64,000 bases of DNA from Saccharopolyspora endophytica. Lineage in GTDB: Bacteria; Actinomycetota; Actinomycetes; Mycobacteriales; Pseudonocardiaceae. The DNA is taken from contig NZ_JAGPXE010000011.1 of NCBI RefSeq assembly GCF_018070075.1, positions 124,001 through 188,000 on the forward strand. Direction: 5' to 3'. Of this stretch, positions 1 through 64,000 are shown in pieces. How positions within the stretch are numbered: the first letter of the stretch is position 1; every line of letters starts with the position of its first letter. Under the pieces are notes generated by a model. It was not told where the DNA came from. It made no database searches and was given only the letters and a program-made list of their open reading frames with translations. Made by a program: the position numbers and the translations under genes.

Positions 1-285
1 CTGGACCTCGCCCGCGGGTTCGTCGCGGCCGAGCTCGGCGCCTTGGCCGTCCTGGGGCAGCGGGAGGACGAGGAACGACGGGCGATGCTGGCGGTGCTCG
101 ACGCGCAGGGAGGACTCGCGGCGGCAGCCGAGGAGCTGGGGGTGCATCGCAACACCGTGCTCCAGCGCGTCCGGCGAGCCGAGGAACGGCGCGGGCGTGC
201 TGCGAACGAGCGCGTTGCCGAGCTGCACGCTGCGTTGCGCCTCGTGCACGCGCTCGGCCCGGTGGTGCTGGTGCCGAAGGCCTAG
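1..285 (+). CDS. PucR-type transcriptional regulator, C-terminal fragment
   Basis: The reading frame is open from the first base, so only the last 94 codons of a longer gene are present. The visible part has the C-terminal helix-turn-helix of PucR/CdaR-type activators: GGLAAAAEELGVHRNTVLQR followed by the recognition-helix tail VRRAEE. In this family the HTH sits at the extreme C terminus behind a sensor and a GGDEF-like region, which would lie outside the window. It ends 87 bp before the desaturase-reductase gene on the same strand. Local control of that gene is plausible but not shown. The family call rests on the HTH alone. Confidence 0.7.
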   Translation: MDLARGFVAAELGALAVLGQREDEERRAMLAVLDAQGGLAAAAEELGVHRNTVLQRVRRAEERRGRAANERVAELHAALRLVHALGPVVLVPKA

Positions 286-372
286 CGGACTGAACGGCGA
301 TGTGCTGCGCGCACATCGGCATGGGCTCGGCACCCCTCGCGGGGCGGGTTCGCGGTTCGTACGTTTCGGTCC

Positions 373-2361
373 ATGCCAGTGATCACGGAGAAACCCGCAG
401 CCGTCCCTCACTCGCTCCCCGACCCGGGCGAGAAGGTCCCGACGATCTCGTGGCCCATCGTCGCGATCTTCTCCGGTGCGATCGCGGTGTTCGCCTTCTC
501 CACGTGGGCGGCGCTGGGCGGCAGGCTGCCCGTCCCGGTCACGGTCCTGCTCAGCGCGATCGCGATCTTCGTGCTCTTCACCGTGCTGCACGACGCCGCG
601 CACTACTCGGTGAGCACCCGCCGCTGGGTCAACGTGGCCTTCGGCCGGGTCGCGATGCTCTTCGTCTCGCCGCTCATCTCGTTCAAGTCGTTCGCGTTCA
701 TCCACATCGAGCACCACCGCAACACCAACGACGACGAGAACGACCCCGACCACTTCGTCAGCGGTGCTCCGCTGTGGCAGGTGCCGGTGCGGTTCGCGCT
801 CATGGACGTGCCGTACCTGTCCTTCCTGGTGCGCAACGTGCGCCGCCGTCCTCGGGCGGAGGTGCTGGAGACGTCGTTCCTGCTCGCGGTGAGCGCCGGT
901 GTCATCGTCGCGTGCGCTCTCACCGGTGATCTGTGGACGCTGGCGGTGCTGTACCTCATCCCCGAGCGCGTCGCGATGTTCGTCCTGGCCTGGTGGTTCG
1001 ACTGGTTGCCGCACCACGACCTGCAGGACACCCAGCAGCAGAACCGCTACCGCGCCACGCGCAACCGCGTCGGTTCGGAGTGGATCCTCACGCCGTTGCT
1101 GCTCTCGCAGAACTACCACCTCGTCCACCACCTGCACCCCTCGATCCCCTTCCACCGCTACGTCGCCGCGTGGCGACGCAACGAGGAGGCGTACCTGGAG
1201 CGAGAGGCGGCCATCGGCACCGTGTTCGGCCGGCAGTTCGCCCCGGACGAGTACCGCGAGTGGAAGCGGTTGAACGGCAAGCTGACTCGCCTCCTCCCCG
1301 TCCGCGCGCCGAAGCGCTCGACGGCCGGTGCCGCCGAGTTCCACACGCTCCGGGTCGCCCGCGTCGACCGGCTGACCGAGGACAGCGTGCTGGTCGGGTT
1401 CGACGTGCCCGACAACCTGCGCGACCGGTTCTCCTTCGAGCCCGGGCAGCACATCACCCTCCGCGCCGAGCTCGGTGGGGAGACCGTGCGGCGCAACTAC
1501 TCCCTCTGCTCGGCGGCCACCTCCGACGCCCTGGAGATCGCCGTCAAGCACGTCCCCGGCGGCGCGTTCTCCAGCTTCGCGACCGAACAGCTCCAGGCCG
1601 GCGACACCCTCGAGGTGATGACACCGACCGGCTCCTTCGGCACGGAGCTCGACCCGATCGCCAGGAAGAGCTACGTGGCGATCGCTGCCGGGAGCGGGAT
1701 CACCCCGGTGCTCTCGATCCTGCGGACGACGCTCGCCGTCGAACCCGAGAGCGAGTTCACGCTGGTCTACGGCAACCGCGACGCAGCAGGCACGATGTTC
1801 CGCCACGAGCTGGACGACCTGGAGACCCGCTACGCGGACCGGCTCGCAGTCGTCCACGTCCGCTCCCGCGATCCCCGGCACCCGGAACACCTGCGCGGTC
1901 GCATCGATCGCACGAAGCTCGAGTCCTGGCTACCCGACGCGGTCGATGACTGGTTCCTGTGCGGACCGGTCGAGATGGTGACCGGCCTGCACCAGCTGCT
2001 CCTCGAGCGCGGCGCAGATCCGCAGCGCGTCCACCTGGAGCTCTTCCACGGCCACCGCGAGCACGGAATCGCCGATGGGTTCGGGCCGGCGAAGGTCGAC
2101 CTCACCCTGCGCGGCCGTCAGCACCACGTCCCGCTCGCAGCCGGCGACACCGTCCTGGAGGCGGCGCTCAAGGCCGACGTGGAAGCGCCGTACGCCTGCC
2201 TCGGCGGAGCCTGCGGCACCTGCAAGGCCAAGGTGCTGACGGGGTCGGTCCAGATGGAGCAGAACTTCGCCCTGCCGGCCGCCGACCTCGAAGCCGGCTA
2301 CGTGCTCACCTGCCAGTCCCACCCGACCGGCGACGAGGTCCACATCGACTACGACGCCTGA
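373..2361 (+). CDS. Membrane fatty acid desaturase fused to FNR/2Fe-2S ferredoxin reductase
   Basis: A 662-residue fusion. Residues about 25-300 form a membrane desaturase/hydroxylase with hydrophobic helices and the three His boxes of the diiron family: HDAAH (73-77), HIEHH (111-115) and HLVHHLHP (249-256). Residues about 325-560 are a PaaE-like flavin reductase with RRNYSLCS for flavin, GSGITPVLSIL for NAD(P)H and the LCGPVEM motif. The C terminus is a plant-type 2Fe-2S ferredoxin with cysteines at 609, 614, 617 and 647. The protein can therefore carry electrons from NAD(P)H to its own diiron site. Substrate is unknown: an acyl lipid, alkane or terpenoid are all possible. ATG 373 is the first start after the PucR fragment. 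It appears monocistronic. Confidence 0.88.
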   Translation: MPVITEKPAAVPHSLPDPGEKVPTISWPIVAIFSGAIAVFAFSTWAALGGRLPVPVTVLLSAIAIFVLFTVLHDAAHYSVSTRRWVNVAFGRVAMLFVSPLISFKSFAFIHIEHHRNTNDDENDPDHFVSGAPLWQVPVRFALMDVPYLSFLVRNVRRRPRAEVLETSFLLAVSAGVIVACALTGDLWTLAVLYLIPERVAMFVLAWWFDWLPHHDLQDTQQQNRYRATRNRVGSEWILTPLLLSQNYHLVHHLHPSIPFHRYVAAWRRNEEAYLEREAAIGTVFGRQFAPDEYREWKRLNGKLTRLLPVRAPKRSTAGAAEFHTLRVARVDRLTEDSVLVGFDVPDNLRDRFSFEPGQHITLRAELGGETVRRNYSLCSAATSDALEIAVKHVPGGAFSSFATEQLQAGDTLEVMTPTGSFGTELDPIARKSYVAIAAGSGITPVLSILRTTLAVEPESEFTLVYGNRDAAGTMFRHELDDLETRYADRLAVVHVRSRDPRHPEHLRGRIDRTKLESWLPDAVDDWFLCGPVEMVTGLHQLLLERGADPQRVHLELFHGHREHGIADGFGPAKVDLTLRGRQHHVPLAAGDTVLEAALKADVEAPYACLGGACGTCKAKVLTGSVQMEQNFALPAADLEAGYVLTCQSHPTGDEVHIDYDA

Positions 2362-2437
2362 ACAGCAGGCCGATTTCGGGTCACCGCAGTGATTCCGGGT
2401 CGGCGGCAACCGGCGGCGATGTCGACCGGAGAGCAGG

Positions 2438-2512
2438 CCTCGTCTGAGCGGCGTAGCCTCGCACTCGGCGCCCCCGAAGCGCCCAGCGCGGGGCCACGCC
2501 GCTCAGACGAGG
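2438..2512 (+). repeat. 17-bp perfect inverted repeat in the leader of the VOC gene
   Basis: Two perfectly complementary 17-bp arms, CCTCGTCTGAGCGGCGT at 2438-2454 and its reverse complement at 2496-2512, are separated by 41 nt. The right arm runs into the purine-rich ribosome binding site (AGGGGGAA) of the gene starting at 2520. In RNA the pairing would bury part of the Shine-Dalgarno sequence. It could equally end transcription of the upstream desaturase gene, although no U-tract follows. The pairing is directly visible; the function is inference. Confidence 0.6.
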
Positions 2513-2519
2513 GGGAACC

Positions 2520-2984
2520 ATGACGGATGTTCAACCGATCCCGCAGGATTTTCCGCGGGTCACGCCTTACCTGTTCGTCGACGACGCCAATGCCGCGATC
2601 GATTTCTACTGCCGGGTGCTCGGCGCGACCGAACGCATGCGGATGCCGATGCAGAGCGGCAAGATCGCGCACGCGGAGATCGCCATCGGCGACGCGGTGA
2701 TCATGCTCGCCGACGAAGCGCCTGACATGGGCGCCCGCAGTCCGAAGTCCGTCGGCGGGACGCCGGTCCTGCTCTACGCGTACGTCGAAGACGTCGACCG
2801 GGTGTTCAACGACGCCGTCCAGTCCGGGGCGACGGTGCTCAACTCGGTGGAGGACAAGTTCTACGGCGATCGAAGCGGCGAGTTCGAAGACCCCTTCGGG
2901 CACTGCTGGAGCATCGCCACGCACGTCGAGGACGTGTCCGACGAGGAGATGTCTCGGCGCATGACCCAAGCCATGAGCGGTTGA
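2520..2984 (+). CDS. VOC superfamily protein (PhnB/glyoxalase-like)
   Basis: A 154-residue single VOC domain. VTPYLFVDDANAAIDFYCRV opens the first beta-alpha-beta unit, and DRSGEFEDPFGHCWSIATH closes the second, as in PhnB-like glyoxalase/bleomycin resistance proteins. The length is normal for the family. Members bind a divalent metal or a ligand in the paired beta sheets; substrates range from methylglyoxal adducts to antibiotics, and none can be named here. ATG 2520 follows GAGGGGGAACC. The gene stands alone, converging on the GAF-ANTAR pair, with a long inverted repeat covering its leader. Confidence 0.85.
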   Translation: MTDVQPIPQDFPRVTPYLFVDDANAAIDFYCRVLGATERMRMPMQSGKIAHAEIAIGDAVIMLADEAPDMGARSPKSVGGTPVLLYAYVEDVDRVFNDAVQSGATVLNSVEDKFYGDRSGEFEDPFGHCWSIATHVEDVSDEEMSRRMTQAMSG

Positions 2985-3144
2985 GCCGCTCCTGAGCGCA
3001 CCGCGACCGGCGAAGCTGCACCGCGACCCGACGCCTTCTCAGCTACCGCCGCTGATCACAGCGCGCCGGTTTACGCGGATGCGGCGAGCCGGGGTCTCGA
3101 TGCCCGGCCACGTCGGCCGCACCGGGGAAGCGAACGTTCTCCGT

Positions 3145-3894
3145 TCAACCAGACCTGCGTCGCAGAACATCGGCCGCCACAGCCCGGTCAACCCCGACGC
3201 TGCGCGCGACATCGCCGAGCCTCATCCGGTGATGCCGAGCGTAGTCACGCAGCAGCACGAACGCCGCATCGATATCGATGCCGCCTCGCTCCGCCAGCAC
3301 GCCCTTGGCCTGCTCGATCGTCACCCGGCTGTTGAGAGCCCCTTGGAGCTGCTCTATCACGGTTTCGCTGCGTGCCAGCGCGCGCTGCTGCAGGATGCCG
3401 ATGGTGGCCACATCGGCCAGCGCCTGCCCCAGCCTCCGGTCATCCTCGGTCAGCGATGTGATGTCGTTGCTGAACAGGCTCAGTGCCCCGACGGTCTCGG
3501 TCCTCAGCCGCAACGGCAGCACGTGAACCGCCCGGATTCCCTGTCGCCGCGCCTCGAAGGCGAACGCGGGCCAACGCCCACCGTTGCTCTCCAGATCATC
3601 GACCAGGACGGGGTGGCCCGTGTGGAACGCCTCCAGACACGGCCCAGGTTGATCGGTTTCGAGCTGGTACAGCTCCAGCAGCCGGGCCTGCTCGTTGGAC
3701 GAGGCCAGCATGCGCAGATCGCCGTGCTCATCGATGAGCAGCAGGCCTGCCGCAGCCACGGGCAGCAGATCCACGCAGTGCGAAGCCAGCCTGTGGCTGA
3801 GATCGACGACGTCGTAATCGGCCACCAACGTGTCTGCCATCTCCACGAGCGCCTCGGTCAGCGCCCGCTCGCGCCGCGGGGGGCTGGTATTCAT
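3145..3894 (-). CDS. GAF and ANTAR domain protein (second of two)
   Basis: A 249-residue cytoplasmic regulator. Residues about 35-165 form a GAF sensor domain (VAAAGLLLIDEHGDLRMLAS through GALSLFSNDI). The C terminus is an ANTAR domain, VTIEQAKGVLAER then MRLGDVARSV, which binds paired hairpins in nascent RNA and acts as an antiterminator. ATG 3894 was chosen because AAGGAG lies 8 nt upstream; longer readings run into the neighbouring gene in another frame. It lies 43 bp downstream of the other GAF-ANTAR gene and is probably cotranscribed with it. The ligand of the GAF domain and the target transcripts are unknown. Confidence 0.88.
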   Translation of the reverse strand: MNTSPPRRERALTEALVEMADTLVADYDVVDLSHRLASHCVDLLPVAAAGLLLIDEHGDLRMLASSNEQARLLELYQLETDQPGPCLEAFHTGHPVLVDDLESNGGRWPAFAFEARRQGIRAVHVLPLRLRTETVGALSLFSNDITSLTEDDRRLGQALADVATIGILQQRALARSETVIEQLQGALNSRVTIEQAKGVLAERGGIDIDAAFVLLRDYARHHRMRLGDVARSVGVDRAVAADVLRRRSG

Positions 3895-3937
3895 GGCCAC
3901 TCTCCTTGATGCGATGCGAACGTGGTGAGCCCGGCTC

Positions 3938-4648
3938 TTACTGCGGCACGTCGGTGAAGCGCAGCCTGCGCGCGACGACATCTGCGCCGACTTCGTCCAG
4001 CGACCGATCGTGCCGATAGGCGTACGCACGCAGCCGCACGAACGCCTCCTCGATGCTGATGTCCAGTTGCACCGAGACCATGCCAGTGGCCTGGTGCACA
4101 GCCGCATGGTGCCCGACAGCCATGTCGGCCAATCCGCGCCGGTCCCCGTGCGCCTGCGCGTGCAACAGCGCCAGCGTCACCGCCTCGGCGACGACGAGCG
4201 CCTCGGTCACCTCGTGCAACGGGCCGGGCCGAGTCCGATAGCAGTCCATCGCGCCGATGCTGATCGCGCCGATTTGCAGCGGGAAGGCGAACAGGGCCCG
4301 CGCTCGAGTCGTTTCCGCCTCGTGGATGAACATCGGCCACCGCCCCTTGGCGTCGCCATCACCGAGGTCGGGGACCAGCACCGGTTGTCCATCGGCGAAC
4401 GCGGACGCGCACGGACCCTCGCCGAGGTTGAACTGCAGCTCTTCGAGGCGGGCCCCGGTCGAGTCGCTCGCACCCAGCAGAGCACGCTCCCCGAGGTAAT
4501 TCCCGCCCATCAGCGACAACCCAACTCCATCAACAGGCAACGCGGCCAGACACGCACGGCACAACCGTTCCGGCAGCACATCGAGGTCGGAGCTGTCCTC
4601 GATGATGGCGAAAAGACCGTCCGCGAGACGGCCCCGGTCCACGGCCAT
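3938..4648 (-). CDS. GAF and ANTAR domain protein (first of two)
   Basis: A 236-residue protein with a GAF domain at about residues 12-165 (LPVDGVGLSLMGG, FNLGEGPCASAFADGQPVLV, FPLQIGAISIGAMDCYR) and a C-terminal ANTAR domain (GMVSVQLDISIEEAFVRLRA, then LDEVGADVVARRL). The ANTAR part marks it as an RNA-binding antiterminator; GAF-ANTAR proteins are abundant in actinomycetes and often respond to redox or stress signals. It heads a two-gene unit with the paralogue at 3145-3894. The two differ widely in sequence, so they are not a recent duplication. Confidence 0.88.
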   Translation of the reverse strand: MAVDRGRLADGLFAIIEDSSDLDVLPERLCRACLAALPVDGVGLSLMGGNYLGERALLGASDSTGARLEELQFNLGEGPCASAFADGQPVLVPDLGDGDAKGRWPMFIHEAETTRARALFAFPLQIGAISIGAMDCYRTRPGPLHEVTEALVVAEAVTLALLHAQAHGDRRGLADMAVGHHAAVHQATGMVSVQLDISIEEAFVRLRAYAYRHDRSLDEVGADVVARRLRFTDVPQ

Positions 4649-4951
4649 TGGTTTCCGCCCCCTCTGAGCTGCCTGAACACAGCCCGACGCCGGGTACGGA
4701 AACGGATGTCCCGGTCAACGCATCCGACCCCGCCAATACGCGCGCAACCCTACTCGCCCCGGCCGCACGCCGATGAAGACCCGCCTGAGATCCGGGCCGA
4801 AATCGTAGCGCTGTGCGCAGGGATGCGAGGCCGAAGCAGACCTTCGCCGTCTCCAAACCCACCTCCCAGGGCAGCAGGCCGACGACCGCCTTGCCCGACG
4901 AGGCGACCCGCCCGGCTCCGAGGTGCGAGCCCGACCGTAAAATCGCAGGTG
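4649..4951. other. Intergenic region between divergent GAF-ANTAR and AlkB-like genes
   Basis: These 303 bp separate a minus-strand and a plus-strand gene and should hold both promoters. I see no convincing -10/-35 pair, long inverted repeat or extra coding region. The frame of the AlkB gene is open across the whole region without a codon pattern that would argue for an upstream extension. Confidence 0.4.
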
Positions 4952-5590
4952 ATGGAGCTCTTCCCGCGTCCGCGCACTGAGATCGCTCCGGGGGCGGTGC
5001 ACGTCCCCGGGTGGCTGTCGCCGCAGTGGCAGCGGCGATTGGTGAGCGCCTGCCGGGAATGGGCCAGACCACCCGCCGGACTGCGGGCCGCTCGGTTGCC
5101 CAACGGCGCGCGGATGTCGGTGCAGACGGTGTGCCTGGGTTGGCACTGGTACCCCTACCGCTACTCGAAGACCGTCGACGACGGAGACCGCGCACCGGTG
5201 AAGCCGCTGCCCGGCTGGCTCGCCGAACTCGGCAGGCAGGCCGCCGCCGAGGTCGGCCCCGACCCCTACGACCCGGACATCGCGCTGGTCAACTTCTACG
5301 ACGCCGGGGCTCGCATGGGCATGCACCAGGACCGCGACGAGCTCAGCCGCGCCCCGGTGATCTCGCTGAGCTTGGGTGACGAGTGCGTCTTCCGCTTCGG
5401 CAACACCGAGAACCGCAAGCAGCCCTACACCGACGTCGAACTGCGCTCCGGCGACCTGTTCGTCTTCGGCGGCCCGTCGCGGATGGCCTACCACGGTGTG
5501 CCCAAAACCCTTCCCGGGACGGCTGATCCAGCGATCGGCATGAGTTCCGGGCGCCTCAACATCACGCTGCGCGAGTCCGGAATGGACTGA
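4952..5590 (+). CDS. alkB: AlkB-like 2-oxoglutarate/Fe(II) dioxygenase
   Basis: A 212-residue AlkB-family protein. It carries the iron ligands H125 and D127 in MGMHQDRDE and H181 in AYHGV, and the 2-oxoglutarate-binding arginines in GRLNITLRESG (201 and 207). The family hydroxylates N-methyl groups on damaged bases (1-methyladenine, 3-methylcytosine), which then leave as formaldehyde; some members act on RNA or protein. The ALVNFYDAGARMGMHQD core and overall size match bacterial AlkB. ATG 4952 fits the domain boundary; GTG 4949 is an alternative. A strong hairpin at 5648-5692 follows, so it is probably a single-gene unit. Confidence 0.88.
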   Translation: MELFPRPRTEIAPGAVHVPGWLSPQWQRRLVSACREWARPPAGLRAARLPNGARMSVQTVCLGWHWYPYRYSKTVDDGDRAPVKPLPGWLAELGRQAAAEVGPDPYDPDIALVNFYDAGARMGMHQDRDELSRAPVISLSLGDECVFRFGNTENRKQPYTDVELRSGDLFVFGGPSRMAYHGVPKTLPGTADPAIGMSSGRLNITLRESGMD

Positions 5591-5647
5591 GCCCGGCCCA
5601 CAGCGCGAGGTGAGGCGAAGGTCGCGGACCGGATCCGCCCCCCCAAC

Positions 5648-5692
5648 GGCCCGACCCGAAGCGGAGAAGTGAAATCCGCTTCGGGCCGGGCC
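5648..5692 (+). terminator. Hairpin terminator after the AlkB-like gene
   Basis: An 11-bp perfect stem (5655-5665 with 5675-5685, nine-nt loop) extends after one mismatch by six more pairs (5648-5653 with 5687-5692). It lies 57 bp after the alkB stop and before the SDR gene on the same strand. It lacks a U-tract, as is common for actinomycete hairpin terminators. Confidence 0.65.
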
Positions 5693-5885
5693 GTCTCAAA
5701 CTGAGACAGCCGAGGCCTGCCCGGTGTGCAGCGCCGCTCCTAGGCTCGCTGGCGATGTGAACGGGGCCACACGTCGGGTCACGGTCTCGTGAGCCGACGC
5801 ATCAGCCCCGGCAAGTCTCACGCCCTGACACCGGCCCACACCGGCGCTCGCGCATGAGAACCGCCACCAGGAAGTGGAGAACTCC

Positions 5886-6677
5886 ATGGCTGCTCACAAC
5901 AACTCCCGCGTCGTGCTCGTCACCGGTGCCGCCCGGGGCATCGGCAAGGGGATCGCGCTGCGGCTCGCCGCCGACGGCCACGACGTCGCCGTCAACGACA
6001 TCGACGCCAACAGCGACCAGCTCAAGGCCGTCGCCGACGAGATCACCGGACTGGGCAGGCGTTCGGCCGTCGCGGTCGCCGACGTCGCCGACCCGGACGC
6101 CGTGCAGCACATGGTCGACACCGTGGCCACCGAACTCGGGCGACTCGACGTGATGATCGCCAACGCCGGCATCGCCCAGGTCAAACCGCTCCTGGAGGTC
6201 ACACCGGAGGAGTTCGACGAGCTCATGTCGATCAACCTGCGCGGCGTCTACCTCTGCTACAACGCCGCGGCCAAGCAGATGATCGAGCAGGGCGGCGGCG
6301 GCAAGATCATCGGTGCCGCCTCGATCGTCGGCTACCGGCCGTTCCCGCTGCTGGCGCACTACTCCGCCTCGAAGTGGGCGGTGCGCGGACTCACCCAGGC
6401 CGCCGCGATGGAGTGGGCGCAGTACGGCATCACCGTCAACGCCTACTGCCCCGGCATCGTCGGCACCGCCATGTGGGACCACATCGACGAGAAGCTCGCC
6501 GAGCACGAAGGACTCCGCAAGGGCGCGGCCATCGACAAGTACTCGGAACTGATCCACCTCGGCCGGGTGTCCGTGCCCGAAGACGTCGCCTCGTTCGTGT
6601 CCTACCTCGCCTCCAGCGATTCGGACTACATGACCGGGCAATCGGTGATGATCGACGGTGGAATCCAGTTCTCCTGA
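5886..6677 (+). CDS. SDR oxidoreductase, acetoin/diacetyl reductase-like
   Basis: A 263-residue classical short-chain dehydrogenase. It has the NAD(P) motif TGAARGIGKG near residue 17, NAGI, a catalytic Ser in GAASIVGYRPF and YxxxK in HYSASKWAVRG, and the C-terminal YMTGQSVMIDGG. NAYCPGIVGTAMWDHID matches acetoin (diacetyl) reductases, which interconvert diacetyl, acetoin and 2,3-butanediol. The exact substrate cannot be proved. ATG 5886 was chosen because GGAG lies six bases upstream; GTG 5874 is in frame but has no ribosome binding site. Hairpins on both sides (5648-5692 and 6721-6748) make it a single-gene unit. Confidence 0.85.
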   Translation: MAAHNNSRVVLVTGAARGIGKGIALRLAADGHDVAVNDIDANSDQLKAVADEITGLGRRSAVAVADVADPDAVQHMVDTVATELGRLDVMIANAGIAQVKPLLEVTPEEFDELMSINLRGVYLCYNAAAKQMIEQGGGGKIIGAASIVGYRPFPLLAHYSASKWAVRGLTQAAAMEWAQYGITVNAYCPGIVGTAMWDHIDEKLAEHEGLRKGAAIDKYSELIHLGRVSVPEDVASFVSYLASSDSDYMTGQSVMIDGGIQFS

Positions 6678-6720
6678 TCGAGACGTGCGGTCGGGACGGT
6701 GAGCCCCTGACTCCGGTGTT

Positions 6721-6748
6721 CCCGCGCCGGCGTTTCCGCCGGCGCGGG
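6721..6748 (+). terminator. Hairpin terminator after the SDR gene
   Basis: A perfect 12-bp GC stem (6721-6732 with 6737-6748) closes a TTTC tetraloop 43 bp after the SDR stop codon. The next gene on the strand, ilvD, begins at 6891, so the hairpin separates the two units. Confidence 0.7.
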
Positions 6749-6890
6749 GCCGGTGCTCGACATGCGACCCCTAGTGCGTGTTCCGGGAACCCGGACGGCG
6801 TTCCGGCGCGTGCTCGGCGTGGGAGGCGTGCTCGCGCGCGTGAGGACTGCCATCGTGGACCTCGTCGTCCCCTTCTGCCGAGGAGGCACC

Positions 6891-8561
6891 ATGTCCGGTC
6901 CCGAGCTCCGCTCCCGCCAGGTCACCCAGGGCATCGAGCGCACGGCCGCGCGCGGCATGCTGCGCGCCGTCGGCATGCGCGACGCCGACCTGGTCAAGCC
7001 GCAGATCGGCATCGCGTCGAGCTGGAACGAGATCACCCCCTGCAACCTGTCGCTGCAGCGCTTGGCGCAGGCGGCGAAGGAGGGCGTGCACCACGCGGGC
7101 GGCTACCCCATGGAGTTCGGCACGATCTCGGTCTCCGACGGCATCTCCATGGGTCACGTCGGCATGCACTACTCGCTGGTCAGCCGCGAGGTCATCGCCG
7201 ACTCGGTGGAGACGGTCGTCGAGGCGGAGCGGCTCGACGGCACCGTGCTGCTCGCCGGGTGCGACAAGTCCCTGCCCGGCATGCTGATGGCCGCCGCCCG
7301 GCTCGACCTGGCCGCGGCGTTCGTCTACGCCGGGACGATCCTGCCCGGCCACGTCGACGGTCGCGAGGTCAACATCGCCGATGCGTTCGAGGCCGTCGGG
7401 GCCTGCGCCCGCGGCCTGATCACCCGCGAGGAACTGACCGAGATCGAGCGCGCCATCTGCCCGGGCGAGGGTGCGTGCGCCGGCATGTACACGGCGAACA
7501 CGATGGCCAGCGCGGCCGAAGCGCTGGGCATGGCCCTGCCGGGCTCGGCCAGCCCACCCGCCGTCGACCGGCGGCGCGACGGCATCGCTCGCGCCTCGGG
7601 CGAGGCGGTGATCGGTATGGTGGAGAAGGGGATCACCGCCCGGCAGATCCTGACCCGGGAGGCGTTCGAGAACGCGATCGCCGTCGTCCTGGCGTTCGGC
7701 GGGTCGACCAACGCCGTGCTGCACCTGCTCGCGATCGCCGCCGAGGCGGAGGTGCCGCTGGCGCTCGACGACTTCAACCGCATCGGCGAGCGCGTCCCGC
7801 ACCTGGCCGACGTCAAGCCCTTCGGCGCGCACGTGATGAGCACCGTCGACCAGGTCGGCGGGGTGCCCGTGGTGATGAAGGCGCTGCTCGACGCCGACCT
7901 CCTGCACGGCGACGCCCTCACCTGCACGGGCCGCACCGTGGCGGAGAACCTCGCCGAGATCGACCCGCCGGACCTCGACGGGACCGTGATCCACGCGATG
8001 AGCGACCCCATCCACCCGGGCGGGATCACCGTCCTGCGCGGCTCGCTGGCCCCGGAGGGTGCCGTGGTGAAGTCCGCGGGCTTCGACGCCGCCGAATTCC
8101 GCGGGCGCGCCAGGGTTTTCGACGGCGAGCAGGGCGCCCTCGACGCCGTCTCCGACGGCACCGTCGTCGCAGGTGACGTCGTGGTGATCCGGTACGAGGG
8201 TCCGCGCGGTGGACCCGGGATGCGGGAGATGCTCGCCGTGACCGGGATGATCAAAGGTGCCGGGCTGGGCAAGGAGGTGCTGCTGGTCACCGACGGCCGC
8301 TTCTCCGGAGCGACGACCGGCTTGTGCATCGGGCACGTCGCGCCGGAGGCCACCGACGGCGGCACCATCGCGCTGGTCCAGGACGGCGACCCGATCGTGC
8401 TCAACATGGCCACCAAGACCCTCGACCTCGACCTCCCGCAGGAAGAGCTGGAGAAGCGGCGCAACGCCTGGACCCCGCCCACCCCGGGAAAGCGCACGGG
8501 CGTGCTGGCGAAGTACTCGAAGCTGGTCGGTTCCGCGGCGACCGGAGCGGTCTGCTCCTGA
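6891..8561 (+). CDS. ilvD: Dihydroxy-acid dehydratase
   Basis: A 556-residue IlvD/EDD family enzyme that dehydrates 2,3-dihydroxy-isovalerate and its methyl homologue to 2-keto acids in branched-chain amino acid synthesis. Signatures are [21 protein letters not shown] and the C-terminal [13 protein letters not shown]. Cysteines in TPCN, AGCDK and GACAG match the iron-sulfur ligands of the family. The length is normal. ATG 6891 follows GAGGAGG; the reading frame is open further upstream but without a ribosome binding site. Related sugar-acid dehydratases share the fold, but the [12 protein letters not shown] start and overall similarity favour IlvD. It stands apart from other ilv genes and is closed by a strong hairpin. 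Confidence 0.93.
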
Positions 8562-8615
8562 CCTCTCGTCCACAGAGGACGTTCGGAGTCCCCGCGCCGG
8601 CACTCGCCGCCATCG

Positions 8616-8657
8616 TCGAGGCCGCGGCGGTGCCGGTCGGCACCGCCGCGGCCTCGA
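8616..8657. terminator. Bidirectional terminator between ilvD and the BCCT gene
   Basis: A perfect 19-bp stem (8616-8634 with 8639-8657) closes the loop GGTC. It lies between the convergent ends of ilvD (8561) and the BCCT transporter gene (8688), where it can serve both strands. It is one of the two strongest hairpins in the window. Confidence 0.8.
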
Positions 8658-8687
8658 ACCGCACCTAGCGCAGGGGAACCGCCGAGA

Positions 8688-10292
8688 TCACCGGCTCTCG
8701 GTGCGGGTGGGTTCCGCGCTCACCACGGCGACCTCTCCGTCCTGCGGGGCCTCCTCCGACGGGGCTGCGCGGTGAACGCTGTTCGGGCCGTGCTCGTCCC
8801 GGAGCGTCTTGTAGAACGCCGCGCAGATGCCGACCAGGATGATCGCGAAGGGCGTCCCGGTGAGCACCGAGGCCTTCTGCAGCCCGTCGAGGCCACCGGA
8901 CACCAGCAGCACGGCCGCGACCCCGGCCAGCAGCACGCCCCACAGCAGCCGCACCCAGGTCTTGGGGTTCGGCTCACCGCCCGTGGACAACTCGCCCAGC
9001 ACCACCGTGCCCGCGTCGGCACCCGCCACGAAGAACACCCACAGCACGATCAGCGTGATCACCGACATGATCCCGGCCATCGGGTACTGCTGGATGAACA
9101 CGAACATCCCGGCCGCGGGGCTCTGCTGCACGGTCTGCGCGATGTCACCGGCCAGACCGCTGCGCGCAAGCTGCAGCGCGGCACCGCCGAACACCGCGAT
9201 CCAGATCATGCTGACCAGTGCCGGCACCAGCACGGTGGCCGCGACGAACTCGCGGATCGTGCGACCGCGCGAGATGCGCGCCATGAACAGACCCACGTAC
9301 GGGGCCCAGGCGATCCACCAGGACCAGTAGAAGACGGTCCAGCTGCCCATCCACCCGTCATCCGGGCTGAAGGCGTCCAGCCGGAAGCTCATCGGGACGA
9401 TGTCGCCCAGGTAGGCACCGAGTCCTTCGGTGAAGGCGTTGATCTGGGTGATGCTCGGGCCCACGACGAAGTAGAAGATCAGCAGGACCGGGGCGATGAG
9501 CATGCTGATGTTCGACAGCCACTTGATGCCGTGCTCGATCCGCGTCGTCGCCGAGCCCATGAAGGCGGCCGTGGTCAGGGCCAGCACGATCAGCTGCACG
9601 ACGATTCCGGTGGGCAACCCGAAGGTCTCGCCCAGCCCCGCGGTCATCTGCAGGCCCGCCTGCCCCAGCGCCACGGCGATGCCGAACACCACCGCCAGCA
9701 CCGCCAGCACGTCGATGACCTTGCCCAGCGGTCCGTCGACGCGATCGCCGAGCAGCGGCCGGAAGATCGCGCTGAGCAGTCCCCGCTCGTTCTTGCGGTG
9801 GGTGAAGTAGGCGACGGCCAGGCCCGCGACCGCGTAGATCGCCCACGGGTGCAGCGCCCAGTGGAAGAACGAGTACTTGATCGCCACCCCGGCGGCTTCG
9901 TCGCTGCCGGGCGGAGCGAGACCGAAGGGGACGTCGACGTAGTGCGACAGGGGTTCGGCCAGGCCCCAGAAGATGATCGCCGGACCCATCCCCGCCTGGA
10001 ACATCATGGCGAACCAGGACATTCGGCCGAATTCCGGTTCGTCCCGATCCGCTCCGAGCTTGATCCGCCCGTAGCCGCTCAGACCCAGGTAGATGACGAA
10101 CACGAGGAAGATGTTCGCGGTGAGCAGGAAGAACCAGCTCAAATCCGATACGACGTGATTGAACAGCTGCGTCGTCACGGTCCCGAACCCGTTCGGGTCC
10201 ACCGCTCCCCACAGGACGACCAGCGCCGAAACGGCCATCGAAACCGCGAAAACGGTATGATCGGTCGCCCTTTTGTTCTGCGATTTTTTCAT
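8688..10292 (-). CDS. BCCT family transporter (betaine/choline/carnitine type)
   Basis: A 534-residue membrane protein with the 12-helix pattern of BCCT carriers. The family signature is FYWSWWIAWAPYVGLFMARI followed by SRGRTIREF; GMGPAIIFWGLAEPLSHY and HWALHPWAIYA are also typical. BCCT proteins take up trimethylammonium compounds, driven by sodium or protons, for osmoprotection or catabolism. The hydrophilic tail of about 40 residues is acidic and could be regulatory. ATG 10292 begins MKKSQNKRATD before helix 1; readings upstream lack a ribosome binding site. No betaine catabolic gene lies beside it, so an osmolyte role is the simpler guess. Confidence 0.9.
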   Translation of the reverse strand: MKKSQNKRATDHTVFAVSMAVSALVVLWGAVDPNGFGTVTTQLFNHVVSDLSWFFLLTANIFLVFVIYLGLSGYGRIKLGADRDEPEFGRMSWFAMMFQAGMGPAIIFWGLAEPLSHYVDVPFGLAPPGSDEAAGVAIKYSFFHWALHPWAIYAVAGLAVAYFTHRKNERGLLSAIFRPLLGDRVDGPLGKVIDVLAVLAVVFGIAVALGQAGLQMTAGLGETFGLPTGIVVQLIVLALTTAAFMGSATTRIEHGIKWLSNISMLIAPVLLIFYFVVGPSITQINAFTEGLGAYLGDIVPMSFRLDAFSPDDGWMGSWTVFYWSWWIAWAPYVGLFMARISRGRTIREFVAATVLVPALVSMIWIAVFGGAALQLARSGLAGDIAQTVQQSPAAGMFVFIQQYPMAGIMSVITLIVLWVFFVAGADAGTVVLGELSTGGEPNPKTWVRLLWGVLLAGVAAVLLVSGGLDGLQKASVLTGTPFAIILVGICAAFYKTLRDEHGPNSVHRAAPSEEAPQDGEVAVVSAEPTRTESR

Positions 10293-10759
10293 TGTGAAAC
10301 CCTGATTCACCAGCTTGGAGAACTTCGGCACGAGCGGAATGCTCGCCACTCCCGTTGGGAACGACGAGTTTCGACAGGCGTGATGAACCTCCTCACAGGA
10401 CACCCGCACCGGGCGTCGCCGGCTGTCGATGCGCCGGCATCACGACTTCATCCTGCGCCGCGGACTCAAGCTCGGCGCTGCCCGCGCCCAAAGCGATGTG
10501 CCACGTCCCGCACCGTGGCAGCAGGACCTCTTTCGTTGTGTGCTTCCGCAGAGGTTCTCAGCTGCGCACCGCTCGATCAAACGGATCGGGAAATCTGGCT
10601 AGACGAATTTTGAAAGGCTCCGATAAAGAACCTCTATCAGCGCTGCCAGCCGGCCATGGCCCTCCGGCCTGACGGACGCGAACGATGACCTTCGACTCTG
10701 GTCCCCTGCTCGCGCAGGCGTTGGACTGGACCGGGACGAGACGGCGGAGGTGATCAGTC
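10293..10759. other. Intergenic region with promoters of BCCT and nitroreductase-like genes
   Basis: These 467 bp separate divergent genes. A 5-bp inverted repeat with 7-nt spacer (GTGAA at 10294-10298, TTCAC at 10306-10310) overlaps the leader of the BCCT gene. A less GC-rich patch near 10600-10650 holds GATAAAG and CTATCAG sequences that could be part of a promoter. I see no gene here. Confidence 0.4.
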
Positions 10760-12067
10760 GTGGTGAGGTTCGACCCGATGGTGCCTGCCGGGACCGAGGC
10801 GATGGCGGACCTGGCGGCCTTTCCACTGGTGGAAGCGCTCTTCGGTCGACGCTCCCGGCGCTTCGCCCTGGGCGACGAGATCCCCGACGGCCCCCTCGCC
10901 TACCGCTCCCGGCACGAACCCCTTCCGCTCACGGAGCTCGAACGGATGCTCGTGCTCAGCGCGATGGGCGGAACGACGGGCTGGCACTACTCGATCACCC
11001 GACACGCCCGCTACGCACCGCACGTCTCCAACTACGCCGGAGCAGCCGCCGGGCGCACCTTCCCCTCCGCGGCCGGGTTCCACACCGCCGAACTGTTCTT
11101 CACCGACGATTCAGGGCTCTACTACTTCCCCACCCGCGATGCGGGTGCACTCGTCGACCCGGCGGTCGAGGAGGTCACGCCGGAGCTGATGGTCGAACGC
11201 CATCGCGAGCGGTCACAACAGCTCTCGACCGGCAGGCTGCACCTTCCCGCCGAGGAGCCCTATCTCGAGGGGCACAACACCTGGTGCGTCAACGTTCCCG
11301 GTTCGCTGCTGGTCATCCCGGTGGCCGACCTGGCTCAGCACCTGATCGCCGTGCTGTGCTTCTTCGTCCAGAACGGCTACGCGGTCTACGACGACATCCA
11401 CGACCGCAGGATCCCCGGCCTCGACGAGTTCAGCGGGTTGATCGACGTCGACGAGCCGTTCCCGCTGACCTTCACCGAGCAGTACGCGCTCACCGAAGCC
11501 ACGGCCGAGTTGGCGACCGCCTGCTACGCGGGCGTGCTGATGCTGCAGGCGATGGGCCTCGGCGGCTGGATGTTCGACGGGATCGACCGATTCTCGATGC
11601 TCGGCGCCTCGGGCAACCCCGACGTACCAGGCCTCGGTTTCCGCTACGACGAGGACGAGCGCTGGTCGACGCCCAACCCCACCGGCCGCGAAGGCGTCTT
11701 CGAGGCCTGCTGCCCACCCCACCACCAGGACATGAGGGCAGCGGTGGACGCCTTCGCCGAACGCAAGTTCGGCCCAGGCGGCCCGTTCCACCGCGACACA
11801 CCGGGCGCCTGGACCGACAGCCCCGGATTCCGCGCGAGCGCCCAGGTCCACGACGACGCGTTCAAGGCCTGCGTCGGACTCCAGGCCCAGTACATCTTCG
11901 ACACCTTCGGCAAGTTCCCCGCAACGGTGCCGACTGTGTTCATCCTCAACTACGTCCAAGCCCACCACCTCGACCTGGACTTCTACGACCACTTCTTCAA
12001 ACCCGGCGCCTACCTGCGCACGCACGCCACCCACATGCACGACTGGCACGACCACGAATCCCGTTGA
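10760..12067 (+). CDS. Nitroreductase-like protein of unknown function
   Basis: A 435-residue soluble protein. Its N-terminal half (FGRRSRRFALGDEI near residue 28, then LTELERMLVLSAMGGTTGWH and TFPSAAGFHTAELFF) resembles the flavin-binding core of nitroreductase-like proteins. The middle part ATACYAGVLMLQAMGLGGWM fits the later helices of that fold. The last 150 residues are rich in His and aromatic residues (AHHLDLDFYDHFF, THATHMHDWHDHES) and match nothing I know. GTG 10760 is preceded by GGAGG at nine bases; ATG 10778 is an alternative. Function unknown. It stands alone, with a weak hairpin behind it. Confidence 0.6.
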   Translation: MVRFDPMVPAGTEAMADLAAFPLVEALFGRRSRRFALGDEIPDGPLAYRSRHEPLPLTELERMLVLSAMGGTTGWHYSITRHARYAPHVSNYAGAAAGRTFPSAAGFHTAELFFTDDSGLYYFPTRDAGALVDPAVEEVTPELMVERHRERSQQLSTGRLHLPAEEPYLEGHNTWCVNVPGSLLVIPVADLAQHLIAVLCFFVQNGYAVYDDIHDRRIPGLDEFSGLIDVDEPFPLTFTEQYALTEATAELATACYAGVLMLQAMGLGGWMFDGIDRFSMLGASGNPDVPGLGFRYDEDERWSTPNPTGREGVFEACCPPHHQDMRAAVDAFAERKFGPGGPFHRDTPGAWTDSPGFRASAQVHDDAFKACVGLQAQYIFDTFGKFPATVPTVFILNYVQAHHLDLDFYDHFFKPGAYLRTHATHMHDWHDHESR

Positions 12068-12166
12068 GCCTCGACGTACCCACCAGGTGGTGAGCGCGAA
12101 GGAACGCGCCACGAGCGAGGAACGACTCCCCGATTGGCGACGAACTTCGCCATGGGAATGAAATAG

Positions 12167-12188
12167 TCCGCTTAGCAGAGCGGATTTT
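12167..12188 (+). terminator. Short intrinsic terminator
   Basis: A 6-bp stem TCCGCT/AGCGGA (12167-12172 with 12179-12184, six-nt loop) is followed directly by TTTT. It lies 100 bp after the nitroreductase-like gene. The stem is short, but the T-run is unusual for this genome. Confidence 0.45.
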
Positions 12189-12326
12189 CACCATCATTGA
12201 CCGGTTGAGGAAAGTTCACCGTCCCGGCACTCACCGGACACCGCTCACCCCATAGGTTTCCCGATGGCCGCAGCGCTTTTCTCCTGCGGCTCACCTTGTT
12301 CCGGCTTCTGACTGAAGGAGAACGCC

Positions 12327-13481
12327 GTGGAACGTCGGGATTTCCTCCGCGCCGCCGTCGTCGGTGGCACTGTGGCGACCCTGGGATTCAGCGTCACCCG
12401 CGAATCCATCGCCTATCCAGCCAAGACCGGCCCGAGCCCCTACGGAGCCCTGCAAGCCGCTGACGCCAACGGGATCGAGCTGCCCGCGGGCTTCACCAGC
12501 CGCGTGATCGCCCGCTCCACCGACACGGTCCCCAACACCGGCTACGCCTGGCACAGCGCCCCCGATGGCGGCGCGTGCTTCGCCGACGGCACCGGATGGA
12601 TCTACGTCTCCAACTCCGAGATGAGCAGCGGCGCAGGTGGCGTCAGCGCCATCCGCTTCGACGCCAACGGCAACACCACCGGCGCCTACCGCATCCTGGG
12701 CGGCACCACCCGCAACTGCGCCGGTGGAGCGACTCCGTGGAACACCTGGTTGTCCTGCGAGGAGACCGACTTCGGATACACCTGGGAAACCGACCCCTGG
12801 GGCGTCAAGGCCGCAGTGCGGCGTGACGCCATGGGCCGGTTCAAGCACGAGGCCGCCGCCTGCGACCCCGACCGCAAGGTGATCTACCAGACCGAGGACA
12901 CCAGCGACGGCTGCTTCTACCGGTTCATCCCCACCACCTGGGGAGACCTGTCCGCCGGCGGCGTCCTCCAAGTCCTCGTCGAGAGCGGGACCGCCCTGTC
13001 CTGGGTGGACGTTCCCGACCCCGACGGCAGCCCCACCCCCACCCGCGACCAGGTCTCCGGCGCCAAGATCTTCAACGGCGGTGAAGGCGCCTTCTACCGC
13101 AACGGCACCTGCTACTTCACCACCAAGGGCGACAACCGCGTCTGGGCGTACGACGCCGCCAACAACCAACTCCACGTCGCCTACGACGACAACCTGACCA
13201 GCAACCCACCGCTGACCGGCGTGGACAACATCACCGGCGCCACCGTCGGCGACCTCTACGTCGCCGAAGACGGCGGCAACATGGAGATCTGCATCATCAC
13301 CCCCGACGACATCATCGCGCCGTTCCTGCGCGTCACCGGCCAATCCGCCTCCGAGCTGTGCGGCGTCGCGTTCAACCCCGCGGGCAACCGCATGTACTTC
13401 TCCTCGCAACGCGGCACCACCGGTTCCAGCAGCGGCGGCATCACCTACGAGGTCACCGGCCCCTTCCGCACCACCCTCTGA
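12327..13481 (+). CDS. Tat-exported PhoX-like (DUF839) protein
   Basis: A 384-residue protein. The N terminus MERRDFLRAAVVGGTVATL is a twin-arginine signal (RRDFLR), so it should be exported folded. The rest resembles the PhoX/DUF839 beta-propeller family: SCEETDFGYTWE holds the conserved CEET, with KHEAAACDPDRKVIYQTED and a C-terminal CGVAFNPAGNRMYFSSQRG. PhoX enzymes are Ca/Fe-dependent alkaline phosphatases; this one is shorter than classical PhoX, so phosphatase activity is a family inference only. GTG 12327 follows AAGGAG. Repeated TTCACC/CTCACC hexamers lie upstream and a strong terminator follows, so it is a single-gene unit. Confidence 0.8.
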   Translation: MERRDFLRAAVVGGTVATLGFSVTRESIAYPAKTGPSPYGALQAADANGIELPAGFTSRVIARSTDTVPNTGYAWHSAPDGGACFADGTGWIYVSNSEMSSGAGGVSAIRFDANGNTTGAYRILGGTTRNCAGGATPWNTWLSCEETDFGYTWETDPWGVKAAVRRDAMGRFKHEAAACDPDRKVIYQTEDTSDGCFYRFIPTTWGDLSAGGVLQVLVESGTALSWVDVPDPDGSPTPTRDQVSGAKIFNGGEGAFYRNGTCYFTTKGDNRVWAYDAANNQLHVAYDDNLTSNPPLTGVDNITGATVGDLYVAEDGGNMEICIITPDDIIAPFLRVTGQSASELCGVAFNPAGNRMYFSSQRGTTGSSSGGITYEVTGPFRTTL

Positions 13482-13493
13482 CAACCCGCGCGC

Positions 13494-13530
13494 AGGTCGC
13501 TGGTGCCACAGCCGTCGGCACCAGCGACCT
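13494..13530 (+). terminator. Hairpin terminator after the PhoX-like gene
   Basis: A perfect 14-bp stem AGGTCGCTGGTGCC with its complement (13494-13507 and 13517-13530), nine-nt loop, followed by CTTGCTTT. It begins 12 bp after the stop codon. Confidence 0.8.
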
Positions 13531-13875
13531 CTTGCTTTCCAACTCACCCCGGCAGCAGCCCTTGGACGATGCACCACAGCTGACCACGTCCGACGTCCCG
13601 ACCAGCGCCGATCCATTGCGGACGGCCGGACTTCTCACCAGCGCCCTCCACAGCATCAACCGCCTGCCCAGGTCCCCGATTACGGCAGTAATCCGGGTTC
13701 GCCCCCACACCGCACAGCTCCTGGGCCACCTGATGCTCCAGTCGTCCACACGCCCTGCCGTTGATGCGCTCACCAGCGAAGTTCCATCGTCGGGGCCAAG
13801 CGACTCCGCGATCGCGCATTTATGGGGTACAGTCTGTTCCTGTTACTTCGAGTACCACGAACTGCGGAGGTGCGC
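13531..13875. other. Intergenic region upstream of the AurF-like gene
   Basis: About 345 bp without a gene I can support. It holds a 6-bp inverted repeat GATTAC-GGCA-GTAATC (13678-13693), a possible operator, and near its end GGGTACAGT, which could be a -10 element about 45 bp before the ATG. Minus-strand reading frames here have no recognisable product. Confidence 0.4.
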
Positions 13876-14778
13876 ATGACCGCCGTCGGTGTTGCCGGCC
13901 AGGGCGCTGAGCAGGACTTCTCCAGCCGACTGCTGGAGTCGTCGCAGACGCTCTCCTACGACCCCAGCACGGAGATCGACTGGGACGCACCGCTGCCCAC
14001 CGATCAGTACGGGCTGAACCCCGAGTGGAGCACGCTCTACGGCACGCGGCTGTGGGACGAGCTCACCGAGGAGCAGCGGATCACGCTGACCAGGCACGAG
14101 GTGTGCTCGATCATGAGCACCGGCATCTGGTTCGAGATGATCCTGCAGCAGATGATCCTGCGCGACCAGTACGTGCAGGACCCCGCGAAGTCGGAGTTCC
14201 AGTTCGCGCTGACCGAGGTCGCCGACGAGTGCCGGCACTCGATCATGTTCGCCCGCATCTGCCAGAAGCTCGACGTCCCCGCCTACTTCCCCAGCAGGAC
14301 CGTCATCGAGCTCGCACGCGGGCTGAAGAGCCTCGCAGGCGGCGAGGTCGCCTACGGCGCGGGCCTGGTCGCCGAGGAAGTGCTCGACGTCATGCAGCGC
14401 GACTGGATGCGCGGCGAGAACGTGCTCGACATCGTGCGCACGAGCTCGAAGATCCACGTGGTCGAAGAGTCCCGGCACATGAAGTTCGCCCGGGAGGAGA
14501 TCAAGGAGCACATGCAGCGGGTCGGTCGGATCAAGCGCCACCTCAGCGCCACCGTGATCTCCATCGCCGCCTACGTCATCGTCAACGCCCTGGTCAGCCC
14601 GAAGGTCTACGCCGCGGTCGGGATCGACACCGAGCGCGCGCTCGCCGAGGTCAAGGCCAACCAGCACCGCAAGTCGCTGATGCGCAACGCGAGCTCGGGC
14701 CTCATGGAGTTCCTCGACGAGGCCCGCCTGCTCACCCCTCCGGCAATCGCGTTCTACAAGCGCGTGCACATGTACTGA
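13876..14778 (+). CDS. AurF-like diiron oxygenase
   Basis: A 300-residue soluble protein of the AurF (p-aminobenzoate N-oxygenase) family. The likely diiron ligands are present with AurF spacing: E87, E118xxH121 (ADECRHSIM), E167, and H194xxxE198xxH201 (KIHVVEESRH). The intervals 167-194-198-201 equal those of AurF 196-223-227-230. AurF-type enzymes oxidise aryl amines to nitro groups or hydroxylate other substrates. No amine-forming or polyketide gene lies beside it, so the substrate is open. ATG 13876 follows GGAGG. Gene content on both sides is unrelated, so it appears to be a stand-alone enzyme. Confidence 0.82.
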   Translation: MTAVGVAGQGAEQDFSSRLLESSQTLSYDPSTEIDWDAPLPTDQYGLNPEWSTLYGTRLWDELTEEQRITLTRHEVCSIMSTGIWFEMILQQMILRDQYVQDPAKSEFQFALTEVADECRHSIMFARICQKLDVPAYFPSRTVIELARGLKSLAGGEVAYGAGLVAEEVLDVMQRDWMRGENVLDIVRTSSKIHVVEESRHMKFAREEIKEHMQRVGRIKRHLSATVISIAAYVIVNALVSPKVYAAVGIDTERALAEVKANQHRKSLMRNASSGLMEFLDEARLLTPPAIAFYKRVHMY

Positions 14779-15081
14779 TCACACGGCCCTGCGCGTGCCG
14801 GTGGACGCGGCGTTCCCGCTCGGCGGGCCCACCGTCGAGCGGGCGCTCCGGCGTCCGCGCGTTCTTCCCACGGCCCATGCGTGGCGACCTCCTTCCCGCG
14901 CCGCCGGCACGTGCGGAAGCGGTGGCCGTTGCTCGTACGAAGCAGGTTCCGCAACTGTTCACGTGCGAGCCGTGGAGTTCGGCTCGGGCTTTGCATCGAA
15001 TTGCTGCGAAGCCCCCATACGGGTGATCGCAGGCGCCGCGTCGCGCGCGGTCTCCCGACCCGAACGAGCCGGAGGACATGG
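14779..15081. other. Intergenic region after the AurF-like gene
   Basis: About 300 bp on the plus strand between two genes. The only structure seen is a weak 7-bp stem CCCGCTC/GAGCGGG (14815-14821 with 14837-14843) that may end the upstream transcript. The downstream frame is open through most of it, but its residues look non-coding (Arg-rich). Confidence 0.35.
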
Positions 15082-16038
15082 ATGAGAACCGCAGTCGTCG
15101 GCGGCCTCGCGACGGCCTTCCTCGGAGCGGTGATCGCTCCTTACGCGTTGGGAATCGCAGCGACCCATGATTCCCCAGCGCGTGATGACGCCGTCGTGGA
15201 CGCCTTCCAGCACACGAGCCGCTCGACCGAGTGGCAGTTGGAGCAGCGGATTCCACTTCGCTTCCCGTCCCACCACCCGCAGGGACTGGCCTCCGTCGGC
15301 GACCGCCTGTTCCTGTCCACTGTGGAAATCATCGAAAAGCCGCAGAAGTACCCGGAGCCCGTCGACGGGTACGACCGCTCGCCGGGTCGGGGTGTGGGGC
15401 ATGTCCTCGTGCTCGACCGGCAAGGAAACCTGATCCGCGACGTCGTGCTCGGCGAGGGCACCATGTACCACCCGGGCGGGATCGACTTCGACGGCGAGTC
15501 GCTGTGGGTGCCGGTGGCCGAGTATCGCCCGAACAGCAGCTCGATCGTCTACCGCCTGAACCCCGGCACGCTGCAGGCCGAGGAAGCGTTCAGGGTCTCC
15601 GACCACGTCGGCGGAACCGTTCGGGACCGCGTCACCGGCACCGTGCACGGAGTGAGTTGGGGATCGCGCACGCTCTACCGGTGGACCGCCGCAGGACGCG
15701 AGCTCTCCCGGCAGGACAACGCCGGTCACTTCATCGACTACCAGGACTGCGACTACGCGGCGAGCCAGGCGATGATCTGCGGCGGTATCGCTGAATTGCC
15801 CACCGCTGACGGCGGCGCCTTCGAACTCGGCGGGCTGGCGCTGGTCGACCTCCGGGACAACCGGATCCGGCACGAGGTGCCGATGCAGCAGCGATCCGCG
15901 GCCGGTCACGTCACCACCCGCAACCCGGTCCACCTGGAGCACGACGCCGGAACGCTCCGCCTGTGGTCGGCACCCGACGACGGCGACGAAATCGGCGGCA
16001 CCGAACTCCTCGTGCACCGGGCCACGACGGACCGCTGA
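15082..16038 (+). CDS. Secreted propeller-like protein (possibly DUF6454)
   Basis: A 318-residue protein with an N-terminal signal (MRTAVVGGLATAFLGAVIA) and no catalytic motif I recognise. Repeated blades such as HHPQGLASVGDRLFLSTVEI, GHVLVLDRQGNLIRDVVLG and HPGGIDFDGESLWVPVAEY are typical of six-bladed, SMP-30/NHL-like propellers. I believe it belongs to the family called DUF6454, but that is from memory. ATG 15082 follows GGAGG; the longer frame upstream is Arg-rich and looks non-coding. It converges on the PadR gene. Role unknown; extracellular ligand binding or hydrolysis are both possible. Confidence 0.65.
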   Translation: MRTAVVGGLATAFLGAVIAPYALGIAATHDSPARDDAVVDAFQHTSRSTEWQLEQRIPLRFPSHHPQGLASVGDRLFLSTVEIIEKPQKYPEPVDGYDRSPGRGVGHVLVLDRQGNLIRDVVLGEGTMYHPGGIDFDGESLWVPVAEYRPNSSSIVYRLNPGTLQAEEAFRVSDHVGGTVRDRVTGTVHGVSWGSRTLYRWTAAGRELSRQDNAGHFIDYQDCDYAASQAMICGGIAELPTADGGAFELGGLALVDLRDNRIRHEVPMQQRSAAGHVTTRNPVHLEHDAGTLRLWSAPDDGDEIGGTELLVHRATTDR

Positions 16039-16321
16039 ATCTCGTCACCCAGCGTGGCTTTCGTTGCCCGTGGTCGTGGTCCGCTGACCATCCATCCCGA
16101 TAGCGCGGATCGAGGGTGACCGACGCTGTTCCGTGAATTCCTTGGCGACGTCCTCGACCGGCCACAGTGGGCCGACGTCGCAGCGGATACCGGAGCGCAC
16201 CACAAGGCAACCCAGAGCGGCAGAACTAAGACCGACAAGGCTGTTCAGCCGGAAGCCTTGTCACCCTGGACACCTCCACGCTCGTGGAGAGCACCGTTGA
16301 CCCGCTCGCGACCGCGAGTCT

Positions 16322-16906
16322 TCAGGTGCTGTGCAGTTCGTCGAGGAGGGTGAAGCCGTCCTGGATCCACGCCAGTTCGGTGCGAGCGCGGGCGATCAGT
16401 CCGTCGTAGGCGTAGATCTTGCAGCGGACGGACAACTCGGCCTCGCGCTCGTCCAGATCGGCGATCCGCGCCGCCAGGGTGGGGTGGGTGCGGTCGGCGA
16501 GGGTCGCCCGGGTGTCCTCGAGCGTCGCCAGGTGCTCTTCCCAGTACGCCTGCTGCTGCCGCAGCTGCTCGCGCACCGCCGCGGGGTCGGCGAAGTCGAA
16601 GTACGCGGCCTTCAGATAGGCGGGGTCGCGCTGCCACTGCGGCACCAGGGGTGATTCCATCCACTCCCGGAACTCGGCGAGGCCCGCGTCGGTGACGTGG
16701 TACTCCTTCTTGGTCCCCTTCTTGCCCCAGGGGACCTCGACCGAGGTGAGCAGCCCGTCGCGCTCCATCCGGTTGAGCGCGGGGTAGATCTGCGAGTCCG
16801 GGGCGTGCCAGACGTGCGCGACCGAGCGGCTGAAGCTCTTGGAGATGTCGTAGCCGGTCATCGGACGACCCGTCAGCAGCGCGATCAGCGCATATCGCAG
16901 CGACAA
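16322..16906 (-). CDS. PadR family transcriptional repressor
   Basis: A 194-residue PadR protein with the winged HTH start MSLRYALIALLTGRPMTGYD, DSQIYPALNRMERDGLL and KKEYHVTDAG, then the C-terminal coiled-coil dimerisation helices (PAAVREQLRQQQAYWEEHLA). PadR proteins repress phenolic-acid and stress genes and release DNA on binding aromatic ligands. It is divergent from the Rieske O-demethylase gene, and the 110-bp gap holds an inverted repeat that reaches that gene's ribosome binding site. It most likely represses the vanillate-type operon in response to an aromatic acid. Confidence 0.9.
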   Translation of the reverse strand: MSLRYALIALLTGRPMTGYDISKSFSRSVAHVWHAPDSQIYPALNRMERDGLLTSVEVPWGKKGTKKEYHVTDAGLAEFREWMESPLVPQWQRDPAYLKAAYFDFADPAAVREQLRQQQAYWEEHLATLEDTRATLADRTHPTLAARIADLDEREAELSVRCKIYAYDGLIARARTELAWIQDGFTLLDELHST

Positions 16907-16945
16907 GATGGCCTCCCCTCCGGATCGGCCACGCTATCCACCCTT

Positions 16946-17014
16946 GCCAACTCACTATATCCATAGATAGCTTGTGGCTCACGCAACAGATACCTCTCTT
17001 CATAGGGAGTTGGC
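16946..17014. promoter_or_regulatory. Candidate PadR operator region
   Basis: GCCAACTC (16946-16953) and GAGTTGGC (17007-17014) are perfect 8-bp inverted arms, 53 nt apart. The right arm ends two bases before the ATG of the oxygenase gene and covers its ribosome binding site (AGGGAG). Between them lies CTATATCCATAGATAG, itself partly symmetrical and AT-rich. PadR binding here would block the divergent promoters; this is inference from position and symmetry. Confidence 0.5.
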
Positions 17015-17016
17015 CA

Positions 17017-18150
17017 ATGACGCTCACAACCCCCGCACCGGTGGACACCGCAGCCCCGACCACGGCCGCGGCGAAGATCTTCAACCACCCGCGCAACGCC
17101 TGGTACGTCGCCGCCTGGGATCACGAGGTCACCGGAAAGCAGCCGCTGGCGCGCACCGTCGCCGGTGTACCGCTCGCGCTGTGGCGCAACGCCGAGGGGC
17201 GCGCCGTCGCACTCGCCGACGCATGCTGGCACCGGCTCGCACCGCTGTCGCAGGGCAAGATCCTCGGCAACGAGCTGCAGTGCCCCTACCACGGCCTGCG
17301 CTACAACTCGACCGGTCGCTGCACCGGCATGCCCGCGCAGGAGACGATCAATCCGAGCGCGACCGTCCCCTCCTACCCCGTCGTCGAGCGCTACCGCTAC
17401 GTCTGGGTGTGGGTGGGCGACCCCGACCTCGCCGATCCGGCCACCGTGCCCGACATGCACCAGATGGACGACCCGTCCTGGGCGGGTGACGGCGAGACGA
17501 TCCACGCCGACTGCAACTACCAGCTGGTCCTCGACAACCTGATGGACCTCACCCACGAGGAGTTCGTGCACTCCTCGAGCATCGGCCAGGAGGAGCTCTC
17601 CGAGTCCGAGTTCGACGTGACCCACGAAGGCGACACGGTCACCGTCACCCGCTGGATGCGCGACATCGACGCCCCGCCGTTCTGGTTGAAGAACATGCGC
17701 GACAAGTTCCCCGGTTTCGAGGGCAAGGTCGACCGCTGGCAGATCATCAGGTTCCAGGCGCCGGGCACGATCTGCATCGACGTCGGTGTCGCCAAAGCCG
17801 GCACCGGTGCGCCCGAGGGCGACCGCAGCCACGGCGTCAACGGGTACGTCATGAACACGATCACCCCCGAGACCGACCGCACCTGCCACTACTTCTGGGC
17901 GTTCATGCGCAACTACCGCCTCGACAGCCAGACCATCACCACTCAGCTGCGCCAAGGCGTGCACGGCGTCTTCGGCGAGGACGAGGACATGCTGCGCGCC
18001 CAGCAACGCGCGATCGACGCCAACCCGGAGCACGAGTTCTACAGCCTCAACATCGACGCGGGCGGGATGTGGGTCCGCCAGATCCTGGAGCGGATGCTGG
18101 CGGCCGAAGGACGGCCGTCGGCGGCTCCCGCTGCGGGCAGGGGTGCCTGA
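17017..18150 (+). CDS. vanA: Rieske oxygenase, vanillate O-demethylase oxygenase type
   Basis: A 377-residue Rieske non-heme iron oxygenase. The Rieske cluster ligands are C70/H72 (CWH) and C89/H92 (CPYH); the mononuclear iron motif is DNLMDLTHEEFVH with D177, H180 and H185. The layout and the PYHGLRYNSTGRCTGMPAQ stretch match VanA-like O-demethylases that release formaldehyde from methoxy-aromatic acids such as vanillate. The partner reductase overlaps its stop codon, and an aromatic-acid MFS carrier follows. The substrate could be another methoxylated or N-methylated aromatic. ATG 17017 follows GGGAG. A PadR gene is divergent. Confidence 0.85.
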   Translation: MTLTTPAPVDTAAPTTAAAKIFNHPRNAWYVAAWDHEVTGKQPLARTVAGVPLALWRNAEGRAVALADACWHRLAPLSQGKILGNELQCPYHGLRYNSTGRCTGMPAQETINPSATVPSYPVVERYRYVWVWVGDPDLADPATVPDMHQMDDPSWAGDGETIHADCNYQLVLDNLMDLTHEEFVHSSSIGQEELSESEFDVTHEGDTVTVTRWMRDIDAPPFWLKNMRDKFPGFEGKVDRWQIIRFQAPGTICIDVGVAKAGTGAPEGDRSHGVNGYVMNTITPETDRTCHYFWAFMRNYRLDSQTITTQLRQGVHGVFGEDEDMLRAQQRAIDANPEHEFYSLNIDAGGMWVRQILERMLAAEGRPSAAPAAGRGA

Positions 18151-19151
18151 TGGCGGCCCACTCCCGGTCCCGCTGGCAGCGGGCGCAGGTCGTCGAAGCC
18201 GACCTCGTGGCCGACGGCGTCCGGCGGATCGTGCTGGAGGTCGAGCACCCCGAGCACGCGGCGCCCGGTACCCACATCGACGTCGCTCTGCCCGTCCACG
18301 GCCGACGGCAGACCCGCTCCTACTCCGTCGTGCGCTCCGAGGACGGGGGCCGCCGGCTCACGCTCAGCGTGCAGCTCTCCCCCGCCTCCCGAGGTGGTTC
18401 GGAGGCCGTGCACGCGCTGGCCGTCGGTGACGAGCTCACCGTCACCGGGCCGGTGCAGAGCTTCCCGCTCGCGGTCGGCGCCGGTCGTTACGTCCTGGTC
18501 GCCGGCGGCATCGGCGTCACCGCACTGGTCGCGATGGCCTCGGCCCTGCGCCGCCGCGGCGCCGACTACGAGCTCGTGCTCGTCGGCCGCAGTCGCCGTG
18601 TCATGGCCTACCTCGACGAGCTCAGCGCCGAGCACGGCGATCGGCTCCGGGTGCACGTCGACGACGAGGCAACACCGCTGTCGGTACCCGGCCTGGTCGG
18701 CGAGATCGCCGCAGCACCGAACGCCGCCACGACCGAGCTCTACATGTGCGGCCCGCTCGGCCTGATGGACGCGATCAGGTCGAGCTGGACCGAGCACGGG
18801 CTCGCCCAGACCAACCTGCGGTTCGAAACCTTCGGCTCCAGCGGCCGGTTCGAGGCCGAGGAGTTCCTGGTCCGCCTCCCCCAGCTCGACCGGGAGGTCG
18901 CCGTCGCACCCGACACCTCGATCCTGGACGCCCTCAACGCGGCCGGGGTCGACACGCTGTCGGACTGCCGCAAGGGCGAGTGCGGACTCTGCCTGGCCAA
19001 GATCGTCGAGGTCGAGGGCACCATCGACCACCGCGACGTCTTCCTCAGCGAAGCGCAGAAGCAGCGCTGCACGAACCTGTGCCTCTGCGTCTCCCGCGCG
19101 GCGGCCCGCACCACCGGCGACCGCGCATCCGTCACCCTCCACCTCACCTGA
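18150..19151 (+). CDS. vanB: Vanillate demethylase reductase subunit (PDR/VanB type)
   Basis: A 333-residue phthalate-dioxygenase-reductase type protein: flavin-binding RSYSVV near residue 56, NAD-binding GGIGVTALVAMAS near 119, LYMCGPLGLMDAI, and a C-terminal plant-type 2Fe-2S domain with C273, C278, C281 (CRKGECGLC) and a last Cys at 311 or 313. It passes electrons from NAD(P)H to the Rieske oxygenase. Its ATG shares one base with the stop of the oxygenase gene (TGATG), so translation is coupled. The domain order (flavin, NAD, ferredoxin) is that of VanB, unlike the desaturase fusion at 373-2361, although the electron path is similar. Confidence 0.9.
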   Translation: MAAHSRSRWQRAQVVEADLVADGVRRIVLEVEHPEHAAPGTHIDVALPVHGRRQTRSYSVVRSEDGGRRLTLSVQLSPASRGGSEAVHALAVGDELTVTGPVQSFPLAVGAGRYVLVAGGIGVTALVAMASALRRRGADYELVLVGRSRRVMAYLDELSAEHGDRLRVHVDDEATPLSVPGLVGEIAAAPNAATTELYMCGPLGLMDAIRSSWTEHGLAQTNLRFETFGSSGRFEAEEFLVRLPQLDREVAVAPDTSILDALNAAGVDTLSDCRKGECGLCLAKIVEVEGTIDHRDVFLSEAQKQRCTNLCLCVSRAAARTTGDRASVTLHLT

Positions 19152-19188
19152 TCCGGGCGCAACGGATCCCTCACCACTGGATACCTCA

Positions 19189-20523
19189 ATGACCCTCACG
19201 GCTCGCATCGGCGCGGCGCCCATGTCCGGCTACCAATGGCTGATCGTCGCGCTCTGCACCTTCATGAACTGCCTCGACGGCTTCGACGTCATGGCGGTCG
19301 CGTTCACCGGCCCCTCGGTCACCGAGGAGTTCGGTCTCAACGGTTCCCAGTTCGGGCTGCTGGTCTCGGTCGGTCTGATCGGGATGGCGCTCGGTTCGAT
19401 GCTGCTCGCACCCTTCGCCGACCTGATCGGGCGTCGCCCGCTGATCCTGATCAGCCTCGTGCTGGGCACGATCGGCATGTTCGGCGCCGCGATGGCCCCG
19501 TCAGTGCTGGTGATGGGCCTGTTCCGGCTCGTGACCGGCATCGGCGTGGGCGGCATCCTGGCCAGCACCAACGTGATCGCCAGCGAGTTCTCGAACGCGA
19601 AGAACCGCGGGCTCGCCATCGGCATCTACACCGCCGGGTACGGCATCGGCGCGACCCTCGCGAGCCTCGTCGCGAAGACGACGGTCGGCGGTGACTGGCG
19701 GATCGTCTTCTACGCAGGCGGTTTCGGAACCCTGCTCGCCCTGGTCGTCATCGCCGTGCTGCTGCCCGAGTCGATCGCCTTCCTCGAGCAGCGCCGTCCC
19801 CGCGGCGCCCTGGAGCGCATCAACAGGACCCTGGCGCGCATGGGGATGGAGGCCATCGGCTCGCCCGACCTCGACCAGGCGAGCGCCGCCCGGAAGGACG
19901 CCGGGCAGGCCGGTTCGGGTTGGCTGAAGCAGCTGCTCGCGCCCACGATCCTGCTCTGGATCATCTTCATCACCATCATGTTCGGCTTCTACTTCGTCAA
20001 CAGCTGGACCCCCACCCTCCTGGCCGAGGAGGGGCTCTCGAAGAGCGCTGCGGTCACCGCCGGGATGGCGATCTCGATCGGTGGCACCGTCGGCTCCGTG
20101 CTCTACGGCCTGGCCGCCCGGCTCCGCCCACCGCGGGTCGTGCTGATCGGGTTCTCGCTGCTGTCGGCCGCGATGATGGTCGTGTTCATCCTGAGCACGT
20201 CGTTCCTGTGGCTCGGGTTCGCCATCGGCGTCATCGTCGGCGCGCTGATCAACGGCTGCATCGCCGGTGCCTACACCGTCGGGCCACCGCTGTACCCGTC
20301 CCACGTCCGCAGCATCGGCATGGGCTGGGCGCTCGGCATGGGCCGGATCGGCGCCATCCTCTCCCCGACCATCGCAGGGCTGCTCAAGGACGCGGGCGCC
20401 TCGGCGACCCAGCTCTACGTCGGCGCCGCCGCAGTCGTCGCGCTCTGCGCGCTCGCCCTGGTCGCGGTGCGCAAGCACGACCCGGAATCCACCCCGGCCA
20501 CCCCGGAACCGGCCACGACCTGA
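19189..20523 (+). CDS. MFS aromatic acid:H+ symporter (AAHS type)
   Basis: A 444-residue 12-helix MFS carrier. CLDGFDVMAVAFTGPSV in helix 1 contains the acidic DGFD motif of the aromatic acid:H+ symporters (PcaK/VanK group), and GPFADLIGRRP-like LLAPFADLIGRRPLIL is the loop 2-3 signature. It starts 37 bp after the reductase gene, so it is the third gene of the O-demethylase operon and probably imports the methoxy-aromatic substrate. A perfect 17-bp hairpin at 20610-20648 ends the unit. Confidence 0.87.
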   Translation: MTLTARIGAAPMSGYQWLIVALCTFMNCLDGFDVMAVAFTGPSVTEEFGLNGSQFGLLVSVGLIGMALGSMLLAPFADLIGRRPLILISLVLGTIGMFGAAMAPSVLVMGLFRLVTGIGVGGILASTNVIASEFSNAKNRGLAIGIYTAGYGIGATLASLVAKTTVGGDWRIVFYAGGFGTLLALVVIAVLLPESIAFLEQRRPRGALERINRTLARMGMEAIGSPDLDQASAARKDAGQAGSGWLKQLLAPTILLWIIFITIMFGFYFVNSWTPTLLAEEGLSKSAAVTAGMAISIGGTVGSVLYGLAARLRPPRVVLIGFSLLSAAMMVVFILSTSFLWLGFAIGVIVGALINGCIAGAYTVGPPLYPSHVRSIGMGWALGMGRIGAILSPTIAGLLKDAGASATQLYVGAAAVVALCALALVAVRKHDPESTPATPEPATT

Positions 20524-20609
20524 CGTCTCCTGCGGGACACGCGACTCCGACCTGCGGAGCCGCACGACCTTCATCCACAACGTCATATCTCGGCACCACT
20601 GCCGAAAGC

Positions 20610-20648
20610 GATGGGGGTGTGCGGTTTTCCGAACCGCACACCCCCATC
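20610..20648. terminator. Strong bidirectional terminator
   Basis: A perfect 17-bp stem (20610-20626 with 20632-20648) with a five-nt loop lies between the convergent MFS gene and arsC. It separates the aromatic operon from the arsenic island and can act in both directions. Confidence 0.85.
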
Positions 20649-20732
20649 GACCAGTTGGCCTCGAATCACCGGCAGCGGTTCACGCGCGGCCGTCCACCTT
20701 CGGCAGAGGCCCTGGGAGACCGACCTGGTCGA

Positions 20733-21146
20733 TCACTGCGCGTCTTCCGGCACCAGCTCGGCCAGCAGAGCGCGGACGCGCTGGTCGATGTCGTCGCGGA
20801 TCGGCCGGACGGCGTCGACGCCCTGTCCGGCGGGGTCGGCGAGCTCCCAGTCCAGGTAGCGCTTGCCGGGGAAGACCGGGCAGGCGTCGCCGCAGCCCAT
20901 GGTGATGACGACGTCGGCGGCTTCGACGGCGTCGGTGGTGAGCTTCTTCGGGAACTCCTGCGACAGGTCCAGGCCGAGTTCGTTCATCACCTCGACCACG
21001 GCCGGGTTGACCGTCTCGGCCGGGGCGGAGCCGGCCGAGCGGACGGCGACCTTGCCCCGGGCGTGGTGGTGCAGCAGTGCGGCGGCCATCTGCGAGCGTC
21101 CGGCGTTGTGGACGCAGACGAACAGGACCTCGGGGGTGGAGGACAC
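20733..21146 (-). CDS. arsC: Arsenate reductase, low-molecular-weight phosphatase fold
   Basis: A 137-residue arsenate reductase. The catalytic loop is CVHNAGR (C11 to R17), followed by C85 and C89 in MGCGDACP and the general acid D104 in ADPAGQ. This pattern fits thiol-linked reductases, either thioredoxin-coupled ArsC or actinobacterial arsenate-mycothiol enzymes. It reduces As(V) to As(III) for export by Acr3. GTG 21146 was chosen because GAGGAG lies five bases upstream; the longer in-frame reading has no ribosome binding site. It is downstream of arsR-acr3 on the same strand, separated by an odd 319-bp gap. Confidence 0.9.
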   Translation of the reverse strand: MSSTPEVLFVCVHNAGRSQMAAALLHHHARGKVAVRSAGSAPAETVNPAVVEVMNELGLDLSQEFPKKLTTDAVEAADVVITMGCGDACPVFPGKRYLDWELADPAGQGVDAVRPIRDDIDQRVRALLAELVPEDAQ

Positions 21147-21465
21147 GGGGACTCCTCGGTTCTCGTCGGCCGGCCAGGCCGAGGTGGTCAGGTGGGTGCG
21201 CACGCGCGCGAGACGTGGTCGAGGAACAACGCGACCGGCTGATCGCTCGGCCGGTGCTCCTCGGCCTCGTGGCGACTAGGTGGTGGTGCGGAATGCGGCA
21301 GAGCCGCTGTTTCAGGTGTGGGACTCAGCTCGCACCGCCGCGGGTTCTGATCGGCTTCGTGGCGAGTACGGCGGGACGCCGTGTATTGGAGCGGCGCACG
21401 GAATCCACGGAGCCGATCAGGTTCCGCCACCCGCACCGCCACGCAAAGCAATTCATCAACAGCCT
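21147..21465. other. acr3-arsC gap with a duplicated acr3 end
   Basis: The last 17 bases of the acr3 coding strand region (CTAGGTGGTGGTGCGGA, 21466-21482) recur exactly at 21276-21292, so a 190-bp segment is flanked by direct repeats. Inside it a 16-bp inverted repeat with one mismatch (21347-21362 and 21405-21420) could form a hairpin. The remaining 130 bp lead to the arsC ribosome binding site. I see no gene here. It looks like a small insertion or partial duplication behind acr3. Confidence 0.55.
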
Positions 21466-22560
21466 CTAGGTGGTGGTGCGGACGTGGTCGGCTTCCGAGG
21501 TGGAGGGCTGCGCGAACCAGCGTCGAGCCGCCAGCGAGACGTAGACCAGACCGACCAGGACCGGCACCTCGATCAGCGGGCCCACCACACCGGCCAGGGC
21601 CTGGCCGCTGGTGACGCCGAAGGTCGCGATCGCCACGGCGATGGCCAGCTCGAAGTTGTTGCCCGCGGCGGTGAACGACAGCGTCGCGGAGCGCTCGTAG
21701 TTCAGGCCGATGGCCTTGCCCAGGCCGAACGAACCCGCCCACATCACCGCGAAGTACACCAGCAGCGGCAGCGCGATCCGCACGACGTCCAGCGGATTCG
21801 AGGTGATGGCCTCGCCCTGCAACGCGAACAGGATCACGATCGTGAACAGCAGCCCGTACAACGCGATCGGACCGATCTTGGGCAGGAACCGGGACTCGTA
21901 CCACTCACGGCCCTTGGCCCGCTCCCCGAACTTCCGCGTGAGGTAACCGGCCACGAGCGGGATGCCGAGGAAGATCAGCACGTTCTTGGCGATCTCCCAC
22001 GCCGAGACCTCCAGCCCCACCTGGTCCAGACCCAGCCACCCGGGCAGCACCGACAGGTAGAACCAGCCCAGCCCGGCGAACGCGATCACCTGGAACACCG
22101 AGTTCAACGCCACCAGCACGGCAGCCGCCTCGCGATCCCCGCAGGCCAGGTCGTTCCAGATGATGACCATCGCGATGCAACGCGCCAAGCCCACGATGAT
22201 CAGACCCGTCCGGTACTCCGGCAGGTCGGGCAGGAACACCCAGGCCAGCGCGAACATCAGCGCCGGGCCCAGCACCCAGTTCAGCACCAGCGACGAGGCC
22301 ATCAGCCGCTTGTCTCCGGTGACGGTGTCCAGCCGGTCGTAGCGGACCTTGGCCAGCACCGGGTACATCATCACCAGCAGCCCCAGCGCGATCGGCAGCG
22401 AGACGCCATCGATCTGCACCGCGTCCAGCGCCGATCCCAGCCCGGGGATCCAGCGACCGGCCAGCAGGCCGAGGACCATCGCCGCGCCGATCCACACCGG
22501 GAGCAATCGGTCCAGTGTGGACAGCTTCGCCACGACGGCGTTGTTTTGCGTCCGCGTCAT
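21466..22560 (-). CDS. acr3: Arsenite efflux permease Acr3
   Basis: A 364-residue, ten-helix Acr3-family carrier that exports arsenite. The conserved cysteine is present in ARCIAMVIIWNDLACGD and the conserved glutamate in AGNNFELAIAVAIATFG, both essential in studied Acr3 proteins. The ATG overlaps the arsR stop by four bases (ATGA), so the two are translationally coupled. arsC follows after a 319-bp gap. The length is typical of Acr3(1)/(2) proteins. Confidence 0.93.
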   Translation of the reverse strand: MTRTQNNAVVAKLSTLDRLLPVWIGAAMVLGLLAGRWIPGLGSALDAVQIDGVSLPIALGLLVMMYPVLAKVRYDRLDTVTGDKRLMASSLVLNWVLGPALMFALAWVFLPDLPEYRTGLIIVGLARCIAMVIIWNDLACGDREAAAVLVALNSVFQVIAFAGLGWFYLSVLPGWLGLDQVGLEVSAWEIAKNVLIFLGIPLVAGYLTRKFGERAKGREWYESRFLPKIGPIALYGLLFTIVILFALQGEAITSNPLDVVRIALPLLVYFAVMWAGSFGLGKAIGLNYERSATLSFTAAGNNFELAIAVAIATFGVTSGQALAGVVGPLIEVPVLVGLVYVSLAARRWFAQPSTSEADHVRTTT

Positions 22561-22934
22561 GCCGTCACCGCCACGTCCGGAGCCGGGGCGAGCGATTCCG
22601 ACAGCAAGCGCAACGTGTCGGGCTTGACGCGGTAGTAGATCCACGTGCCGCGCCGGTCGCCCTCGATCACCCCGGCCTCGCGCAGCACCTTGAGGTGGTG
22701 CGAGATCGTGGGTCCGGACAGCTCGAACGCGTCGGTGAGGTCGCACACGCAGGCCTCGCCGCCGGCGTGCGAGGCGATCAGCGACAGCAGGCGCAACCGC
22801 ACCGGCTCGCCGATCGCCTTGAACACCTTGGCGAGGTCAGCCGCCTGATCGACGGTCAGCGGCTCCCGCATCACGGCGGAGGCGCACGGCTCGGCCTCGT
22901 CCCGCGAGACGAGCAGGACGTCTTGTTTCGGCAT
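22557..22934 (-). CDS. arsR: ArsR family arsenite-responsive repressor
   Basis: A 125-residue SmtB/ArsR repressor. The winged HTH includes LSGPTISHHLKVLREAGVI; the metalloid site is ACVCDLT (C62, C64), with C17 a possible third ligand. ATG 22934 is the first codon after a palindromic operator candidate. It leads arsR-acr3-arsC on the minus strand, and the ArsO-like gene diverges. Repression should be lifted by As(III) binding to the cysteine pair. Confidence 0.92.
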   Translation of the reverse strand: MPKQDVLLVSRDEAEPCASAVMREPLTVDQAADLAKVFKAIGEPVRLRLLSLIASHAGGEACVCDLTDAFELSGPTISHHLKVLREAGVIEGDRRGTWIYYRVKPDTLRLLSESLAPAPDVAVTA

Positions 22935-22942
22935 GCGTCTAA

Positions 22943-22958
22943 CTTGACATCCATCAAG
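22943..22958. promoter_or_regulatory. Candidate ArsR operator
   Basis: CTTGA-CATCCA-TCAAG is a 16-bp inverted repeat lying 9 bp upstream of the arsR start, between arsR and the divergent ArsO-like gene. Its TTGA/TCAA arms resemble known ArsR operators. One site could control both directions. Confidence 0.6.
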
Positions 22959-23058
22959 ACAGGAACGCAAGCTCGACGGCGGGTTCCCCGTCGCGCTGTG
23001 AGCGGTGCCTCACGGCACGGGTGCTCCGACTGAAGTGCAGGCAGGTCAGGAGGTCGTG

Positions 23059-24126
23059 GTGCCCGAGGCCCGGGACGTGGTGGTGATCGGCGGCGGTCAG
23101 GCGGGCCTGGCGGCCGGGTACTTCCTCCGCCGCGCGAAGCTGGATTTCGTCATCCTCGACGACCAGCCCGAGCCCGGCGGGGCCTGGCAGCACTACTGGG
23201 ACTCGCTGCGGCTGTTCTCGCCCGCGGAGCACAGCCCGCTGCCCGGCTGGTGGATGCCTCGCCAGCCCGGGGAGGAGTTCCCCACCGCCGAGCACGTCGT
23301 GGACTATCTCGCCGCGTACGAGCGGCGCTACCAGCTGCCGGTGCAGCGGCCCGTGCGCGTCGACGGTGTCCACGACACCGGTGCGCGGCTGGCCGTCGAC
23401 ACCGACCGCGGGACGTGGCGGGCGCGCATCGTCGTCAGCGCCACTGGAACCTGGAGCCGGCCGCACCTGCCCTCGTACCCGGGAAGCGAGCTCTTCGCCG
23501 GACGGCAGCTGCACACCGAGTCCTACCGGTGCCCGAAGGACTTCGCCGACCAGCACGTCGTGATCGTCGGAGGCGGCAACTCCGCAGCCCAGATCCTCGC
23601 CGATGTGTCCACTGCGACCCAAACGACCTGGGTCACCGCGCGGCCGCCGCGATTCATGCCCGATGACGTCGACGGCCGGGTCCTGTTCGACGTGGCCACT
23701 CAACGCGAGGCCGCACGCCGCGCGGGACTGCCCGACGACGGAGGACCCCAACAGCTGGGCGACATCGTGATGGTCCCGAGCGTGATGGAGGCTCGTCAGC
23801 GCGGCGTGCTGCACGCCGAGCCGATGTTCGACCGGCTCACCGAGCGCGGCATCGCCTGGGACGACGGCCGCGAACTCGCCTGCGACGCGATCATCTGGTG
23901 CACCGGCTTCCGCCCCGCGCTGCACCACCTCGCGCCGCTGGGCCTGCGCACCGAGAACGGGACGGTCCCGACCGAAGCAACGCGCAGCGTCGCCGAACCA
24001 CGGCTGCACCTGCTGGGTTACGGGGACTGGACCGGGTGGGCCTCGGCGACCCTGGTGGGCGCCGCGCGGACCGCGAAACCAGCGGTCGCCGACATCGCTC
24101 AGCACCTCTCCCGGACCGCCGGCTGA
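23059..24126 (+). CDS. arsO: ArsO-like FAD/NAD(P)H monooxygenase
   Basis: A 355-residue flavoprotein with two Rossmann motifs: DVVVIGGGQAGLAAGYFL at the N terminus and VVIVGGGNSAAQILADV near residue 172. SATGTWSRP and the C-terminal LLGYGDWTGWASATLVGAAR complete the pattern of flavin monooxygenases of ars clusters named ArsO. The reaction is not established; oxidation of arsenite or organoarsenicals has been proposed. GTG 23059 follows AGGAGG at five bases; GTG 23005 is also in frame but has no ribosome binding site. It is divergent from arsR and probably shares its operator. Confidence 0.8.
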   Translation: MPEARDVVVIGGGQAGLAAGYFLRRAKLDFVILDDQPEPGGAWQHYWDSLRLFSPAEHSPLPGWWMPRQPGEEFPTAEHVVDYLAAYERRYQLPVQRPVRVDGVHDTGARLAVDTDRGTWRARIVVSATGTWSRPHLPSYPGSELFAGRQLHTESYRCPKDFADQHVVIVGGGNSAAQILADVSTATQTTWVTARPPRFMPDDVDGRVLFDVATQREAARRAGLPDDGGPQQLGDIVMVPSVMEARQRGVLHAEPMFDRLTERGIAWDDGRELACDAIIWCTGFRPALHHLAPLGLRTENGTVPTEATRSVAEPRLHLLGYGDWTGWASATLVGAARTAKPAVADIAQHLSRTAG

Positions 24127-24130
24127 TCGG

Positions 24131-25339
24131 TCACGCGGCGGGTCGGGTGGCCAACGCGAGCACAGCGCTCACCCCGGTCATGGCGCCCAGCACGAGGAAC
24201 AGAGCGGGGAACCCGCCCAGGGCCGCCGCGATCGCCGAGCCTCCCCACGGTGCCAGCGCGATGGCGATCATCAGCGGCGCCGACAGCAGACCGCTCAACC
24301 TCCCGTAGGCGGCGGTGCCCCACCGGTCGCTGACGGCGGTGGCCTGCAGCAAGGTGAACACGCCGCGGGCCATGCCCACGAGCATCGCCGCGACGATCAG
24401 CAGCCCTGTCGGCCCCGGAATCACCGCCAGCACCAGCGTGGTCGCCGCGCAGGCCAGCAGGATGACGACGGTGCGGCCACGGGCCCCGGTGCGTCGTTGC
24501 AGCGGCGCGTAGCCCAGGCGTCCGAGGACCTGCCCCACACCGCCGAGCCCGAGCGCCCAGGCAGCCAGTTGGGAGTCGAAGCCGCGTTCGGTCAGCAGCG
24601 GAACCTGGTTGATCACCACCGCGTACACCCCGAACCCGCCGAGGGCCATCGTCGCCAGCAGCGCCAAGAACGGGCGGCTGCGCGCGATCTCGGCCGCGTG
24701 CCCGTCGGTCGAGGAGCGCTCGTCGTGGGCGAGGTGGGGCCACGGCAGCCGCAGCCCGGCGTGCAGCGGGATCGTGACGACGCCGACCACGACCGCCAGC
24801 ACCACGTACGTGCCGCGCCAGTCGAGGTGGTCGTTCAGGGCCGCGGTCAGCGGCGCGAACACCGTGCTGGCCAGGCCCGCCACCAGCGTCAACGCAGTCA
24901 GCGCACGCACCCGATCAGGCCCGTACCAGCGGGTCAGCGCGGCGAAGGCAGGCGGGTAGAACGTCGCCGCCATCGCCACACCCGCGACCGACCACGCCAG
25001 CAGGAACCACCCGTAGCTCGGGGCGTGCGCGATCCCGAGCACGGCGGGCACGGCCAGCACCGAGCCCGCGGTCATCACCGCACGCGGGCCGCGGCGATCC
25101 AGCCACCGACCGACCCCGATGCCGACCAGGGCGGACACGATCTGGCTGGCCGAGAACGCCCACGTCACGGCCGGCAGCGACCAGCCGGTATCTCGTGCGA
25201 TCGCCGGGGCCAGCACCGGGAAGGCGTAGTACAGCACGCCCCAGCTGGTGATCTCGGTGATGCACAGGGCGATGAGCGCGCGACGCCGCCGCACGGCCTC
25301 GACGGGCGGTGCGGCGGTCGTCAGGCGGCCGGAGTGCAT
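24131..25339 (-). CDS. MFS transporter in the arsenic island
   Basis: A 402-residue 12-helix major facilitator with LIALCITEITSWGVLYYAFPV in helix 1, GRWLDRRGPRAVM as the loop 2-3 motif and a His-rich central loop (LAHDERSSTDGHAAE). It starts 4 bp after the flavoprotein gene at 25344-26678 and converges on the ArsO-like gene. Its position in the unit controlled by the 26.7-kb regulatory region suggests export of an arsenical, perhaps an organic one such as methylarsenite or arsinothricin. The substrate is inference; nothing in the sequence fixes it. Confidence 0.82.
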   Translation of the reverse strand: MHSGRLTTAAPPVEAVRRRRALIALCITEITSWGVLYYAFPVLAPAIARDTGWSLPAVTWAFSASQIVSALVGIGVGRWLDRRGPRAVMTAGSVLAVPAVLGIAHAPSYGWFLLAWSVAGVAMAATFYPPAFAALTRWYGPDRVRALTALTLVAGLASTVFAPLTAALNDHLDWRGTYVVLAVVVGVVTIPLHAGLRLPWPHLAHDERSSTDGHAAEIARSRPFLALLATMALGGFGVYAVVINQVPLLTERGFDSQLAAWALGLGGVGQVLGRLGYAPLQRRTGARGRTVVILLACAATTLVLAVIPGPTGLLIVAAMLVGMARGVFTLLQATAVSDRWGTAAYGRLSGLLSAPLMIAIALAPWGGSAIAAALGGFPALFLVLGAMTGVSAVLALATRPAA

Positions 25340-25343
25340 GCGG

Positions 25344-26678
25344 TCAGCGCTCAGCGGCTCCGGGCGCCGCCAGCTCGACGGTCTGCTGCGGTCCGGCGCA
25401 GCAGCCGCCTCCCTGCTCGACCTCGGGCTCGTCGAACAGCCCGGCCCCGCCGCACACCCCGGTCTCCGGCAGGACGAGTTCGACCCGCTCGGCGGACTCG
25501 GTGTCGCCGGCGATCGCGGCGGCCACGCTGCGGACCTGCTCGTAGCCGGTCATCGCCAAGAACGTCGGCGCCCGCCCGTAACTCTTCATGCCGACCACGA
25601 ACACCCCCGGCTCGGGATGAGCCAGCTCCTTGGCCCCGTGCGGGTAGACGGTGCCGCAGGAGTGCACGTTCGGGTCGATCAACGGCGCCAGCGCGGTCGG
25701 AGCCTGCAACACCGGGTCCAGATCCAACCGGATCTCCGAGAGCCAGGACAGATCCGGTCGGAAACCGGTCAACACCACGACCTCGTCGACGGGCTCGCTC
25801 TTGTCCCCCTCGAACGAGGTCAGCACCAAGCCGCCGTCCCCGTCGGTCTCGACCGCCGCGGTGCGAAAACCCGTCACCGCGCGGACGTGCCCGGCATCCA
25901 CCGCCTGCTCGGCGCGCTGCCCCAGCGCCCCGCGCTCGGGCAGCTGGTCGGCCTCGCCACCACCGAAGACATCCCCCGAGCGGCCCCGGCGCAGCACCCA
26001 CACGACCTCCGTGCCCGGCACCTCCTCGGCCAGCGCAGCGAAGGTCACCAACGCGGTCAGGGCCGAGTGACCGCTGCCGACCACCGCGATGCGCTTGCCG
26101 GCGAACCGAGCCCGGACCTGCGCATCGGAGACGTCCGGCACCTCGTAGCTGATCCGGTCACGCGCGGCGCGCTCTCCGGCCGCCGGGAGCCCGTCGCCGC
26201 CCAGCGGGTTCGGACTGCGCCACGTCCCGGAGGCGTCGATCACCGCCCGGGCCGCGATCCGCTCCTCGCCAGCTGCCGTCTCGACGTGCACCGTCAACGG
26301 CTCGGACTCTCGCCCGGCATCCACGACCCGATCCCGGCCGCGGCGAGCCACACCCACCACCCGGGAACCGAAGCGCACCCGCTCACCCAACGCCGCCGCC
26401 AACGGCTGCAGGTACTGCTCAACCCACTCCGCACCTGATGGGTAGCCCTCCGGTTCCGGCGCCTGCCACCCCTGCTGTTCCAGCAACCGGCCCGCGGCCG
26501 GGTCGATCAACTCCGACCACTGCGAGAACAACCGCACGTGCGACCACTCCCGCACCGCACAACCGGCTTCCGACCCAGCCTCCAGCACCAACGGCTGCAG
26601 CCCCCGTTCCACAACCTCCGCCGCAGCCGCCAGACCCACTGGGCCCGCACCCACCACCACAACCGGATTCTCGTCCAC
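25344..26678 (-). CDS. FAD/NAD(P)-dependent oxidoreductase of the arsenic island
   Basis: A 444-residue flavoprotein. VVVVGAGPVGLAAAAEVVE binds FAD at the N terminus, IAVVGSGHSALTALVTF is a second nucleotide motif near residue 190, and the C terminus has SYGRAPTFLAMTGYEQVRSV and a Cys-rich tail GGGCCAGPQQ. It is related to flavin monooxygenases but is clearly distinct from the ArsO-like protein at 23059. The paired cysteines near the end could bind As(III). GTG 26678 follows AAGGGG. It starts a two-gene unit with the MFS carrier and is divergent from arsM across a region with the duplicated promoter/operator. Reaction unknown. Confidence 0.78.
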   Translation of the reverse strand: MDENPVVVVGAGPVGLAAAAEVVERGLQPLVLEAGSEAGCAVREWSHVRLFSQWSELIDPAAGRLLEQQGWQAPEPEGYPSGAEWVEQYLQPLAAALGERVRFGSRVVGVARRGRDRVVDAGRESEPLTVHVETAAGEERIAARAVIDASGTWRSPNPLGGDGLPAAGERAARDRISYEVPDVSDAQVRARFAGKRIAVVGSGHSALTALVTFAALAEEVPGTEVVWVLRRGRSGDVFGGGEADQLPERGALGQRAEQAVDAGHVRAVTGFRTAAVETDGDGGLVLTSFEGDKSEPVDEVVVLTGFRPDLSWLSEIRLDLDPVLQAPTALAPLIDPNVHSCGTVYPHGAKELAHPEPGVFVVGMKSYGRAPTFLAMTGYEQVRSVAAAIAGDTESAERVELVLPETGVCGGAGLFDEPEVEQGGGCCAGPQQTVELAAPGAAER

Positions 26679-26736
26679 GACGATCCCCTTTGCATCGATC
26701 AGCTTCGATGAAGTTACCTCGACTTTATCGACGGGG

Positions 26737-26771
26737 ATCGATTGACGCAAGCATCGATCCGGGTCGATACT
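26737..26771 (+). promoter_or_regulatory. arsM promoter with overlapping operator (copy 1)
   Basis: TTGACG (26742-26747) and GATACT (26766-26771) with an 18-bp spacer form a good vegetative promoter pointing at arsM. ATCGAT half-sites at 26737-26742 and 26753-26758 overlap it symmetrically around TGACGCAAGC. The 35-bp block matches copy 2 (27808-27842) at 29 positions, which argues for one regulator, probably the ArsR-acetyltransferase fusion. The divergent flavoprotein gene may use the same site. Confidence 0.72.
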
Positions 26772-26854
26772 TGGAGAGCGGGGACGAATCGAGCCGACAT
26801 CGATGAGGCCGTTCAGGCGCTTCCGGCGTCGCCGCGGCGAAGAGGGGATCGACG

Positions 26855-27739
26855 ATGAGCGAACAACCTGCAGAGCTGCGCAACACCGTCCGACAGCGCT
26901 ACGCCGCCGCAGCCACGGCAGCCGGCCGAGAGGACACCACCGATGGCTGCTGCGGCCCGGAGCAGGTCGAGGTCGGCGACGGCTTCGGCTCCAGCCTCTA
27001 CGCAGCATCCGAACGCCGCCAGCTGCCCACCGCAGCCATCGCGGCCTCTCTCGGCTGCGGCAATCCGACCGCAGTCGCCGAGCTGGGCGAAGGAGAACGC
27101 GTCCTCGACCTCGGCTCAGGCGGCGGCATCGACGTGCTGCTGTCCGCCCGCCGCGTCGGCCCCACCGGCAAGGCCTACGGCCTGGACATGACCGAGGAAA
27201 TGCTCGCCCTCGCCCTGAGCAACACCGAAAAGGCGGGCGCCACCAACGTCGAATTCCTCAAGGGCACCATCGAGAACATCCCGCTTCCGGCGAACACGAT
27301 CGACGTCGTGATCTCCAACTGCGTCATCAACCTCTCCGTCGACAAGCCCGCCGTGTTCGCCGAAACCTTCCGCGTCCTGACCCCGGGCGGACGCATCGGC
27401 ATCACCGACGTGGTCGCCGAAGACCACCTCAGCTCTCAAGAACGGGCCGACCGCGGCTCCTACGTCGGCTGCATCGCCGGATCCCTCACCTTCGCCGAGT
27501 ACCGCGAACAGCTACGGGCAGCGGGTTTCACCGATGTCGAGATCACCTCAACACACCAGGTCGCCGACCTCATGCACTCGGCGATCATTCGCGCCACCAA
27601 ACCTGCCATGCCGGAAGCAGAGGACGCCTGCTGCGGCGTGACCGCGTGCTGCACCACCGCAGAACAGTCCGCCGACCCGCGAACCACGATCACCGAGGCC
27701 AAAGACGCCGCAGGCTGCGCCTGCCGGGACGCCCACTGA
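26855..27739 (+). CDS. arsM: Arsenite S-adenosylmethionine methyltransferase
   Basis: A 294-residue ArsM. The SAM motif is VLDLGSGGGIDVLLSARRVG, and the three cysteines used for As(III) binding are at C68 (LGCGNP), C156 (SNCVINLS) and C206 (VGCIAGS). It methylates arsenite to mono- and dimethyl forms. The N-terminal DGCCGPEQ and the C-terminal tail with several CC pairs (EDACCGVTACC, GCACRD) add cysteines beyond the core, as in many ArsM proteins. ATG 26855 follows GAGGGGA. It is led by the copy 1 promoter and followed after 109 bp by the ArsR fusion gene with its own promoter. Confidence 0.93.
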   Translation: MSEQPAELRNTVRQRYAAAATAAGREDTTDGCCGPEQVEVGDGFGSSLYAASERRQLPTAAIAASLGCGNPTAVAELGEGERVLDLGSGGGIDVLLSARRVGPTGKAYGLDMTEEMLALALSNTEKAGATNVEFLKGTIENIPLPANTIDVVISNCVINLSVDKPAVFAETFRVLTPGGRIGITDVVAEDHLSSQERADRGSYVGCIAGSLTFAEYREQLRAAGFTDVEITSTHQVADLMHSAIIRATKPAMPEAEDACCGVTACCTTAEQSADPRTTITEAKDAAGCACRDAH

Positions 27740-27807
27740 GCCAAGGTCGCAAGCCGACCCCACTGAGCGTGATCTAGGGCTGGCGGAAGTCGGGTTCATC
27801 GATGTGA

Positions 27808-27842
27808 ATCGATTGACTAAACCATCGATGTGCGTCGATACT
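27808..27842 (+). promoter_or_regulatory. Promoter/operator copy 2, next to a likely leaderless start
   Basis: TTGACT (27813-27818), an 18-bp spacer and GATACT (27837-27842), with ATCGAT at 27808-27813 and 27824-27829. The -10 ends six bases before the ATG at 27849, so the transcript should begin at or next to the start codon. Twenty-nine of 35 positions equal copy 1. Confidence 0.72.
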
Positions 27843-27848
27843 CAGGGC

Positions 27849-28688
27849 ATGACGACGACGGCTCCTGAGACCGGACTGCTGCCCGCCGAGAACGCGGCCA
27901 CCTACGCCGAGTGGTTCGCGTGCCTGGCCGAACCGACCCGCGTCCGCCTGCTGCACGCCGTGGCGGCGGCAGGCACGATCAGCGTGGGCACCTTGACCGA
28001 CCAGCTCGGCATCAGCCAGTCCACCTGCTCGCACCACGTGCGCAAGCTCGCCGACGTCGGGTTCGTGCTGCTGCACAAGGAACGCACCACCACCTTCGTC
28101 TCGGTCAACACCGCCTGCTGCACCGGCCTGCCGCACGCCGCCGACGCGGTCATGGGCGTCGTCGCCCGCCCGTGCTGCCCGGACGACCTCCCCGAGGACG
28201 TCACGATCCGGCAGCTGGAATCCCGCGACTGGGCGGACGTGCGTCGCATCTACGCCGAAGGCATCGCCACCGGCAACGCCACCTTCGAAACCGACGTCCC
28301 GGCCCGCAAGTCGCTGGAGGCCAAGTGGCTGCCGGACCACCGGTGGGTCGCCGAGGTCGACGGGCGGGTCGCCGGGTGGGCCGCCGCGACTCCCGCGTCC
28401 CACCGGGACTGCTACTCGGGCGTGGCGGAAACCTCGGTCTACGTCGGCGAGGACTTCCGCGGGCGCGGCGTCGGAAAAGCGTTGCTGCACAAGCAGGTCA
28501 CCGCCGCCGACGCCGACGGCCTGTGGACGCTGCAAACCTCGATCTTCCCGGAGAACCGGGCCAGCATCGCCCTGCACTACTCCGCCGGCTTCCGCACCGT
28601 CGGACTGCGCGAACGCATCGCCCAGCACCACGGCGTCTGGCGCGACACCGTCTTCCTCGAACGCCGCCGCACCTGCGACGACGACTGA
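27849..28688 (+). CDS. ArsR repressor fused to GNAT acetyltransferase (ArsN1-like)
   Basis: A 279-residue two-domain protein. Residues about 15-110 are an ArsR-type winged HTH (VGTLTDQLGISQSTCSHHVR) with cysteine pairs at C90/C91 and C109/C110 as likely arsenite ligands. Residues about 118-272 are a GNAT domain similar to phosphinothricin acetyltransferases, with the acetyl-CoA motif EDFRGRGVGKALLHK and FPENRASIALHYSAGF. Such domains in ars clusters are called ArsN and acetylate the amino group of arsinothricin, an organoarsenical antibiotic. ATG 27849 lies six bases after the -10 element, so translation is probably leaderless. It probably controls itself and arsM through the two 35-bp operators. 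Confidence 0.85.
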   Translation: MTTTAPETGLLPAENAATYAEWFACLAEPTRVRLLHAVAAAGTISVGTLTDQLGISQSTCSHHVRKLADVGFVLLHKERTTTFVSVNTACCTGLPHAADAVMGVVARPCCPDDLPEDVTIRQLESRDWADVRRIYAEGIATGNATFETDVPARKSLEAKWLPDHRWVAEVDGRVAGWAAATPASHRDCYSGVAETSVYVGEDFRGRGVGKALLHKQVTAADADGLWTLQTSIFPENRASIALHYSAGFRTVGLRERIAQHHGVWRDTVFLERRRTCDDD

Positions 28689-28705
28689 CCCGTCGTCCGG
28701 TCAGT
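28684..28705. terminator. Small hairpin between convergent genes
   Basis: ACTGACC (28684-28690) and GGTCAGT (28699-28705) form a 7-bp stem with an eight-nt loop. It overlaps the stop of the ArsR fusion gene and lies before the end of the converging esterase gene, closing the arsenic island. Confidence 0.45.
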
Positions 28706-28753
28706 GCGAGCCGTACGCCCCGGGTCGATCGAGGCGCGCTCGTCACGGCAGGG

Positions 28754-30193
28754 TCACCACATCGAAAGGTCGCGGGAGGTGGTGGTTTCCGACACCGCGT
28801 CGAAGCGACGGATCCTGCGCTGCGCGCCGAACCGCGGCCAGCCGGGATCGCCGGTGGTCGCGAAAGACACCCACGCCCCGTGCATCTCCGTCGCCAACCC
28901 CGCCGGCGGTTCACCCGCACCCAGCAGCGCCTGCGGTCCCCGCAACATCGGGAGGTCGAGCAGGTCGAAGACGAACGGGAGCTCGACCGAATGCGCCGCG
29001 CCGAGCCGCCCGCCCACAGCGGTTGAGCGCCAGGCGAACTCGTAGACGTGCGCGTTGCCGCGAGCGTCGGCCAACTTGCGGCCACCGGCGGTGAACATGG
29101 CGTCGCCGAGGATCGCGGCGCGCAGCTGCCCGTGAACGGCACCCGGGCGTTGCGCCCGGTAGGCCGCGACGAGCGCGTCCGGATCCCGGTGCACGCGTGC
29201 GGCCAGATCCCGCACGTCCTCGGCGGTCGACGTCCCCAGCTCGCCCTGCGGAGCGAGGTAGAGGTTGCCCTCCTCGGCGTTGGACCCCACCAGCAGGTCC
29301 ACCTCGGCCACGTCGCTCTCGGCGGGCTGGCGCTCCAGCACCACGTCGAACGGGGTGAGCCCGACCAGCGGGTCGAACTCAGCCCCTGTTCGCAGGTCCA
29401 GGCCGGTGAGCCCGGGCATGACCTCGACGAGCCGCTCATCGGGGACGGCGCTGAAGCCCGCCACCGTCGGATCGACGCCGAGCGCGGAGGCCGCCGCACG
29501 GGTCACCACCGCAGCCTGGTTCGGCGAGAACGCGCCGGTCCCGCTGCCGCTCTGCACGATCGCGCGGCGGAACAGCCCGGTGGCGTCGTCGGTCGCCAGC
29601 AGCGCCGCGACGAGCGTGGCACCGGCGGACTGGCCGACCAGCGTGAGGTTGCCGGGGTCACCCCCGAAGGCGTCGGCGTTGTCCTGCACCCACCGCAAAG
29701 CGGCGATGACGTCGAGCAATCCCCGATTGCGCGGCGCGCCGGGCACATCCAGGAATCCCGGGATCCCCAGCCGGTAGTTGAGGGTCACCAGGACCACGCC
29801 GTCGCGGGCGAAGGCGGTGCCGTCGTGCAGTGGTGAGCGGTTCGAGCCGGCGACGAACCCGCCACCGTGCACGAACACCATCACCGGGCGGCGCTCGGCG
29901 TGCTGCGGTGACCAGACGTTGACCGTGAGGTAGTCCTCGCCGCGGACCCAGCCGGGCCCGAAGAACGGCGACATGTCCAGGGTGGCGAACCCGTCCCGGC
30001 GCGGTTGCGGCGCGGTGGGCCCGGGCCGGGTCGCGTCGCGAACCCCCGGCCAGCCGCGATGCGGTTCCGGAGCTGCGAACCGGCCGGTACCGCGCGGCGG
30101 CGCGGCGTACGGGATGTCCAGGAAGCGCCGCACACCACCGCTGGTGCTGCCGCGGACCGCTCCCCCGGTGGTCGTCAGGGTGACATCAGGCAT
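28754..30193 (-). CDS. Type B carboxylesterase
   Basis: A 479-residue carboxylesterase/lipase of the alpha/beta hydrolase fold. The catalytic Ser is S189 in GQSAGA, the acid is E308 in GSNAEEGNLY and the histidine is H401 in GAAHSVELPF; VFVHGGGFVAGS forms the oxyanion hole. There is no signal peptide, so it is cytoplasmic. The length is near normal for actinobacterial type B esterases. ATG 30193 overlaps the end of the upstream metallo-hydrolase gene by eight bases, so the two are coupled. Substrate unknown. Confidence 0.9.
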   Translation of the reverse strand: MPDVTLTTTGGAVRGSTSGGVRRFLDIPYAAPPRGTGRFAAPEPHRGWPGVRDATRPGPTAPQPRRDGFATLDMSPFFGPGWVRGEDYLTVNVWSPQHAERRPVMVFVHGGGFVAGSNRSPLHDGTAFARDGVVLVTLNYRLGIPGFLDVPGAPRNRGLLDVIAALRWVQDNADAFGGDPGNLTLVGQSAGATLVAALLATDDATGLFRRAIVQSGSGTGAFSPNQAAVVTRAAASALGVDPTVAGFSAVPDERLVEVMPGLTGLDLRTGAEFDPLVGLTPFDVVLERQPAESDVAEVDLLVGSNAEEGNLYLAPQGELGTSTAEDVRDLAARVHRDPDALVAAYRAQRPGAVHGQLRAAILGDAMFTAGGRKLADARGNAHVYEFAWRSTAVGGRLGAAHSVELPFVFDLLDLPMLRGPQALLGAGEPPAGLATEMHGAWVSFATTGDPGWPRFGAQRRIRRFDAVSETTTSRDLSMW

Positions 30194-31109
30194 CGGCGTG
30201 CTCCTGTCCGATCCGGTCGAACGGTGCCCACTCCTTGATGGCGAACTTCTCGCCCTCGCGCACGACTTCGGCGCCGCCGTGGCCACCGAGGTGCGCGGGC
30301 AGCACCAGCGTGTTGGTGTCGGCGGCCTGGCTCAGCAACCGGCGGCGGGTGGACCGGGCCTCGACCGGGTCTTCGCAGAAGCAGCTGTTGGCGTCGGGCT
30401 CGACGAATTGCGCAGCGGTGTGCAGCAGATCTCCGACCAGCAGCGCCCGGTCGGTGCCGGACTCCACGCTCAGCACGGAGGATCCGGGGGTGTGCCCCGG
30501 TGCGAGGAACAGGCGCAGGTCGTCGTCGATGACGTGCTCGTCCTCCCACAGCAGGGTCTGCCCGGCTCGGAACACCGGGGCGACGCTGTCGGCGAACACG
30601 TTCTCGCTGCCGCTGCCCAGTGCGGGGTCGTGACCGTCCGCGGGGTTCCAGAAGTCGAAGTCCGCGCGCGGCACCAGGTAGGTGGCGTTGGGAAAGGTGG
30701 GCACCCAATCGCCGTCCTGCAGCCGGGTGTTCCAGCCGACGTGGTCGACGTGCAGGTGGGTGTTGACCACCAGGTCGACGTCCTCGGGCTGGACCCCGGC
30801 GCGCGCGAGGTTGCCGAGGAAGTCGGTCTCGAGGCCGTGCCACACCGGGGCGTTCGGCCGCTGCTTGTGGTTGCCGACACCGGTGTCGACCAGGATCGTC
30901 TTGCCACCGCTGCGCAGCAGCCAGGTCTGGATGGCGCACACGCACACGTTCGCGGCGGGGTCGATGAAGTCCGGGACCAGCCACGGCTCGTGGGCCCGCC
31001 AGGTCCGCTCCGGCACGTCGGGGAAGAAATCGGCGGGCGCTATCTCGACCGATCCGTAGTACTCGACGACTCGGGTGATGGTGACATCACCCAGCGCGAT
31101 CTCCTGCAT
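30186..31109 (-). CDS. MBL-fold metallo-hydrolase
   Basis: A 307-residue metallo-beta-lactamase-fold protein with the zinc motif THLHVDHVGWN, a second ligand in APGHTPGSS, DLLHTAAQF and a C-terminal PAHLGGHGG. The fold hydrolyses lactones, thioesters and related bonds. Its length and spacing resemble lactonase-type members. It heads a coupled pair with the carboxylesterase, which suggests two-step hydrolysis of one ester or lactone. An XRE regulator is divergent, with a palindrome in the gap. ATG 31109 has GGAG upstream. Confidence 0.88.
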   Translation of the reverse strand: MQEIALGDVTITRVVEYYGSVEIAPADFFPDVPERTWRAHEPWLVPDFIDPAANVCVCAIQTWLLRSGGKTILVDTGVGNHKQRPNAPVWHGLETDFLGNLARAGVQPEDVDLVVNTHLHVDHVGWNTRLQDGDWVPTFPNATYLVPRADFDFWNPADGHDPALGSGSENVFADSVAPVFRAGQTLLWEDEHVIDDDLRLFLAPGHTPGSSVLSVESGTDRALLVGDLLHTAAQFVEPDANSCFCEDPVEARSTRRRLLSQAADTNTLVLPAHLGGHGGAEVVREGEKFAIKEWAPFDRIGQEHADA

Positions 31110-31188
31110 GGTTGCTCCGCTCGTTGAGGGGTCTCGCCCAATCTGCGCGTCGGAGCGACCGGTGAACCAGCCTCGGCGGTGCCTACCA

Positions 31189-31201
31189 CTGACAGTGTCA
31201 G
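31189..31201. promoter_or_regulatory. Candidate operator of the XRE regulator
   Basis: CTGACAGTGTCAG is a perfect 13-bp palindrome in the 125-bp gap between the divergent metallo-hydrolase and MmyB-like regulator genes. It lies 34 bp before the regulator start and 80 bp before the hydrolase start, a fitting place to control both. Confidence 0.55.
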
Positions 31202-31234
31202 GCTCGTCGTCGGCGCCGAGGGCATAGTGGGGAC

Positions 31235-32143
31235 ATGAGCAGGTCCGGACACCTCGGCGAGTTCCTACGATCCCGGCGGGCTCGCCTGCAACCCGCAGAC
31301 GTCGGGCTGATCACCCCGCTCGGACGCCGCCGAGTCACCGGGCTGCGGCGCGAGGAGCTCGCCCAGCTCGCCGGCGTCAGCGTCTCGTACTACACGCGGC
31401 TGGAGCAGAACCACTCGGTCAACGCCTCCGATGGGGTGCTCGACGCGCTGGCCACGGCACTGCGCCTGGACGACCACGAGCGCGCTTACCTGCGCGAACT
31501 CGCCGCCCCGCGCCCGCGCCAGCGCAAGCGCCCACCGGTCGAGCGCGTCAACGGACTCACTCGCGAGCTGCTGCGGTCGCTGGAGGGCGTGCCCGCGCTG
31601 GTCGTCGGGCGGCGCACCGACGTGCTGGCGTGGAACCCCCTGGGCCACGCGCTGCTGGCCGGGCACATCGACCCGACGGCACCGGAGCGACCGGGCGATC
31701 GCCCGAACCTGGTCCGGATGCTGTTCCTGGACCCGCACACCCGCGAGCTCTACCGGGACTGGGACCGCAAAGCACGCGGACTGGTGGCCAGCCTCCGGCT
31801 CAGGGCGGGCCGACACCCCGACGACGCATTGCTGGCCTCGCTGGTCGGCGAGCTGTCAGTGAAGTGCCCGGAGTTCGTCGCGATGTGGGGCGACCACCGC
31901 GTCAAACCCTGCGAAGGCGACTCCTTCCGGCTGCACCACCCGCTGGTCGGCGAGCTCACCATCACCCAGCAGAGCCTCCAGCTCAACCACTCACCGGAAC
32001 AGTCCATCGTCGTGGTCACCACCGAACAGCCATCCGGTTCCGCGGACACCCTGCAACTGCTCCGCCAGCTCGTTCCAGCGGACCGCCCCGGGAAAGCCGC
32101 TGACGCACAACCGATTCCCACCCGCGACGCAGCGGACGCCTGA
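31235..32143 (+). CDS. XRE family regulator, MmyB-like
   Basis: A 302-residue protein with an N-terminal HTH (RVTGLRREELAQLAGVSVSY then YTRLEQNHSVNAS) and a C-terminal MmyB-like ligand domain (VVGRRTDVLAWNPLGHALL, VRMLFLDPHTRELYRDWD, CPEFVAMWGDHRV). MmyB-like regulators are common in actinomycetes next to dehydrogenase or hydrolase genes; their ligand pocket is PAS-like and may bind a fatty acid. It is divergent from the metallo-hydrolase and esterase genes, which it most likely controls. ATG 31235 is preceded by only a weak ribosome binding site. Confidence 0.9.
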   Translation: MSRSGHLGEFLRSRRARLQPADVGLITPLGRRRVTGLRREELAQLAGVSVSYYTRLEQNHSVNASDGVLDALATALRLDDHERAYLRELAAPRPRQRKRPPVERVNGLTRELLRSLEGVPALVVGRRTDVLAWNPLGHALLAGHIDPTAPERPGDRPNLVRMLFLDPHTRELYRDWDRKARGLVASLRLRAGRHPDDALLASLVGELSVKCPEFVAMWGDHRVKPCEGDSFRLHHPLVGELTITQQSLQLNHSPEQSIVVVTTEQPSGSADTLQLLRQLVPADRPGKAADAQPIPTRDAADA

Positions 32144-32430
32144 CGAGGCAACCGCGGATTTCGTCGGGAAGGACCGCGGTGATCTGCTGCTCGGCTTGCC
32201 CCACAGCCTGAGCGAACAGTGGACGCGGGGTCGTGGACTGGCTATTTCGTCATGCCGGTGACCTTAGGAGACCCCACCGACCGTGTGCCGACACAAGATC
32301 GCACCGTGAACGGATGCCTCATGCGCGCCATCGCGATCGCACAGGCGATCACCTCAACCGCCAGGACCGAGACAACCTACCTCCACCTGGACGTCACTTT
32401 CCGGACACCGTGGTCGGATGCGCTCTCCGC

Positions 32431-33495
32431 ATGATGAAGACGTGCGCTCCGGGCGTGGTGCTCGCCACGAGTTTGCTGGTGGCTGCGCAGCCAGCCGCCG
32501 CGGACGACGGACAGGTCGAGTTGGTCGGCGAAACGACGCTGCCCCACGCCATGCAGTTCAACGGCACGACGGTAGGTGGCCTGTCCGGCCTGGACTACGA
32601 CCCGAGAACCGGCCAATGGGTCGTGATCAGCGACGATCGTTCGGAGCGGCACCCTGCGCGGTACTACACCGCTGATTTCGACGGCACGCGGTTCGAGCTG
32701 ACCGGCACCCGCCCGCTGCTACGCCCGGACGGCACGACCTACCCGGCGGGATCGGTCGATCCCGAAGACATCCGCTGGGACCCTCTGGCCGAGGGCTTCT
32801 GGTGGACCAGCGAAGGGGATCGCGGTGCGCAGCTGATCGACCCGTCGATCCGCAGTGCCGGTACCGACGGCAGCTTCACCCACGACCTCCCGCTACCAGC
32901 CAACCTGCGCATGGCGCCAACGACCGGACCCAAGCGGAACGAGGTCCTGGAAGGCCTGACCTTCGCAGCCGGCGGCACCGAGGTGGTCACCGCCATGGAA
33001 GGACCGCTGCTCCAGGACGGCGAGTCGCCGACCACCGAGCACGGCGCGCTGTCCCGACTCACCACGCAGTCGCGGACCGGATCCGTACTCGCCCAGCACG
33101 CCTACCCGCTCGACCCGGTGTTCGCCGCCTCCCCGACCGGTGGCTACGCCAACAACGGCGCGACCGCGGTCCTGGCTGACCAGGGCGACCAGCACCTGGT
33201 GCTGGAACGCGCATTCGTCAGCGGAGTCGGCAACTCGATCCGGATCTACCGAGTTGACACCCGCGCCGCTACCGACGTGCAACACGTCGAGTCCCTGACC
33301 GGCACCGATGTCCAACCGGCCCGCAAGGAACTGCTGGTCGATCTCGCCGACCTGGCCCCGAGCACGATCGACAACATCGAGGGAATGACCTGGGGACCAC
33401 GCCTTCCCGACGGCCGCCGCAGCTTGGTCTTGATCAGCGACGACAACTTCTCCCCCGACCAGACCACACAGATCCTCACGCTGGCGATGAAGTAG
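32431..33495 (+). CDS. Secreted phytase-like esterase protein
   Basis: A 354-residue protein with a Sec signal (MKTCAPGVVLATSLLVAAQ then PAAADD) and the pattern of the esterase-like activity of phytase family: GGLSGLDYDPRTGQWVVISD near the start, GSVDPEDIRWDPLAEGFWWT, NEVLEGLTFAAGGTEVV and DNIEGMTWGPRLPDGRRSLV near the end. This is a propeller family that contains alkaline phosphatases and phytases, so it could release phosphate outside the cell. Two adjacent ATGs exist (32431, 32434). The 288 bp before it hold no gene that I can support. No partner gene is evident. Confidence 0.82.
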   Translation: MMKTCAPGVVLATSLLVAAQPAAADDGQVELVGETTLPHAMQFNGTTVGGLSGLDYDPRTGQWVVISDDRSERHPARYYTADFDGTRFELTGTRPLLRPDGTTYPAGSVDPEDIRWDPLAEGFWWTSEGDRGAQLIDPSIRSAGTDGSFTHDLPLPANLRMAPTTGPKRNEVLEGLTFAAGGTEVVTAMEGPLLQDGESPTTEHGALSRLTTQSRTGSVLAQHAYPLDPVFAASPTGGYANNGATAVLADQGDQHLVLERAFVSGVGNSIRIYRVDTRAATDVQHVESLTGTDVQPARKELLVDLADLAPSTIDNIEGMTWGPRLPDGRRSLVLISDDNFSPDQTTQILTLAMK

Positions 33496-33850
33496 CGGTA
33501 CCGGCCCGCGCGACGGCGTTGCCCGGTCGGGACAGCGCGATTCGAAACCACTAGCCCGCACCCCCGGCGATCCCGCGCCTTCTCGAGCTCGTTCACGAGG
33601 AAGCGCTGCGTGCGCCCGTGCCGTGGACTTCCACCGCACAACCGCGCGATTCGCACGGTCGCGGTGCCGCCGCGGAGCCGTGCGCGTTCGGTGGCGCCGG
33701 AGCTGCGGACGGGGTTAACGTGCCTGGTGGTTCTCACAGCGAACACACAAAGGGAGCTGTGGAGTGGCCGTGAGCGAGGAGAGCGCACGCCCTCCCGACT
33801 CGCGGCCACGAGTCACGACCACCGCGGGTGCGTTGACGAGGAGCACGACG
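33496..33850. other. Intergenic region before the MmcQ/YjbR gene
   Basis: About 355 bp between two plus-strand genes. GTTAAC near 33714 and a run GAACACACAAAGGGAG near 33740 look promoter- or leader-like, but I cannot place a clear -10/-35 pair. No hairpin of note and no gene were seen. Confidence 0.3.
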
Positions 33851-34261
33851 ATGAACGGCGAGGCCCTGCAGGAAGCGGCTCGACAGCGCGCGCAGAACCT
33901 GCCTGGCGCCACTCTCTACACCTTCGAAGAGGGGTGGCAGGCCGCCAGGGTGCACACCAAGTGGTTCATGCTCATGACCCGCGTTCCACAGCACCCCCGC
34001 GCACGGGATGCAAGAGCGGTAGCCGGGCAACCGGTCGTCATCGTCAAGGCGGAGCCTAACGATGCGAAAGCTCTCCGCGACGCTCACGCGGACATCACCA
34101 CCGGCTACCACATGAACAAGAAGCACTGGATCACCCTCGGGCCAGGAGACTCGCTCAACGAGGAACTCGTCGACGAGCTCGTGACCGACTCCTACCGCCT
34201 CGTGCTCGAAACGCTCCCCCGCGCACACCGCCCCGTCGACCCCGACGACATCAGCGCATGA
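33851..34261 (+). CDS. MmcQ/YjbR family protein
   Basis: A 136-residue protein of the MmcQ/YjbR (CyaY-like fold) family: LPGATLYTFEEGWQAARVHT, KWFMLMTR, VIVKAEPNDAKALRDAHADI and TGYHMNKKHWITLGPGDSL are hallmark pieces. The family is widespread; DNA binding has been proposed but its role is unproven. ATG 33851 was chosen for GAGGAG seven bases upstream; a GTG at 33764 would add 29 residues of low complexity. No operon partner is visible. Confidence 0.8.
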   Translation: MNGEALQEAARQRAQNLPGATLYTFEEGWQAARVHTKWFMLMTRVPQHPRARDARAVAGQPVVIVKAEPNDAKALRDAHADITTGYHMNKKHWITLGPGDSLNEELVDELVTDSYRLVLETLPRAHRPVDPDDISA

Positions 34262-34678
34262 CCGCACCGGCTGCGGACCGGCACGGAGGCTCCGACTCCG
34301 GCCGCACCGCGCGACCATCCGGACGGCCTCGTGCCGGTCGCGCGCGGATGGAGCAGTCGCAACAGCGCCGTCCGGCCGACGTGCGCGCTGCTGCGTTCCG
34401 CGCAATCGGTTAGCACTCGCGGCCTTGCCGCTGCGTGCGGACTCATGGGCCAACTCGGGACGTCCACCCAGGTCGGACCAGCTTCCGCTGCGGCCGAAAG
34501 AGTTTCGGCAGCGTCCCCCATTCCCTTGCCGCGCTGGACCATTCGGCACTTCGGAAGGTTCGACGAGCGCGATGCGGCCGTTGGGGTGACAACGTTGCTT
34601 CTCCCTTGACCGCAAATGCGGCATTTAACCTACTCTGTGACGAACTTCATTCGCTCTGTGCAAGAAGTGGAGTAGCCG
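34262..34678. other. Intergenic region upstream of the sugar operon
   Basis: These 417 bp end the upstream gene and hold the promoter of the ROK regulator. A 9-bp stem CGCGCGACC/GGTCGCGCG (34308-34316 with 34336-34344) may end the upstream transcript. The last 80 bases are clearly richer in A and T. No gene was seen. Confidence 0.4.
34606..34636 (+). promoter_or_regulatory. Promoter and palindromic operator of the ROK gene
   Basis: TTGACC (34606-34611) and TACTCT (34631-34636) with a 19-bp spacer precede the GTG at 34679 by about 40 nt. The spacer holds the perfect 13-bp palindrome AAATGCGGCATTT (34614-34626), where a ROK repressor could block polymerase. Palindrome and hexamers are visible; the binding is inference. 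Confidence 0.6.
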
Positions 34679-35863
34679 GTGCAACCGGAAAACGCTCACC
34701 AAGCCAGGGTTCTCACATCGTTGCGGCGCAACGGGCCGCAAGCGGCCGTCGAGTTGGCCGCGCAGCTTTCGCTGTCGCGCTCCAAGATCGGGCAGGAACT
34801 GGCCCGACTGGAGGAGATCGGGTTCGTCGAACGCGCCGGCAAGGCCGAGTCACGAGGCGGTCGCAGGTCAGGGCTGGTGCAGCTCTCGGAGCGACTCCGA
34901 TTCGTCGGAGTGGACATCGGTGCCACATCGCTCGACGTCGGCGTGATCGACGGCCGGCTCGACATCGTCGCGCAGACCAGCGAGGTCATCGACATCGAAG
35001 CCGGACCGGAGCCGATCCTGGCCCGGGCCGTGGAGGTGATCGGGAAGTTGCGCGCAGGTGGGCATCTGCCGACGCTCGACGGCATCGGTGTCGGCGTGCC
35101 GGGGCCGGTCAGCTTCCGGGACGGGTTCACCGTCTCCCCGCCGATCATGCCCGGTTGGGACCGCTTCCCGGTGCGCGAGCACGTCATGCAGCAGTTCGAC
35201 TGCCCCGTTCTGGTCGACAACGACGTCAACCTCATGGCCGTGGGCGAGATGTACAGCGGTCTCGCCCAGTCGGTGGCCGACTTCCTCTTCGTCAAGATCG
35301 GAACGGGCATCGGCTGCGGCATCATCACCGGGCATCGCGTGTTGCGCGGCAGCAACGGCAGCGCCGGAGACATCGGGCACATCGCGTTGCACGACACCGG
35401 CCCCGTGTGCCGGTGCGGCCGAACCGGTTGCCTCGAAGCGTGTTTCAGCGGCGCGGCGCTGTCGCGCGATGCCACCGCGCTCGCTCGAGGCGGAGAATCA
35501 CCCGGACTGCGCGACCTCCTCGTCGACCGCGAGATCCTCACCGCCCACGACGTGGGCGTCGCCATGCGCGCCGGGGACCCGCAAGCTCTCGGACTGGTCC
35601 GCGATGGCGGACGTCGACTCGGACGTGTCTTGTCCGGGCTTGTGAACTTCTGCAACCCCGCGATGATCGTCGTCGGCGGCGGCGTGTCGAAGCTCGGACA
35701 CGCGCTGCTGGCCGAAGTCCGCAGCGAGCTGTACCGGCGCTCGACCCCGCTGGCCACGAGCAGCCTCCCGATCGTGCTGTCCGAACTCGGTGACAGCGCC
35801 GGAATCATCGGTGCCGCCGCGATGATCAGCGATCACGTTCTCGGCGTTTCTCCGGAGTCGTGA
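34679..35863 (+). CDS. ROK family transcriptional regulator
   Basis: A 394-residue regulator: N-terminal winged HTH (QAAVELAAQLSLSRSKIGQE, LARLEEIGFVERAGK) and a sugar-kinase-like ROK core with VGVDIGATSLDVGVI, IGVGVPGPV, VDNDVNLMAVGE and the zinc motif GHIALHDTGPVCRCGRTGCL, in which a His and three Cys are spaced as in ROK proteins. Being fused to an HTH, it is a repressor sensing a sugar or derivative rather than a kinase. GTG 34679 follows GGAG. It is the first gene of the sugar cluster and probably represses it through the AAATGC palindrome in its own promoter. Confidence 0.9.
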   Translation: MQPENAHQARVLTSLRRNGPQAAVELAAQLSLSRSKIGQELARLEEIGFVERAGKAESRGGRRSGLVQLSERLRFVGVDIGATSLDVGVIDGRLDIVAQTSEVIDIEAGPEPILARAVEVIGKLRAGGHLPTLDGIGVGVPGPVSFRDGFTVSPPIMPGWDRFPVREHVMQQFDCPVLVDNDVNLMAVGEMYSGLAQSVADFLFVKIGTGIGCGIITGHRVLRGSNGSAGDIGHIALHDTGPVCRCGRTGCLEACFSGAALSRDATALARGGESPGLRDLLVDREILTAHDVGVAMRAGDPQALGLVRDGGRRLGRVLSGLVNFCNPAMIVVGGGVSKLGHALLAEVRSELYRRSTPLATSSLPIVLSELGDSAGIIGAAAMISDHVLGVSPES

Positions 35864-35921
35864 AACCCCCTTTCGTTCGGCGGATTTCCGCGTCGCGGGT
35901 CCGCGTGCCCCAGGAGGACGG

Positions 35922-37073
35922 ATGAACACACTTGGAGTCGCACTGGTGGGCCACGCGTTCATGGGCGCGGTCCACTCCCAGGCCTGGCGCACCGTGGGAC
36001 GGGTCTTCGACCTTCCGGCGCGGCCGGAACGAGTCGTGCTCTGCGGGCGCCGCAAGGACGCCGCAGCCCCGGCCGCGGCACGGCTGGGCTGGCATGAATG
36101 CAGTGACGACTGGAAATCGGTCCTGATGCGCGACGACGTGCACATCGTCGACATCTGCACCCCTGGCGACAGCCACGCCGAGATCGCCATCGGCGCGTTG
36201 GAGGCGGGCAAGCACGTGCTGTGCGAGAAACCGCTGGCCAACTCGGTCGCCGAGGCCGAGACGATGGCCGAGGCCGCCGACCGCGCCCGACGCAACGGGA
36301 TTCTGGCCATGGTGGGCTTCAACTACCGGCGAGTACCTGCGCTCGCACTGGCCCGGACGCTGGTGCAGCAGGGTCGCCTCGGCCGGATCAGGCAGGTCCG
36401 GGCGAACTACCTGCAGGACTGGCTAGTCGATCCCCAGGCGCCGTTGAGCTGGCGGTTGCGCGCCGAACGCGCCGGCTCCGGAGCCCTCGGCGACCTGGCT
36501 GCGCACATCGTCGACCTCGCCCAGCACCTCGTGGGCGAGGAGATCGTCGCGGTGTCGGGCTCGGTCGAAACCTTCGTCGGCGAGCGCCCGCTGCCCGAGG
36601 ACCCCGCACGAACCGGCGCGGTGACCGTCGACGACGCCGCGCTGTTCACCGCCCGGTTCCGCGAAGGCGCCCTGGGCACCTTCGAAGCGACCCGCTACGC
36701 CACCGGCAACAAGAACGGCCTGCGCATCGAGGTGAACGGGAGCGAGGGAAGTCTCGCCTTCGACTTCGAATCCATGAACGAGCTGGCCTTCTACGACGGC
36801 ACCGAACCCGCGGACGTCGCCGGTTTCCGACGCATCCTGGCCACCGAACCCCAGCACCCCTACCTGGAGGCGTGGTACCCGCCGGGACACGTGCTCGGCT
36901 ACGAGCACACCTTCGTCCACGAACTGCGCGATTTCATCACCGCAGTGGCCGAACGGTCGACGCCGAGCCCGGACTTCGCCGCAGGGTTGCACGTGCAGCG
37001 GGTGCTCGACGCCGTGCAGCGCAGCGCCGCGCAGCACAGCCGGTGGACCCCGGTCTTCCAGGGGGACAGATGA
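35922..37073 (+). CDS. Gfo/Idh/MocA family sugar dehydrogenase
   Basis: A 383-residue NAD(P)-dependent oxidoreductase. VALVGHAFMGAVHSQAWR is the Rossmann start, although the first glycine-rich turn is GHAFMG rather than the usual GxGxxG. CEKPLANSVAEAE carries the family EKP lysine, and GDLAAHIVDLAQHLVG matches the catalytic H region. Family members oxidise sugar hydroxyls, often at C3 or in inositols. Its stop overlaps the ATG of the ABC ATPase by four bases. It may form or reduce a keto-sugar together with ThuA encoded further on. ATG 35922 follows CAGGAGGACGG. Confidence 0.9.
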   Translation: MNTLGVALVGHAFMGAVHSQAWRTVGRVFDLPARPERVVLCGRRKDAAAPAAARLGWHECSDDWKSVLMRDDVHIVDICTPGDSHAEIAIGALEAGKHVLCEKPLANSVAEAETMAEAADRARRNGILAMVGFNYRRVPALALARTLVQQGRLGRIRQVRANYLQDWLVDPQAPLSWRLRAERAGSGALGDLAAHIVDLAQHLVGEEIVAVSGSVETFVGERPLPEDPARTGAVTVDDAALFTARFREGALGTFEATRYATGNKNGLRIEVNGSEGSLAFDFESMNELAFYDGTEPADVAGFRRILATEPQHPYLEAWYPPGHVLGYEHTFVHELRDFITAVAERSTPSPDFAAGLHVQRVLDAVQRSAAQHSRWTPVFQGDR

Positions 37074-38575
37074 CCGAGAACACCGATCTGCTGGTGATGT
37101 CCGGGATCGTCAAGGTGTTCCCCGGTGTGCGCGCGCTCGACGGCGTCGACCTGCGCGTTCGCTCAGGCGAGGTGCACTGCCTGCTCGGGCAGAACGGCGC
37201 CGGCAAGTCCACCTTGATCAAGGTGCTCTCCGGAGCGCATCACCCCGACGGCGGCTCGATCGAGTGGCGTGGTGAGTCCGTCGCGCTCGGCTCACCGGCC
37301 GCGGCGCTGCGGCGCGGAATCGCCGCGATGTACCAGGAACTCGACCTCGTGCCCGGCCTGAGCGTGGCGGAGAACATCTTCCTCGGTCATGAACCCGCCA
37401 CCGCGGGCTTCACGCAGCGCGGCAAGACCCGGCGCGCCGCGGCGGAGCTGATGGCGAGGTTGGGGCATCCGGAGATCGACCCCGACGAACCCGTCGGCGA
37501 GCTCTCCGCGGCCGCGCGACAGCTGGTGTCGATGGCCCGCGCGCTGGGGCACCAGGCGAAGCTGATCATCATGGACGAGCCGACCGCAGCGCTGTCCGCG
37601 GGAGAGGTCGACAACCTGTTCCGGATCATGGGGGAACTGACCGCCGACGGTGTCGCCGTCGTCTACATCTCCCACCGCATGGACGAGATCCGGCGCATCG
37701 CGGACCGGATCACCGTGCTGAAGGACGGACGCACGGTCTCCGCTGCTCTGCCGGTCGCCGAGACCTCGACCCGCGAGCTGGTGACGCTGATGACGGGAGG
37801 AGAACCTCCCGAGGTGGCGGCCGAAGGCAGCACCGCGACCGATCGGCCGGTGCTGGAAGTGCGGGGGTTGCGGCGGCGCGGTGAGTTCGACGAGATGAGC
37901 TTCACCGCGCACGCGGGTGAGATCGTCGGGTTGGCCGGGCTGGTCGGCTGTGGTCGCAGCGAAGTCCTGGAGACGATCTTCGGAGCCCGCGTGCCCGACT
38001 CCGGTGACGTGCAGGTGGACGGCCGCTCGGTTCGCACCGGCAGCATCAGCGCAGCGGTGTCCGCCGGTATCGGTCTGACCCCGGAAGAGCGCAAGAGCCA
38101 AGCGCTGCTCCCCCAGATGGCGCTGGCCGCGAACGTGACGCTGGCGTCGTTGGCCCGGCACAGCAGGTGGGGGTTCACCCGGTGGGGCGCCGAGCACGCC
38201 GGTACCACCGAGGTGGCCACCCGGCTCCAGCTCCACCCGGCCGAGCCCACCCGTCTCATCGCCACGTTCTCCGGCGGCAACCAGCAGAAGGCCGTGATCG
38301 GACGTTGGGTCCTGCGCGGGTGCCGCGTTCTCCTGCTCGACGAACCCACCCGAGGCGTTGACGTCGGCGCGAGGGCGGAGATCTACGCGCTCATCCGGCA
38401 ACTCGCCGCCGACGGGCTGGCGATCGTGGTCGTCTCCAGCGACATCCCGGAGGTGCTGGCGCTGGCCGACCGGGTGCTCGTGCTGCGCGACGGCGCCGTG
38501 GTGCACACCGCCGCGGCAAGTGACATCACCGAGTCCCGCGTGCTCGACCTGGTCATGGAGGCACCGTCGAGATGA
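37070..38575 (+). CDS. Sugar ABC transporter ATPase (RbsA type)
   Basis: A 501-residue double ATPase. The N-terminal half has Walker A GQNGAGKSTLIK, signature LSAAARQ and Walker B LIIMDEPTAAL. The C-terminal half has the degenerate Walker A GLVGCGRSEVLE typical of this subfamily, signature FSGGNQQKAVIGRWVL and LLLDEPTRGVDVG. This twin layout belongs to ribose/xylose/inositol-type importers. It is coupled at both ends by ATGA overlaps with the dehydrogenase and permease genes. It energises uptake of the sugar bound by the lipoprotein at 39608. Confidence 0.94.
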   Translation: MTENTDLLVMSGIVKVFPGVRALDGVDLRVRSGEVHCLLGQNGAGKSTLIKVLSGAHHPDGGSIEWRGESVALGSPAAALRRGIAAMYQELDLVPGLSVAENIFLGHEPATAGFTQRGKTRRAAAELMARLGHPEIDPDEPVGELSAAARQLVSMARALGHQAKLIIMDEPTAALSAGEVDNLFRIMGELTADGVAVVYISHRMDEIRRIADRITVLKDGRTVSAALPVAETSTRELVTLMTGGEPPEVAAEGSTATDRPVLEVRGLRRRGEFDEMSFTAHAGEIVGLAGLVGCGRSEVLETIFGARVPDSGDVQVDGRSVRTGSISAAVSAGIGLTPEERKSQALLPQMALAANVTLASLARHSRWGFTRWGAEHAGTTEVATRLQLHPAEPTRLIATFSGGNQQKAVIGRWVLRGCRVLLLDEPTRGVDVGARAEIYALIRQLAADGLAIVVVSSDIPEVLALADRVLVLRDGAVVHTAAASDITESRVLDLVMEAPSR

Positions 38576-39573
38576 GCGAACGCACCCTCACCGCACCGAC
38601 CACGACCGCGGCGTCCAAGCTCGGCCGTTGGTGGTCGCGCGCAGACATCCGCTTGACCGCGCTGTTCCTCGTGCTCATCGCGCTGTGCGTGGTCGGCTAC
38701 GCGACCAGGCCGGACGCCTTCCTCACGGAAGGCAACATCTCCACCGTCCTGCGACTGGCCGCCGCGATCGGCGTGGTCAGCGTGGGCATGACCTTCGTCA
38801 TCTCGGCAGGCGGCATCGACCTGTCGGTCGGTTCGATCGTGGCTCTGTCCAGCGTGTGGATGACGACGTGGGCGACCCAGTCCTTCGGCGCGGGCGTGAT
38901 GGTCCTGTGCGCGTTGCTGGTGGGCGCCGGCTGCGGCCTGGTGAACGGGCTGCTGATCGCCTACGGGCGGGTGGTGCCGTTCATCGCCACGCTGGCGATG
39001 ATGGCCACTGCGCGCGGCCTGGCCGAACGCATCAGCGGACGGCAGACCCAGGTCGTCGACGCCCCCGGTTTCGGGGCGCTGTTCAAGGGACACCTGCTGG
39101 GCGTGCCGGTGCTGGTCTGGATCTTCGCGATCGTGTTCGTCGCGGGCTGGATCCTGCTCAACCGCACCACGTTCGGCCGTCGCACGCTCGCCGTCGGCGG
39201 CAACGCCGAGGCGGCCAGGCTGGCCGGGATCAACGTCCGCAGGCACACCGCCCTGGTGTTCGCGCTCGCCGGTCTGTGCTGCGGCATCGCCGCGCTCATG
39301 GTGGTGGCCCGAACGACCTCCGGTGCCTCGACCAACGGTCTGTTCTACGAGCTCGACGCGATCGCTGCCGTGGTCATCGGCGGCACCCTGCTCTCCGGCG
39401 GGCGCGGCAGCATGGGCGGGACCCTCCTGGGCGTGCTCATCTTCACCACGCTCAGCAACGTCTTCACCCTCAACAACCTGGAAACAGACATCCAGAACAT
39501 CGCCAAGGGCGCGATCATCGTGCTCGCCGTGCTGGTCCAAACGCGATCTCGGCGCCGATCCGGCACCCCCTGA
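38572..39573 (+). CDS. Sugar ABC transporter permease (RbsC type)
   Basis: A 333-residue membrane protein with 8 to 10 hydrophobic segments and the RbsC-family pattern: VSVGMTFVISAGGIDLSVGS in the N-terminal half, GLVNGLLIAYGRVVPFIATL, and the C-terminal YELDAIAAVVIGGTLLSGGR followed by GSMGGTLLGVLI. It forms the channel of the importer as a homodimer. ATG 38572 overlaps the ATPase stop by four bases; the binding protein follows after 34 bp. Confidence 0.93.
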   Translation: MSERTLTAPTTTAASKLGRWWSRADIRLTALFLVLIALCVVGYATRPDAFLTEGNISTVLRLAAAIGVVSVGMTFVISAGGIDLSVGSIVALSSVWMTTWATQSFGAGVMVLCALLVGAGCGLVNGLLIAYGRVVPFIATLAMMATARGLAERISGRQTQVVDAPGFGALFKGHLLGVPVLVWIFAIVFVAGWILLNRTTFGRRTLAVGGNAEAARLAGINVRRHTALVFALAGLCCGIAALMVVARTTSGASTNGLFYELDAIAAVVIGGTLLSGGRGSMGGTLLGVLIFTTLSNVFTLNNLETDIQNIAKGAIIVLAVLVQTRSRRRSGTP

Positions 39574-39607
39574 CAAGCCCATCCCACCTCAGTGTCGAGG
39601 AGGAACC

Positions 39608-40660
39608 ATGTCCGTTCCCGAAACGTCCCGCCGAAGACTCCTGTTCGGTTCATCCGCCATCGGCGCGTCCGCAGTGCTGACCGGATGCCTGGCCAACACC
39701 CCACCGCAGCAGGAGAACCAGGCCGCCGTCGCCGCGGGCGGTGACAACGCCGCCCCCGGAAAGCACGTGACGATCGGGTTCTCGGCGCCGGCCGCCGATC
39801 ACGGCTGGATGGCGGCGATGACCACCTACGCCCGCGCTCAGGCCGAGAAGCTGCCGGACGTCACCTTCCGCCCCACCGAGGGCGGCTCTGACGTCAGCCA
39901 GCAGATCGCCCAGGTCGAGACGCTGATCAACGCCAAGGTCGACGTGCTCGTGGTCCTGCCCGCCGACGGCAAGGCGATGACCGACGTGGCCCTGCGCGCC
40001 ACGCGCGCGGGGATCCCTGTGGTCAACGTGGACCGCGTCTTCGACTCGCCGGACGCCTACCGGGTGTGGATCGGTGGCGACAACTACGGCATGGGTGTCA
40101 ACGCCGCCGACTACATCGCCGCCGAGCTGCGAAAGGCCAACGTTGCCAACCCGGTCATCGCCGAGATCGCGGGCACCGATTCGCTACCGCTCACCCAGGA
40201 GCGCAGCGCGGGCTTCCGCGATGGGCTGGCCCGGCACGGCTTGGAGGTCACGCGCCGGGTGGCCGCCGAGTTCACCGCCGAGACCGGTGAACGACAGGCC
40301 ACCAACCTGCTGCAGGCGGCCTCGCACCTGGACGCCGTGTGGAACCACGACGACGACCAGGGCATCGGGGTGGTGTCGGCGGTCGAGTCCGCCGGCCGCG
40401 ACGAGTTCTTCATGGTCGGCGGCGCGGGATCGCGGCAGATGATGGACCGGATCAAAGCGGGAAACGGCGTGATGCGCGCCACCGTGCTCTACAGCCCCTC
40501 GATGTGCTCCTCGGCGATCTCGCTGGCGCGGCTGCTCGCGCAAGCGCGCGGTGTGTCCGACCTCGCCGAGCACGAGGTGCCGCGTTCGGTGACGACCTAT
40601 TCGGCCGTGGTGACCCGGGACAACGTCGACCAGTACCGCGACATCGGGTTCGCCTCCTGA
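39608..40660 (+). CDS. Sugar ABC substrate-binding lipoprotein (RbsB type)
   Basis: A 350-residue periplasmic-binding-protein type I lipoprotein. The N terminus ETSRRRLLFGSSAIGASAVL ends in TGC: a twin-arginine start combined with a lipobox, so it may be Tat-exported and lipid-anchored. The body (VTIGFSAPAADHGWMAAMTT, VLVVLPADGKAMTDVALRA, GIPVVNVDRVF, WNHDDDQGIGVVSAVESAG) is RbsB-like. ATG 39608 follows GAGGAACC. Such proteins bind monosaccharides, inositols or small glycosides; the ligand is not deducible. Confidence 0.92.
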   Translation: MSVPETSRRRLLFGSSAIGASAVLTGCLANTPPQQENQAAVAAGGDNAAPGKHVTIGFSAPAADHGWMAAMTTYARAQAEKLPDVTFRPTEGGSDVSQQIAQVETLINAKVDVLVVLPADGKAMTDVALRATRAGIPVVNVDRVFDSPDAYRVWIGGDNYGMGVNAADYIAAELRKANVANPVIAEIAGTDSLPLTQERSAGFRDGLARHGLEVTRRVAAEFTAETGERQATNLLQAASHLDAVWNHDDDQGIGVVSAVESAGRDEFFMVGGAGSRQMMDRIKAGNGVMRATVLYSPSMCSSAISLARLLAQARGVSDLAEHEVPRSVTTYSAVVTRDNVDQYRDIGFAS

Positions 40661-40677
40661 ATCGAGAGGAGTTCGAC

Positions 40678-41436
40678 ATGCGAACCACCGCACGCGCCCT
40701 TCTGGGAATCCTCCTGGCCGGCGCGATGGCCACCCCCGCCTGGGCTGCAGCACCGGAACCCGACGACCCGCCCAGCGTGCTGGTGTTCTCCGAGACCGCC
40801 GGTTATCGCCACGCCTCCATCGAGTCGGGGATCGCCTCGATCCGGAAATTGGGTCGGAAGAACGGGTTCCGCGTCGAGTCCACCGAGGACTCCGCGCGGT
40901 TCACCGACCGGGAACTGGCCCGCTACGACGCCGTCGTGTGGTTGTCCACCACCGGTGACGTGCTCGATCAGCCGCAGCAGGACGCCTTCGAGCGCTACAT
41001 CCGCTCCGGCGGCGGCTACGTCGGCGTGCACGCCGCCGCCGACACCGAGTACGACTGGCCGTTCTACGGTGAGCTCGTCGGCGCGTACTTCGCCGGCCAC
41101 CCGCACATCCAGCCCGCCACGGTGCGCGTCGAGGACCACCGCAACGATTCCACCGCGCACCTGCCGAACCGCTGGGATCGCACCGACGAGTGGTACAACT
41201 ACCGCGCCAACCCGCGTCCCGACGTGCACGTCCTGGCCGCGCTGGACGAGCGCACCTACGATCCCGGCGACACCGCCATGGGCGGAGACCACCCCATCGC
41301 CTGGTGCCACGAGGTGGACGCCGGTCGCGCCTTCTACACCGGTGGTGGCCACACCCACGAGTCGTACTCCGAACCCGCTTTCGTGCGCCACGTCCTCGGC
41401 GGCATCCGCGTCGCCCTCGACCGAGCGCCGTGCTGA
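40678..41436 (+). CDS. Secreted ThuA-domain protein
   Basis: A 252-residue ThuA domain behind a Sec signal (MRTTARALLGILLAGAMATP then AWAA). Core pieces are VLVFSETAGYRHASIESGI, YDAVVWLSTTGDVLD, FERYIRSGGGYVGVHAAADT and GGHTHESYSEPAFVRHVLGG. ThuA proteins have a glutamine-amidotransferase-like fold and in rhizobia are needed for disaccharide use via 3-keto sugars. Here it is exported, unlike classical ThuA, as is common in actinobacterial and planctomycete clusters. It lies 17 bp after the binding protein gene and follows GAGAGGAG. It probably acts on a keto-glycoside outside the membrane. Confidence 0.88.
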   Translation: MRTTARALLGILLAGAMATPAWAAAPEPDDPPSVLVFSETAGYRHASIESGIASIRKLGRKNGFRVESTEDSARFTDRELARYDAVVWLSTTGDVLDQPQQDAFERYIRSGGGYVGVHAAADTEYDWPFYGELVGAYFAGHPHIQPATVRVEDHRNDSTAHLPNRWDRTDEWYNYRANPRPDVHVLAALDERTYDPGDTAMGGDHPIAWCHEVDAGRAFYTGGGHTHESYSEPAFVRHVLGGIRVALDRAPC

Positions 41437-41463
41437 GAATCATCGACGACGAGGAGTGAGCAG

Positions 41464-42474
41464 ATGGGACGTTCGGTCACGCTCTTCACCGGGCAATGGG
41501 CGGACTTGCCGTTCGAGGAAGTGGCCCGACTCGCCTCGGAGTGGGGCTACGACGGCCTGGAGATCGCCTGCTGGGGTGATCACCTCGACGTCTGGCGCGC
41601 CGTGGCGGACGAGGACTACCTCCAGTCGCGCGTGGACGTCCTCGACCGGTACGGACTCGGCGTGTGGGCGATCTCCAACCACCTCACGGGGCAGGCGGTC
41701 TGCGATGACCCGATCGACGTCCGCCACCGCGCCATCCTGTCCGACCGGGTGTGGGGCGACGGCGATCCCGAAGGCGTGCGGCAGCGGGCCGCCGAGGAGA
41801 TGAAGCACACCGCGCGGGTCGCTGCCAAGCTCGGCGTGCGCACGGTCGTCGGCTTCACCGGATCGGCGATCTGGAAGTACGTCGCGATGTTCCCGCCGGT
41901 GCCCGCCGAGCTGGTCGAGGCCGGCTACCAGGACTTCGCCGACCGGTGGAATCCGATCATGGACGTCTTCGACGCCGAAGGCGTGCGGTTCGCCCTCGAA
42001 GTGCACCCCTCGGAGATCGCCTACGACTACTGGTCGACCGTGCGCACCCTCGAAGCCCTCGGGCACCGGGAGGGCTTCGGCCTAAACTGGGACCCGAGCC
42101 ACATGATCTGGCAGGACGTCGACCCGGTGGGCTTCCTCGTCGACTTCGCCGACCGGATCTTCCACGTCGACTGCAAGGACACCAAGCGCAACCTCGGCAA
42201 CGGCCGCAACGGCAGGCTGGGATCGCACCTGCCCTGGGCCGACCCCCGACGCGGCTGGGACTTCGTGTCCACCGGACGCGGTGACGTGCCATGGGAGGCG
42301 TGCTTCCGCGTGCTCAACTCGATCGGCTACGAGGGCCCCATCTCCATCGAGTGGGAGGACGCGGGCATGGACCGCCTGCGCGGCGCACCGGAAGCGCTGA
42401 GCTTCGTGCGCGATCAGCTCTTCGACCCACCGGACGCGGCATTCGACGCGGCCTTCAGTTCTCCGCAGCAGTAG
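41464..42474 (+). CDS. Sugar phosphate isomerase/epimerase family TIM barrel (cytoplasmic)
   Basis: A 336-residue xylose-isomerase-like TIM barrel. It starts [20 protein letters not shown], with metal-ligand candidates in [14 protein letters not shown] (Glu, His), [15 protein letters not shown] (Asp, His), [12 protein letters not shown] (His, Asp) and the final [12 protein letters not shown] (Glu). No signal peptide. In related clusters these enzymes act on 3-keto sugars or inosose intermediates. It lies 27 bp after ThuA and 19 bp before a second TIM-barrel gene, clearly one operon. The exact step is unknown. Confidence 0.88.
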
Positions 42475-42493
42475 AACGAAGGAGTGCAAGACG

Positions 42494-43444
42494 ATGTGTT
42501 TCGGTTTCAACGGTGAAGCAGCGTTAGCCCAGTCCCTGGGTGCCACACGATTGACCCGGCGCGGCGCGCTGCGCACCGCCGGCGCGCTCGGCGCCGGCCT
42601 GCTCGCAGCGGGCACGGCCACCCCGGCAGCCCAGGCGACACCACGACCGGTCGGCGCGCCGCTGGTGCCGCCTGGACAGATCAGCATCCAGCTGTGGACC
42701 ATGCGCGCAGCGCTCCAGGGTGACCCCGGTTTCGACGAGTCCTTGCGCGCCCTCGCCCGAACGGGCTACCCCAAGGTCGAGCAGGCGCTCGGCTACTTCG
42801 GCCGCACCGCCGCCGAATTGCGGGCCTTCTACGACAGCATCGGCATCTCGGCGACGTCGAGCCACGACGGGATCTCCGACAGCGAGAAGTCGCTGCAGAC
42901 CAAGATCGACAACGCCCGCACCCTCGGCCAGTCGTTCCTCGTCGTGCCGTACCTGGACTCGCCCCACCGGGACGACTGGAAGCGGTGGGCCGAGCAGATG
43001 AACCACGAAGCCGAGGTCGCCAGGGCGGCCGGGCTGCGCTACGGCTACCACAACCACGCCCACGAGTTCACCACCGATCTGGGCGGCGCGACGCCGTGGC
43101 AGGTGCTGACCTCCGAACTGGACCCGGCGCTGGTGCACCTCGAACTCGACCTGTACTGGGCCGTGCGCGGTGGCATCGAAAGCGGCCGAGGGGCAGGAGA
43201 TCCCGAAGGTTTCGCCATCGACGTCATCCGGTCCGCTCCGCAACCGGTGCTGCAGTACCACGTCAAGGACCGCCACCCGGAGGACGGCGACATGGCCGAC
43301 CTCGGCACCGGGCACATCGACTTCGCCCGGATCTTCCGGGCGCACGCGGTGCTGGAGTACATCGTGGAGAACGACACTCCCGACGTCACCCCGCAGCAGA
43401 CCGCCGAGGTCGGCTACCGCTACCTGCGCGCGCTGAGCATCTGA
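42494..43444 (+). CDS. Tat-exported sugar phosphate isomerase/epimerase family protein
   Basis: A 316-residue TIM barrel with an unusual N terminus: MCFGFNGEAALAQSLG, then a twin-arginine stretch TRRGALRTAGALGAGLLAAG that ends in AQA, so it should be exported folded. The barrel has ISIQLWTMRAALQ, YGYHNHAHEF, VHLELDLYWAVRGG, YHVKDRHPEDGDMADLGTGH and a final IVENDTP. Metal ligands (Glu, His, Asp) fit the family. A metal-dependent enzyme exported by Tat together with a secreted ThuA and a PQQ-type dehydrogenase points to an extracellular sugar step. ATG 42494 follows AAGGAG. Confidence 0.85.
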   Translation: MCFGFNGEAALAQSLGATRLTRRGALRTAGALGAGLLAAGTATPAAQATPRPVGAPLVPPGQISIQLWTMRAALQGDPGFDESLRALARTGYPKVEQALGYFGRTAAELRAFYDSIGISATSSHDGISDSEKSLQTKIDNARTLGQSFLVVPYLDSPHRDDWKRWAEQMNHEAEVARAAGLRYGYHNHAHEFTTDLGGATPWQVLTSELDPALVHLELDLYWAVRGGIESGRGAGDPEGFAIDVIRSAPQPVLQYHVKDRHPEDGDMADLGTGHIDFARIFRAHAVLEYIVENDTPDVTPQQTAEVGYRYLRALSI

Positions 43445-43561
43445 CCGACGCATTCCCCCACTTCGCCGGACTGGCCGTTCCGCCGACGAATTCCCTTCGG
43501 CGGCGGGATCAGCGCGCCCGCGTTCCGACCCGCACGATCAGCGAACCGATGAGAGGTTGCC

Positions 43562-45664
43562 ATGCGACGTGTCCCCTTACTGGCGGCGGTGGCCGCAGTG
43601 ACCACCGCCTTGATGAGCGCACCGGCGGTGGCCGCCGAAGGCCCACCGCCGGACGAGGAATTCCAGAAGGTCGTGCTCAACGACCACCCCGGCGAACCGA
43701 TCGACCTCGCCGTCCTCCCCGACGGCAGGGTCCTGCACACCACCCGCCAGGGCGAGGTCCGGATGCACCACCCGGACACCGGCCGCAACACCGTCGCGGC
43801 CACGGTGGACGTCTACCAGCACGACGAGGAAGGCCTGCAGAGCGTCGCGGTGGATCCCGGCTTCAACGGCACCACGAACCGGTGGGTCTACCTGTACTAC
43901 TCGCCACCGTTGAACACGCCGACCGACGATCCGTCCACACCGGACATCAACGAGGGCGATGCGCCGGAGTCGGGCACGCCCGAGCAGTTCGCGCCCTTCA
44001 AGGGCGCCCTGCAGCTGTCGCGCTTCCAGCTCAACGGCGACCAGCTCGACCTGTCCACCGAGCAGAAGATCCTCGACGTCGGCGTGGACCGGGGCCTGTG
44101 CTGCCACGTCGGCGGAGACATCGTCTTCGACGGCGACGGCAACCTCTACCTGTCCACCGGTGACGACACCAACCCGTTCGCCTCCGGCGGCTACGCGCCG
44201 ATCGACGAGCGGGCGGGACGCAACCCCGCCTTCGACGCGCAGCGCTCGTCGGCCAACACCAACGACCTGCGGGGCAAGGTGCTGCGGATCAAGGTGGAGG
44301 AGAACGGCTCCTACACCATCCCGGACGGGAACCTGTTCGCACCCGGCACACCGAGCACGCGTCCGGAGATCTACCTGATGGGCTTGCGGAACCCGTTCCG
44401 CATCGAGGTCAACCGGACGACCAACGAGCTCTACGTGGCCGACTACTCGCCCGACGCCGATCACGCCGATCCGGACCGCGGCCCTGCCGGCACCGGTAAG
44501 TGGTTCGCCGCCCGCGAGGCGGGCAACTACGGCTGGCCCTACTGCGCGACCGCCGAACTCCCCTACGTCGACTACGACTTCGCCACCGGCACGTCCGGCG
44601 CGCCGTTCGACTGCGCCGCCCCGGTGAACGAGTCGCCGAACAACACCGGGCTCACGCGACTACCACCGGTCGAGCAGCCGCAGGTGTGGTACGGCTACGG
44701 CCAGTCCGAGCAGTTCCCGGAGCTGGGAGCCGGTGGCATCGGCCCGATGGCCGGCCCCGTCTACCACTACGACGACGGTCGAGGCCGCGCGCCGATCGCC
44801 TGGCCGCAGCACTACGACGGCATGCCGCTGTTCTACGAGTGGACCCGCGACTACATGAAGGGCTTCCGCCTGGACGACTCGGGAGCGCTCACCGGCATCG
44901 AGGACGTGCTTCCCTCGATCCCGCTGTCCGGCCCGATCGACATGGAGTTCGGCCCCGACGGGGCGCTGTACGTGCTCGACTACGGCAAGGGCTACTTCGG
45001 CGAGAACCCCGAGGCGGCGCTGTCGCGGATCGACTACATCGGACCCGGCGGCAACCACAGCCCCGAAGCCAAGGCCTCGGCCAGCGCGACCAACGGACAA
45101 GCGCCCCTGACGGTGTCGTTCTCCAGCGAGGGCACCGGCGACGCCGACGGCGACCGCTTGATCTACGAGTGGGACTTCGACTCCAACGGCACGGTCGACT
45201 CGCGGGAACCGAACCCGACGCACACCTACACCGACAACGGCGTCTACACCGCGATGCTGCGGGTGACCGACACCGGCGGGCCGAACACCGGCAAGACCGG
45301 CCTGGCCGAGGTCAACGTCGTGGTCGGCAACGTCGCGCCGACGGTCCGGTTCGTCACGCCGGTCGACGGGCAGCAGTTCTCCTTCGGCGACGTCATCAAC
45401 TACGAGGTGGCGGTGACCGACGATCAGCCCGTCGACTGCTCGAAGGTCGAAGTGACCTACATCCTCGGGCACGACGATCACGGACACCCGCAGACGACCG
45501 CCTCCGGTTGCTCCGGGTCGATCCAGACCACGGTGCCCGAAGGCCACGACCCCGCGACCGACAACCTGCGCGGGGTGTTCCAGGCGACCTACACCGACCC
45601 GGGCGTCGACGGGCTGCCGTCGCTGACCGGTGAGCACGAGGTCGTGCTGCAGCCGACGAGCTGA
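43562..45664 (+). CDS. Secreted PQQ-type sugar dehydrogenase with PKD domain
   Basis: A 700-residue secreted protein. After a Sec signal (MRRVPLLAAVAAVTTALMSA), residues about 35-495 form a soluble-glucose-dehydrogenase-like six-bladed propeller (EGLQSVAVDPGFNGT, HVGGDIVFDGDGNLYLSTGD, GLRNPFRIEVN, GPIDMEFGPDGALYVLDYG). Residues about 505-590 are a PKD domain (EWDFDSNGTVDSREPNPTHT YTDNG split over the boundary), and a beta-rich tail follows. PQQ or copper is the expected cofactor class for oxidising sugars outside the cell. It lies 117 bp after the exported epimerase and is closed by the terminator at 45675. It probably makes the keto-sugar used by its neighbours. Confidence 0.87.
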   Translation: MRRVPLLAAVAAVTTALMSAPAVAAEGPPPDEEFQKVVLNDHPGEPIDLAVLPDGRVLHTTRQGEVRMHHPDTGRNTVAATVDVYQHDEEGLQSVAVDPGFNGTTNRWVYLYYSPPLNTPTDDPSTPDINEGDAPESGTPEQFAPFKGALQLSRFQLNGDQLDLSTEQKILDVGVDRGLCCHVGGDIVFDGDGNLYLSTGDDTNPFASGGYAPIDERAGRNPAFDAQRSSANTNDLRGKVLRIKVEENGSYTIPDGNLFAPGTPSTRPEIYLMGLRNPFRIEVNRTTNELYVADYSPDADHADPDRGPAGTGKWFAAREAGNYGWPYCATAELPYVDYDFATGTSGAPFDCAAPVNESPNNTGLTRLPPVEQPQVWYGYGQSEQFPELGAGGIGPMAGPVYHYDDGRGRAPIAWPQHYDGMPLFYEWTRDYMKGFRLDDSGALTGIEDVLPSIPLSGPIDMEFGPDGALYVLDYGKGYFGENPEAALSRIDYIGPGGNHSPEAKASASATNGQAPLTVSFSSEGTGDADGDRLIYEWDFDSNGTVDSREPNPTHTYTDNGVYTAMLRVTDTGGPNTGKTGLAEVNVVVGNVAPTVRFVTPVDGQQFSFGDVINYEVAVTDDQPVDCSKVEVTYILGHDDHGHPQTTASGCSGSIQTTVPEGHDPATDNLRGVFQATYTDPGVDGLPSLTGEHEVVLQPTS

Positions 45665-45674
45665 TCAGCACCTG

Positions 45675-45710
45675 CCCCGGATGCGGTCGCCGCTCCGACC
45701 GCGTCCGGGG
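45675..45710 (+). terminator. Terminator between sugar operon and ebo cluster
   Basis: A 15-bp stem (45675-45689 with 45696-45710) containing one G-T pair, six-nt loop, begins 10 bp after the dehydrogenase stop. It separates the sugar operon from the inositol-phosphate-synthase/ebo genes, which therefore should have their own promoter in the next 40 bp or be reached by read-through. Confidence 0.7.
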
Positions 45711-45749
45711 CCCGCTCCATCCCGCAACACCGAGGGAGGCACGGCAAAG

Positions 45750-46910
45750 ATGGCACCTAGGACCGGACTGTGGTTCATCGGCGCTCGCGGCTCGGTGGCG
45801 ACAACGGCCACCGTGGGCGCGCTCGCCATGACAACGGGGTTGGCCCCGCGCACAGGTTGCGTCGCTGACCTCCCCGAGGTGGCGGTGGCGGCACCGCCGG
45901 GCGTGGACGATCTTCTCATCGGCGGCCACGACGTCGTCGGCGACGCGCTGCCCAAGCGCGCCGAGGCTCTCGCCGCCGGAGGGGTTTTCGGTCACGAGCT
46001 GGCCCGGGCGGTGCACAGCGGGCTGGTGGAGGTCGACGCGCGGATCCGCCCGGGCATCACCTCGAACGGAGACTTCCAGCGCGACGCGATCGAGCAGGTC
46101 AGCCGCGATGTGGCCGGTTTCCGCGCCGCGCACGGGCTCGACCGGGTGATCGTGATCGACGTGTCCACCACCGAACCCCCGCTGGAGCTCACGCCGGAGC
46201 ACCGCGATCTGGACGCACTGGATCGAGCGCTGGCCGCGGGCGAGTCGCCGCTGCCTGCCAGCGGGGTCTACGCCTACGCGGCACTGCGCGCCGGATGCCC
46301 GTTCGTCGCGTTCACCCCGAGCCCCGGGCCGCGATTGCCCGCGATCGACCAGCTCGCGCGGCGCACGCAGCTCCCGTGGGCCGGCACCGACGGCAAGACC
46401 GGCGAGACGCTGATCAAATCGGCGCTGGCGCCGATGTTCGCCACCCGCGCGCTGCGGGTCCGCTCCTGGGCGTCGTACAACCTGCTCGGTGGTGGGGACG
46501 GTCAGTCCCTCGCCGACCCGGTCACAGCGGAGAGCAAGACCCGCTCCAAGAACAAGGGATTGGGGTCCATTCTCGGGCATCCGGTCGACGGGCCGATGCA
46601 CATCGACTACCTCCCCGACCTCGGCGACTGGAAGACGGCCTGGGATCTCGTGTCCTTCGACGGATTCCTCGGGACCAAGATGTCGATGCAGTTCACCTGG
46701 CAGGGGTGCGATTCGGCGCTCGCGGCCCCGTTGGTGCTCGACTTGGCCAGGCTGATGGCGCGGGCTCACCGAGCGGGCGCCGTCGGCGCCGTCGAGGCGC
46801 TCGGCTTCTTCTTCAAAGATCCCGCCGGGGACACCCCGCACGACCTGGCCGGTCAATGGCGCGCGCTGCTCGACTGGTGCGGCCAGATCGGCTCCGCGGA
46901 GCAGCGATGA
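45750..46910 (+). CDS. Inositol-3-phosphate synthase family protein (ebo-associated)
   Basis: A 386-residue protein of the myo-inositol-1-phosphate synthase family. The NAD-binding start is LWFIGARGSVATTATVGALA, and the catalytic domain contains PWAGTDGKTGETLIKSALAP, SWASYNLLGGGDGQSL, TRSKNKGLGSILGHPVDGP and FTWQGCDSALAAPLVLDLA with conserved lysines. The family turns glucose-6-phosphate into inositol-3-phosphate with NAD. It resembles the Streptomyces SCO3243-type branch, which accompanies a UbiA-like gene, more than the housekeeping Ino1. It leads seven tightly coupled genes and takes the place where ebo clusters usually have the sugar phosphate cyclase EboD. ATG 45750 follows GAGGGAGG. Confidence 0.87.
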   Translation: MAPRTGLWFIGARGSVATTATVGALAMTTGLAPRTGCVADLPEVAVAAPPGVDDLLIGGHDVVGDALPKRAEALAAGGVFGHELARAVHSGLVEVDARIRPGITSNGDFQRDAIEQVSRDVAGFRAAHGLDRVIVIDVSTTEPPLELTPEHRDLDALDRALAAGESPLPASGVYAYAALRAGCPFVAFTPSPGPRLPAIDQLARRTQLPWAGTDGKTGETLIKSALAPMFATRALRVRSWASYNLLGGGDGQSLADPVTAESKTRSKNKGLGSILGHPVDGPMHIDYLPDLGDWKTAWDLVSFDGFLGTKMSMQFTWQGCDSALAAPLVLDLARLMARAHRAGAVGAVEALGFFFKDPAGDTPHDLAGQWRALLDWCGQIGSAEQR

Positions 46911-47761
46911 GGGCCCGGGATCTCGCCGAGCTGGTTCGCTTGCCCGCCGTGCTCACCGCTCCCGGCGACAGCCTCGTCGGGGCCGCGGCGGCCGGCTGGC
47001 CTCACGGCAGGCGCAGCTGGGCCATGCCGGTGACCTCCTGCTGCTTCTACCTCGCCGGCATGGCGCTCAACGACTACGCCGACCGGGAACTGGACGCGCG
47101 GGAACGTCCCGAACGACCGATCCCGTCCGGCCGGGTCCGGCCCGGCACCGCTCTGGCCCTGGCCACCGGACTGACCGCAGCCGGTTTGGGGATCGCCGGG
47201 GCCGCAGGCGGCCGCAACGCTCTGCGGGCCGCCGTGCCGGTGGCCGCCGCGGCCTGGGCCTACGACCTCGCGGCCAAGCAGACCCACGCCGGGCCGGTGG
47301 TCATGGCACTGGCACGCGGGTTCGACGTCCTGCTCGGCTCCGGAGGGCACCGTCGAGCCGCCCTCCCCGCCTGCGCAGTCGCCGCGCACACCCTCGGGGT
47401 CACCTGGCTGAGCCGCGGAGAGGTCCACGGCGGTTCACCACGAGCGGGCTGGGCGGCGCTGGCGACCACCTCCGCCGCCGCGGCATCGACCGCGCTGCTA
47501 CCCGGCTCTTCGCGCCGCGCGAACGCAGCCGGCTTCGCGTGCGCTGCCGGATACGCCGTGACGGTCGGTGGGGCTCAGGCCCGAGCCGCGCGTCACCCGG
47601 ATGCGGACACCGTCCGCGCCGCGACAGGCGTCGGGGTGCGTGGCGTCATCGGACTGCAAGCGGCGCTGGTGGCCGGCACCGGTGCGCTCGGCGTCGCCGG
47701 CGCACTGCTCAGCGCCGGTCCGCTGGCTCGGTTGGCGTCGAAGGCGGTGTCGCCGACATGA
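46907..47761 (+). CDS. eboC: UbiA-like prenyltransferase EboC (SCO3242 family)
   Basis: A 284-residue integral membrane protein with about eight hydrophobic segments. The first Asp-rich motif NDYADRELDARERPERPIPS is intact, and YDLAAKQTHAGPVVMALARG plus FDVLLG takes the place of the second. UbiA enzymes move a polyprenyl group onto an acceptor in the membrane. EboC is the UbiA member of ebo clusters, and this subtype is named after Streptomyces SCO3242. ATG 46907 overlaps the upstream stop by four bases, as does its own stop with the next gene. The acceptor might be the cyclitol made by the upstream enzyme. Confidence 0.87.
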   Translation: MRARDLAELVRLPAVLTAPGDSLVGAAAAGWPHGRRSWAMPVTSCCFYLAGMALNDYADRELDARERPERPIPSGRVRPGTALALATGLTAAGLGIAGAAGGRNALRAAVPVAAAAWAYDLAAKQTHAGPVVMALARGFDVLLGSGGHRRAALPACAVAAHTLGVTWLSRGEVHGGSPRAGWAALATTSAAAASTALLPGSSRRANAAGFACAAGYAVTVGGAQARAARHPDADTVRAATGVGVRGVIGLQAALVAGTGALGVAGALLSAGPLARLASKAVSPT

Positions 47762-48624
47762 GCCTGCGGTTCGGCTACGGCACCAACGGATTCGCAGGAC
47801 ACCGCTTCGAAGACATCGTGACCGTTCTGGCGGATCTCGGTTACCACGGGGTCGCGCTCACCCTCGACCAACCACATCTGGACCCGTTCGCACCCGATCT
47901 CGCCAGGCGCACCGACGCCGTCCGCCGTCGGCTCGAGTCCCGAGGACTGGCCGTCGTGGTCGAAACCGGTGCCCGCTACGTCATGAACCCCTGGCACAAG
48001 CACGAACCGACGCTGGTCTCCGACACCGACCGGGAAAGGCGCATCGAGTACCTCCGACGCGCGGTCCGGATCGCCGAAGAGCTGGGCGCGGAGGCGGTGT
48101 CGTTCTGGTCCGGCACGCTGCCCGAGGGGGTGTCCGCGCAGCAGGGATGGGACCGGCTCACCAGCGGAGTCACCGACGTGCTGGACGAGGCGGAACGACG
48201 CGACGTGCGGTGCGCGTTCGAACCCGAACCAGGCATGTTCGTGGACACGCTCGCCGGTGTCGCGGAACTGCGCCGCATGCTCGGCCATCCGTCCCACCTC
48301 GCCGTGACAGTCGACATCGGGCACTGCGTGTGCAACGAACCGGCACCGCCGCAGGACTGCGTGCACCAAGTGGGCCACCTCCTCGGCAACGTCCAAGCCG
48401 ATGACATGCGCCCCGGCGTGCACGAGCACCTGGAGTTCGGAGACGGCGACGTCGACCTCCCGGCCACGCTCGGCGCGCTCCTCGACGTCGACTACCACGG
48501 ACTGGTCAGCGTCGAACTCCCCCGCCACTCCCACGCCGCGCCCGCAGTTGCCGCGCGCTCGCTCGAAGCGCTGCGCGTCGCGGCCGAGCGAGCGCGCACG
48601 ACCGCGACGGAGGCGAACCGATGA
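47758..48624 (+). CDS. Sugar phosphate isomerase/epimerase family TIM barrel (ebo-associated)
   Basis: A 288-residue xylose-isomerase-like TIM barrel without signal peptide: LRFGYGTNGFAGHRFEDIVT, LGAEAVSFWSGTLPEG, RCAFEPEPGMFVDTL, LAVTVDIGHCVCNEPA, NVQADDMRPGVHEHLEFGDG and a final LVSVELPRHSHAAP hold the Glu, Asp and His metal ligands. It is the extra member of this ebo operon; it differs from EboE, which is encoded four genes on. A link with the inositol-phosphate synthase product (for example inosose or keto-inositol isomerisation) is plausible but not shown. Four-base overlaps link it on both sides. Confidence 0.85.
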   Translation: MSLRFGYGTNGFAGHRFEDIVTVLADLGYHGVALTLDQPHLDPFAPDLARRTDAVRRRLESRGLAVVVETGARYVMNPWHKHEPTLVSDTDRERRIEYLRRAVRIAEELGAEAVSFWSGTLPEGVSAQQGWDRLTSGVTDVLDEAERRDVRCAFEPEPGMFVDTLAGVAELRRMLGHPSHLAVTVDIGHCVCNEPAPPQDCVHQVGHLLGNVQADDMRPGVHEHLEFGDGDVDLPATLGALLDVDYHGLVSVELPRHSHAAPAVAARSLEALRVAAERARTTATEANR

Positions 48625-49268
48625 GTTCAGCGCGGGACGTGCTCGGCCCGACCGCCCGAACGCGGTTGGCCGAACTGATCGACGAGGTCACGACGAATCC
48701 GACCCGGCTCGCCGTGCTGTTCCCCGCCGCTGCCAGGACGATCGCCCGCGGGCCGGTCGACCCGGCCGATCCCGACGGACTGATCACACCTCGCATCGAG
48801 GACGAGGTCCGAATCGGCTTGCTGCGGGCTGCCGAGCGACGCTTCGACCGCTCCGAGCTCGCGGTGGAGATCACCGCGCTGTACCGGCACGGCGACGCCG
48901 AGGAGAAGCGCGCGGTGCTGCGCGCGCTCGACAACCTCGATCTCGGCGACGCGTTGCTGCCACTGGTCCACGACGCGTTGCGCAGCAACGACTCCCGTCT
49001 GATCGCCGCAGCACTGGGCACGTACGCGGCTCGGTACCTCGACGACCACGCCTGGCGCCACGGTGTCCTCAAGTGCGTGTTCACCGGCGTGCCGCTGGAC
49101 GCGGTCGTCGGCGTCGCCGAGCGGGCCGATGCCGAGCTGTCCCGCATGGTGCATGCCTACATCGCCGAACGACTCGCTGCCGGACGACCCGTACCGCAGG
49201 ACGCGCACCGCCTGCTGCAACTGGACAGCGAGGACGCACCAGCAGGCGACCAAGCCGAGGAGGAATGA
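48621..49268 (+). CDS. eboA: EboA domain protein
   Basis: A 215-residue, mostly helical protein with HEAT-like pairs, such as VEITALYRHGDAEEKRAVLR followed by ALDNLDLGDALLPLVHDALR and RLIAAALGTYAARYLDDHAW. The core HGVLKCVFTGVPLDAVVGVA with its single Cys is the conserved end of EboA proteins. The function is unknown; in cyanobacteria ebo genes are needed to move a scytonemin precursor to the periplasm. No signal peptide or membrane segment is visible. It overlaps the upstream gene by four bases and shares one base with the TatD-like gene. Confidence 0.85.
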   Translation: MSSARDVLGPTARTRLAELIDEVTTNPTRLAVLFPAAARTIARGPVDPADPDGLITPRIEDEVRIGLLRAAERRFDRSELAVEITALYRHGDAEEKRAVLRALDNLDLGDALLPLVHDALRSNDSRLIAAALGTYAARYLDDHAWRHGVLKCVFTGVPLDAVVGVAERADAELSRMVHAYIAERLAAGRPVPQDAHRLLQLDSEDAPAGDQAEEE

Positions 49269-50128
49269 TGCGCATCTTCGATCCGCACATCCACATGAGT
49301 TCGCGCACCACCGACGACTACGAAGCCATGTACGCCGCGGGCGTTCGCGCGGTCACCGAACCGGCGTTCTGGGGCGGTCAACCCCGAACCAGCGCGGCGT
49401 CGTTCTACGACTACTTCGACACCCTGGTGGGTTGGGAGCGATTCCGAGCGGCGCAGTTCGGCATCCGCCACCACTGCACGATCGCGCTCAACCCGAAGGA
49501 GGCCAACGATCCGCGCTGCCGCGAGGTGCTCGACGCGCTTCCCCGCTACCTCGCCAAGGACGGCGTGGTCGCCGTCGGTGAGGTCGGGTTCGACTCGATG
49601 ACCTCGGACGAGGAGAAGGTCTTCGCCCGACAGCTCGAACTGGCGGCCGAGCACGAGCTGCCGGTGCTGGTGCACACCCCGCATCGCGACAAGGCGGAAG
49701 GAACCCGCCGAAGCCTCGATCTGGTCGCCGCCTCCGGCATCCCACCCGACCGGGTGCTCATCGACCACCTCAACGAAGTCACCATCGACCTCGTGGCCGA
49801 AACCGGATGCTGGATGGGGTTCTCCATCTACCCCGACACCAAGATGGACGAACACCGCATGGTGCGGATCTTCGCCGAGCACGGCCTTGACCGGATGATC
49901 GTCAACTCCGCGGCGGACTGGGGACGCAGCGACCCGCTCAAGACGGCCACGACCGGCCGAGCCATGCTCGACGCCGAGTTCACCGAGGACGACGTCGACC
50001 GCGTCCTGTGGCGCAACCCGGTCGAGTTCTACGCCCAGAGCGGCCGGTTGCTGCTCGACCCGGTCGAGACGGACCAGACGGCGACCTTCGAGGGCAACTC
50101 GGTGCTGCGCGGCCAACGACCGAAGTGA
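49268..50128 (+). CDS. eboB: TatD family metal-dependent hydrolase EboB
   Basis: A 286-residue TatD/amidohydrolase-fold protein. The HxH metal motif is FDPHIHM (H7, H9); further ligands lie in VGEVGFDSM (Glu), LVHTPH (His), LIDHLNEVT (His) and SAADWGRSDP (Asp). EboB is the TatD-like member of ebo clusters. Its substrate is unknown, and DNase activity should not be assumed. ATG 49268 has AGGAGG four bases upstream and shares one base with the eboA stop; ATG 49265 is three bases earlier. A 19-bp gap leads to eboE, the only real gap inside the cluster. Confidence 0.87.
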   Translation: MRIFDPHIHMSSRTTDDYEAMYAAGVRAVTEPAFWGGQPRTSAASFYDYFDTLVGWERFRAAQFGIRHHCTIALNPKEANDPRCREVLDALPRYLAKDGVVAVGEVGFDSMTSDEEKVFARQLELAAEHELPVLVHTPHRDKAEGTRRSLDLVAASGIPPDRVLIDHLNEVTIDLVAETGCWMGFSIYPDTKMDEHRMVRIFAEHGLDRMIVNSAADWGRSDPLKTATTGRAMLDAEFTEDDVDRVLWRNPVEFYAQSGRLLLDPVETDQTATFEGNSVLRGQRPK

Positions 50129-50147
50129 GCCACGAGGAGACTCAGAC

Positions 50148-51314
50148 ATGCGCTTCACCCACCGCGACGGCACCCGGATCCACCTCGCCTACTGCACCAA
50201 CGTTCACCCCGCCGAGGACCTGGAAGGGTTGCTGCGCCAACTGCGCGTCTTCGGGGGTGGCATCCGCGCCGAACTCGGCGTCGAGCAGCTCGGCGTCGGG
50301 CTCTGGCTTCCCGCACCGCTGGCCGCGCACCTGGTCGACCACCCCGATCTCAACCGGCTGCGGGAGGCACTGGCGGGTCACGGTCTCGAAGTCGTCACCC
50401 TCAACGCATTCCCGTACCAGGGTTTTCACGAAGCAGTGGTCAAACGAGCCGTCTACCAACCGAACTGGACTGATGAGCGCCGACTCGCCTACACGCTCAA
50501 CTGCGCACGCGTGCTGGCACGGCTGCTGCCCGCCGATGTCGCTTCCGGCAGCATCTCCACGCTGCCAGTCGCGTGGCGGGAACCGTGGTCGTCGCAGCAA
50601 CGACGGCACGCCATCAACTCGATGCACCGACTCAGCGAGGGGCTCGCCGAGCTGGCCGACGAAACCGGCAAGCACATCCGCGTCGGGCTGGAACCGGAAC
50701 CGGGGTGCGTCGTCGAAACCACCGACGAAGCGATCGAGCTGCTCGGCGATGTGGACACCGACCACATAGGACTGTGCTTGGACGCCTGCCACCTCGCGGT
50801 GGGGTTCGAGGACGCCGCCGCCTCGGTGCGCCGCCTCACCGAGGCCGCGATCCCGATCGTGAAAACTCAGGCCTCCGCGGCGTTGCACGCCTCCTCCCCC
50901 TCCGATGAGGCAACCCGGAACGCTCTGTCGTGCTATGCCGAAGACCGCTTCCTGCACCAGATCCGCGAACGCGGAACCTCCGGCATCACCGCGCTCGACG
51001 ACCTGCCGGAGGCGCTGCACGGCGATCACTCCCTGCGCGGCGACGGGCCGTGGCGAGTCCACTTCCACGTGCCGATCCACCGCCAACCCGAGCCGCCCCT
51101 GACCTCCACCCAACAGGAGCTCGACCACACCCTGCGCGCCCTGCTCGGCGGGCGCACCGCACTCACCGACCACGTCGAGATGGAGACCTACACCTGGTCG
51201 GTGCTGCCAGAACGCCAGCGACCGCGCGACAATGCCGAGCTGACGGCCGGCCTGGCAGCCGAACTGCGCTGGGTCGCCCAGGCGTTGCGACGCGCCGGAT
51301 TGGAACCATCGTGA
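50148..51314 (+). CDS. eboE: EboE metabolite traffic protein (TIM barrel)
   Basis: A 388-residue protein of the EboE family, a xylose-isomerase-like TIM barrel: GTRIHLAYCTNVHPAEDLEG at the start, VVTLNAFPYQGFHEAVVKRA, VYQPNWTDERRLAYT, VGLEPEPGCVVETTDEAIEL, IGLCLDACHLAVGFED and a final DHVEMETYTWSVLP. Glu, Asp and His ligands for a metal are kept. Database names call it a metabolite traffic protein because of the scytonemin export phenotype; the reaction is unknown. The GTG of eboF overlaps its stop by four bases. ATG 50148 follows GAGGAGACTC. Confidence 0.9.
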   Translation: MRFTHRDGTRIHLAYCTNVHPAEDLEGLLRQLRVFGGGIRAELGVEQLGVGLWLPAPLAAHLVDHPDLNRLREALAGHGLEVVTLNAFPYQGFHEAVVKRAVYQPNWTDERRLAYTLNCARVLARLLPADVASGSISTLPVAWREPWSSQQRRHAINSMHRLSEGLAELADETGKHIRVGLEPEPGCVVETTDEAIELLGDVDTDHIGLCLDACHLAVGFEDAAASVRRLTEAAIPIVKTQASAALHASSPSDEATRNALSCYAEDRFLHQIRERGTSGITALDDLPEALHGDHSLRGDGPWRVHFHVPIHRQPEPPLTSTQQELDHTLRALLGGRTALTDHVEMETYTWSVLPERQRPRDNAELTAGLAAELRWVAQALRRAGLEPS

Positions 51315-52687
51315 ACAAGATCCTGCTCCTCGACGTGGTGGGACTGACACCGCGCCTGCTCCAGCACGCCCCTCGGCTGCGCGCGCTCGCAGAGCAGGGC
51401 TGGCAGGCACCTCTGGAGACCGTGCTGCCCGCGGTCACGTGCTCCGTGCAGTCCACCATGCTCACCGGACTGCCCCCGCGCGAGCACGGCGCCGTCGGCA
51501 ACGGCTGGTACTTCCGCGATCTCGGCGAGGTCCACCTGTGGCGCCAGCACAACCGGCTCGTCACCGGCGAGAAGGTGTGGGAGACGGCCCGGCGCGCCCG
51601 CCCCGACTTCCGCGCAGCCAACGTGTGCTGGTGGTACGCGATGGGCGCCAGCACCGACTGGACCATCACCCCGAGGCCCGTCTACCACGCCGACGGCCGC
51701 AAGTCCCCGGACTGCTACACCTGGCCACCGGAACTGCACGACGAGCTGACCCAGGCGCTAGGCGCTTTCCCCCTGTTCCACTACTGGGGCCCGACCGCGT
51801 CGCTGCGCTCCACCGAGTGGATTGTCAAGGCCTCCCGACAGCTGCTTCCCGAAGCCGATCTCACCCTGGCCTACGTCCCGCACCTCGACTACGACCTGCA
51901 ACGACACGGACCCGACAGCACCCAGGCGATCGCGGCCGTGCGCGATGTCGACCGAGCCGTGACACCACTGCTCGAGGACGCGCAGGCGCAGGGCGCAACG
52001 GTCGTCGTCGTGAGCGAATACGGCATCACCCACGCCGCACACCCCGTCGACATCAACCGCGCGCTCCGCGAATCGAGCCTGCTGGAGGTCTACACCCAGC
52101 ACGGCATGGAATACCTGGACCCGTGGACGTCGCGCGCTTTCGCGGTCGCCGACCACCAGGTCGCGCACGTCTACGTCCAGAACCCGGCCGATCTGCCGCC
52201 CGTGCGCGAGCTCTGCCAAGACCTGCCCGGAGTCGACCTGGTGCTCGACAGGGCCGCGCAACACGACTTCGGCGTAGACCACCCCCGCGCCGGCGAACTT
52301 GTCCTCGTCGCCGAACCGCGCGCCTGGTTCACCTACTACTACTGGCTGGACGACGCGCGGGCCCCGGACTTCGCGCGCGGCGTCGACATCCACCGCAAAC
52401 CCGGTTACGACCCGGCCGAGCTGTTTCTGGACCCGTCCGATCGGACCGTGAAGCTGCGCGCCGCGCTCGGCCTGGCCCGCAAGAAGCTCGGCCTCCGCTA
52501 CGCCATGAACGTCGTCCCGACCAGCGGACGCTGGGTCAAGGGCACGCACGGCCGACTACCCGACGACCCGCTCGACGGCCCGGTCCTGCTGTGCAGCGAC
52601 CCGTCCTCCCAACGCGACCGCATGAGCGCGGCCTCGGTTCGCGATCTCATCCTGGACCTGGCAGAGGTCCCGCAGTCGACGAGATGA
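51311..52687 (+). CDS. eboF: Alkaline phosphatase/phosphodiesterase superfamily protein EboF
   Basis: A 458-residue nucleotide pyrophosphatase/phosphodiesterase-like protein. LLLDVVGLTPRLLQ begins the metal site, TVLPAVTCSVQSTMLTGLPP holds the nucleophile threonine position, and YVPHLDYDLQRHGPDS, VVSEYGIT and VDIHRKPGYDPAELFLDPSD supply Asp and His ligands. The family cleaves phosphodiesters or phosphonate bonds using two metal ions. There is no signal peptide, so it should act in the cytoplasm. GTG 51311 is coupled to eboE, and it is the last gene of the cluster. It may remove or transfer the phosphate of a prenyl-linked intermediate. Confidence 0.88.
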   Translation: MNKILLLDVVGLTPRLLQHAPRLRALAEQGWQAPLETVLPAVTCSVQSTMLTGLPPREHGAVGNGWYFRDLGEVHLWRQHNRLVTGEKVWETARRARPDFRAANVCWWYAMGASTDWTITPRPVYHADGRKSPDCYTWPPELHDELTQALGAFPLFHYWGPTASLRSTEWIVKASRQLLPEADLTLAYVPHLDYDLQRHGPDSTQAIAAVRDVDRAVTPLLEDAQAQGATVVVVSEYGITHAAHPVDINRALRESSLLEVYTQHGMEYLDPWTSRAFAVADHQVAHVYVQNPADLPPVRELCQDLPGVDLVLDRAAQHDFGVDHPRAGELVLVAEPRAWFTYYYWLDDARAPDFARGVDIHRKPGYDPAELFLDPSDRTVKLRAALGLARKKLGLRYAMNVVPTSGRWVKGTHGRLPDDPLDGPVLLCSDPSSQRDRMSAASVRDLILDLAEVPQSTR

Positions 52688-52773
52688 GACCCCAATCGGG
52701 TCGCACGCGGCCATAACGCGTTGGTTCGAGCTCGCTCCCATCACCAGGTCGGCATCTGGTGCGAGCAGCGGTC

Positions 52774-53103
52774 CTACTCGTGCTCGGCGATGCTCTTCAT
52801 CGCCTTCCACCCGTGCGTGATGCCGCCACCGGCGCGCAAGGCAGCGGCGACCATGACGGCCTCTGCGACGGCAGCCTTGGACGCGCCGGCCTTGACCGCG
52901 CGCTTGCCGTGATCCTCGATGCAGTAGGAGCACTGCGTCGTCACCGCGACCCCGACGGCGATCAGCTCACGCGTGGCCAGATCGAGGTTGCCGGTGTTCT
53001 TGTCGAACACGACCTTGTCGAACCCGAAGAACGCCGACACCATCTCCGGCGCAGCCTCTTTGAGATCGGGCATGAACTTCGCTTCGTCGTCGTGGGAGTG
53101 CAT
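52774..53103 (-). CDS. AhpD-like carboxymuconolactone decarboxylase family protein
   Basis: A 109-residue all-helical AhpD/CMD-fold protein. The redox motif CSYCIEDH has the CxxC-x3-H of AhpD-type peroxidase partners. TRELIAVGVAVTTQ before it and GGGITHGWKAMKSI after it complete the fold. It probably reduces peroxides or disulfides as a trimer or hexamer. ATG 53103 is the first start; a hairpin-like ATACC-N7-GGTAT site lies 70 bp upstream. It converges on the ebo cluster and stands alone. Confidence 0.87.
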   Translation of the reverse strand: MHSHDDEAKFMPDLKEAAPEMVSAFFGFDKVVFDKNTGNLDLATRELIAVGVAVTTQCSYCIEDHGKRAVKAGASKAAVAEAVMVAAALRAGGGITHGWKAMKSIAEHE

Positions 53104-53172
53104 CGACCCACCTTTCCTCGCGCACGCGTGACATCGTTGGGCGCCGCCTCCAGTGGCACCACTCTATCGAAT

Positions 53173-53189
53173 ATACCCCCTGCCGGTAT
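53173..53189. promoter_or_regulatory. Candidate CsoR-like operator of the AhpD-like gene
   Basis: ATACC (53173-53177) and GGTAT (53185-53189) are inverted arms around CCCTGCC. The T-A-C-run-G-T-A layout is like the operators of CsoR/RcnR-type metal or persulfide sensors. It lies 70 bp upstream of the AhpD-like start on the minus strand, in an otherwise featureless 195-bp gap. No CsoR gene was seen in this window. Confidence 0.4.
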
Positions 53190-53298
53190 GTGACCTGCGA
53201 GCACGGGGAGCAGGCGGATGCGCAGCGCCGTTGGCGAGATCGACCACTGCGCAGCAGCGGCCGTGCGTCGGCCACCGCCGCGCAATGTTGCCGGGACG

Positions 53299-54336
53299 TC
53301 AGTTCACGATCAGGTCCTGCGGGACCGGGTCGTCGGTTTCCATCGCCTTGAAGAGCCGCAGCGCTTTCTCCTTGTCCCACTGGTGGGCCTTGGAGTCGGT
53401 GACCGGAACCGTCGTCGTCACCACGCCGCCTGAGGACATGCCGCGCATCGCCCAACCCAGCGACAGCAGGTCGCCCGGGCCGTCCGAGTCGAGCATCGTC
53501 AACGCGCTCGCGCCCTGGTCCGCCAGCGCGTACGCGCGGAACGGGTTGATCAGGGTGGTGATGCTCGAGGCCTCGGCGGCCAGGGCCCCGATGAACTTGC
53601 GCTGGTTGGCGACCCGGTCCAAGTCCGATCGCGGGGTCGCGTCGCTGTAGCGCATCCGCACGAACGTGAGGGCGTCCGGGCCGTCCAACGTCTGGCAGCC
53701 TGCTTGGAGGGTTTGACCTGTCTTGACGTCGTGCATCTCCTGGTCCAGGCACATCTCGACGCCACCGACCGCATCGACGAGACCCGCGAATCCGCCGAAC
53801 CCGACCTCGGCGTAGTGGTCGATGCGCAGCCCGGTGGCCTGCTCCACCGTTTGCGCCAGCAGCGGCGGGCCGCCGACCGCGAAGGCCTCGTTGATCATCG
53901 TCCGGCCCCGTCCCGGGACCGGGACCCGCGAGTCGCGTGGGAGGCTGATCAGCGTGGGGGTCGTGGAGTTGTCCGGCAGGTGCGCGATGAGGATCGTGTC
54001 CGTGCGCTGACCGTCAGCATCTCCCACGTGCAGGCCCGCCGCCGTCTCCGGATCCAGCCCTTCCCGGCTGTCCGAGCCCACGACCAACCAGTTCGTGCCC
54101 GCGGTGGCCTCCGGTCGGCCCGGGTAGTCCGGGAAGGCGTCGATCCGGCGGACCGACGAGTCGACGTGGAACCAGAGCCAGCCCGCGAAAACCACCGGGA
54201 GCACCAGCACGGCCACCAGCAGCGGAATGATCAGGCCCTTCCGGCTCCGCCGTGGCGCCACCGGCCCCCGCCGCGCCGGGCTGATCACCGGTCGCTGCCG
54301 CGCGTTCCAGTCGCGCCGCGTCTGATTGGTGTTCAT
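53299..54336 (-). CDS. LytR-CpsA-Psr (LCP) family protein
   Basis: A 345-residue membrane-anchored protein with a cytoplasmic Arg-rich start, one helix at about residues 34-56 (GLIIPLLVAVLVLPVVFAGW) and an extracellular LCP domain: NWLVVGSDSR, RTDTILIAHL, LISLPRDSRVPVPG and FVRMRYSDATPRSDLDRVAN. LCP ligases join undecaprenyl-phosphate-linked glycopolymers to peptidoglycan; the Asp and Arg residues of those motifs bind the lipid phosphate. A C-terminal LytR-C domain is absent. ATG 54336 was chosen; TTG 54345 is in frame with a closer GGAG. Confidence 0.9.
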   Translation of the reverse strand: MNTNQTRRDWNARQRPVISPARRGPVAPRRSRKGLIIPLLVAVLVLPVVFAGWLWFHVDSSVRRIDAFPDYPGRPEATAGTNWLVVGSDSREGLDPETAAGLHVGDADGQRTDTILIAHLPDNSTTPTLISLPRDSRVPVPGRGRTMINEAFAVGGPPLLAQTVEQATGLRIDHYAEVGFGGFAGLVDAVGGVEMCLDQEMHDVKTGQTLQAGCQTLDGPDALTFVRMRYSDATPRSDLDRVANQRKFIGALAAEASSITTLINPFRAYALADQGASALTMLDSDGPGDLLSLGWAMRGMSSGGVVTTTVPVTDSKAHQWDKEKALRLFKAMETDDPVPQDLIVN

Positions 54337-54491
54337 ATTCGACAAGACGCTCCGAGCGGCCGGAGGTTGTCCGCGTCACCGGAAAAGACGGCGTTCTCGT
54401 GTCGAACCCGGGGAACGAGTTCGGATCACGACCGAACCCGCCTGCCCTTCGCCCGGCATCACGCGCACCACCGGCCACTCCCGCGTCCGCA

Positions 54492-55262
54492 CTACCGCGT
54501 GGCGTACACCATCGATTGGCGCAGGACGTCCGGGATGTCGGGCGCGCTCTCCGTCGTCGCGGTGAATCCGTGGGCGTCGAGAAGTCCGAGGACCGCGTCC
54601 AAACGGCCGTCCAGATCCTGCACTTCGAGGACGCACTGCCGCACTCGCCGCCAGTCCGACGGGTCGAGGCCCTCCAAGACCTCCAGCTCCGCGCCCTCCA
54701 CATCGACCTTGAGCAGATCGATCGGGCCCTCGGGCGCCCAGTCGCGCAGCGCGTCGGACAGCCGGCGCACCTCGGCCTCGACCTCGACGCCTCCCATGAT
54801 GCGGTCCACGGCCTCCGGGCCGATCTGCTCCACGATCAGCTCCTGGTTGATCTTCTTCTGCTCCGGGTATCGCGTGGAGTTCCCGTGCAGCGCGGGGTAG
54901 AAGGTGAAGCTCACCCGCGCTTCGGGCCGCCCGCCGAGCGCTGCCCGCACCACTTCCACACCTGCCGCGCCGTGGTTCTCCAGGTTCTCCACGAGAGCCC
55001 GGTGGGTCGCGGGGATCGGCTCGAAGGCCAAGATCCGCGCGCCCGGGAACTCCTGCTTGACGAACAGGGAGAACAGCCCCACGTTCGCACCCACGTCCAC
55101 GATCCGCGCGGATTCGGACAGCCGGATGCCGTGCTTGAGATAGGTGCGTTCGACGAAGATCTCGTTGTAGATGAACTCGACCTCGGAGAACAGCGCGTCT
55201 TCCGGCTGCGGCACGGAGACCGAGAAGCCTTCGGCGACCTGGACTGATCTGAGTTCGGTCAT
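54492..55262 (-). CDS. FkbM family methyltransferase
   Basis: A 256-residue SAM-dependent methyltransferase. Motif I is [20 protein letters not shown], followed by [35 protein letters not shown] near residue 184 is the FkbM signature. FkbM enzymes methylate hydroxyls of sugars, polyketides or peptides. It is divergent from the glycosyltransferase gene at 55373 and has no signal peptide. It may belong to the natural-product region that starts at 56.6 kb, but no overlap with those genes exists. ATG 55262 has AGGAGG just upstream. Confidence 0.88.
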
Positions 55263-55372
55263 GGATTCCTCCTGGACGTGGTTGGTTCCCCGCGCGCCGG
55301 ACGGCCGCGAGCGGATGCACTAGTGAATCGGCCGGTTGTGCGGCGCTCGCCGTGTCGCTTAACGTCGGCGCC

Positions 55373-56572
55373 ATGGCCCATCTCGCGATGGTGAGCATCG
55401 CCCACCACGGTCACGTGAACCCGAGCCTGGGGGCGGTGCGAGAGTTGGTCGCGCGCGGTCACCGGGTCAGCTACGCCATCCCCGACGAAGGCGACTTCGT
55501 CGCGAAAGTGCGCGCCACCGGCGCCGAACCACGGGTGTGGGAGTCCACATTGCCCGCAGCCGGAGACCCGCCGGAGGCCTGGGGCGAGTCCCGGCTCGAC
55601 CTCGCCGAGTTGTTCCTGCGGGACGCGATGCAGGCACTGCCGCAGCTCGACGCGCTGTACCGGGACGACCTTCCCGACCTGGTGCTCAGCGACATCTCCG
55701 GTTGGGCGGCGCGGGTTCTCGCGCATCGCTGGGACGTGCCGTACGTGCAGTTCTGCCCCAATCTGGTGCCTTGGGAGGGGTACGAGGACGAGATCGGCGC
55801 GCGGTTGGTGCAGGAGATGAAGTCCTCCGCTCGCGGCCGCGCCCACTACGCGCGGTGGAACTCCTGGCTCGCCGCGAACGGCCTCGCGGGCACCGATCCC
55901 GACGACTTCATGGCTCATCCCCCGCGTTCGCTCGTGCTCATCCCCCCGGCGCTCCAGCCGCACGTGGACCGGGTCGACACCCGCCGGTACAGCTTCGTCG
56001 GCGCCTGCCAGGACGACCGGGTGGACCAGGGCACTTGGCAGCGTCCCGCCGAGGCAGAGGGCAAGCGGGTCGCGCTGGTCTCGCTCGGCTCCAACTTCAC
56101 CAAGCAGCCCGCCTTCTACCGGGCCTGCGCGGACGCCTTCGCCGCACTGCCCGACTGGCACCTGGTGCTCCAGGTGGGCAGGCAGGTCACCGAGCGGGAG
56201 CTGGGCGCGATACCGGACAACGTCGAGGTGCACTCCTGGGTGCCGCAGCTGGACGTGCTGCGGCAGGCGGACCTCTTCATCACCCACGCCGGGGCCGGCG
56301 GCTCCCAGGAAGGCCTGGCCACCGGCACCCCGATGCTCTGCGTACCGCAGGCCGCCGACCAGTTCGACAACGCCAACCTCCTGGTCCTGCTCGGTGTCGC
56401 CGAGCGCCTCGACACCACCGACGCCACCGCGGAGGCGTTGCGCGCCGCCGTTCCCCGGCTCGCCAACGACCCGGACATCGCCGCGCGCTGCGCCGCGGAG
56501 CGGGAGCGGAACGCGGTGGAAGGCGGCTCCCGGCGCGCGGCGGACCTGATCGAGGCGGAACTCCCCGGCTGA
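55373..56572 (+). CDS. MGT-type UDP-glycosyltransferase
   Basis: A 399-residue GT-B glycosyltransferase of the macrolide-glycosyltransferase group (GT1). [20 protein letters not shown] at the N terminus binds the acceptor; [20 protein letters not shown] and [20 protein letters not shown] then [10 protein letters not shown] form the C-terminal sugar-nucleotide site. Related enzymes attach glucose to macrolides or to other hydrophobic acceptors, either for resistance or for biosynthesis. ATG 55373 starts MAHLAMV. Only AACGTCGGCGCC precedes it, with no ribosome binding site, so a leaderless transcript is possible. It is near the NRPS region but on the opposite strand. Confidence 0.88.
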
Positions 56573-56590
56573 CCGGGACCGACGGCACTG

Positions 56591-56637
56591 ACCTGCCACT
56601 TCGATCGCGTTCATGCCGCGGGAACGAAGTGGCAGGT
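56591..56637 (-). terminator. Hairpin overlapping the end of the small ORF
   Basis: ACCTGCCACTTCG (56591-56603) pairs perfectly with CGAAGTGGCAGGT (56625-56637), giving a 13-bp stem and a 21-nt loop. It lies between the convergent glycosyltransferase gene and the LuxR regulator. The stop codon of a possible 47-residue ORF falls inside it. Confidence 0.6.
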
Positions 56638-56754
56638 GTCGCGCCCGAGGAACCGGCCCGACGGCTCGAACACGAGGGAATCAGCGCACTCCACATCGAC
56701 GGTGCGTCGATCCTCGAGCTTTCCGGGGAACGAATCCAGCGCACCCGGAGGCAT
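56611..56754 (-). CDS. Possible 47-residue protein coupled to the LuxR gene
   Basis: An ATG at 56754 shares bases with the stop of the LuxR-family gene (TGATG), and the frame runs 47 codons with strong GC preference at third positions. It reads MPPGALDSFPGKLEDRRTVD near the start and ends LGRDTCHFVPAA, with two cysteines. I recognise no family. The overlap and base use suggest a real gene, but the length is short and the frame is also open further upstream, so it may be chance. Confidence 0.35.
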   Translation of the reverse strand: MPPGALDSFPGKLEDRRTVDVECADSLVFEPSGRFLGRDTCHFVPAA

Positions 56755-59111
56755 CAGACGCGCTGCTGCTTGTAGTGGCGGGAGTACCAGGCGGCCAGGT
56801 GCGCTCTCGTGTTCAGCCCACGTGCCGTCCGAATGTTGCGCAGGTGCGTTTCCACCGTCCGCACCGACAAGTACATCTGCGCCGCGATCTGCCGGTTCGT
56901 CAGCCCCTTCGCCACCAGGCTCGCGATCTTCTGCTCCCGATCGCTCAGCGGCCTGCGTTCCCGCTTCGGCTGGGCCGCGTGGTCCACTGCCTCCCGTCGT
57001 GCGAATCGGACGGCTTCGGTGCCCTTCAGCGCCAACCCCGCTGCCAGGGCCTCCTCGGCTGCGGCCTCCGAAAGTCCGGCCCGCGCAGCGGCCTCCGCCT
57101 TGGCCAGCCGCTCCGACAGCCACTCGACGCCGGTCAGCGCCTCGTCGAGCCCGTGCGACTCGGCGGCCACCAACAAGGTCAGCGTGCGGGCGTACTCGGC
57201 CCGTCCCAGCGCGGTCAGCACGAACCCGGCGAAGACGCTGGTCACGTTCTCGTCGAGCAACGCCGAGAACCGTTCCTCGGCCTCCTCGTACCGCTCCTGC
57301 TCGCACAGCAGCAGGCCGTGCACGAAATCAGCGCACCGCGTCGGACCCGTGAGCCCGGATTCCCGGACCAACTCCAGAACGCCGAGAACGGCCGACGACC
57401 GCCGGGCCATCAGGTCCCAGTCGGCGACCACGCTGCGCATCGACGCGTACAGGCACAACACCATGATCATCCTGTCGCCGAGCTGAGTGGTCACGCGAAG
57501 GCGCGCCCGCAGGTCGCTCGAGTCCGTCGAACAGGCGGACAGGAAGTACGCCATCACCGACATGCGGCTGGTGAGGTAATCGTGCGGTGCGGCAGCCGAA
57601 GTCGCGATGGCCTGCCGGGCGAAGGATTCCGCCCGCTCGAAATCCGCCGCCGCGCCCGACACGACGGCCGCCGTCGACAGCGCGACACCTCGGTGCGGGT
57701 TCGCGGCGCTCGCCGACTCGAGCGCCTCCGCCGCGCGACCGCAGACGGTCGGCCGCCTGCCCTTCATCAGATCGGCGGCGTCGGCCGCCGCGGCGAGCAG
57801 GAGCTCCCGGTCGTCGCCTCGCGAGCGCAGCCACGTCAGGACCTGGTTCACGTGCTGGTGCTCGATCCAGAAGAACTCCGCGGTCTCACCGTCCATCACG
57901 CCGTGCTGCGCGAAGTCACCGGTCGCATCGACGATCCAATCGGCCAGCAGCTCGCGCGCACGATCCTCCTCGCCGCGGTCGGCGAGGTGCTCGCGGGCGA
58001 AGTCCCGGACGCTCCCGGTCATCCTGAAGCGCGCCTCGTCGGAACCGGACACGGCAACGAGCAACGACTTCGATTCGAGGGTGGCCAGCAGCTCCGGCAC
58101 CGCCGTCGCCTCGACCCCTGCCGCGGCGGCGACGGTCGCGGCGGCCTTCACGCCGAACTCGCCGGACAGCGCGGACGTCGTGCGCGCCAGAGCCCGTTCC
58201 GGCTCGGCGAGCCGGTCGTAGCTCCACCCGACGGCGGCACGCAGGCTCTGATGCCTCGGAGCGGCCGTCGCCCAGCCGGTCGTCAGCAAGCTCGCGCTGT
58301 CGCCGAGCCTGCGGACGATCTCGGCGACGGGGAACGCGCGCACCCGCAGCGCCGCCAGCTCCATCATCAGCGGGAGCCCGTCGAGGCGGGCGCAGATCTC
58401 CCGCACGTCGGCGGCGTTGTCGTCGGTGAGCTCGAAGCCCGGCACCACTGCGCCCGCGCGCTCGACGAACAGCCGCACCGCGGCATCCTCCCCGCGAGTC
58501 CACGGCAGGCCCTCCACGACGTGGACGACTTCGCCGGGCAGGCGCAGCGGCTCACGACTCGTGACCAGCACCCGGAGGTCGGGATGGCGGGACAGGAGCG
58601 CGTTGACGGTCCGGCTGCACCCGCTCAGCACGTGCTCGCAGTTGTCCAGGACGAGCAGCCGCGCATCGCCGTCCTGCTCGCAGCCGGCCAACTCCGCTTC
58701 GACGCGCGGCATCACCTGAGCGGGATCGCTGACGGAGGCCAGCTCGACGTAGACGACCTGGTGCCTCGCCCTGCGCTGCTCGACCGCGGCGGCTTCGACG
58801 GCCAAGCGGGTCTTCCCAGCGCCGGGTGCGCCCGTCACGGTGACCAACCGGTCGTCGCGGATGAACCTGCTCAGCGCGAGGAGGTCGTCTTCGCGGCCGA
58901 CGAAGCTGCCCAGCTGCTCCAACAGACCGACGGTCGAGGCCGCGCCGGCCCTGCTCTCGGACACCCGCTGCCGATAGGCGCGTTGCCTGCACGCGTTCGA
59001 GCAGAACTTCGCATCCCGCCGTCCGCCTGCCGCGTGCGCGACGATCTCGCACCCGCACGCACGGCAGGTCTGGCCGCCTGTCACGCCGGAGGTTCGCCTC
59101 ACCAGCCGCAC
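56754..59111 (-). CDS. LuxR-family ATPase regulator with N-terminal zinc-binding motif
   Basis: A 785-residue regulator. Residues about 15-50 hold CRACGCEIVAH and RRDAKFCSNACRQRAYRQRV, a four-cysteine zinc-ribbon-like start. From about 70 is an AAA/NB-ARC-like ATPase: FVGREDDLLALSRFI, Walker A TGAPGAGKTRLAVEAA, LLVLDNCEHVL and VTSREPLRLPGE. A helical repeat region follows, and the C terminus is a LuxR HTH (LSDREQKIASLVAKGLTNRQ, IAAQMYLSVRTVETHLRNIR). Such proteins often activate secondary metabolite clusters. The downstream-of-crotonase position suggests it regulates the NRPS region. GTG 59111 is the first start. An AT-richer 562-bp region precedes it. Confidence 0.88.
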   Translation of the reverse strand: MRLVRRTSGVTGGQTCRACGCEIVAHAAGGRRDAKFCSNACRQRAYRQRVSESRAGAASTVGLLEQLGSFVGREDDLLALSRFIRDDRLVTVTGAPGAGKTRLAVEAAAVEQRRARHQVVYVELASVSDPAQVMPRVEAELAGCEQDGDARLLVLDNCEHVLSGCSRTVNALLSRHPDLRVLVTSREPLRLPGEVVHVVEGLPWTRGEDAAVRLFVERAGAVVPGFELTDDNAADVREICARLDGLPLMMELAALRVRAFPVAEIVRRLGDSASLLTTGWATAAPRHQSLRAAVGWSYDRLAEPERALARTTSALSGEFGVKAAATVAAAAGVEATAVPELLATLESKSLLVAVSGSDEARFRMTGSVRDFAREHLADRGEEDRARELLADWIVDATGDFAQHGVMDGETAEFFWIEHQHVNQVLTWLRSRGDDRELLLAAAADAADLMKGRRPTVCGRAAEALESASAANPHRGVALSTAAVVSGAAADFERAESFARQAIATSAAAPHDYLTSRMSVMAYFLSACSTDSSDLRARLRVTTQLGDRMIMVLCLYASMRSVVADWDLMARRSSAVLGVLELVRESGLTGPTRCADFVHGLLLCEQERYEEAEERFSALLDENVTSVFAGFVLTALGRAEYARTLTLLVAAESHGLDEALTGVEWLSERLAKAEAAARAGLSEAAAEEALAAGLALKGTEAVRFARREAVDHAAQPKRERRPLSDREQKIASLVAKGLTNRQIAAQMYLSVRTVETHLRNIRTARGLNTRAHLAAWYSRHYKQQRV

Positions 59112-59673
59112 CTCTCGGGAGCGCAGCCGAACGGCGGCACCACGGAGCCGAACGATGTTTCAGGACACCACGCCATACCTACGCCTCTTTCACGCCCAGC
59201 TGAGCGGATTCAAGCGGATTCGAGAGGTTGTGCCGAAGAAAGGACGATTTCAGATGACAAGCCGATAAAACCCGCAACCCTCGGCCGAGTCAACGCCGCA
59301 AGACTAGTGTTTTCATTGAAGAAAATTCGCTAACCGAGATTGTGCGCGCCCGATCACCCAAAGTGTTCGCGTCGATTCTCCCGGCCATGATCAAATGTTA
59401 AACTTGCGTAATCTTGACCCAAAAGACCAGCGCATGCAATGCTCATACGCCTCCAATAAAATGATTCATCCCCTCCTCGAATCGACGCTGGAGACGAGAT
59501 CGATTCGGATGTCGAAACTCACACTCCCGCCGCGCGGGGAAATCCATCTGCATGCGCACGAATCGGCGTGCTGTACAACACGACTTCCGAATTCGCGTCT
59601 TTCGATATGATAGAGCGGAATCTCGACAACACCGGAAGCCCGCTCACGGCGTCGTCGACAGCGCGGATCCTCG
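59112..59673. other. AT-richer intergenic region upstream of the LuxR-type gene
   Basis: About 560 bp of clearly lower GC than the rest of the window, for example near 59380-59470. It contains TTTTC-ATTGAA-GAAAA (59310-59325), a 5-bp inverted repeat that could bind a regulator. It separates the LuxR start from the end of the crotonase gene on the same strand, so it should hold the LuxR promoter. Small reading frames on both strands have no recognisable product. Confidence 0.45.
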
Positions 59674-60468
59674 CTATTCACCACGCCACGCGGGATCACG
59701 TTTCTCCGCGAACGCGCGCGGCCCCTCCACGGCGTCGTGGCTCGCCCGCCTGCGGGACTCCTCCGGGTACTCCGCGGTGAAGGCGTCCTCGATCGGCATG
59801 TCCACCGACCGCAGCACGGCTTGCTTCACCGCGCGCACGGCCAGCGGGGCGGCCGCCAGCAGGTCGGCCACCCAGCCCTCGACGCACGCGTCCAGCTCTG
59901 CCGCGGGCACGACCTCGTTCACCAGACCGAACCGGGCCGCCTCGGCAGCCGACATTCGCCTGCCCGTCAGCAGGTGTCCCATCGCCTTGCGCAGCGGCAG
60001 CTGGCGCGCCAGGCGAAAAGCACCGCCGGCGCCGGGAACGAGGCCCAGGCGCACCTCCGGCAGGCCGAAGACCGCGTCCTCGGCCGCGACCACGATGTCG
60101 CACGCGAGCAGCAGTTCGAACCCGCCACCGAGCGCGTAACCGCGCGCAGCCGCGACCAGGGGCTTGGTGAGCTCGAACCGCTCGGTCAGACGCGGCCAGC
60201 CCGGCAGCCCCCGGCTGCCGAAGGACGTCCGCTGCGCCCCGCCGGCGTCGAGCGCGGCCCGTTCCCGCAGGTCCTGGCCCACGGAGAAAGCGCGGTCACC
60301 CGCCCCCGTCAGGACGACGACGCGGATCTCGTCGTCGGCCTCCACGTCGTCCCACACCTCGCCGAGTTCGGCGTGCATCTGCAGGTCCATCGCATTGAGC
60401 ACCTCCGGCCGGTCGAGCGTGACCCGCGCGACGTGACCGTCCTTGCGGTAGCGAACATGGGGCGCCAT
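59674..60468 (-). CDS. Enoyl-CoA hydratase/isomerase family protein (crotonase)
   Basis: A 264-residue crotonase. Oxyanion-hole parts are [16 protein letters not shown] and [20 protein letters not shown]; the catalytic Glu candidate lies in [14 protein letters not shown]. It hydrates or isomerises acyl-CoA substrates. In glycopeptide clusters crotonases (DpgB/DpgD) help to make dihydroxyphenylglycine; no DpgA-like synthase is visible here, so that role is unproved. It lies between the halogenase (84 bp upstream) and the LuxR regulator on the minus strand. ATG 60468 follows AGGTACC. Confidence 0.88.
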
Positions 60469-60552
60469 GCGGGTACCTCCGTCGCGGATGCGCGCACTGT
60501 CAGCGCGAGGCTAGGAACCGGGTCAGCTGCCCGGCATCCGCGCTGCCCGCCG

Positions 60553-61974
60553 TTACACCGACGCCGCGCTGCGCTCCCAGTGCATGCCGTCCTGGCTGGC
60601 GATCAGGCCGTCGGCGCTGAGCGGAACGTCGTCGGTGGCTTCACCGAAGGCCGCTTGCAGCTGGATCCGGTGTCCCTCCCAATGGACCCCGCGGGACAAC
60701 TCGTGCAATTCCTCCTTGCGCTTGTCGCGGTACGACTCGGCGGTCAGCACCGCCTCGTCCGACGCGCCACCGCCGACCAAGCCGACGAACGCCTGCGCGG
60801 CGGGTGCGGTGTCCCGCGTGACGCGCTTCGCGTCCTCGAAGTACTGCTGCTCGTCGCGGTTGATGTCGTAGAAGGTGACCAGGAAGTCGTGGAAGGTCTG
60901 GTACTCCTTGCGGTACCTGGCCGCGTACTCCGCGAAGCACTCCCGCTCGTCCAGCTCTCCGCGGAGCGCGGTGTTGATGGAGCGCGCGGCCAGCAGTGCG
61001 CTGTAGGTGGACATGTGCACGCCCGAGGAGAACAGCGGGTCGATGAAGCCCACGGCGTCGCCGACGAGCACCATGCCGGGCCGCCAGAAGGTATCGTGGA
61101 GGTAGGACCAGTCCTTGCGGACGCGCACCTCGCCGTAGCGGCCCTCGGTCACGCGCTGGGCGTCGGAGAGGTACTCGGCGACGATCGGGCAATCGGCGAT
61201 CATCGCGGCCAGGGCTTCGGCCCGGTCGCCGCGCAACCGGTCCGCGCTGTCCTTCCGGACCACGGCGCCGACCGAGGTGAGCGTGTCGCTCAGCGGGATG
61301 TACCAGAACCATCCCGAGGGGAAGGCCACGCAGGTGATGTTGCCGCTGTTGGGTCCGGGCAGCCGCCTGCCGCCCTCGAAGTAGCCGAACAGCGCGATGT
61401 TCTGGAAGTGCTCCGAATAGCGGCGTTGACCGCCGATGGACCGCTGGAGCTTGCTCTGGTTGCCGGTGGCGTCCACGACGTACCGGGCGCGCGCCGTGCG
61501 CTCGGCACCGTCGGAGTCGGTGTACCGGACGCCGCGGACCCGGTCGTCTTCCTCGATGACCTCGCCCACCGCGCACCGCTCCCGCGCCTCGACGCCCTTG
61601 CGGCGGGCGTTGTCGAGGAGCAGCTGGTCGAACTTGGCCCGTTCGACCTGGTACGCGTAGGAGGTCGGACCGGCGAACTTCTTGGAGAGAGCGAAGTCGA
61701 ACGACCACGGCTCGGAACCGGAGCCCCAGCTGAAGGTGCCACCGCGCTTGCGCACGAAACCCGCGTTCTCCACCTCGTCCGTGACGCCCAGCAGGCGGCA
61801 GATCCCGTGCACGGTGGACGGCAGCAGGGATTCCCCGATCTGGTAGCGGGGGAACTCCTCCTTCTCCAGCAGCAGGACCCGGTGGCCCTGCATGGCCACG
61901 AAGGTCGCCACGGACGCCCCGCCCGGGCCACCTCCGGCGACCAGCACGTCGTACTCCTCGGCGGGATGTGTCAT
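60553..61974 (-). CDS. FAD-dependent halogenase (glycopeptide type)
   Basis: A 473-residue flavin halogenase. GGGPGGASVATFVAMQGHRV binds FAD; FPRYQIGESLLPSTVHGICR is nearly the same as in glycopeptide halogenases that act on carrier-bound tyrosine. The lysine of the HOCl tunnel is likely K76 (VRKRGGTFSWG), and WxWxIP is WFWYIP at 222-227. The later GDAVGFIDPLFSSGVHMSTY is conserved. Such enzymes chlorinate phenols tethered to a peptidyl carrier. The ATG overlaps the stop of the NRPS gene by four bases, tying it to that module. A free reductase supplying FADH2 is expected elsewhere. No signal or membrane segment. Confidence 0.92.
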   Translation of the reverse strand: MTHPAEEYDVLVAGGGPGGASVATFVAMQGHRVLLLEKEEFPRYQIGESLLPSTVHGICRLLGVTDEVENAGFVRKRGGTFSWGSGSEPWSFDFALSKKFAGPTSYAYQVERAKFDQLLLDNARRKGVEARERCAVGEVIEEDDRVRGVRYTDSDGAERTARARYVVDATGNQSKLQRSIGGQRRYSEHFQNIALFGYFEGGRRLPGPNSGNITCVAFPSGWFWYIPLSDTLTSVGAVVRKDSADRLRGDRAEALAAMIADCPIVAEYLSDAQRVTEGRYGEVRVRKDWSYLHDTFWRPGMVLVGDAVGFIDPLFSSGVHMSTYSALLAARSINTALRGELDERECFAEYAARYRKEYQTFHDFLVTFYDINRDEQQYFEDAKRVTRDTAPAAQAFVGLVGGGASDEAVLTAESYRDKRKEELHELSRGVHWEGHRIQLQAAFGEATDDVPLSADGLIASQDGMHWERSAASV

Positions 61975-64000
61975 GGGAGATCGGCCTTTCGTCCGGGAAT
62001 GGATGACTGCTCGCCGTCGCCGACCGGCAGCACGTGGCCCGGCAGTGCGATGGGGTCGCCGAGGACGACGGCGATGTCGCGGCGTCCGTCGTGCGGCTCG
62101 CGGGCGTGTGCCGTGCGGATGTTGTCGACGAGCAGGACATCGCCTTCCCGCCATCGCTCGCCGACGGTGAACCGGTCGTAGACGGTGTTGATGCCGTCCA
62201 CCACGGCGGCCGGAACGGGGGTGCCGTCCCCGGCGGCGGTGTCGAAGGGGAGTCCGCCGGGTCCGTAGACGTCGGTGAGGTACTCGCGGACGGCCGGGTC
62301 GACGGTGAGCCCGTTGAGGAAGGCGATCTGGTTGAACCAGCAGGGTTCCCCGGTGCTCGGGTGGCGCACGACGGCGGCGCGGCGCTGCCGGGTGACGAGC
62401 CGGTCCTCGGACAGCCAGGTGTTCTCGATGCCGGCGGCGGCGCAGTAGGCGTCGACGGCCGAGCGGTCGCTCGTGCCGAACGCCTCGGGCCAGGCGACTC
62501 CCACGTCGTGGTACGCGCGTCGCAGCAGCCAGCCGTGCCGTTCGAACGGGGCGACGAGCTCGGAGGGCAGAGCGCCGAGGACGCGCTGGGAGTCGGCGAC
62601 GGTGGTGCGGCCGCCGCTGCCGGGGGCGGTGAGGCAGCCGAACACGAGGGTGCCGGGGACGGTGTCGGCGTAGCTCAACTCGTGGTGCATGCACATCGGC
62701 TCGTCGGCGGGCCAATGGCTGCCGGAGTAGACCTCGCGCGGGTAGGCGGTGCGGGGCGCGAAGCTCTCGCGTTCCGCCATCGCCTCGATGCCCAGCGCGG
62801 AGGCGACGTCGGCGACATCGGCGGGCGTGCGGACGCCGAGGCCGCGCAGCAGGACGGCGCCGGACTCGGCGAGCGCCGCGCGTGCCGCGGCACGCGCCGT
62901 CGCTGCGCGCCCCACGGGATCCGGGCCGTCCCCGGTGTCGAGCACGCGGAGCGCTTCAGGCTCGGTCGCGACGACCTGCGGTCGAGTTCCCGGCGCCGGT
63001 GCGGGGTTTGAGACTTCCGCACCTGTCGCCGACTTGCGGTCGACGAGGGCCGCGACGTCGGCGACCGTGGGGGTGTCCTTGAGGTCGGCGACGCTCACCA
63101 CGCGGTCGAGCGCCATCGACAGCCGGATCGCGGACAGCGAGGTGCCGCCGAGTTCGGCGAAGCGGGACTCCCGGCCGATGCGCTCCACGGGCACGTGCAG
63201 CAGGTCGGACCACAGGGCGGCGATGCGCCGTTCGGTGTCCGTGGCCAGCCCCGGTGCGCCGGTACCGGCTCCGTCGGTGCCCTCGGTGTCGCGAGTGCGG
63301 GCGGTGAGAGCGATCTTGTCGATCTTCCCGTTGCTGGACAGGGGAAGTTCGGGGAGGCGGTACAGCCGAGGCGGCACCATGTAGTCGGGCAGGGCGGTGC
63401 CCAGCGCTCGGGCCACGCCGGCGCCGTCGGGGGCGTCCTCACCGGTGTAGTAGGCGACGAGCTGGGGATCGTCCTGCGTTCCGGCGACGACGACCGCGCC
63501 GGAGAGCACGCCGGGCACCTGCAGCAGCCGGTCCTCGATCTCGCCGATCTCGATGCGGAACCCGCTGATCTTCACCTGGGAGTCGCGCCGCCCCAGGTAC
63601 TCGAAGTCGCCGGAGGGCAACCGGCGGCCGAAGTCGCCCGAGCGGTAGAGGCGGTCGTCAGGGCGGTACGGGTCGTGCCGGTAGACGGCGGCCGTGCGGT
63701 CGGGGTCGTTCAGGTAACCGCGGCCGACGCAGACCCCGGCCATCACGATCTCGCCCGGTGCTCCGATGGGCACGAGGTGCAACTGTTCGTCCACGACGTA
63801 CACGCGGCAGTTGCGGATGGTGTCGCCGAGCGGGATCGACCGGTGCCCGGGCAGCGCGTGCATGACGCCGTGGTTGGAGTCGTCGCTGACCTCGGTGAGC
63901 CCGTAGCAGTTGACCAGGGGGACGTCGGGGAAGACGGTGAACCAGCGGCGCACGAGCTCCTTCTTCAGCGCCTCCCCGGTCACGGCCATGACCCGCAGGT
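61971..64000 (-). CDS. NRPS A-PCP-TauD fusion, N terminus outside the window
   Basis: The reading frame is open to the window end, so at least the start of the adenylation domain is missing. Present are A5 (NCYGLTEVSDDSNHG), A6 (GEIVMAGVCVGRGYL), A7-A8 (YRSGDFGRRLPSGDFEYLGR, RDSQVKISGFRIEIGEIE), A9 (LPDYMVP) and A10 (NGKID). A carrier domain follows (FAELGGTSLSAIRL, Ser near 63140). From about 62950 a TauD-like Fe/2-oxoglutarate dioxygenase begins, with HHELSYAD (HxE) and the distal AHAREPHDGRRDI. It should load an amino acid and hydroxylate it while tethered. The flavin halogenase overlaps it, so the same residue is probably chlorinated. The specificity code lies mostly outside the window. 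Confidence 0.9.
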   Translation of the reverse strand, partial: LRVMAVTGEALKKELVRRWFTVFPDVPLVNCYGLTEVSDDSNHGVMHALPGHRSIPLGDTIRNCRVYVVDEQLHLVPIGAPGEIVMAGVCVGRGYLNDPDRTAAVYRHDPYRPDDRLYRSGDFGRRLPSGDFEYLGRRDSQVKISGFRIEIGEIEDRLLQVPGVLSGAVVVAGTQDDPQLVAYYTGEDAPDGAGVARALGTALPDYMVPPRLYRLPELPLSSNGKIDKIALTARTRDTEGTDGAGTGAPGLATDTERRIAALWSDLLHVPVERIGRESRFAELGGTSLSAIRLSMALDRVVSVADLKDTPTVADVAALVDRKSATGAEVSNPAPAPGTRPQVVATEPEALRVLDTGDGPDPVGRAATARAAARAALAESGAVLLRGLGVRTPADVADVASALGIEAMAERESFAPRTAYPREVYSGSHWPADEPMCMHHELSYADTVPGTLVFGCLTAPGSGGRTTVADSQRVLGALPSELVAPFERHGWLLRRAYHDVGVAWPEAFGTSDRSAVDAYCAAAGIENTWLSEDRLVTRQRRAAVVRHPSTGEPCWFNQIAFLNGLTVDPAVREYLTDVYGPGGLPFDTAAGDGTPVPAAVVDGINTVYDRFTVGERWREGDVLLVDNIRTAHAREPHDGRRDIAVVLGDPIALPGHVLPVGDGEQSSIPGRKADLP

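Follow-up and report, generated by a model that had tools for sequence, protein, structure and literature searches.

Which enzyme closes the ring in an ebo operon that lacks the sugar phosphate cyclase EboD, and what does the exchange say about the product? The ebo operon, described in 2016, is poorly understood and thought to make a ring-sugar lipid. The cluster eboA–F is reported from eustigmatophyte plastids, Bacteroidota, Cyanobacteria, and others (PMC5133447, PMC6282210); the former paper groups EboD with those members of its superfamily that act on sedoheptulose 7-phosphate, and the latter describes a requirement for ebo in the export of the scytonemin monomer to the periplasm, shown in Nostoc only. 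Here we analyze a cluster from Saccharopolyspora endophytica in a stretch of 64,000 nucleotides (the window), in which an inositol-3-phosphate synthase-like enzyme (MIPS) occupies the place of EboD.

An ebo-type operon headed by a MIPS-like enzyme

Seven genes, all on the forward strand, span positions 45750–52687 according to their open reading frames. The MIPS-like gene heads the set in EboD's place (45750–46910; PF07994, 157 bits; PF01658, 109 bits) and is followed by an EboC-like UbiA-superfamily prenyltransferase of the SCO3242 family (46907–47761; NF045897, 348 bits against a cut-off of 260; EboC model NF035940, 135.7 bits against 250), a xylose-isomerase-like TIM-barrel epimerase that we designate TIM3, the partner of MIPS (47758–48624; PF01261, 137.6 bits), EboA (48621–49268; EboA domain NF035938, 167.5 bits, cut-off 50), the TatD-like metal-dependent hydrolase EboB (49268–50128; PF01026, 52 bits, cut-off 27), EboE (50148–51314; NF035939, 436 bits, cut-off 250), and EboF of the type I phosphodiesterase/nucleotide pyrophosphatase family (51311–52687; PF01663, 222 bits, cut-off 23). 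The EboA and EboE assignments of the initial annotation thus stand, both exceeding curated cut-offs; on the narrower model NF035937, EboA scores 63 bits, under the cut-off of 320. EboB matched TatD PF01026, with no ebo-specific model among the matches from the profile libraries used; it is homologous to the EboB of EboD-type clusters, being 42% identical to that of one of them (L029), and EboF is 51% identical to its counterpart in the same cluster. Short overlaps of 1–4 bp had been proposed to join six of the genes: They are present at five of the six junctions (4, 4, 4, 1, and 4 bp), whereas EboB and EboE are 19 bp apart. A scan for promoters and terminators gave matches no commoner than in shuffled sequence.

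Among 80 named loci (the closest 80 of 567 relatives), 59 have the same seven genes arranged in the same way, so that the set is not a chance assembly; this recurrence and the family profiles bear out the initial reading of a seven-gene ebo-type cluster with a MIPS-like enzyme. As in the known cluster, EboA, EboB, EboE, EboF, and an EboC-like prenyltransferase share one operon; the cluster of the window differs in lacking EboD, in encoding MIPS and an extra TIM-barrel epimerase instead, and in its order, MIPS-C-TIM3-A-B-E-F as opposed to ABCDEF.

The closest solved sequence to the window MIPS is that of Archaeoglobus fulgidus (1u1i, 238 bits), and its predicted model lies nearest to 3qvx and 1u1i, with a Foldseek TM of 0.90 to the latter. 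The two enzymes have fold and catalytic residues in common at 36–37% identity in the structural match but differ in one loop (GGGDG in the window, GDYDG in A. fulgidus) and in context, only the window enzyme belonging to an ebo operon. N244, K263, K267, K295, D321, and K356 are invariant in alignments of 14 and 15 rows and align with A. fulgidus N255, K274, K278, K306, D332, and K367, of which N255A, K278A, and K367A are covered by mutant structures; judged by these positions, the active site is intact. On the mycothiol Ino1 equivalog TIGR03450 the protein scores 25.9 bits against a cut-off of 638 and is not the mycothiol Ino1, a canonical copy of which is encoded elsewhere in the same genome (693.5 bits).

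Every one of the 96 copies fetched from the actinobacterial MIPS clade has the GGGDG loop, whereas GN[X]DG is found in 13 other actinobacterial MIPS (18 stretches were fetched as such, 5 of which yielded no sequence), in the Gemmatirosa copy, and in the haloarchaeal cluster copies. GGGDG thus fails as a mark of MIPS in ebo clusters generally; it characterizes the actinobacterial clade only. The loop difference suggests that the actinobacterial cluster enzymes may act on a substrate other than glucose 6-phosphate. Ari2 (PDB 6k96), a five-membered-cyclitol-phosphate synthase, is likewise a MIPS homolog and uses fructose 6-phosphate; it matches the window MIPS at 46.6 bits, compared with 238 bits for 1u1i. 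Ari2 is described as serving secondary metabolism (aristeromycin).

TIM3 travels with MIPS, a linkage missed by the initial annotation: Among 36 plasmid records, 35 hold it together with a MIPS, and the pairs include opened clusters without other ebo genes (L159–L161). Its predicted model (pLDDT 93.7) is nearest to UlaE and other ketose 3-epimerases, and from this fold and likely metal ligands it is a putative epimerase or isomerase of a cyclitol or its keto form. TIM3 joins the set where MIPS is employed, so that the MIPS product would seem to need an extra step.

Distribution of MIPS and EboD

No EboD was found beside the cluster or in the genome, the sole gene of the DHQ-synthase family (PF01761) lying on another contig (C34). 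The proposal that MIPS stands in for EboD had called for a survey of whether the two exclude one another, and the surveys bear it out. In a sample of 396 Actinomycetota genomes, 17 encode a cluster-type MIPS (at least 323 bits, the next match scoring 212), in every case inside an ebo cluster and beside EboE; two genomes with EboE lack it, one of which has EboD. In genome G381 of this sample, EboD is present and both MIPS and TIM3 are absent. Within the Pseudonocardiaceae, the family of the window, all 114 genomes with an EboE over the cut-off carry a cluster-type MIPS. At 109 of the 119 EboE places it lies no more than 8 kb away, pairs that were not each checked for EboD, and the ten other places gave no EboD-like match in the stretch read. 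Four or seven candidates per genome were scored in these two surveys. None of 123 fetched loci tested encodes both enzymes: An EboD query matched ten EboD-type loci only, all without MIPS. EboD is present in all nine annotated non-actinobacterial bacterial clusters opened. The substitution of EboD by MIPS in actinomycetes is therefore systematic, as these counts directly show.

The association has exceptions on both sides. MIPS occurs without ebo genes in four Nocardioides and four Micromonospora among the 80 loci, and at extra places in the Pseudonocardiaceae sample; ebo clusters without MIPS were seen at L026, L043, L163–L165, and L175, and in one genus of Pseudonocardiaceae MIPS lies about 26 kb from the cluster or on another contig. 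In these counts, L036 and L097 stand for a single contig that enters each set once, and L118 comes from an unplaced "bacterium." PMC9235831 reports ebo in Saccharomonospora and describes the ebo gene set as including EboD. Neither a MIPS in an ebo cluster nor an archaeal ebo cluster turned up in our search of open-license PMC papers.

Genomic neighborhood and proposed function

The locus continues upstream, beyond the extent of the initial annotation, into a sugar-uptake and dehydrogenase block. Pfam and NCBIfam profiles identify there, on the forward strand (34679–43444), a ROK regulator, a Gfo/Idh/MocA oxidoreductase, a sugar ABC transporter, ThuA, and two TIM-barrel isomerases. Next comes a glucose/sorbosone-dehydrogenase-like (GSDH) protein with a PKD domain (43562–45664, forward strand; PF07995, PF18911), which ends 85 bp upstream of the cluster and is apparently secreted, with a signal-like N-terminus by eye. 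Among the 80 named loci, its BLAST group is found near 54, and at least two of eight upstream-type groups near 57. Many clusters adjoin apparently secreted ThuA/GSDH proteins, and beta-propeller dehydrogenases are recurrent neighbors: Of 17 genomes, 11 have a GSDH gene no more than 10 kb from the cluster, against 0.35 expected if shared ancestry is ignored, and the other 6 have none near. ScyE was rejected as a general neighbor, being directly upstream and over the cut-off only in L058 and L144 (in L102 it is under the cut-off), with none within 10 kb of the cluster among the matches listed for 19 ebo genomes. The idea that the neighboring GSDH proteins rely on PQQ, an obvious choice of cofactor, was likewise set aside, pqqC being present in 3 of the 19.

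The exchange of EboD for MIPS hints at the building block of the ebo product. We consider it somewhat probable that the cluster is an ebo variant in which MIPS and TIM3 provide a cyclitol head group for a prenyl-linked product serving an extracytoplasmic oxidoreductase. MIPS would take the ring-closing step in EboD's stead, converting, with bound NAD+ and an intact active site, a sugar phosphate to an inositol phosphate, glucose 6-phosphate being the likeliest substrate; TIM3 would epimerize or isomerize the cyclitol or its keto form; EboC, within the membrane, would add the prenyl chain; and the trimming and finishing of the molecule would fall to EboB, EboE, and EboF. The resulting membrane-linked prenyl-cyclitol would serve ThuA/GSDH here and ScyE-type enzymes elsewhere, probably as a vehicle that takes a metabolite through the membrane, by comparison with the cyanobacterial knock-outs. 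Evidence on EboC speaks against this reading. Ubi-297, the EboC of Maribacter, is like the window protein a UbiA-type prenyltransferase of an ebo cluster and the sole tested EboC relative; it farnesylates quinoline acids in vitro, and the 14 acceptors described for it in PMC9235831 are all aromatic, cyclitols not being among them. If MIPS supplies the head group in whole lineages, the poorly characterized EboC would gain a defined candidate acceptor, and the lipid could be traced with labeled inositol or glucose in tractable laboratory Streptomyces. In Streptomyces coelicolor A3(2), the corresponding genes are catalogued as SCO3242, a putative transferase, and SCO3243, a myo-inositol phosphate synthase, and the cluster there includes an eboE homolog.

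One competing reading, which we regard as unlikely though worth serious attention, keeps the product and changes only the enzyme family: MIPS would join C7 to C2 of sedoheptulose 7-phosphate to give a C7 cyclitol of the kind ascribed to EboD. The position of EboD in its superfamily (PMC5133447) agrees with this, as do the naming of the MIPS homolog Ari2 and the change from GN to GG in 96 of 96 fetched actinobacterial copies, which could fit a larger substrate; however, the Gemmatirosa and haloarchaeal cluster enzymes keep the GN loop, and the company of TIM3 suggests an extra step on the MIPS product. In Micromonospora, moreover, a MIPS of the cluster clade sits with an Inositol_P-family phosphatase (its top score is on histidinol-phosphatase, under all cut-offs), Gfo/Idh, and a DegT aminotransferase, a set that fits a C6 inositol route. 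That the ebo genes were recruited into an operon for sugar catabolism, where they would process keto-sugars and make no export lipid, seems less plausible still. The upstream ROK, ABC transporter, levoglucosan-dehydrogenase-like Gfo/Idh, ThuA, and TIM isomerases, the like groups near 57 of the 80 loci, and the 3-keto-disaccharide-hydrolase domain of a protein in L028 speak for it, but a membrane prenyltransferase has no obvious role in sugar breakdown, and the two annotated Streptomyces plasmid clusters that were opened are embedded in biosynthetic genes or border on them and have no such sugar-uptake block. Least credible of all is an accidental presence of MIPS in the operon as plain inositol supply for mycothiol or phosphatidylinositol: The enzyme has the fold and the catalytic residues of a genuine MIPS, yet the genome has its canonical Ino1 elsewhere, and a MIPS of the type in the window stands first in the complete operon at 59 of the 80 loci, accompanies EboE in all 114 family genomes, and meets EboD in none of the 123 fetched loci.

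Beyond the favored prenyl-cyclitol route, a wider generalization strikes us as quite a long shot: that the ebo product is a cyclitol cofactor or carrier, membrane-linked or exported, on which extracytoplasmic beta-propeller oxidoreductases of the ScyE and GSDH types depend in bacteria and haloarchaea, with an exchangeable head-group module (EboC-MIPS-TIM3 or EboC-EboD) and scytonemin export as one instance. On the favored route itself, if MIPS provides the head group in whole lineages, ebo would be tied to sugar dehydrogenases and not to a sunscreen pigment alone, and the two modules could be swapped experimentally, much as an exchange seems to have occurred naturally in Gemmatirosa.

Spread beyond the actinomycetes

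Sequence comparisons extend the putative MIPS-type variant to Gemmatimonadota and Haloarchaea, beyond what the initial annotation had considered. The Gemmatirosa locus (L153) encodes MIPS and TIM3, with no EboD on the record. Its EboB, EboE, and EboF group with EboD-type clusters, a grouping with the MIPS type being rejected (p-AU 2.9e-5), and the locus appears to be an EboD-type backbone with MIPS and TIM3 in EboD's place. This backbone tree comprised 39 of 98 loci (L029 counted as EboD-type), the window, and 11 others, and L153 was labeled EboD-type in it before its MIPS was known. The tree favors EboC having moved with MIPS in Gemmatirosa (97/97), but the AU test does not reject the alternative (p-AU 0.065). 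MIPS-type ebo-like clusters are also carried on three haloarchaeal plasmids, which, if truly ebo, would bring the system to Archaea in addition to bacteria and plastids; no MIPS was found in the haloarchaeal stretch L166. An AU test rejects an exact clade made up of every cluster MIPS (p 2.8e-27), trivially, because copies without ebo genes nest inside. In the MIPS tree, in which 16 of the 97 actinobacterial-clade copies were included, a 100/100 branch separates the actinobacterial, Gemmatirosa, and haloarchaeal cluster enzymes from 16 other MIPS.

Gene content of the operon and its putative head-group enzymes

Seven plus-strand genes in the window (45750-52687) encode, on the basis of Pfam and NCBIfam and in this order, an inositol-3-phosphate synthase (MIPS)-family enzyme, a SCO3242-family prenyltransferase of the UbiA superfamily (EboC-like), a xylose-isomerase-like TIM barrel (TIM3; 47758-48624), EboA, the TatD-like hydrolase EboB, EboE, and the type I phosphodiesterase EboF. 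The initial annotation had six of these seven genes joined by 1- to 4-bp overlaps; the gene count stands, but overlaps of 1 or 4 bp occur at five junctions, and EboB and EboE are separated by 19 bp. It had also put the MIPS-like enzyme in place of EboD, the sugar phosphate cyclase of the usual ebo clusters, which our genome search bears out: the single gene of the DHQ-synthase family, to which EboD belongs, lies on another contig, and the genome is therefore without EboD. As the second MIPS-family gene of the genome is the canonical Ino1 of the mycothiol pathway, the operon MIPS is an additional, divergent copy. The SCO3242-type prenyltransferase exceeds the cut-off in 5 of 22 genomes of the genus, indicating that the ebo cluster is accessory there. 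The genome also contains a pqqC match with one in-frame TGA (G000:C7:190330-191031).

The closest solved sequence to the operon MIPS is that of Archaeoglobus fulgidus mIPS (238 bits), which the predicted model (pLDDT 91.1) matches with a TM of 0.90. Residues N244, K263, K267, K295, D321, and K356, invariant in both MIPS alignments, align to A. fulgidus N255, K274, K278, K306, D332, and K367; K278A, K367A, and N255A are named mutants of that enzyme, and K274, K306, and D332 presumably have roles there as well. In the loop NxLGxxDG, GG precedes DG in 96/96 fetched copies of the actinobacterial clade; 13 other actinobacterial MIPS, the Gemmatirosa copy, and three haloarchaeal copies have GN plus one residue before DG. 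In the MIPS tree, the cluster enzymes of Actinobacteria, Gemmatirosa, and haloarchaea are split from 16 other MIPS by a branch with 100/100 support.

TIM3 belongs with MIPS: of the 36 plasmid records that TIM3 matches at E 1e-20 or better, 35 are also among the MIPS matches listed, the exception being Haladaptatus. The TIM3 model (pLDDT 93.7) is nearest to UlaE and other ketose 3-epimerases, and also to YcjR; its E155, D186, H189, and E253 are invariant and, judging by the family, we take them to be the likely metal ligands. The records with TIM3 and MIPS include Methylobacterium, Roseomonas, and Hymenobacter, and no further ebo genes were seen in the three such clusters opened. In Roseomonas (L161, 8638-18825) both genes accompany YcaO, Gfo/Idh, a PIG-L deacetylase, and a GT4 glycosyltransferase, and in Hymenobacter (L159, 8797-17498) YcaO, Gfo/Idh, and a PIG-L deacetylase, ebo genes being unannotated in both; these sets recall a GlcN-inositol thiol route to which a YcaO step has been added.

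Exchange of EboD for MIPS across the Actinobacteria

In an even sample of 396 Actinomycetota genomes, EboE is found in 19 (18 over the cut-off), and relatives of the operon MIPS with at least 323 bits in 17, the next match having 212 bits. All 17 of these MIPS genes lie a few kilobases or less from EboE, and the complete seven-gene set is present in the window and, of the 16 further MIPS loci, in 15, EboC being undetected in the remaining one (L028). The two EboE genomes without this MIPS are G279, with a broken ebo cluster, and G381, whose cluster is EboD-type: a DHQ-synthase-like gene, EboB, EboE, EboC, and EboF, with MIPS and TIM3 absent. Genome G128 encodes one complete cluster and a second, MIPS-less one, which adjoins a distant CrtO-like oxidoreductase (L026, 12701-15333).

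Within the Pseudonocardiaceae, EboE occurs in 117 of 249 genomes, and all 114 with EboE over the cut-off encode this MIPS (at least 350 bits). The two genes lie within 8 kb of each other at 109 of 119 EboE places. The remaining ten, which show no EboD-like match in the stretch read at each, comprise three cut by contig ends, one lone EboE (at about 9900 in L175), and six in a single genus (L167-L172), where EboC-TIM3-EboA-EboB-EboE-EboF are kept together; in five of these six, MIPS lies ~26 kb off on the same contig, and in the sixth it is on a different contig.

Named genomes were also scanned, and the best 80 of the 567 relatives were kept. The order MIPS-EboC-TIM3-EboA-EboB-EboE-EboF was recovered at 59 of these loci and MIPS alone at nine (four Nocardioides, four Micromonospora, and one contig end); the 12 that remain are incomplete, and several of them lie at contig ends. 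The initial annotation had proposed a survey of whether MIPS and EboD ever occur together, and none of the 123 fetched loci has both: EboD and AroB queries match at ten EboD-type loci only, and none of these ten has a MIPS match. We consider it very probable that MIPS functionally substitutes for EboD. The MIPS-type cluster is a real and widespread variant of a known system rather than a new kind, and apparently undescribed in the open-licence PMC literature searched.

At the Nocardioides loci (L071, L082, L086, and L116), the ebo-clade MIPS lies immediately 3' of a sugar isomerase and near genes for ThuA and a glucose/sorbosone-dehydrogenase-like protein (GSDH), with all remaining ebo genes absent (domains checked for L071). 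On Streptomyces plasmids, two clusters are pared to EboB-EboE-EboF (L164 and L165; no match to MIPS, EboC, TIM3, or EboA in the stretch read), and a solitary EboE lies within a type II polyketide cluster (L163, 10995-12173).

Clusters outside the Actinobacteria

Ten of the 16 non-actinobacterial records listed were opened, the other six being more Ketogulonicigenium and Mycetohabitans. All nine annotated clusters (two Deinococcus, Ketogulonicigenium, two Salipiger, Azospirillum, Mycetohabitans, Aureibacter, and Roseivivax) encode an EboD-type "3-dehydroquinate synthase," and none has a MIPS or TIM3 match. In Gemmatirosa kalamazoonensis (L153), the order is EboB-EboF-EboC-MIPS-TIM3 with EboE divergent, and a DHQ-synthase-family gene is absent across the 1.04-Mb record searched, which does not include the chromosome. 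Its EboB, EboE, and EboF cluster with EboD-type sequences (support 100; union with MIPS-type rejected, p-AU 2.9e-5), whereas its EboC falls with the EboC of MIPS-type clusters (97/97; p 0.065 for the alternative), and it therefore seems that an EboD-type operon received a module of MIPS and TIM3 that may also have included EboC.

Three haloarchaeal plasmids (Halobaculum, Natronococcus, and Halocatena) encode TatD (241-262 bits against the window's EboB), two TIM barrels, UbiA, MIPS, and a phosphodiesterase (259-275 bits against EboF of the EboD-type locus L029). The Halobaculum UbiA scores 178 with the EboC model and 170 with the SCO3242 model, both below cut-off, and haloarchaeal TIM3 matches are weak (27-31% identity). 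Because EboA and EboD matches are lacking in these three clusters and EboE matches are weak (58-71 bits), we term them ebo-like. A fourth haloarchaeon, Haladaptatus, has the same gene set with MIPS absent from the stretch read.

Neighboring genes and the putative product

Upstream of the operon, the window encodes a ROK regulator, a levoglucosan-dehydrogenase-like Gfo/Idh protein (360 bits on that model, whose cut-off is 650), an ABC transporter for sugars, ThuA, two isomerases of the TIM-barrel type, and a GSDH/PKD protein. Of the 80 named loci (again the best 80 of 567), 57, spread over 23 of 31 genus labels, have two or more of eight such BLAST groups nearby. GSDH is found within 10 kb of the cluster in 11 of 17 genomes, against an expectation of 0.35; the corresponding P of 7e-16 assumes independence, an assumption broken by shared ancestry. 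The operon of Sphaerisporangium corydalis (L098) encodes a ThuA-GSDH-PKD protein of 1994 residues, inserted after EboB and before EboE, the position of a 1939-residue ORF in L093. Haloarchaeal clusters adjoin a PQQ-type sugar dehydrogenase, a TIM barrel, and ABC genes (L157) or an isomerase, ABC genes, and ThuA (L158); near the Gemmatirosa cluster are a TIM barrel, Gfo/Idh, and a gene that matches GSDH weakly (26.6 bits, cut-off 25). The two Streptomyces plasmid clusters with annotation are instead found within or next to biosynthetic genes, so the sugar block is common, not universal. A gene of the family of ScyE, the periplasmic enzyme that has been linked to ebo in Nostoc (PMC6282210), is directly 5' of the cluster at two loci.

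An isoprenoid-cyclitol product was proposed for ebo by Yurchenko et al. (2016; PMC5133447), who also noticed actinobacterial EboA-isomerase fusions; as a second cyclitol-forming enzyme appears to replace EboD, the cyclitol idea is independently supported. The word "inositol" occurs 0 times in the portions searched of PMC5133447, PMC6282210, and PMC6092422. According to Klicki et al. (2018; PMC6282210), the scytonemin monomer is restricted to the cytoplasm when ebo is deleted. The EboC Ubi-297 farnesylates quinolines (PMC9235831); the same paper reports ebo in Saccharomonospora and includes EboD when it lists the ebo gene set. The product, prenyl acceptor, and export role of MIPS-type clusters are here putative: an inositol-type head group is slightly favored, and service to an extracytoplasmic oxidoreductase is suggested tentatively.

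In Micromonospora, ebo-clade MIPS is associated with Gfo/Idh, an aminotransferase, and a phosphatase of the Inositol_P family (whose best NCBIfam match, to histidinol-phosphatase, is below cut-off), which argues for a phosphorylated C6 cyclitol product. These Micromonospora loci (L104, L083, L112, and L123; about 4600-21100) lack ebo genes, and the proteins of L104, L112, and L123 include a DegT aminotransferase, AMP-ligases, a carrier protein, and acyl-CoA dehydrogenases besides the phosphatase and Gfo/Idh, likely an aminocyclitol-type pathway.
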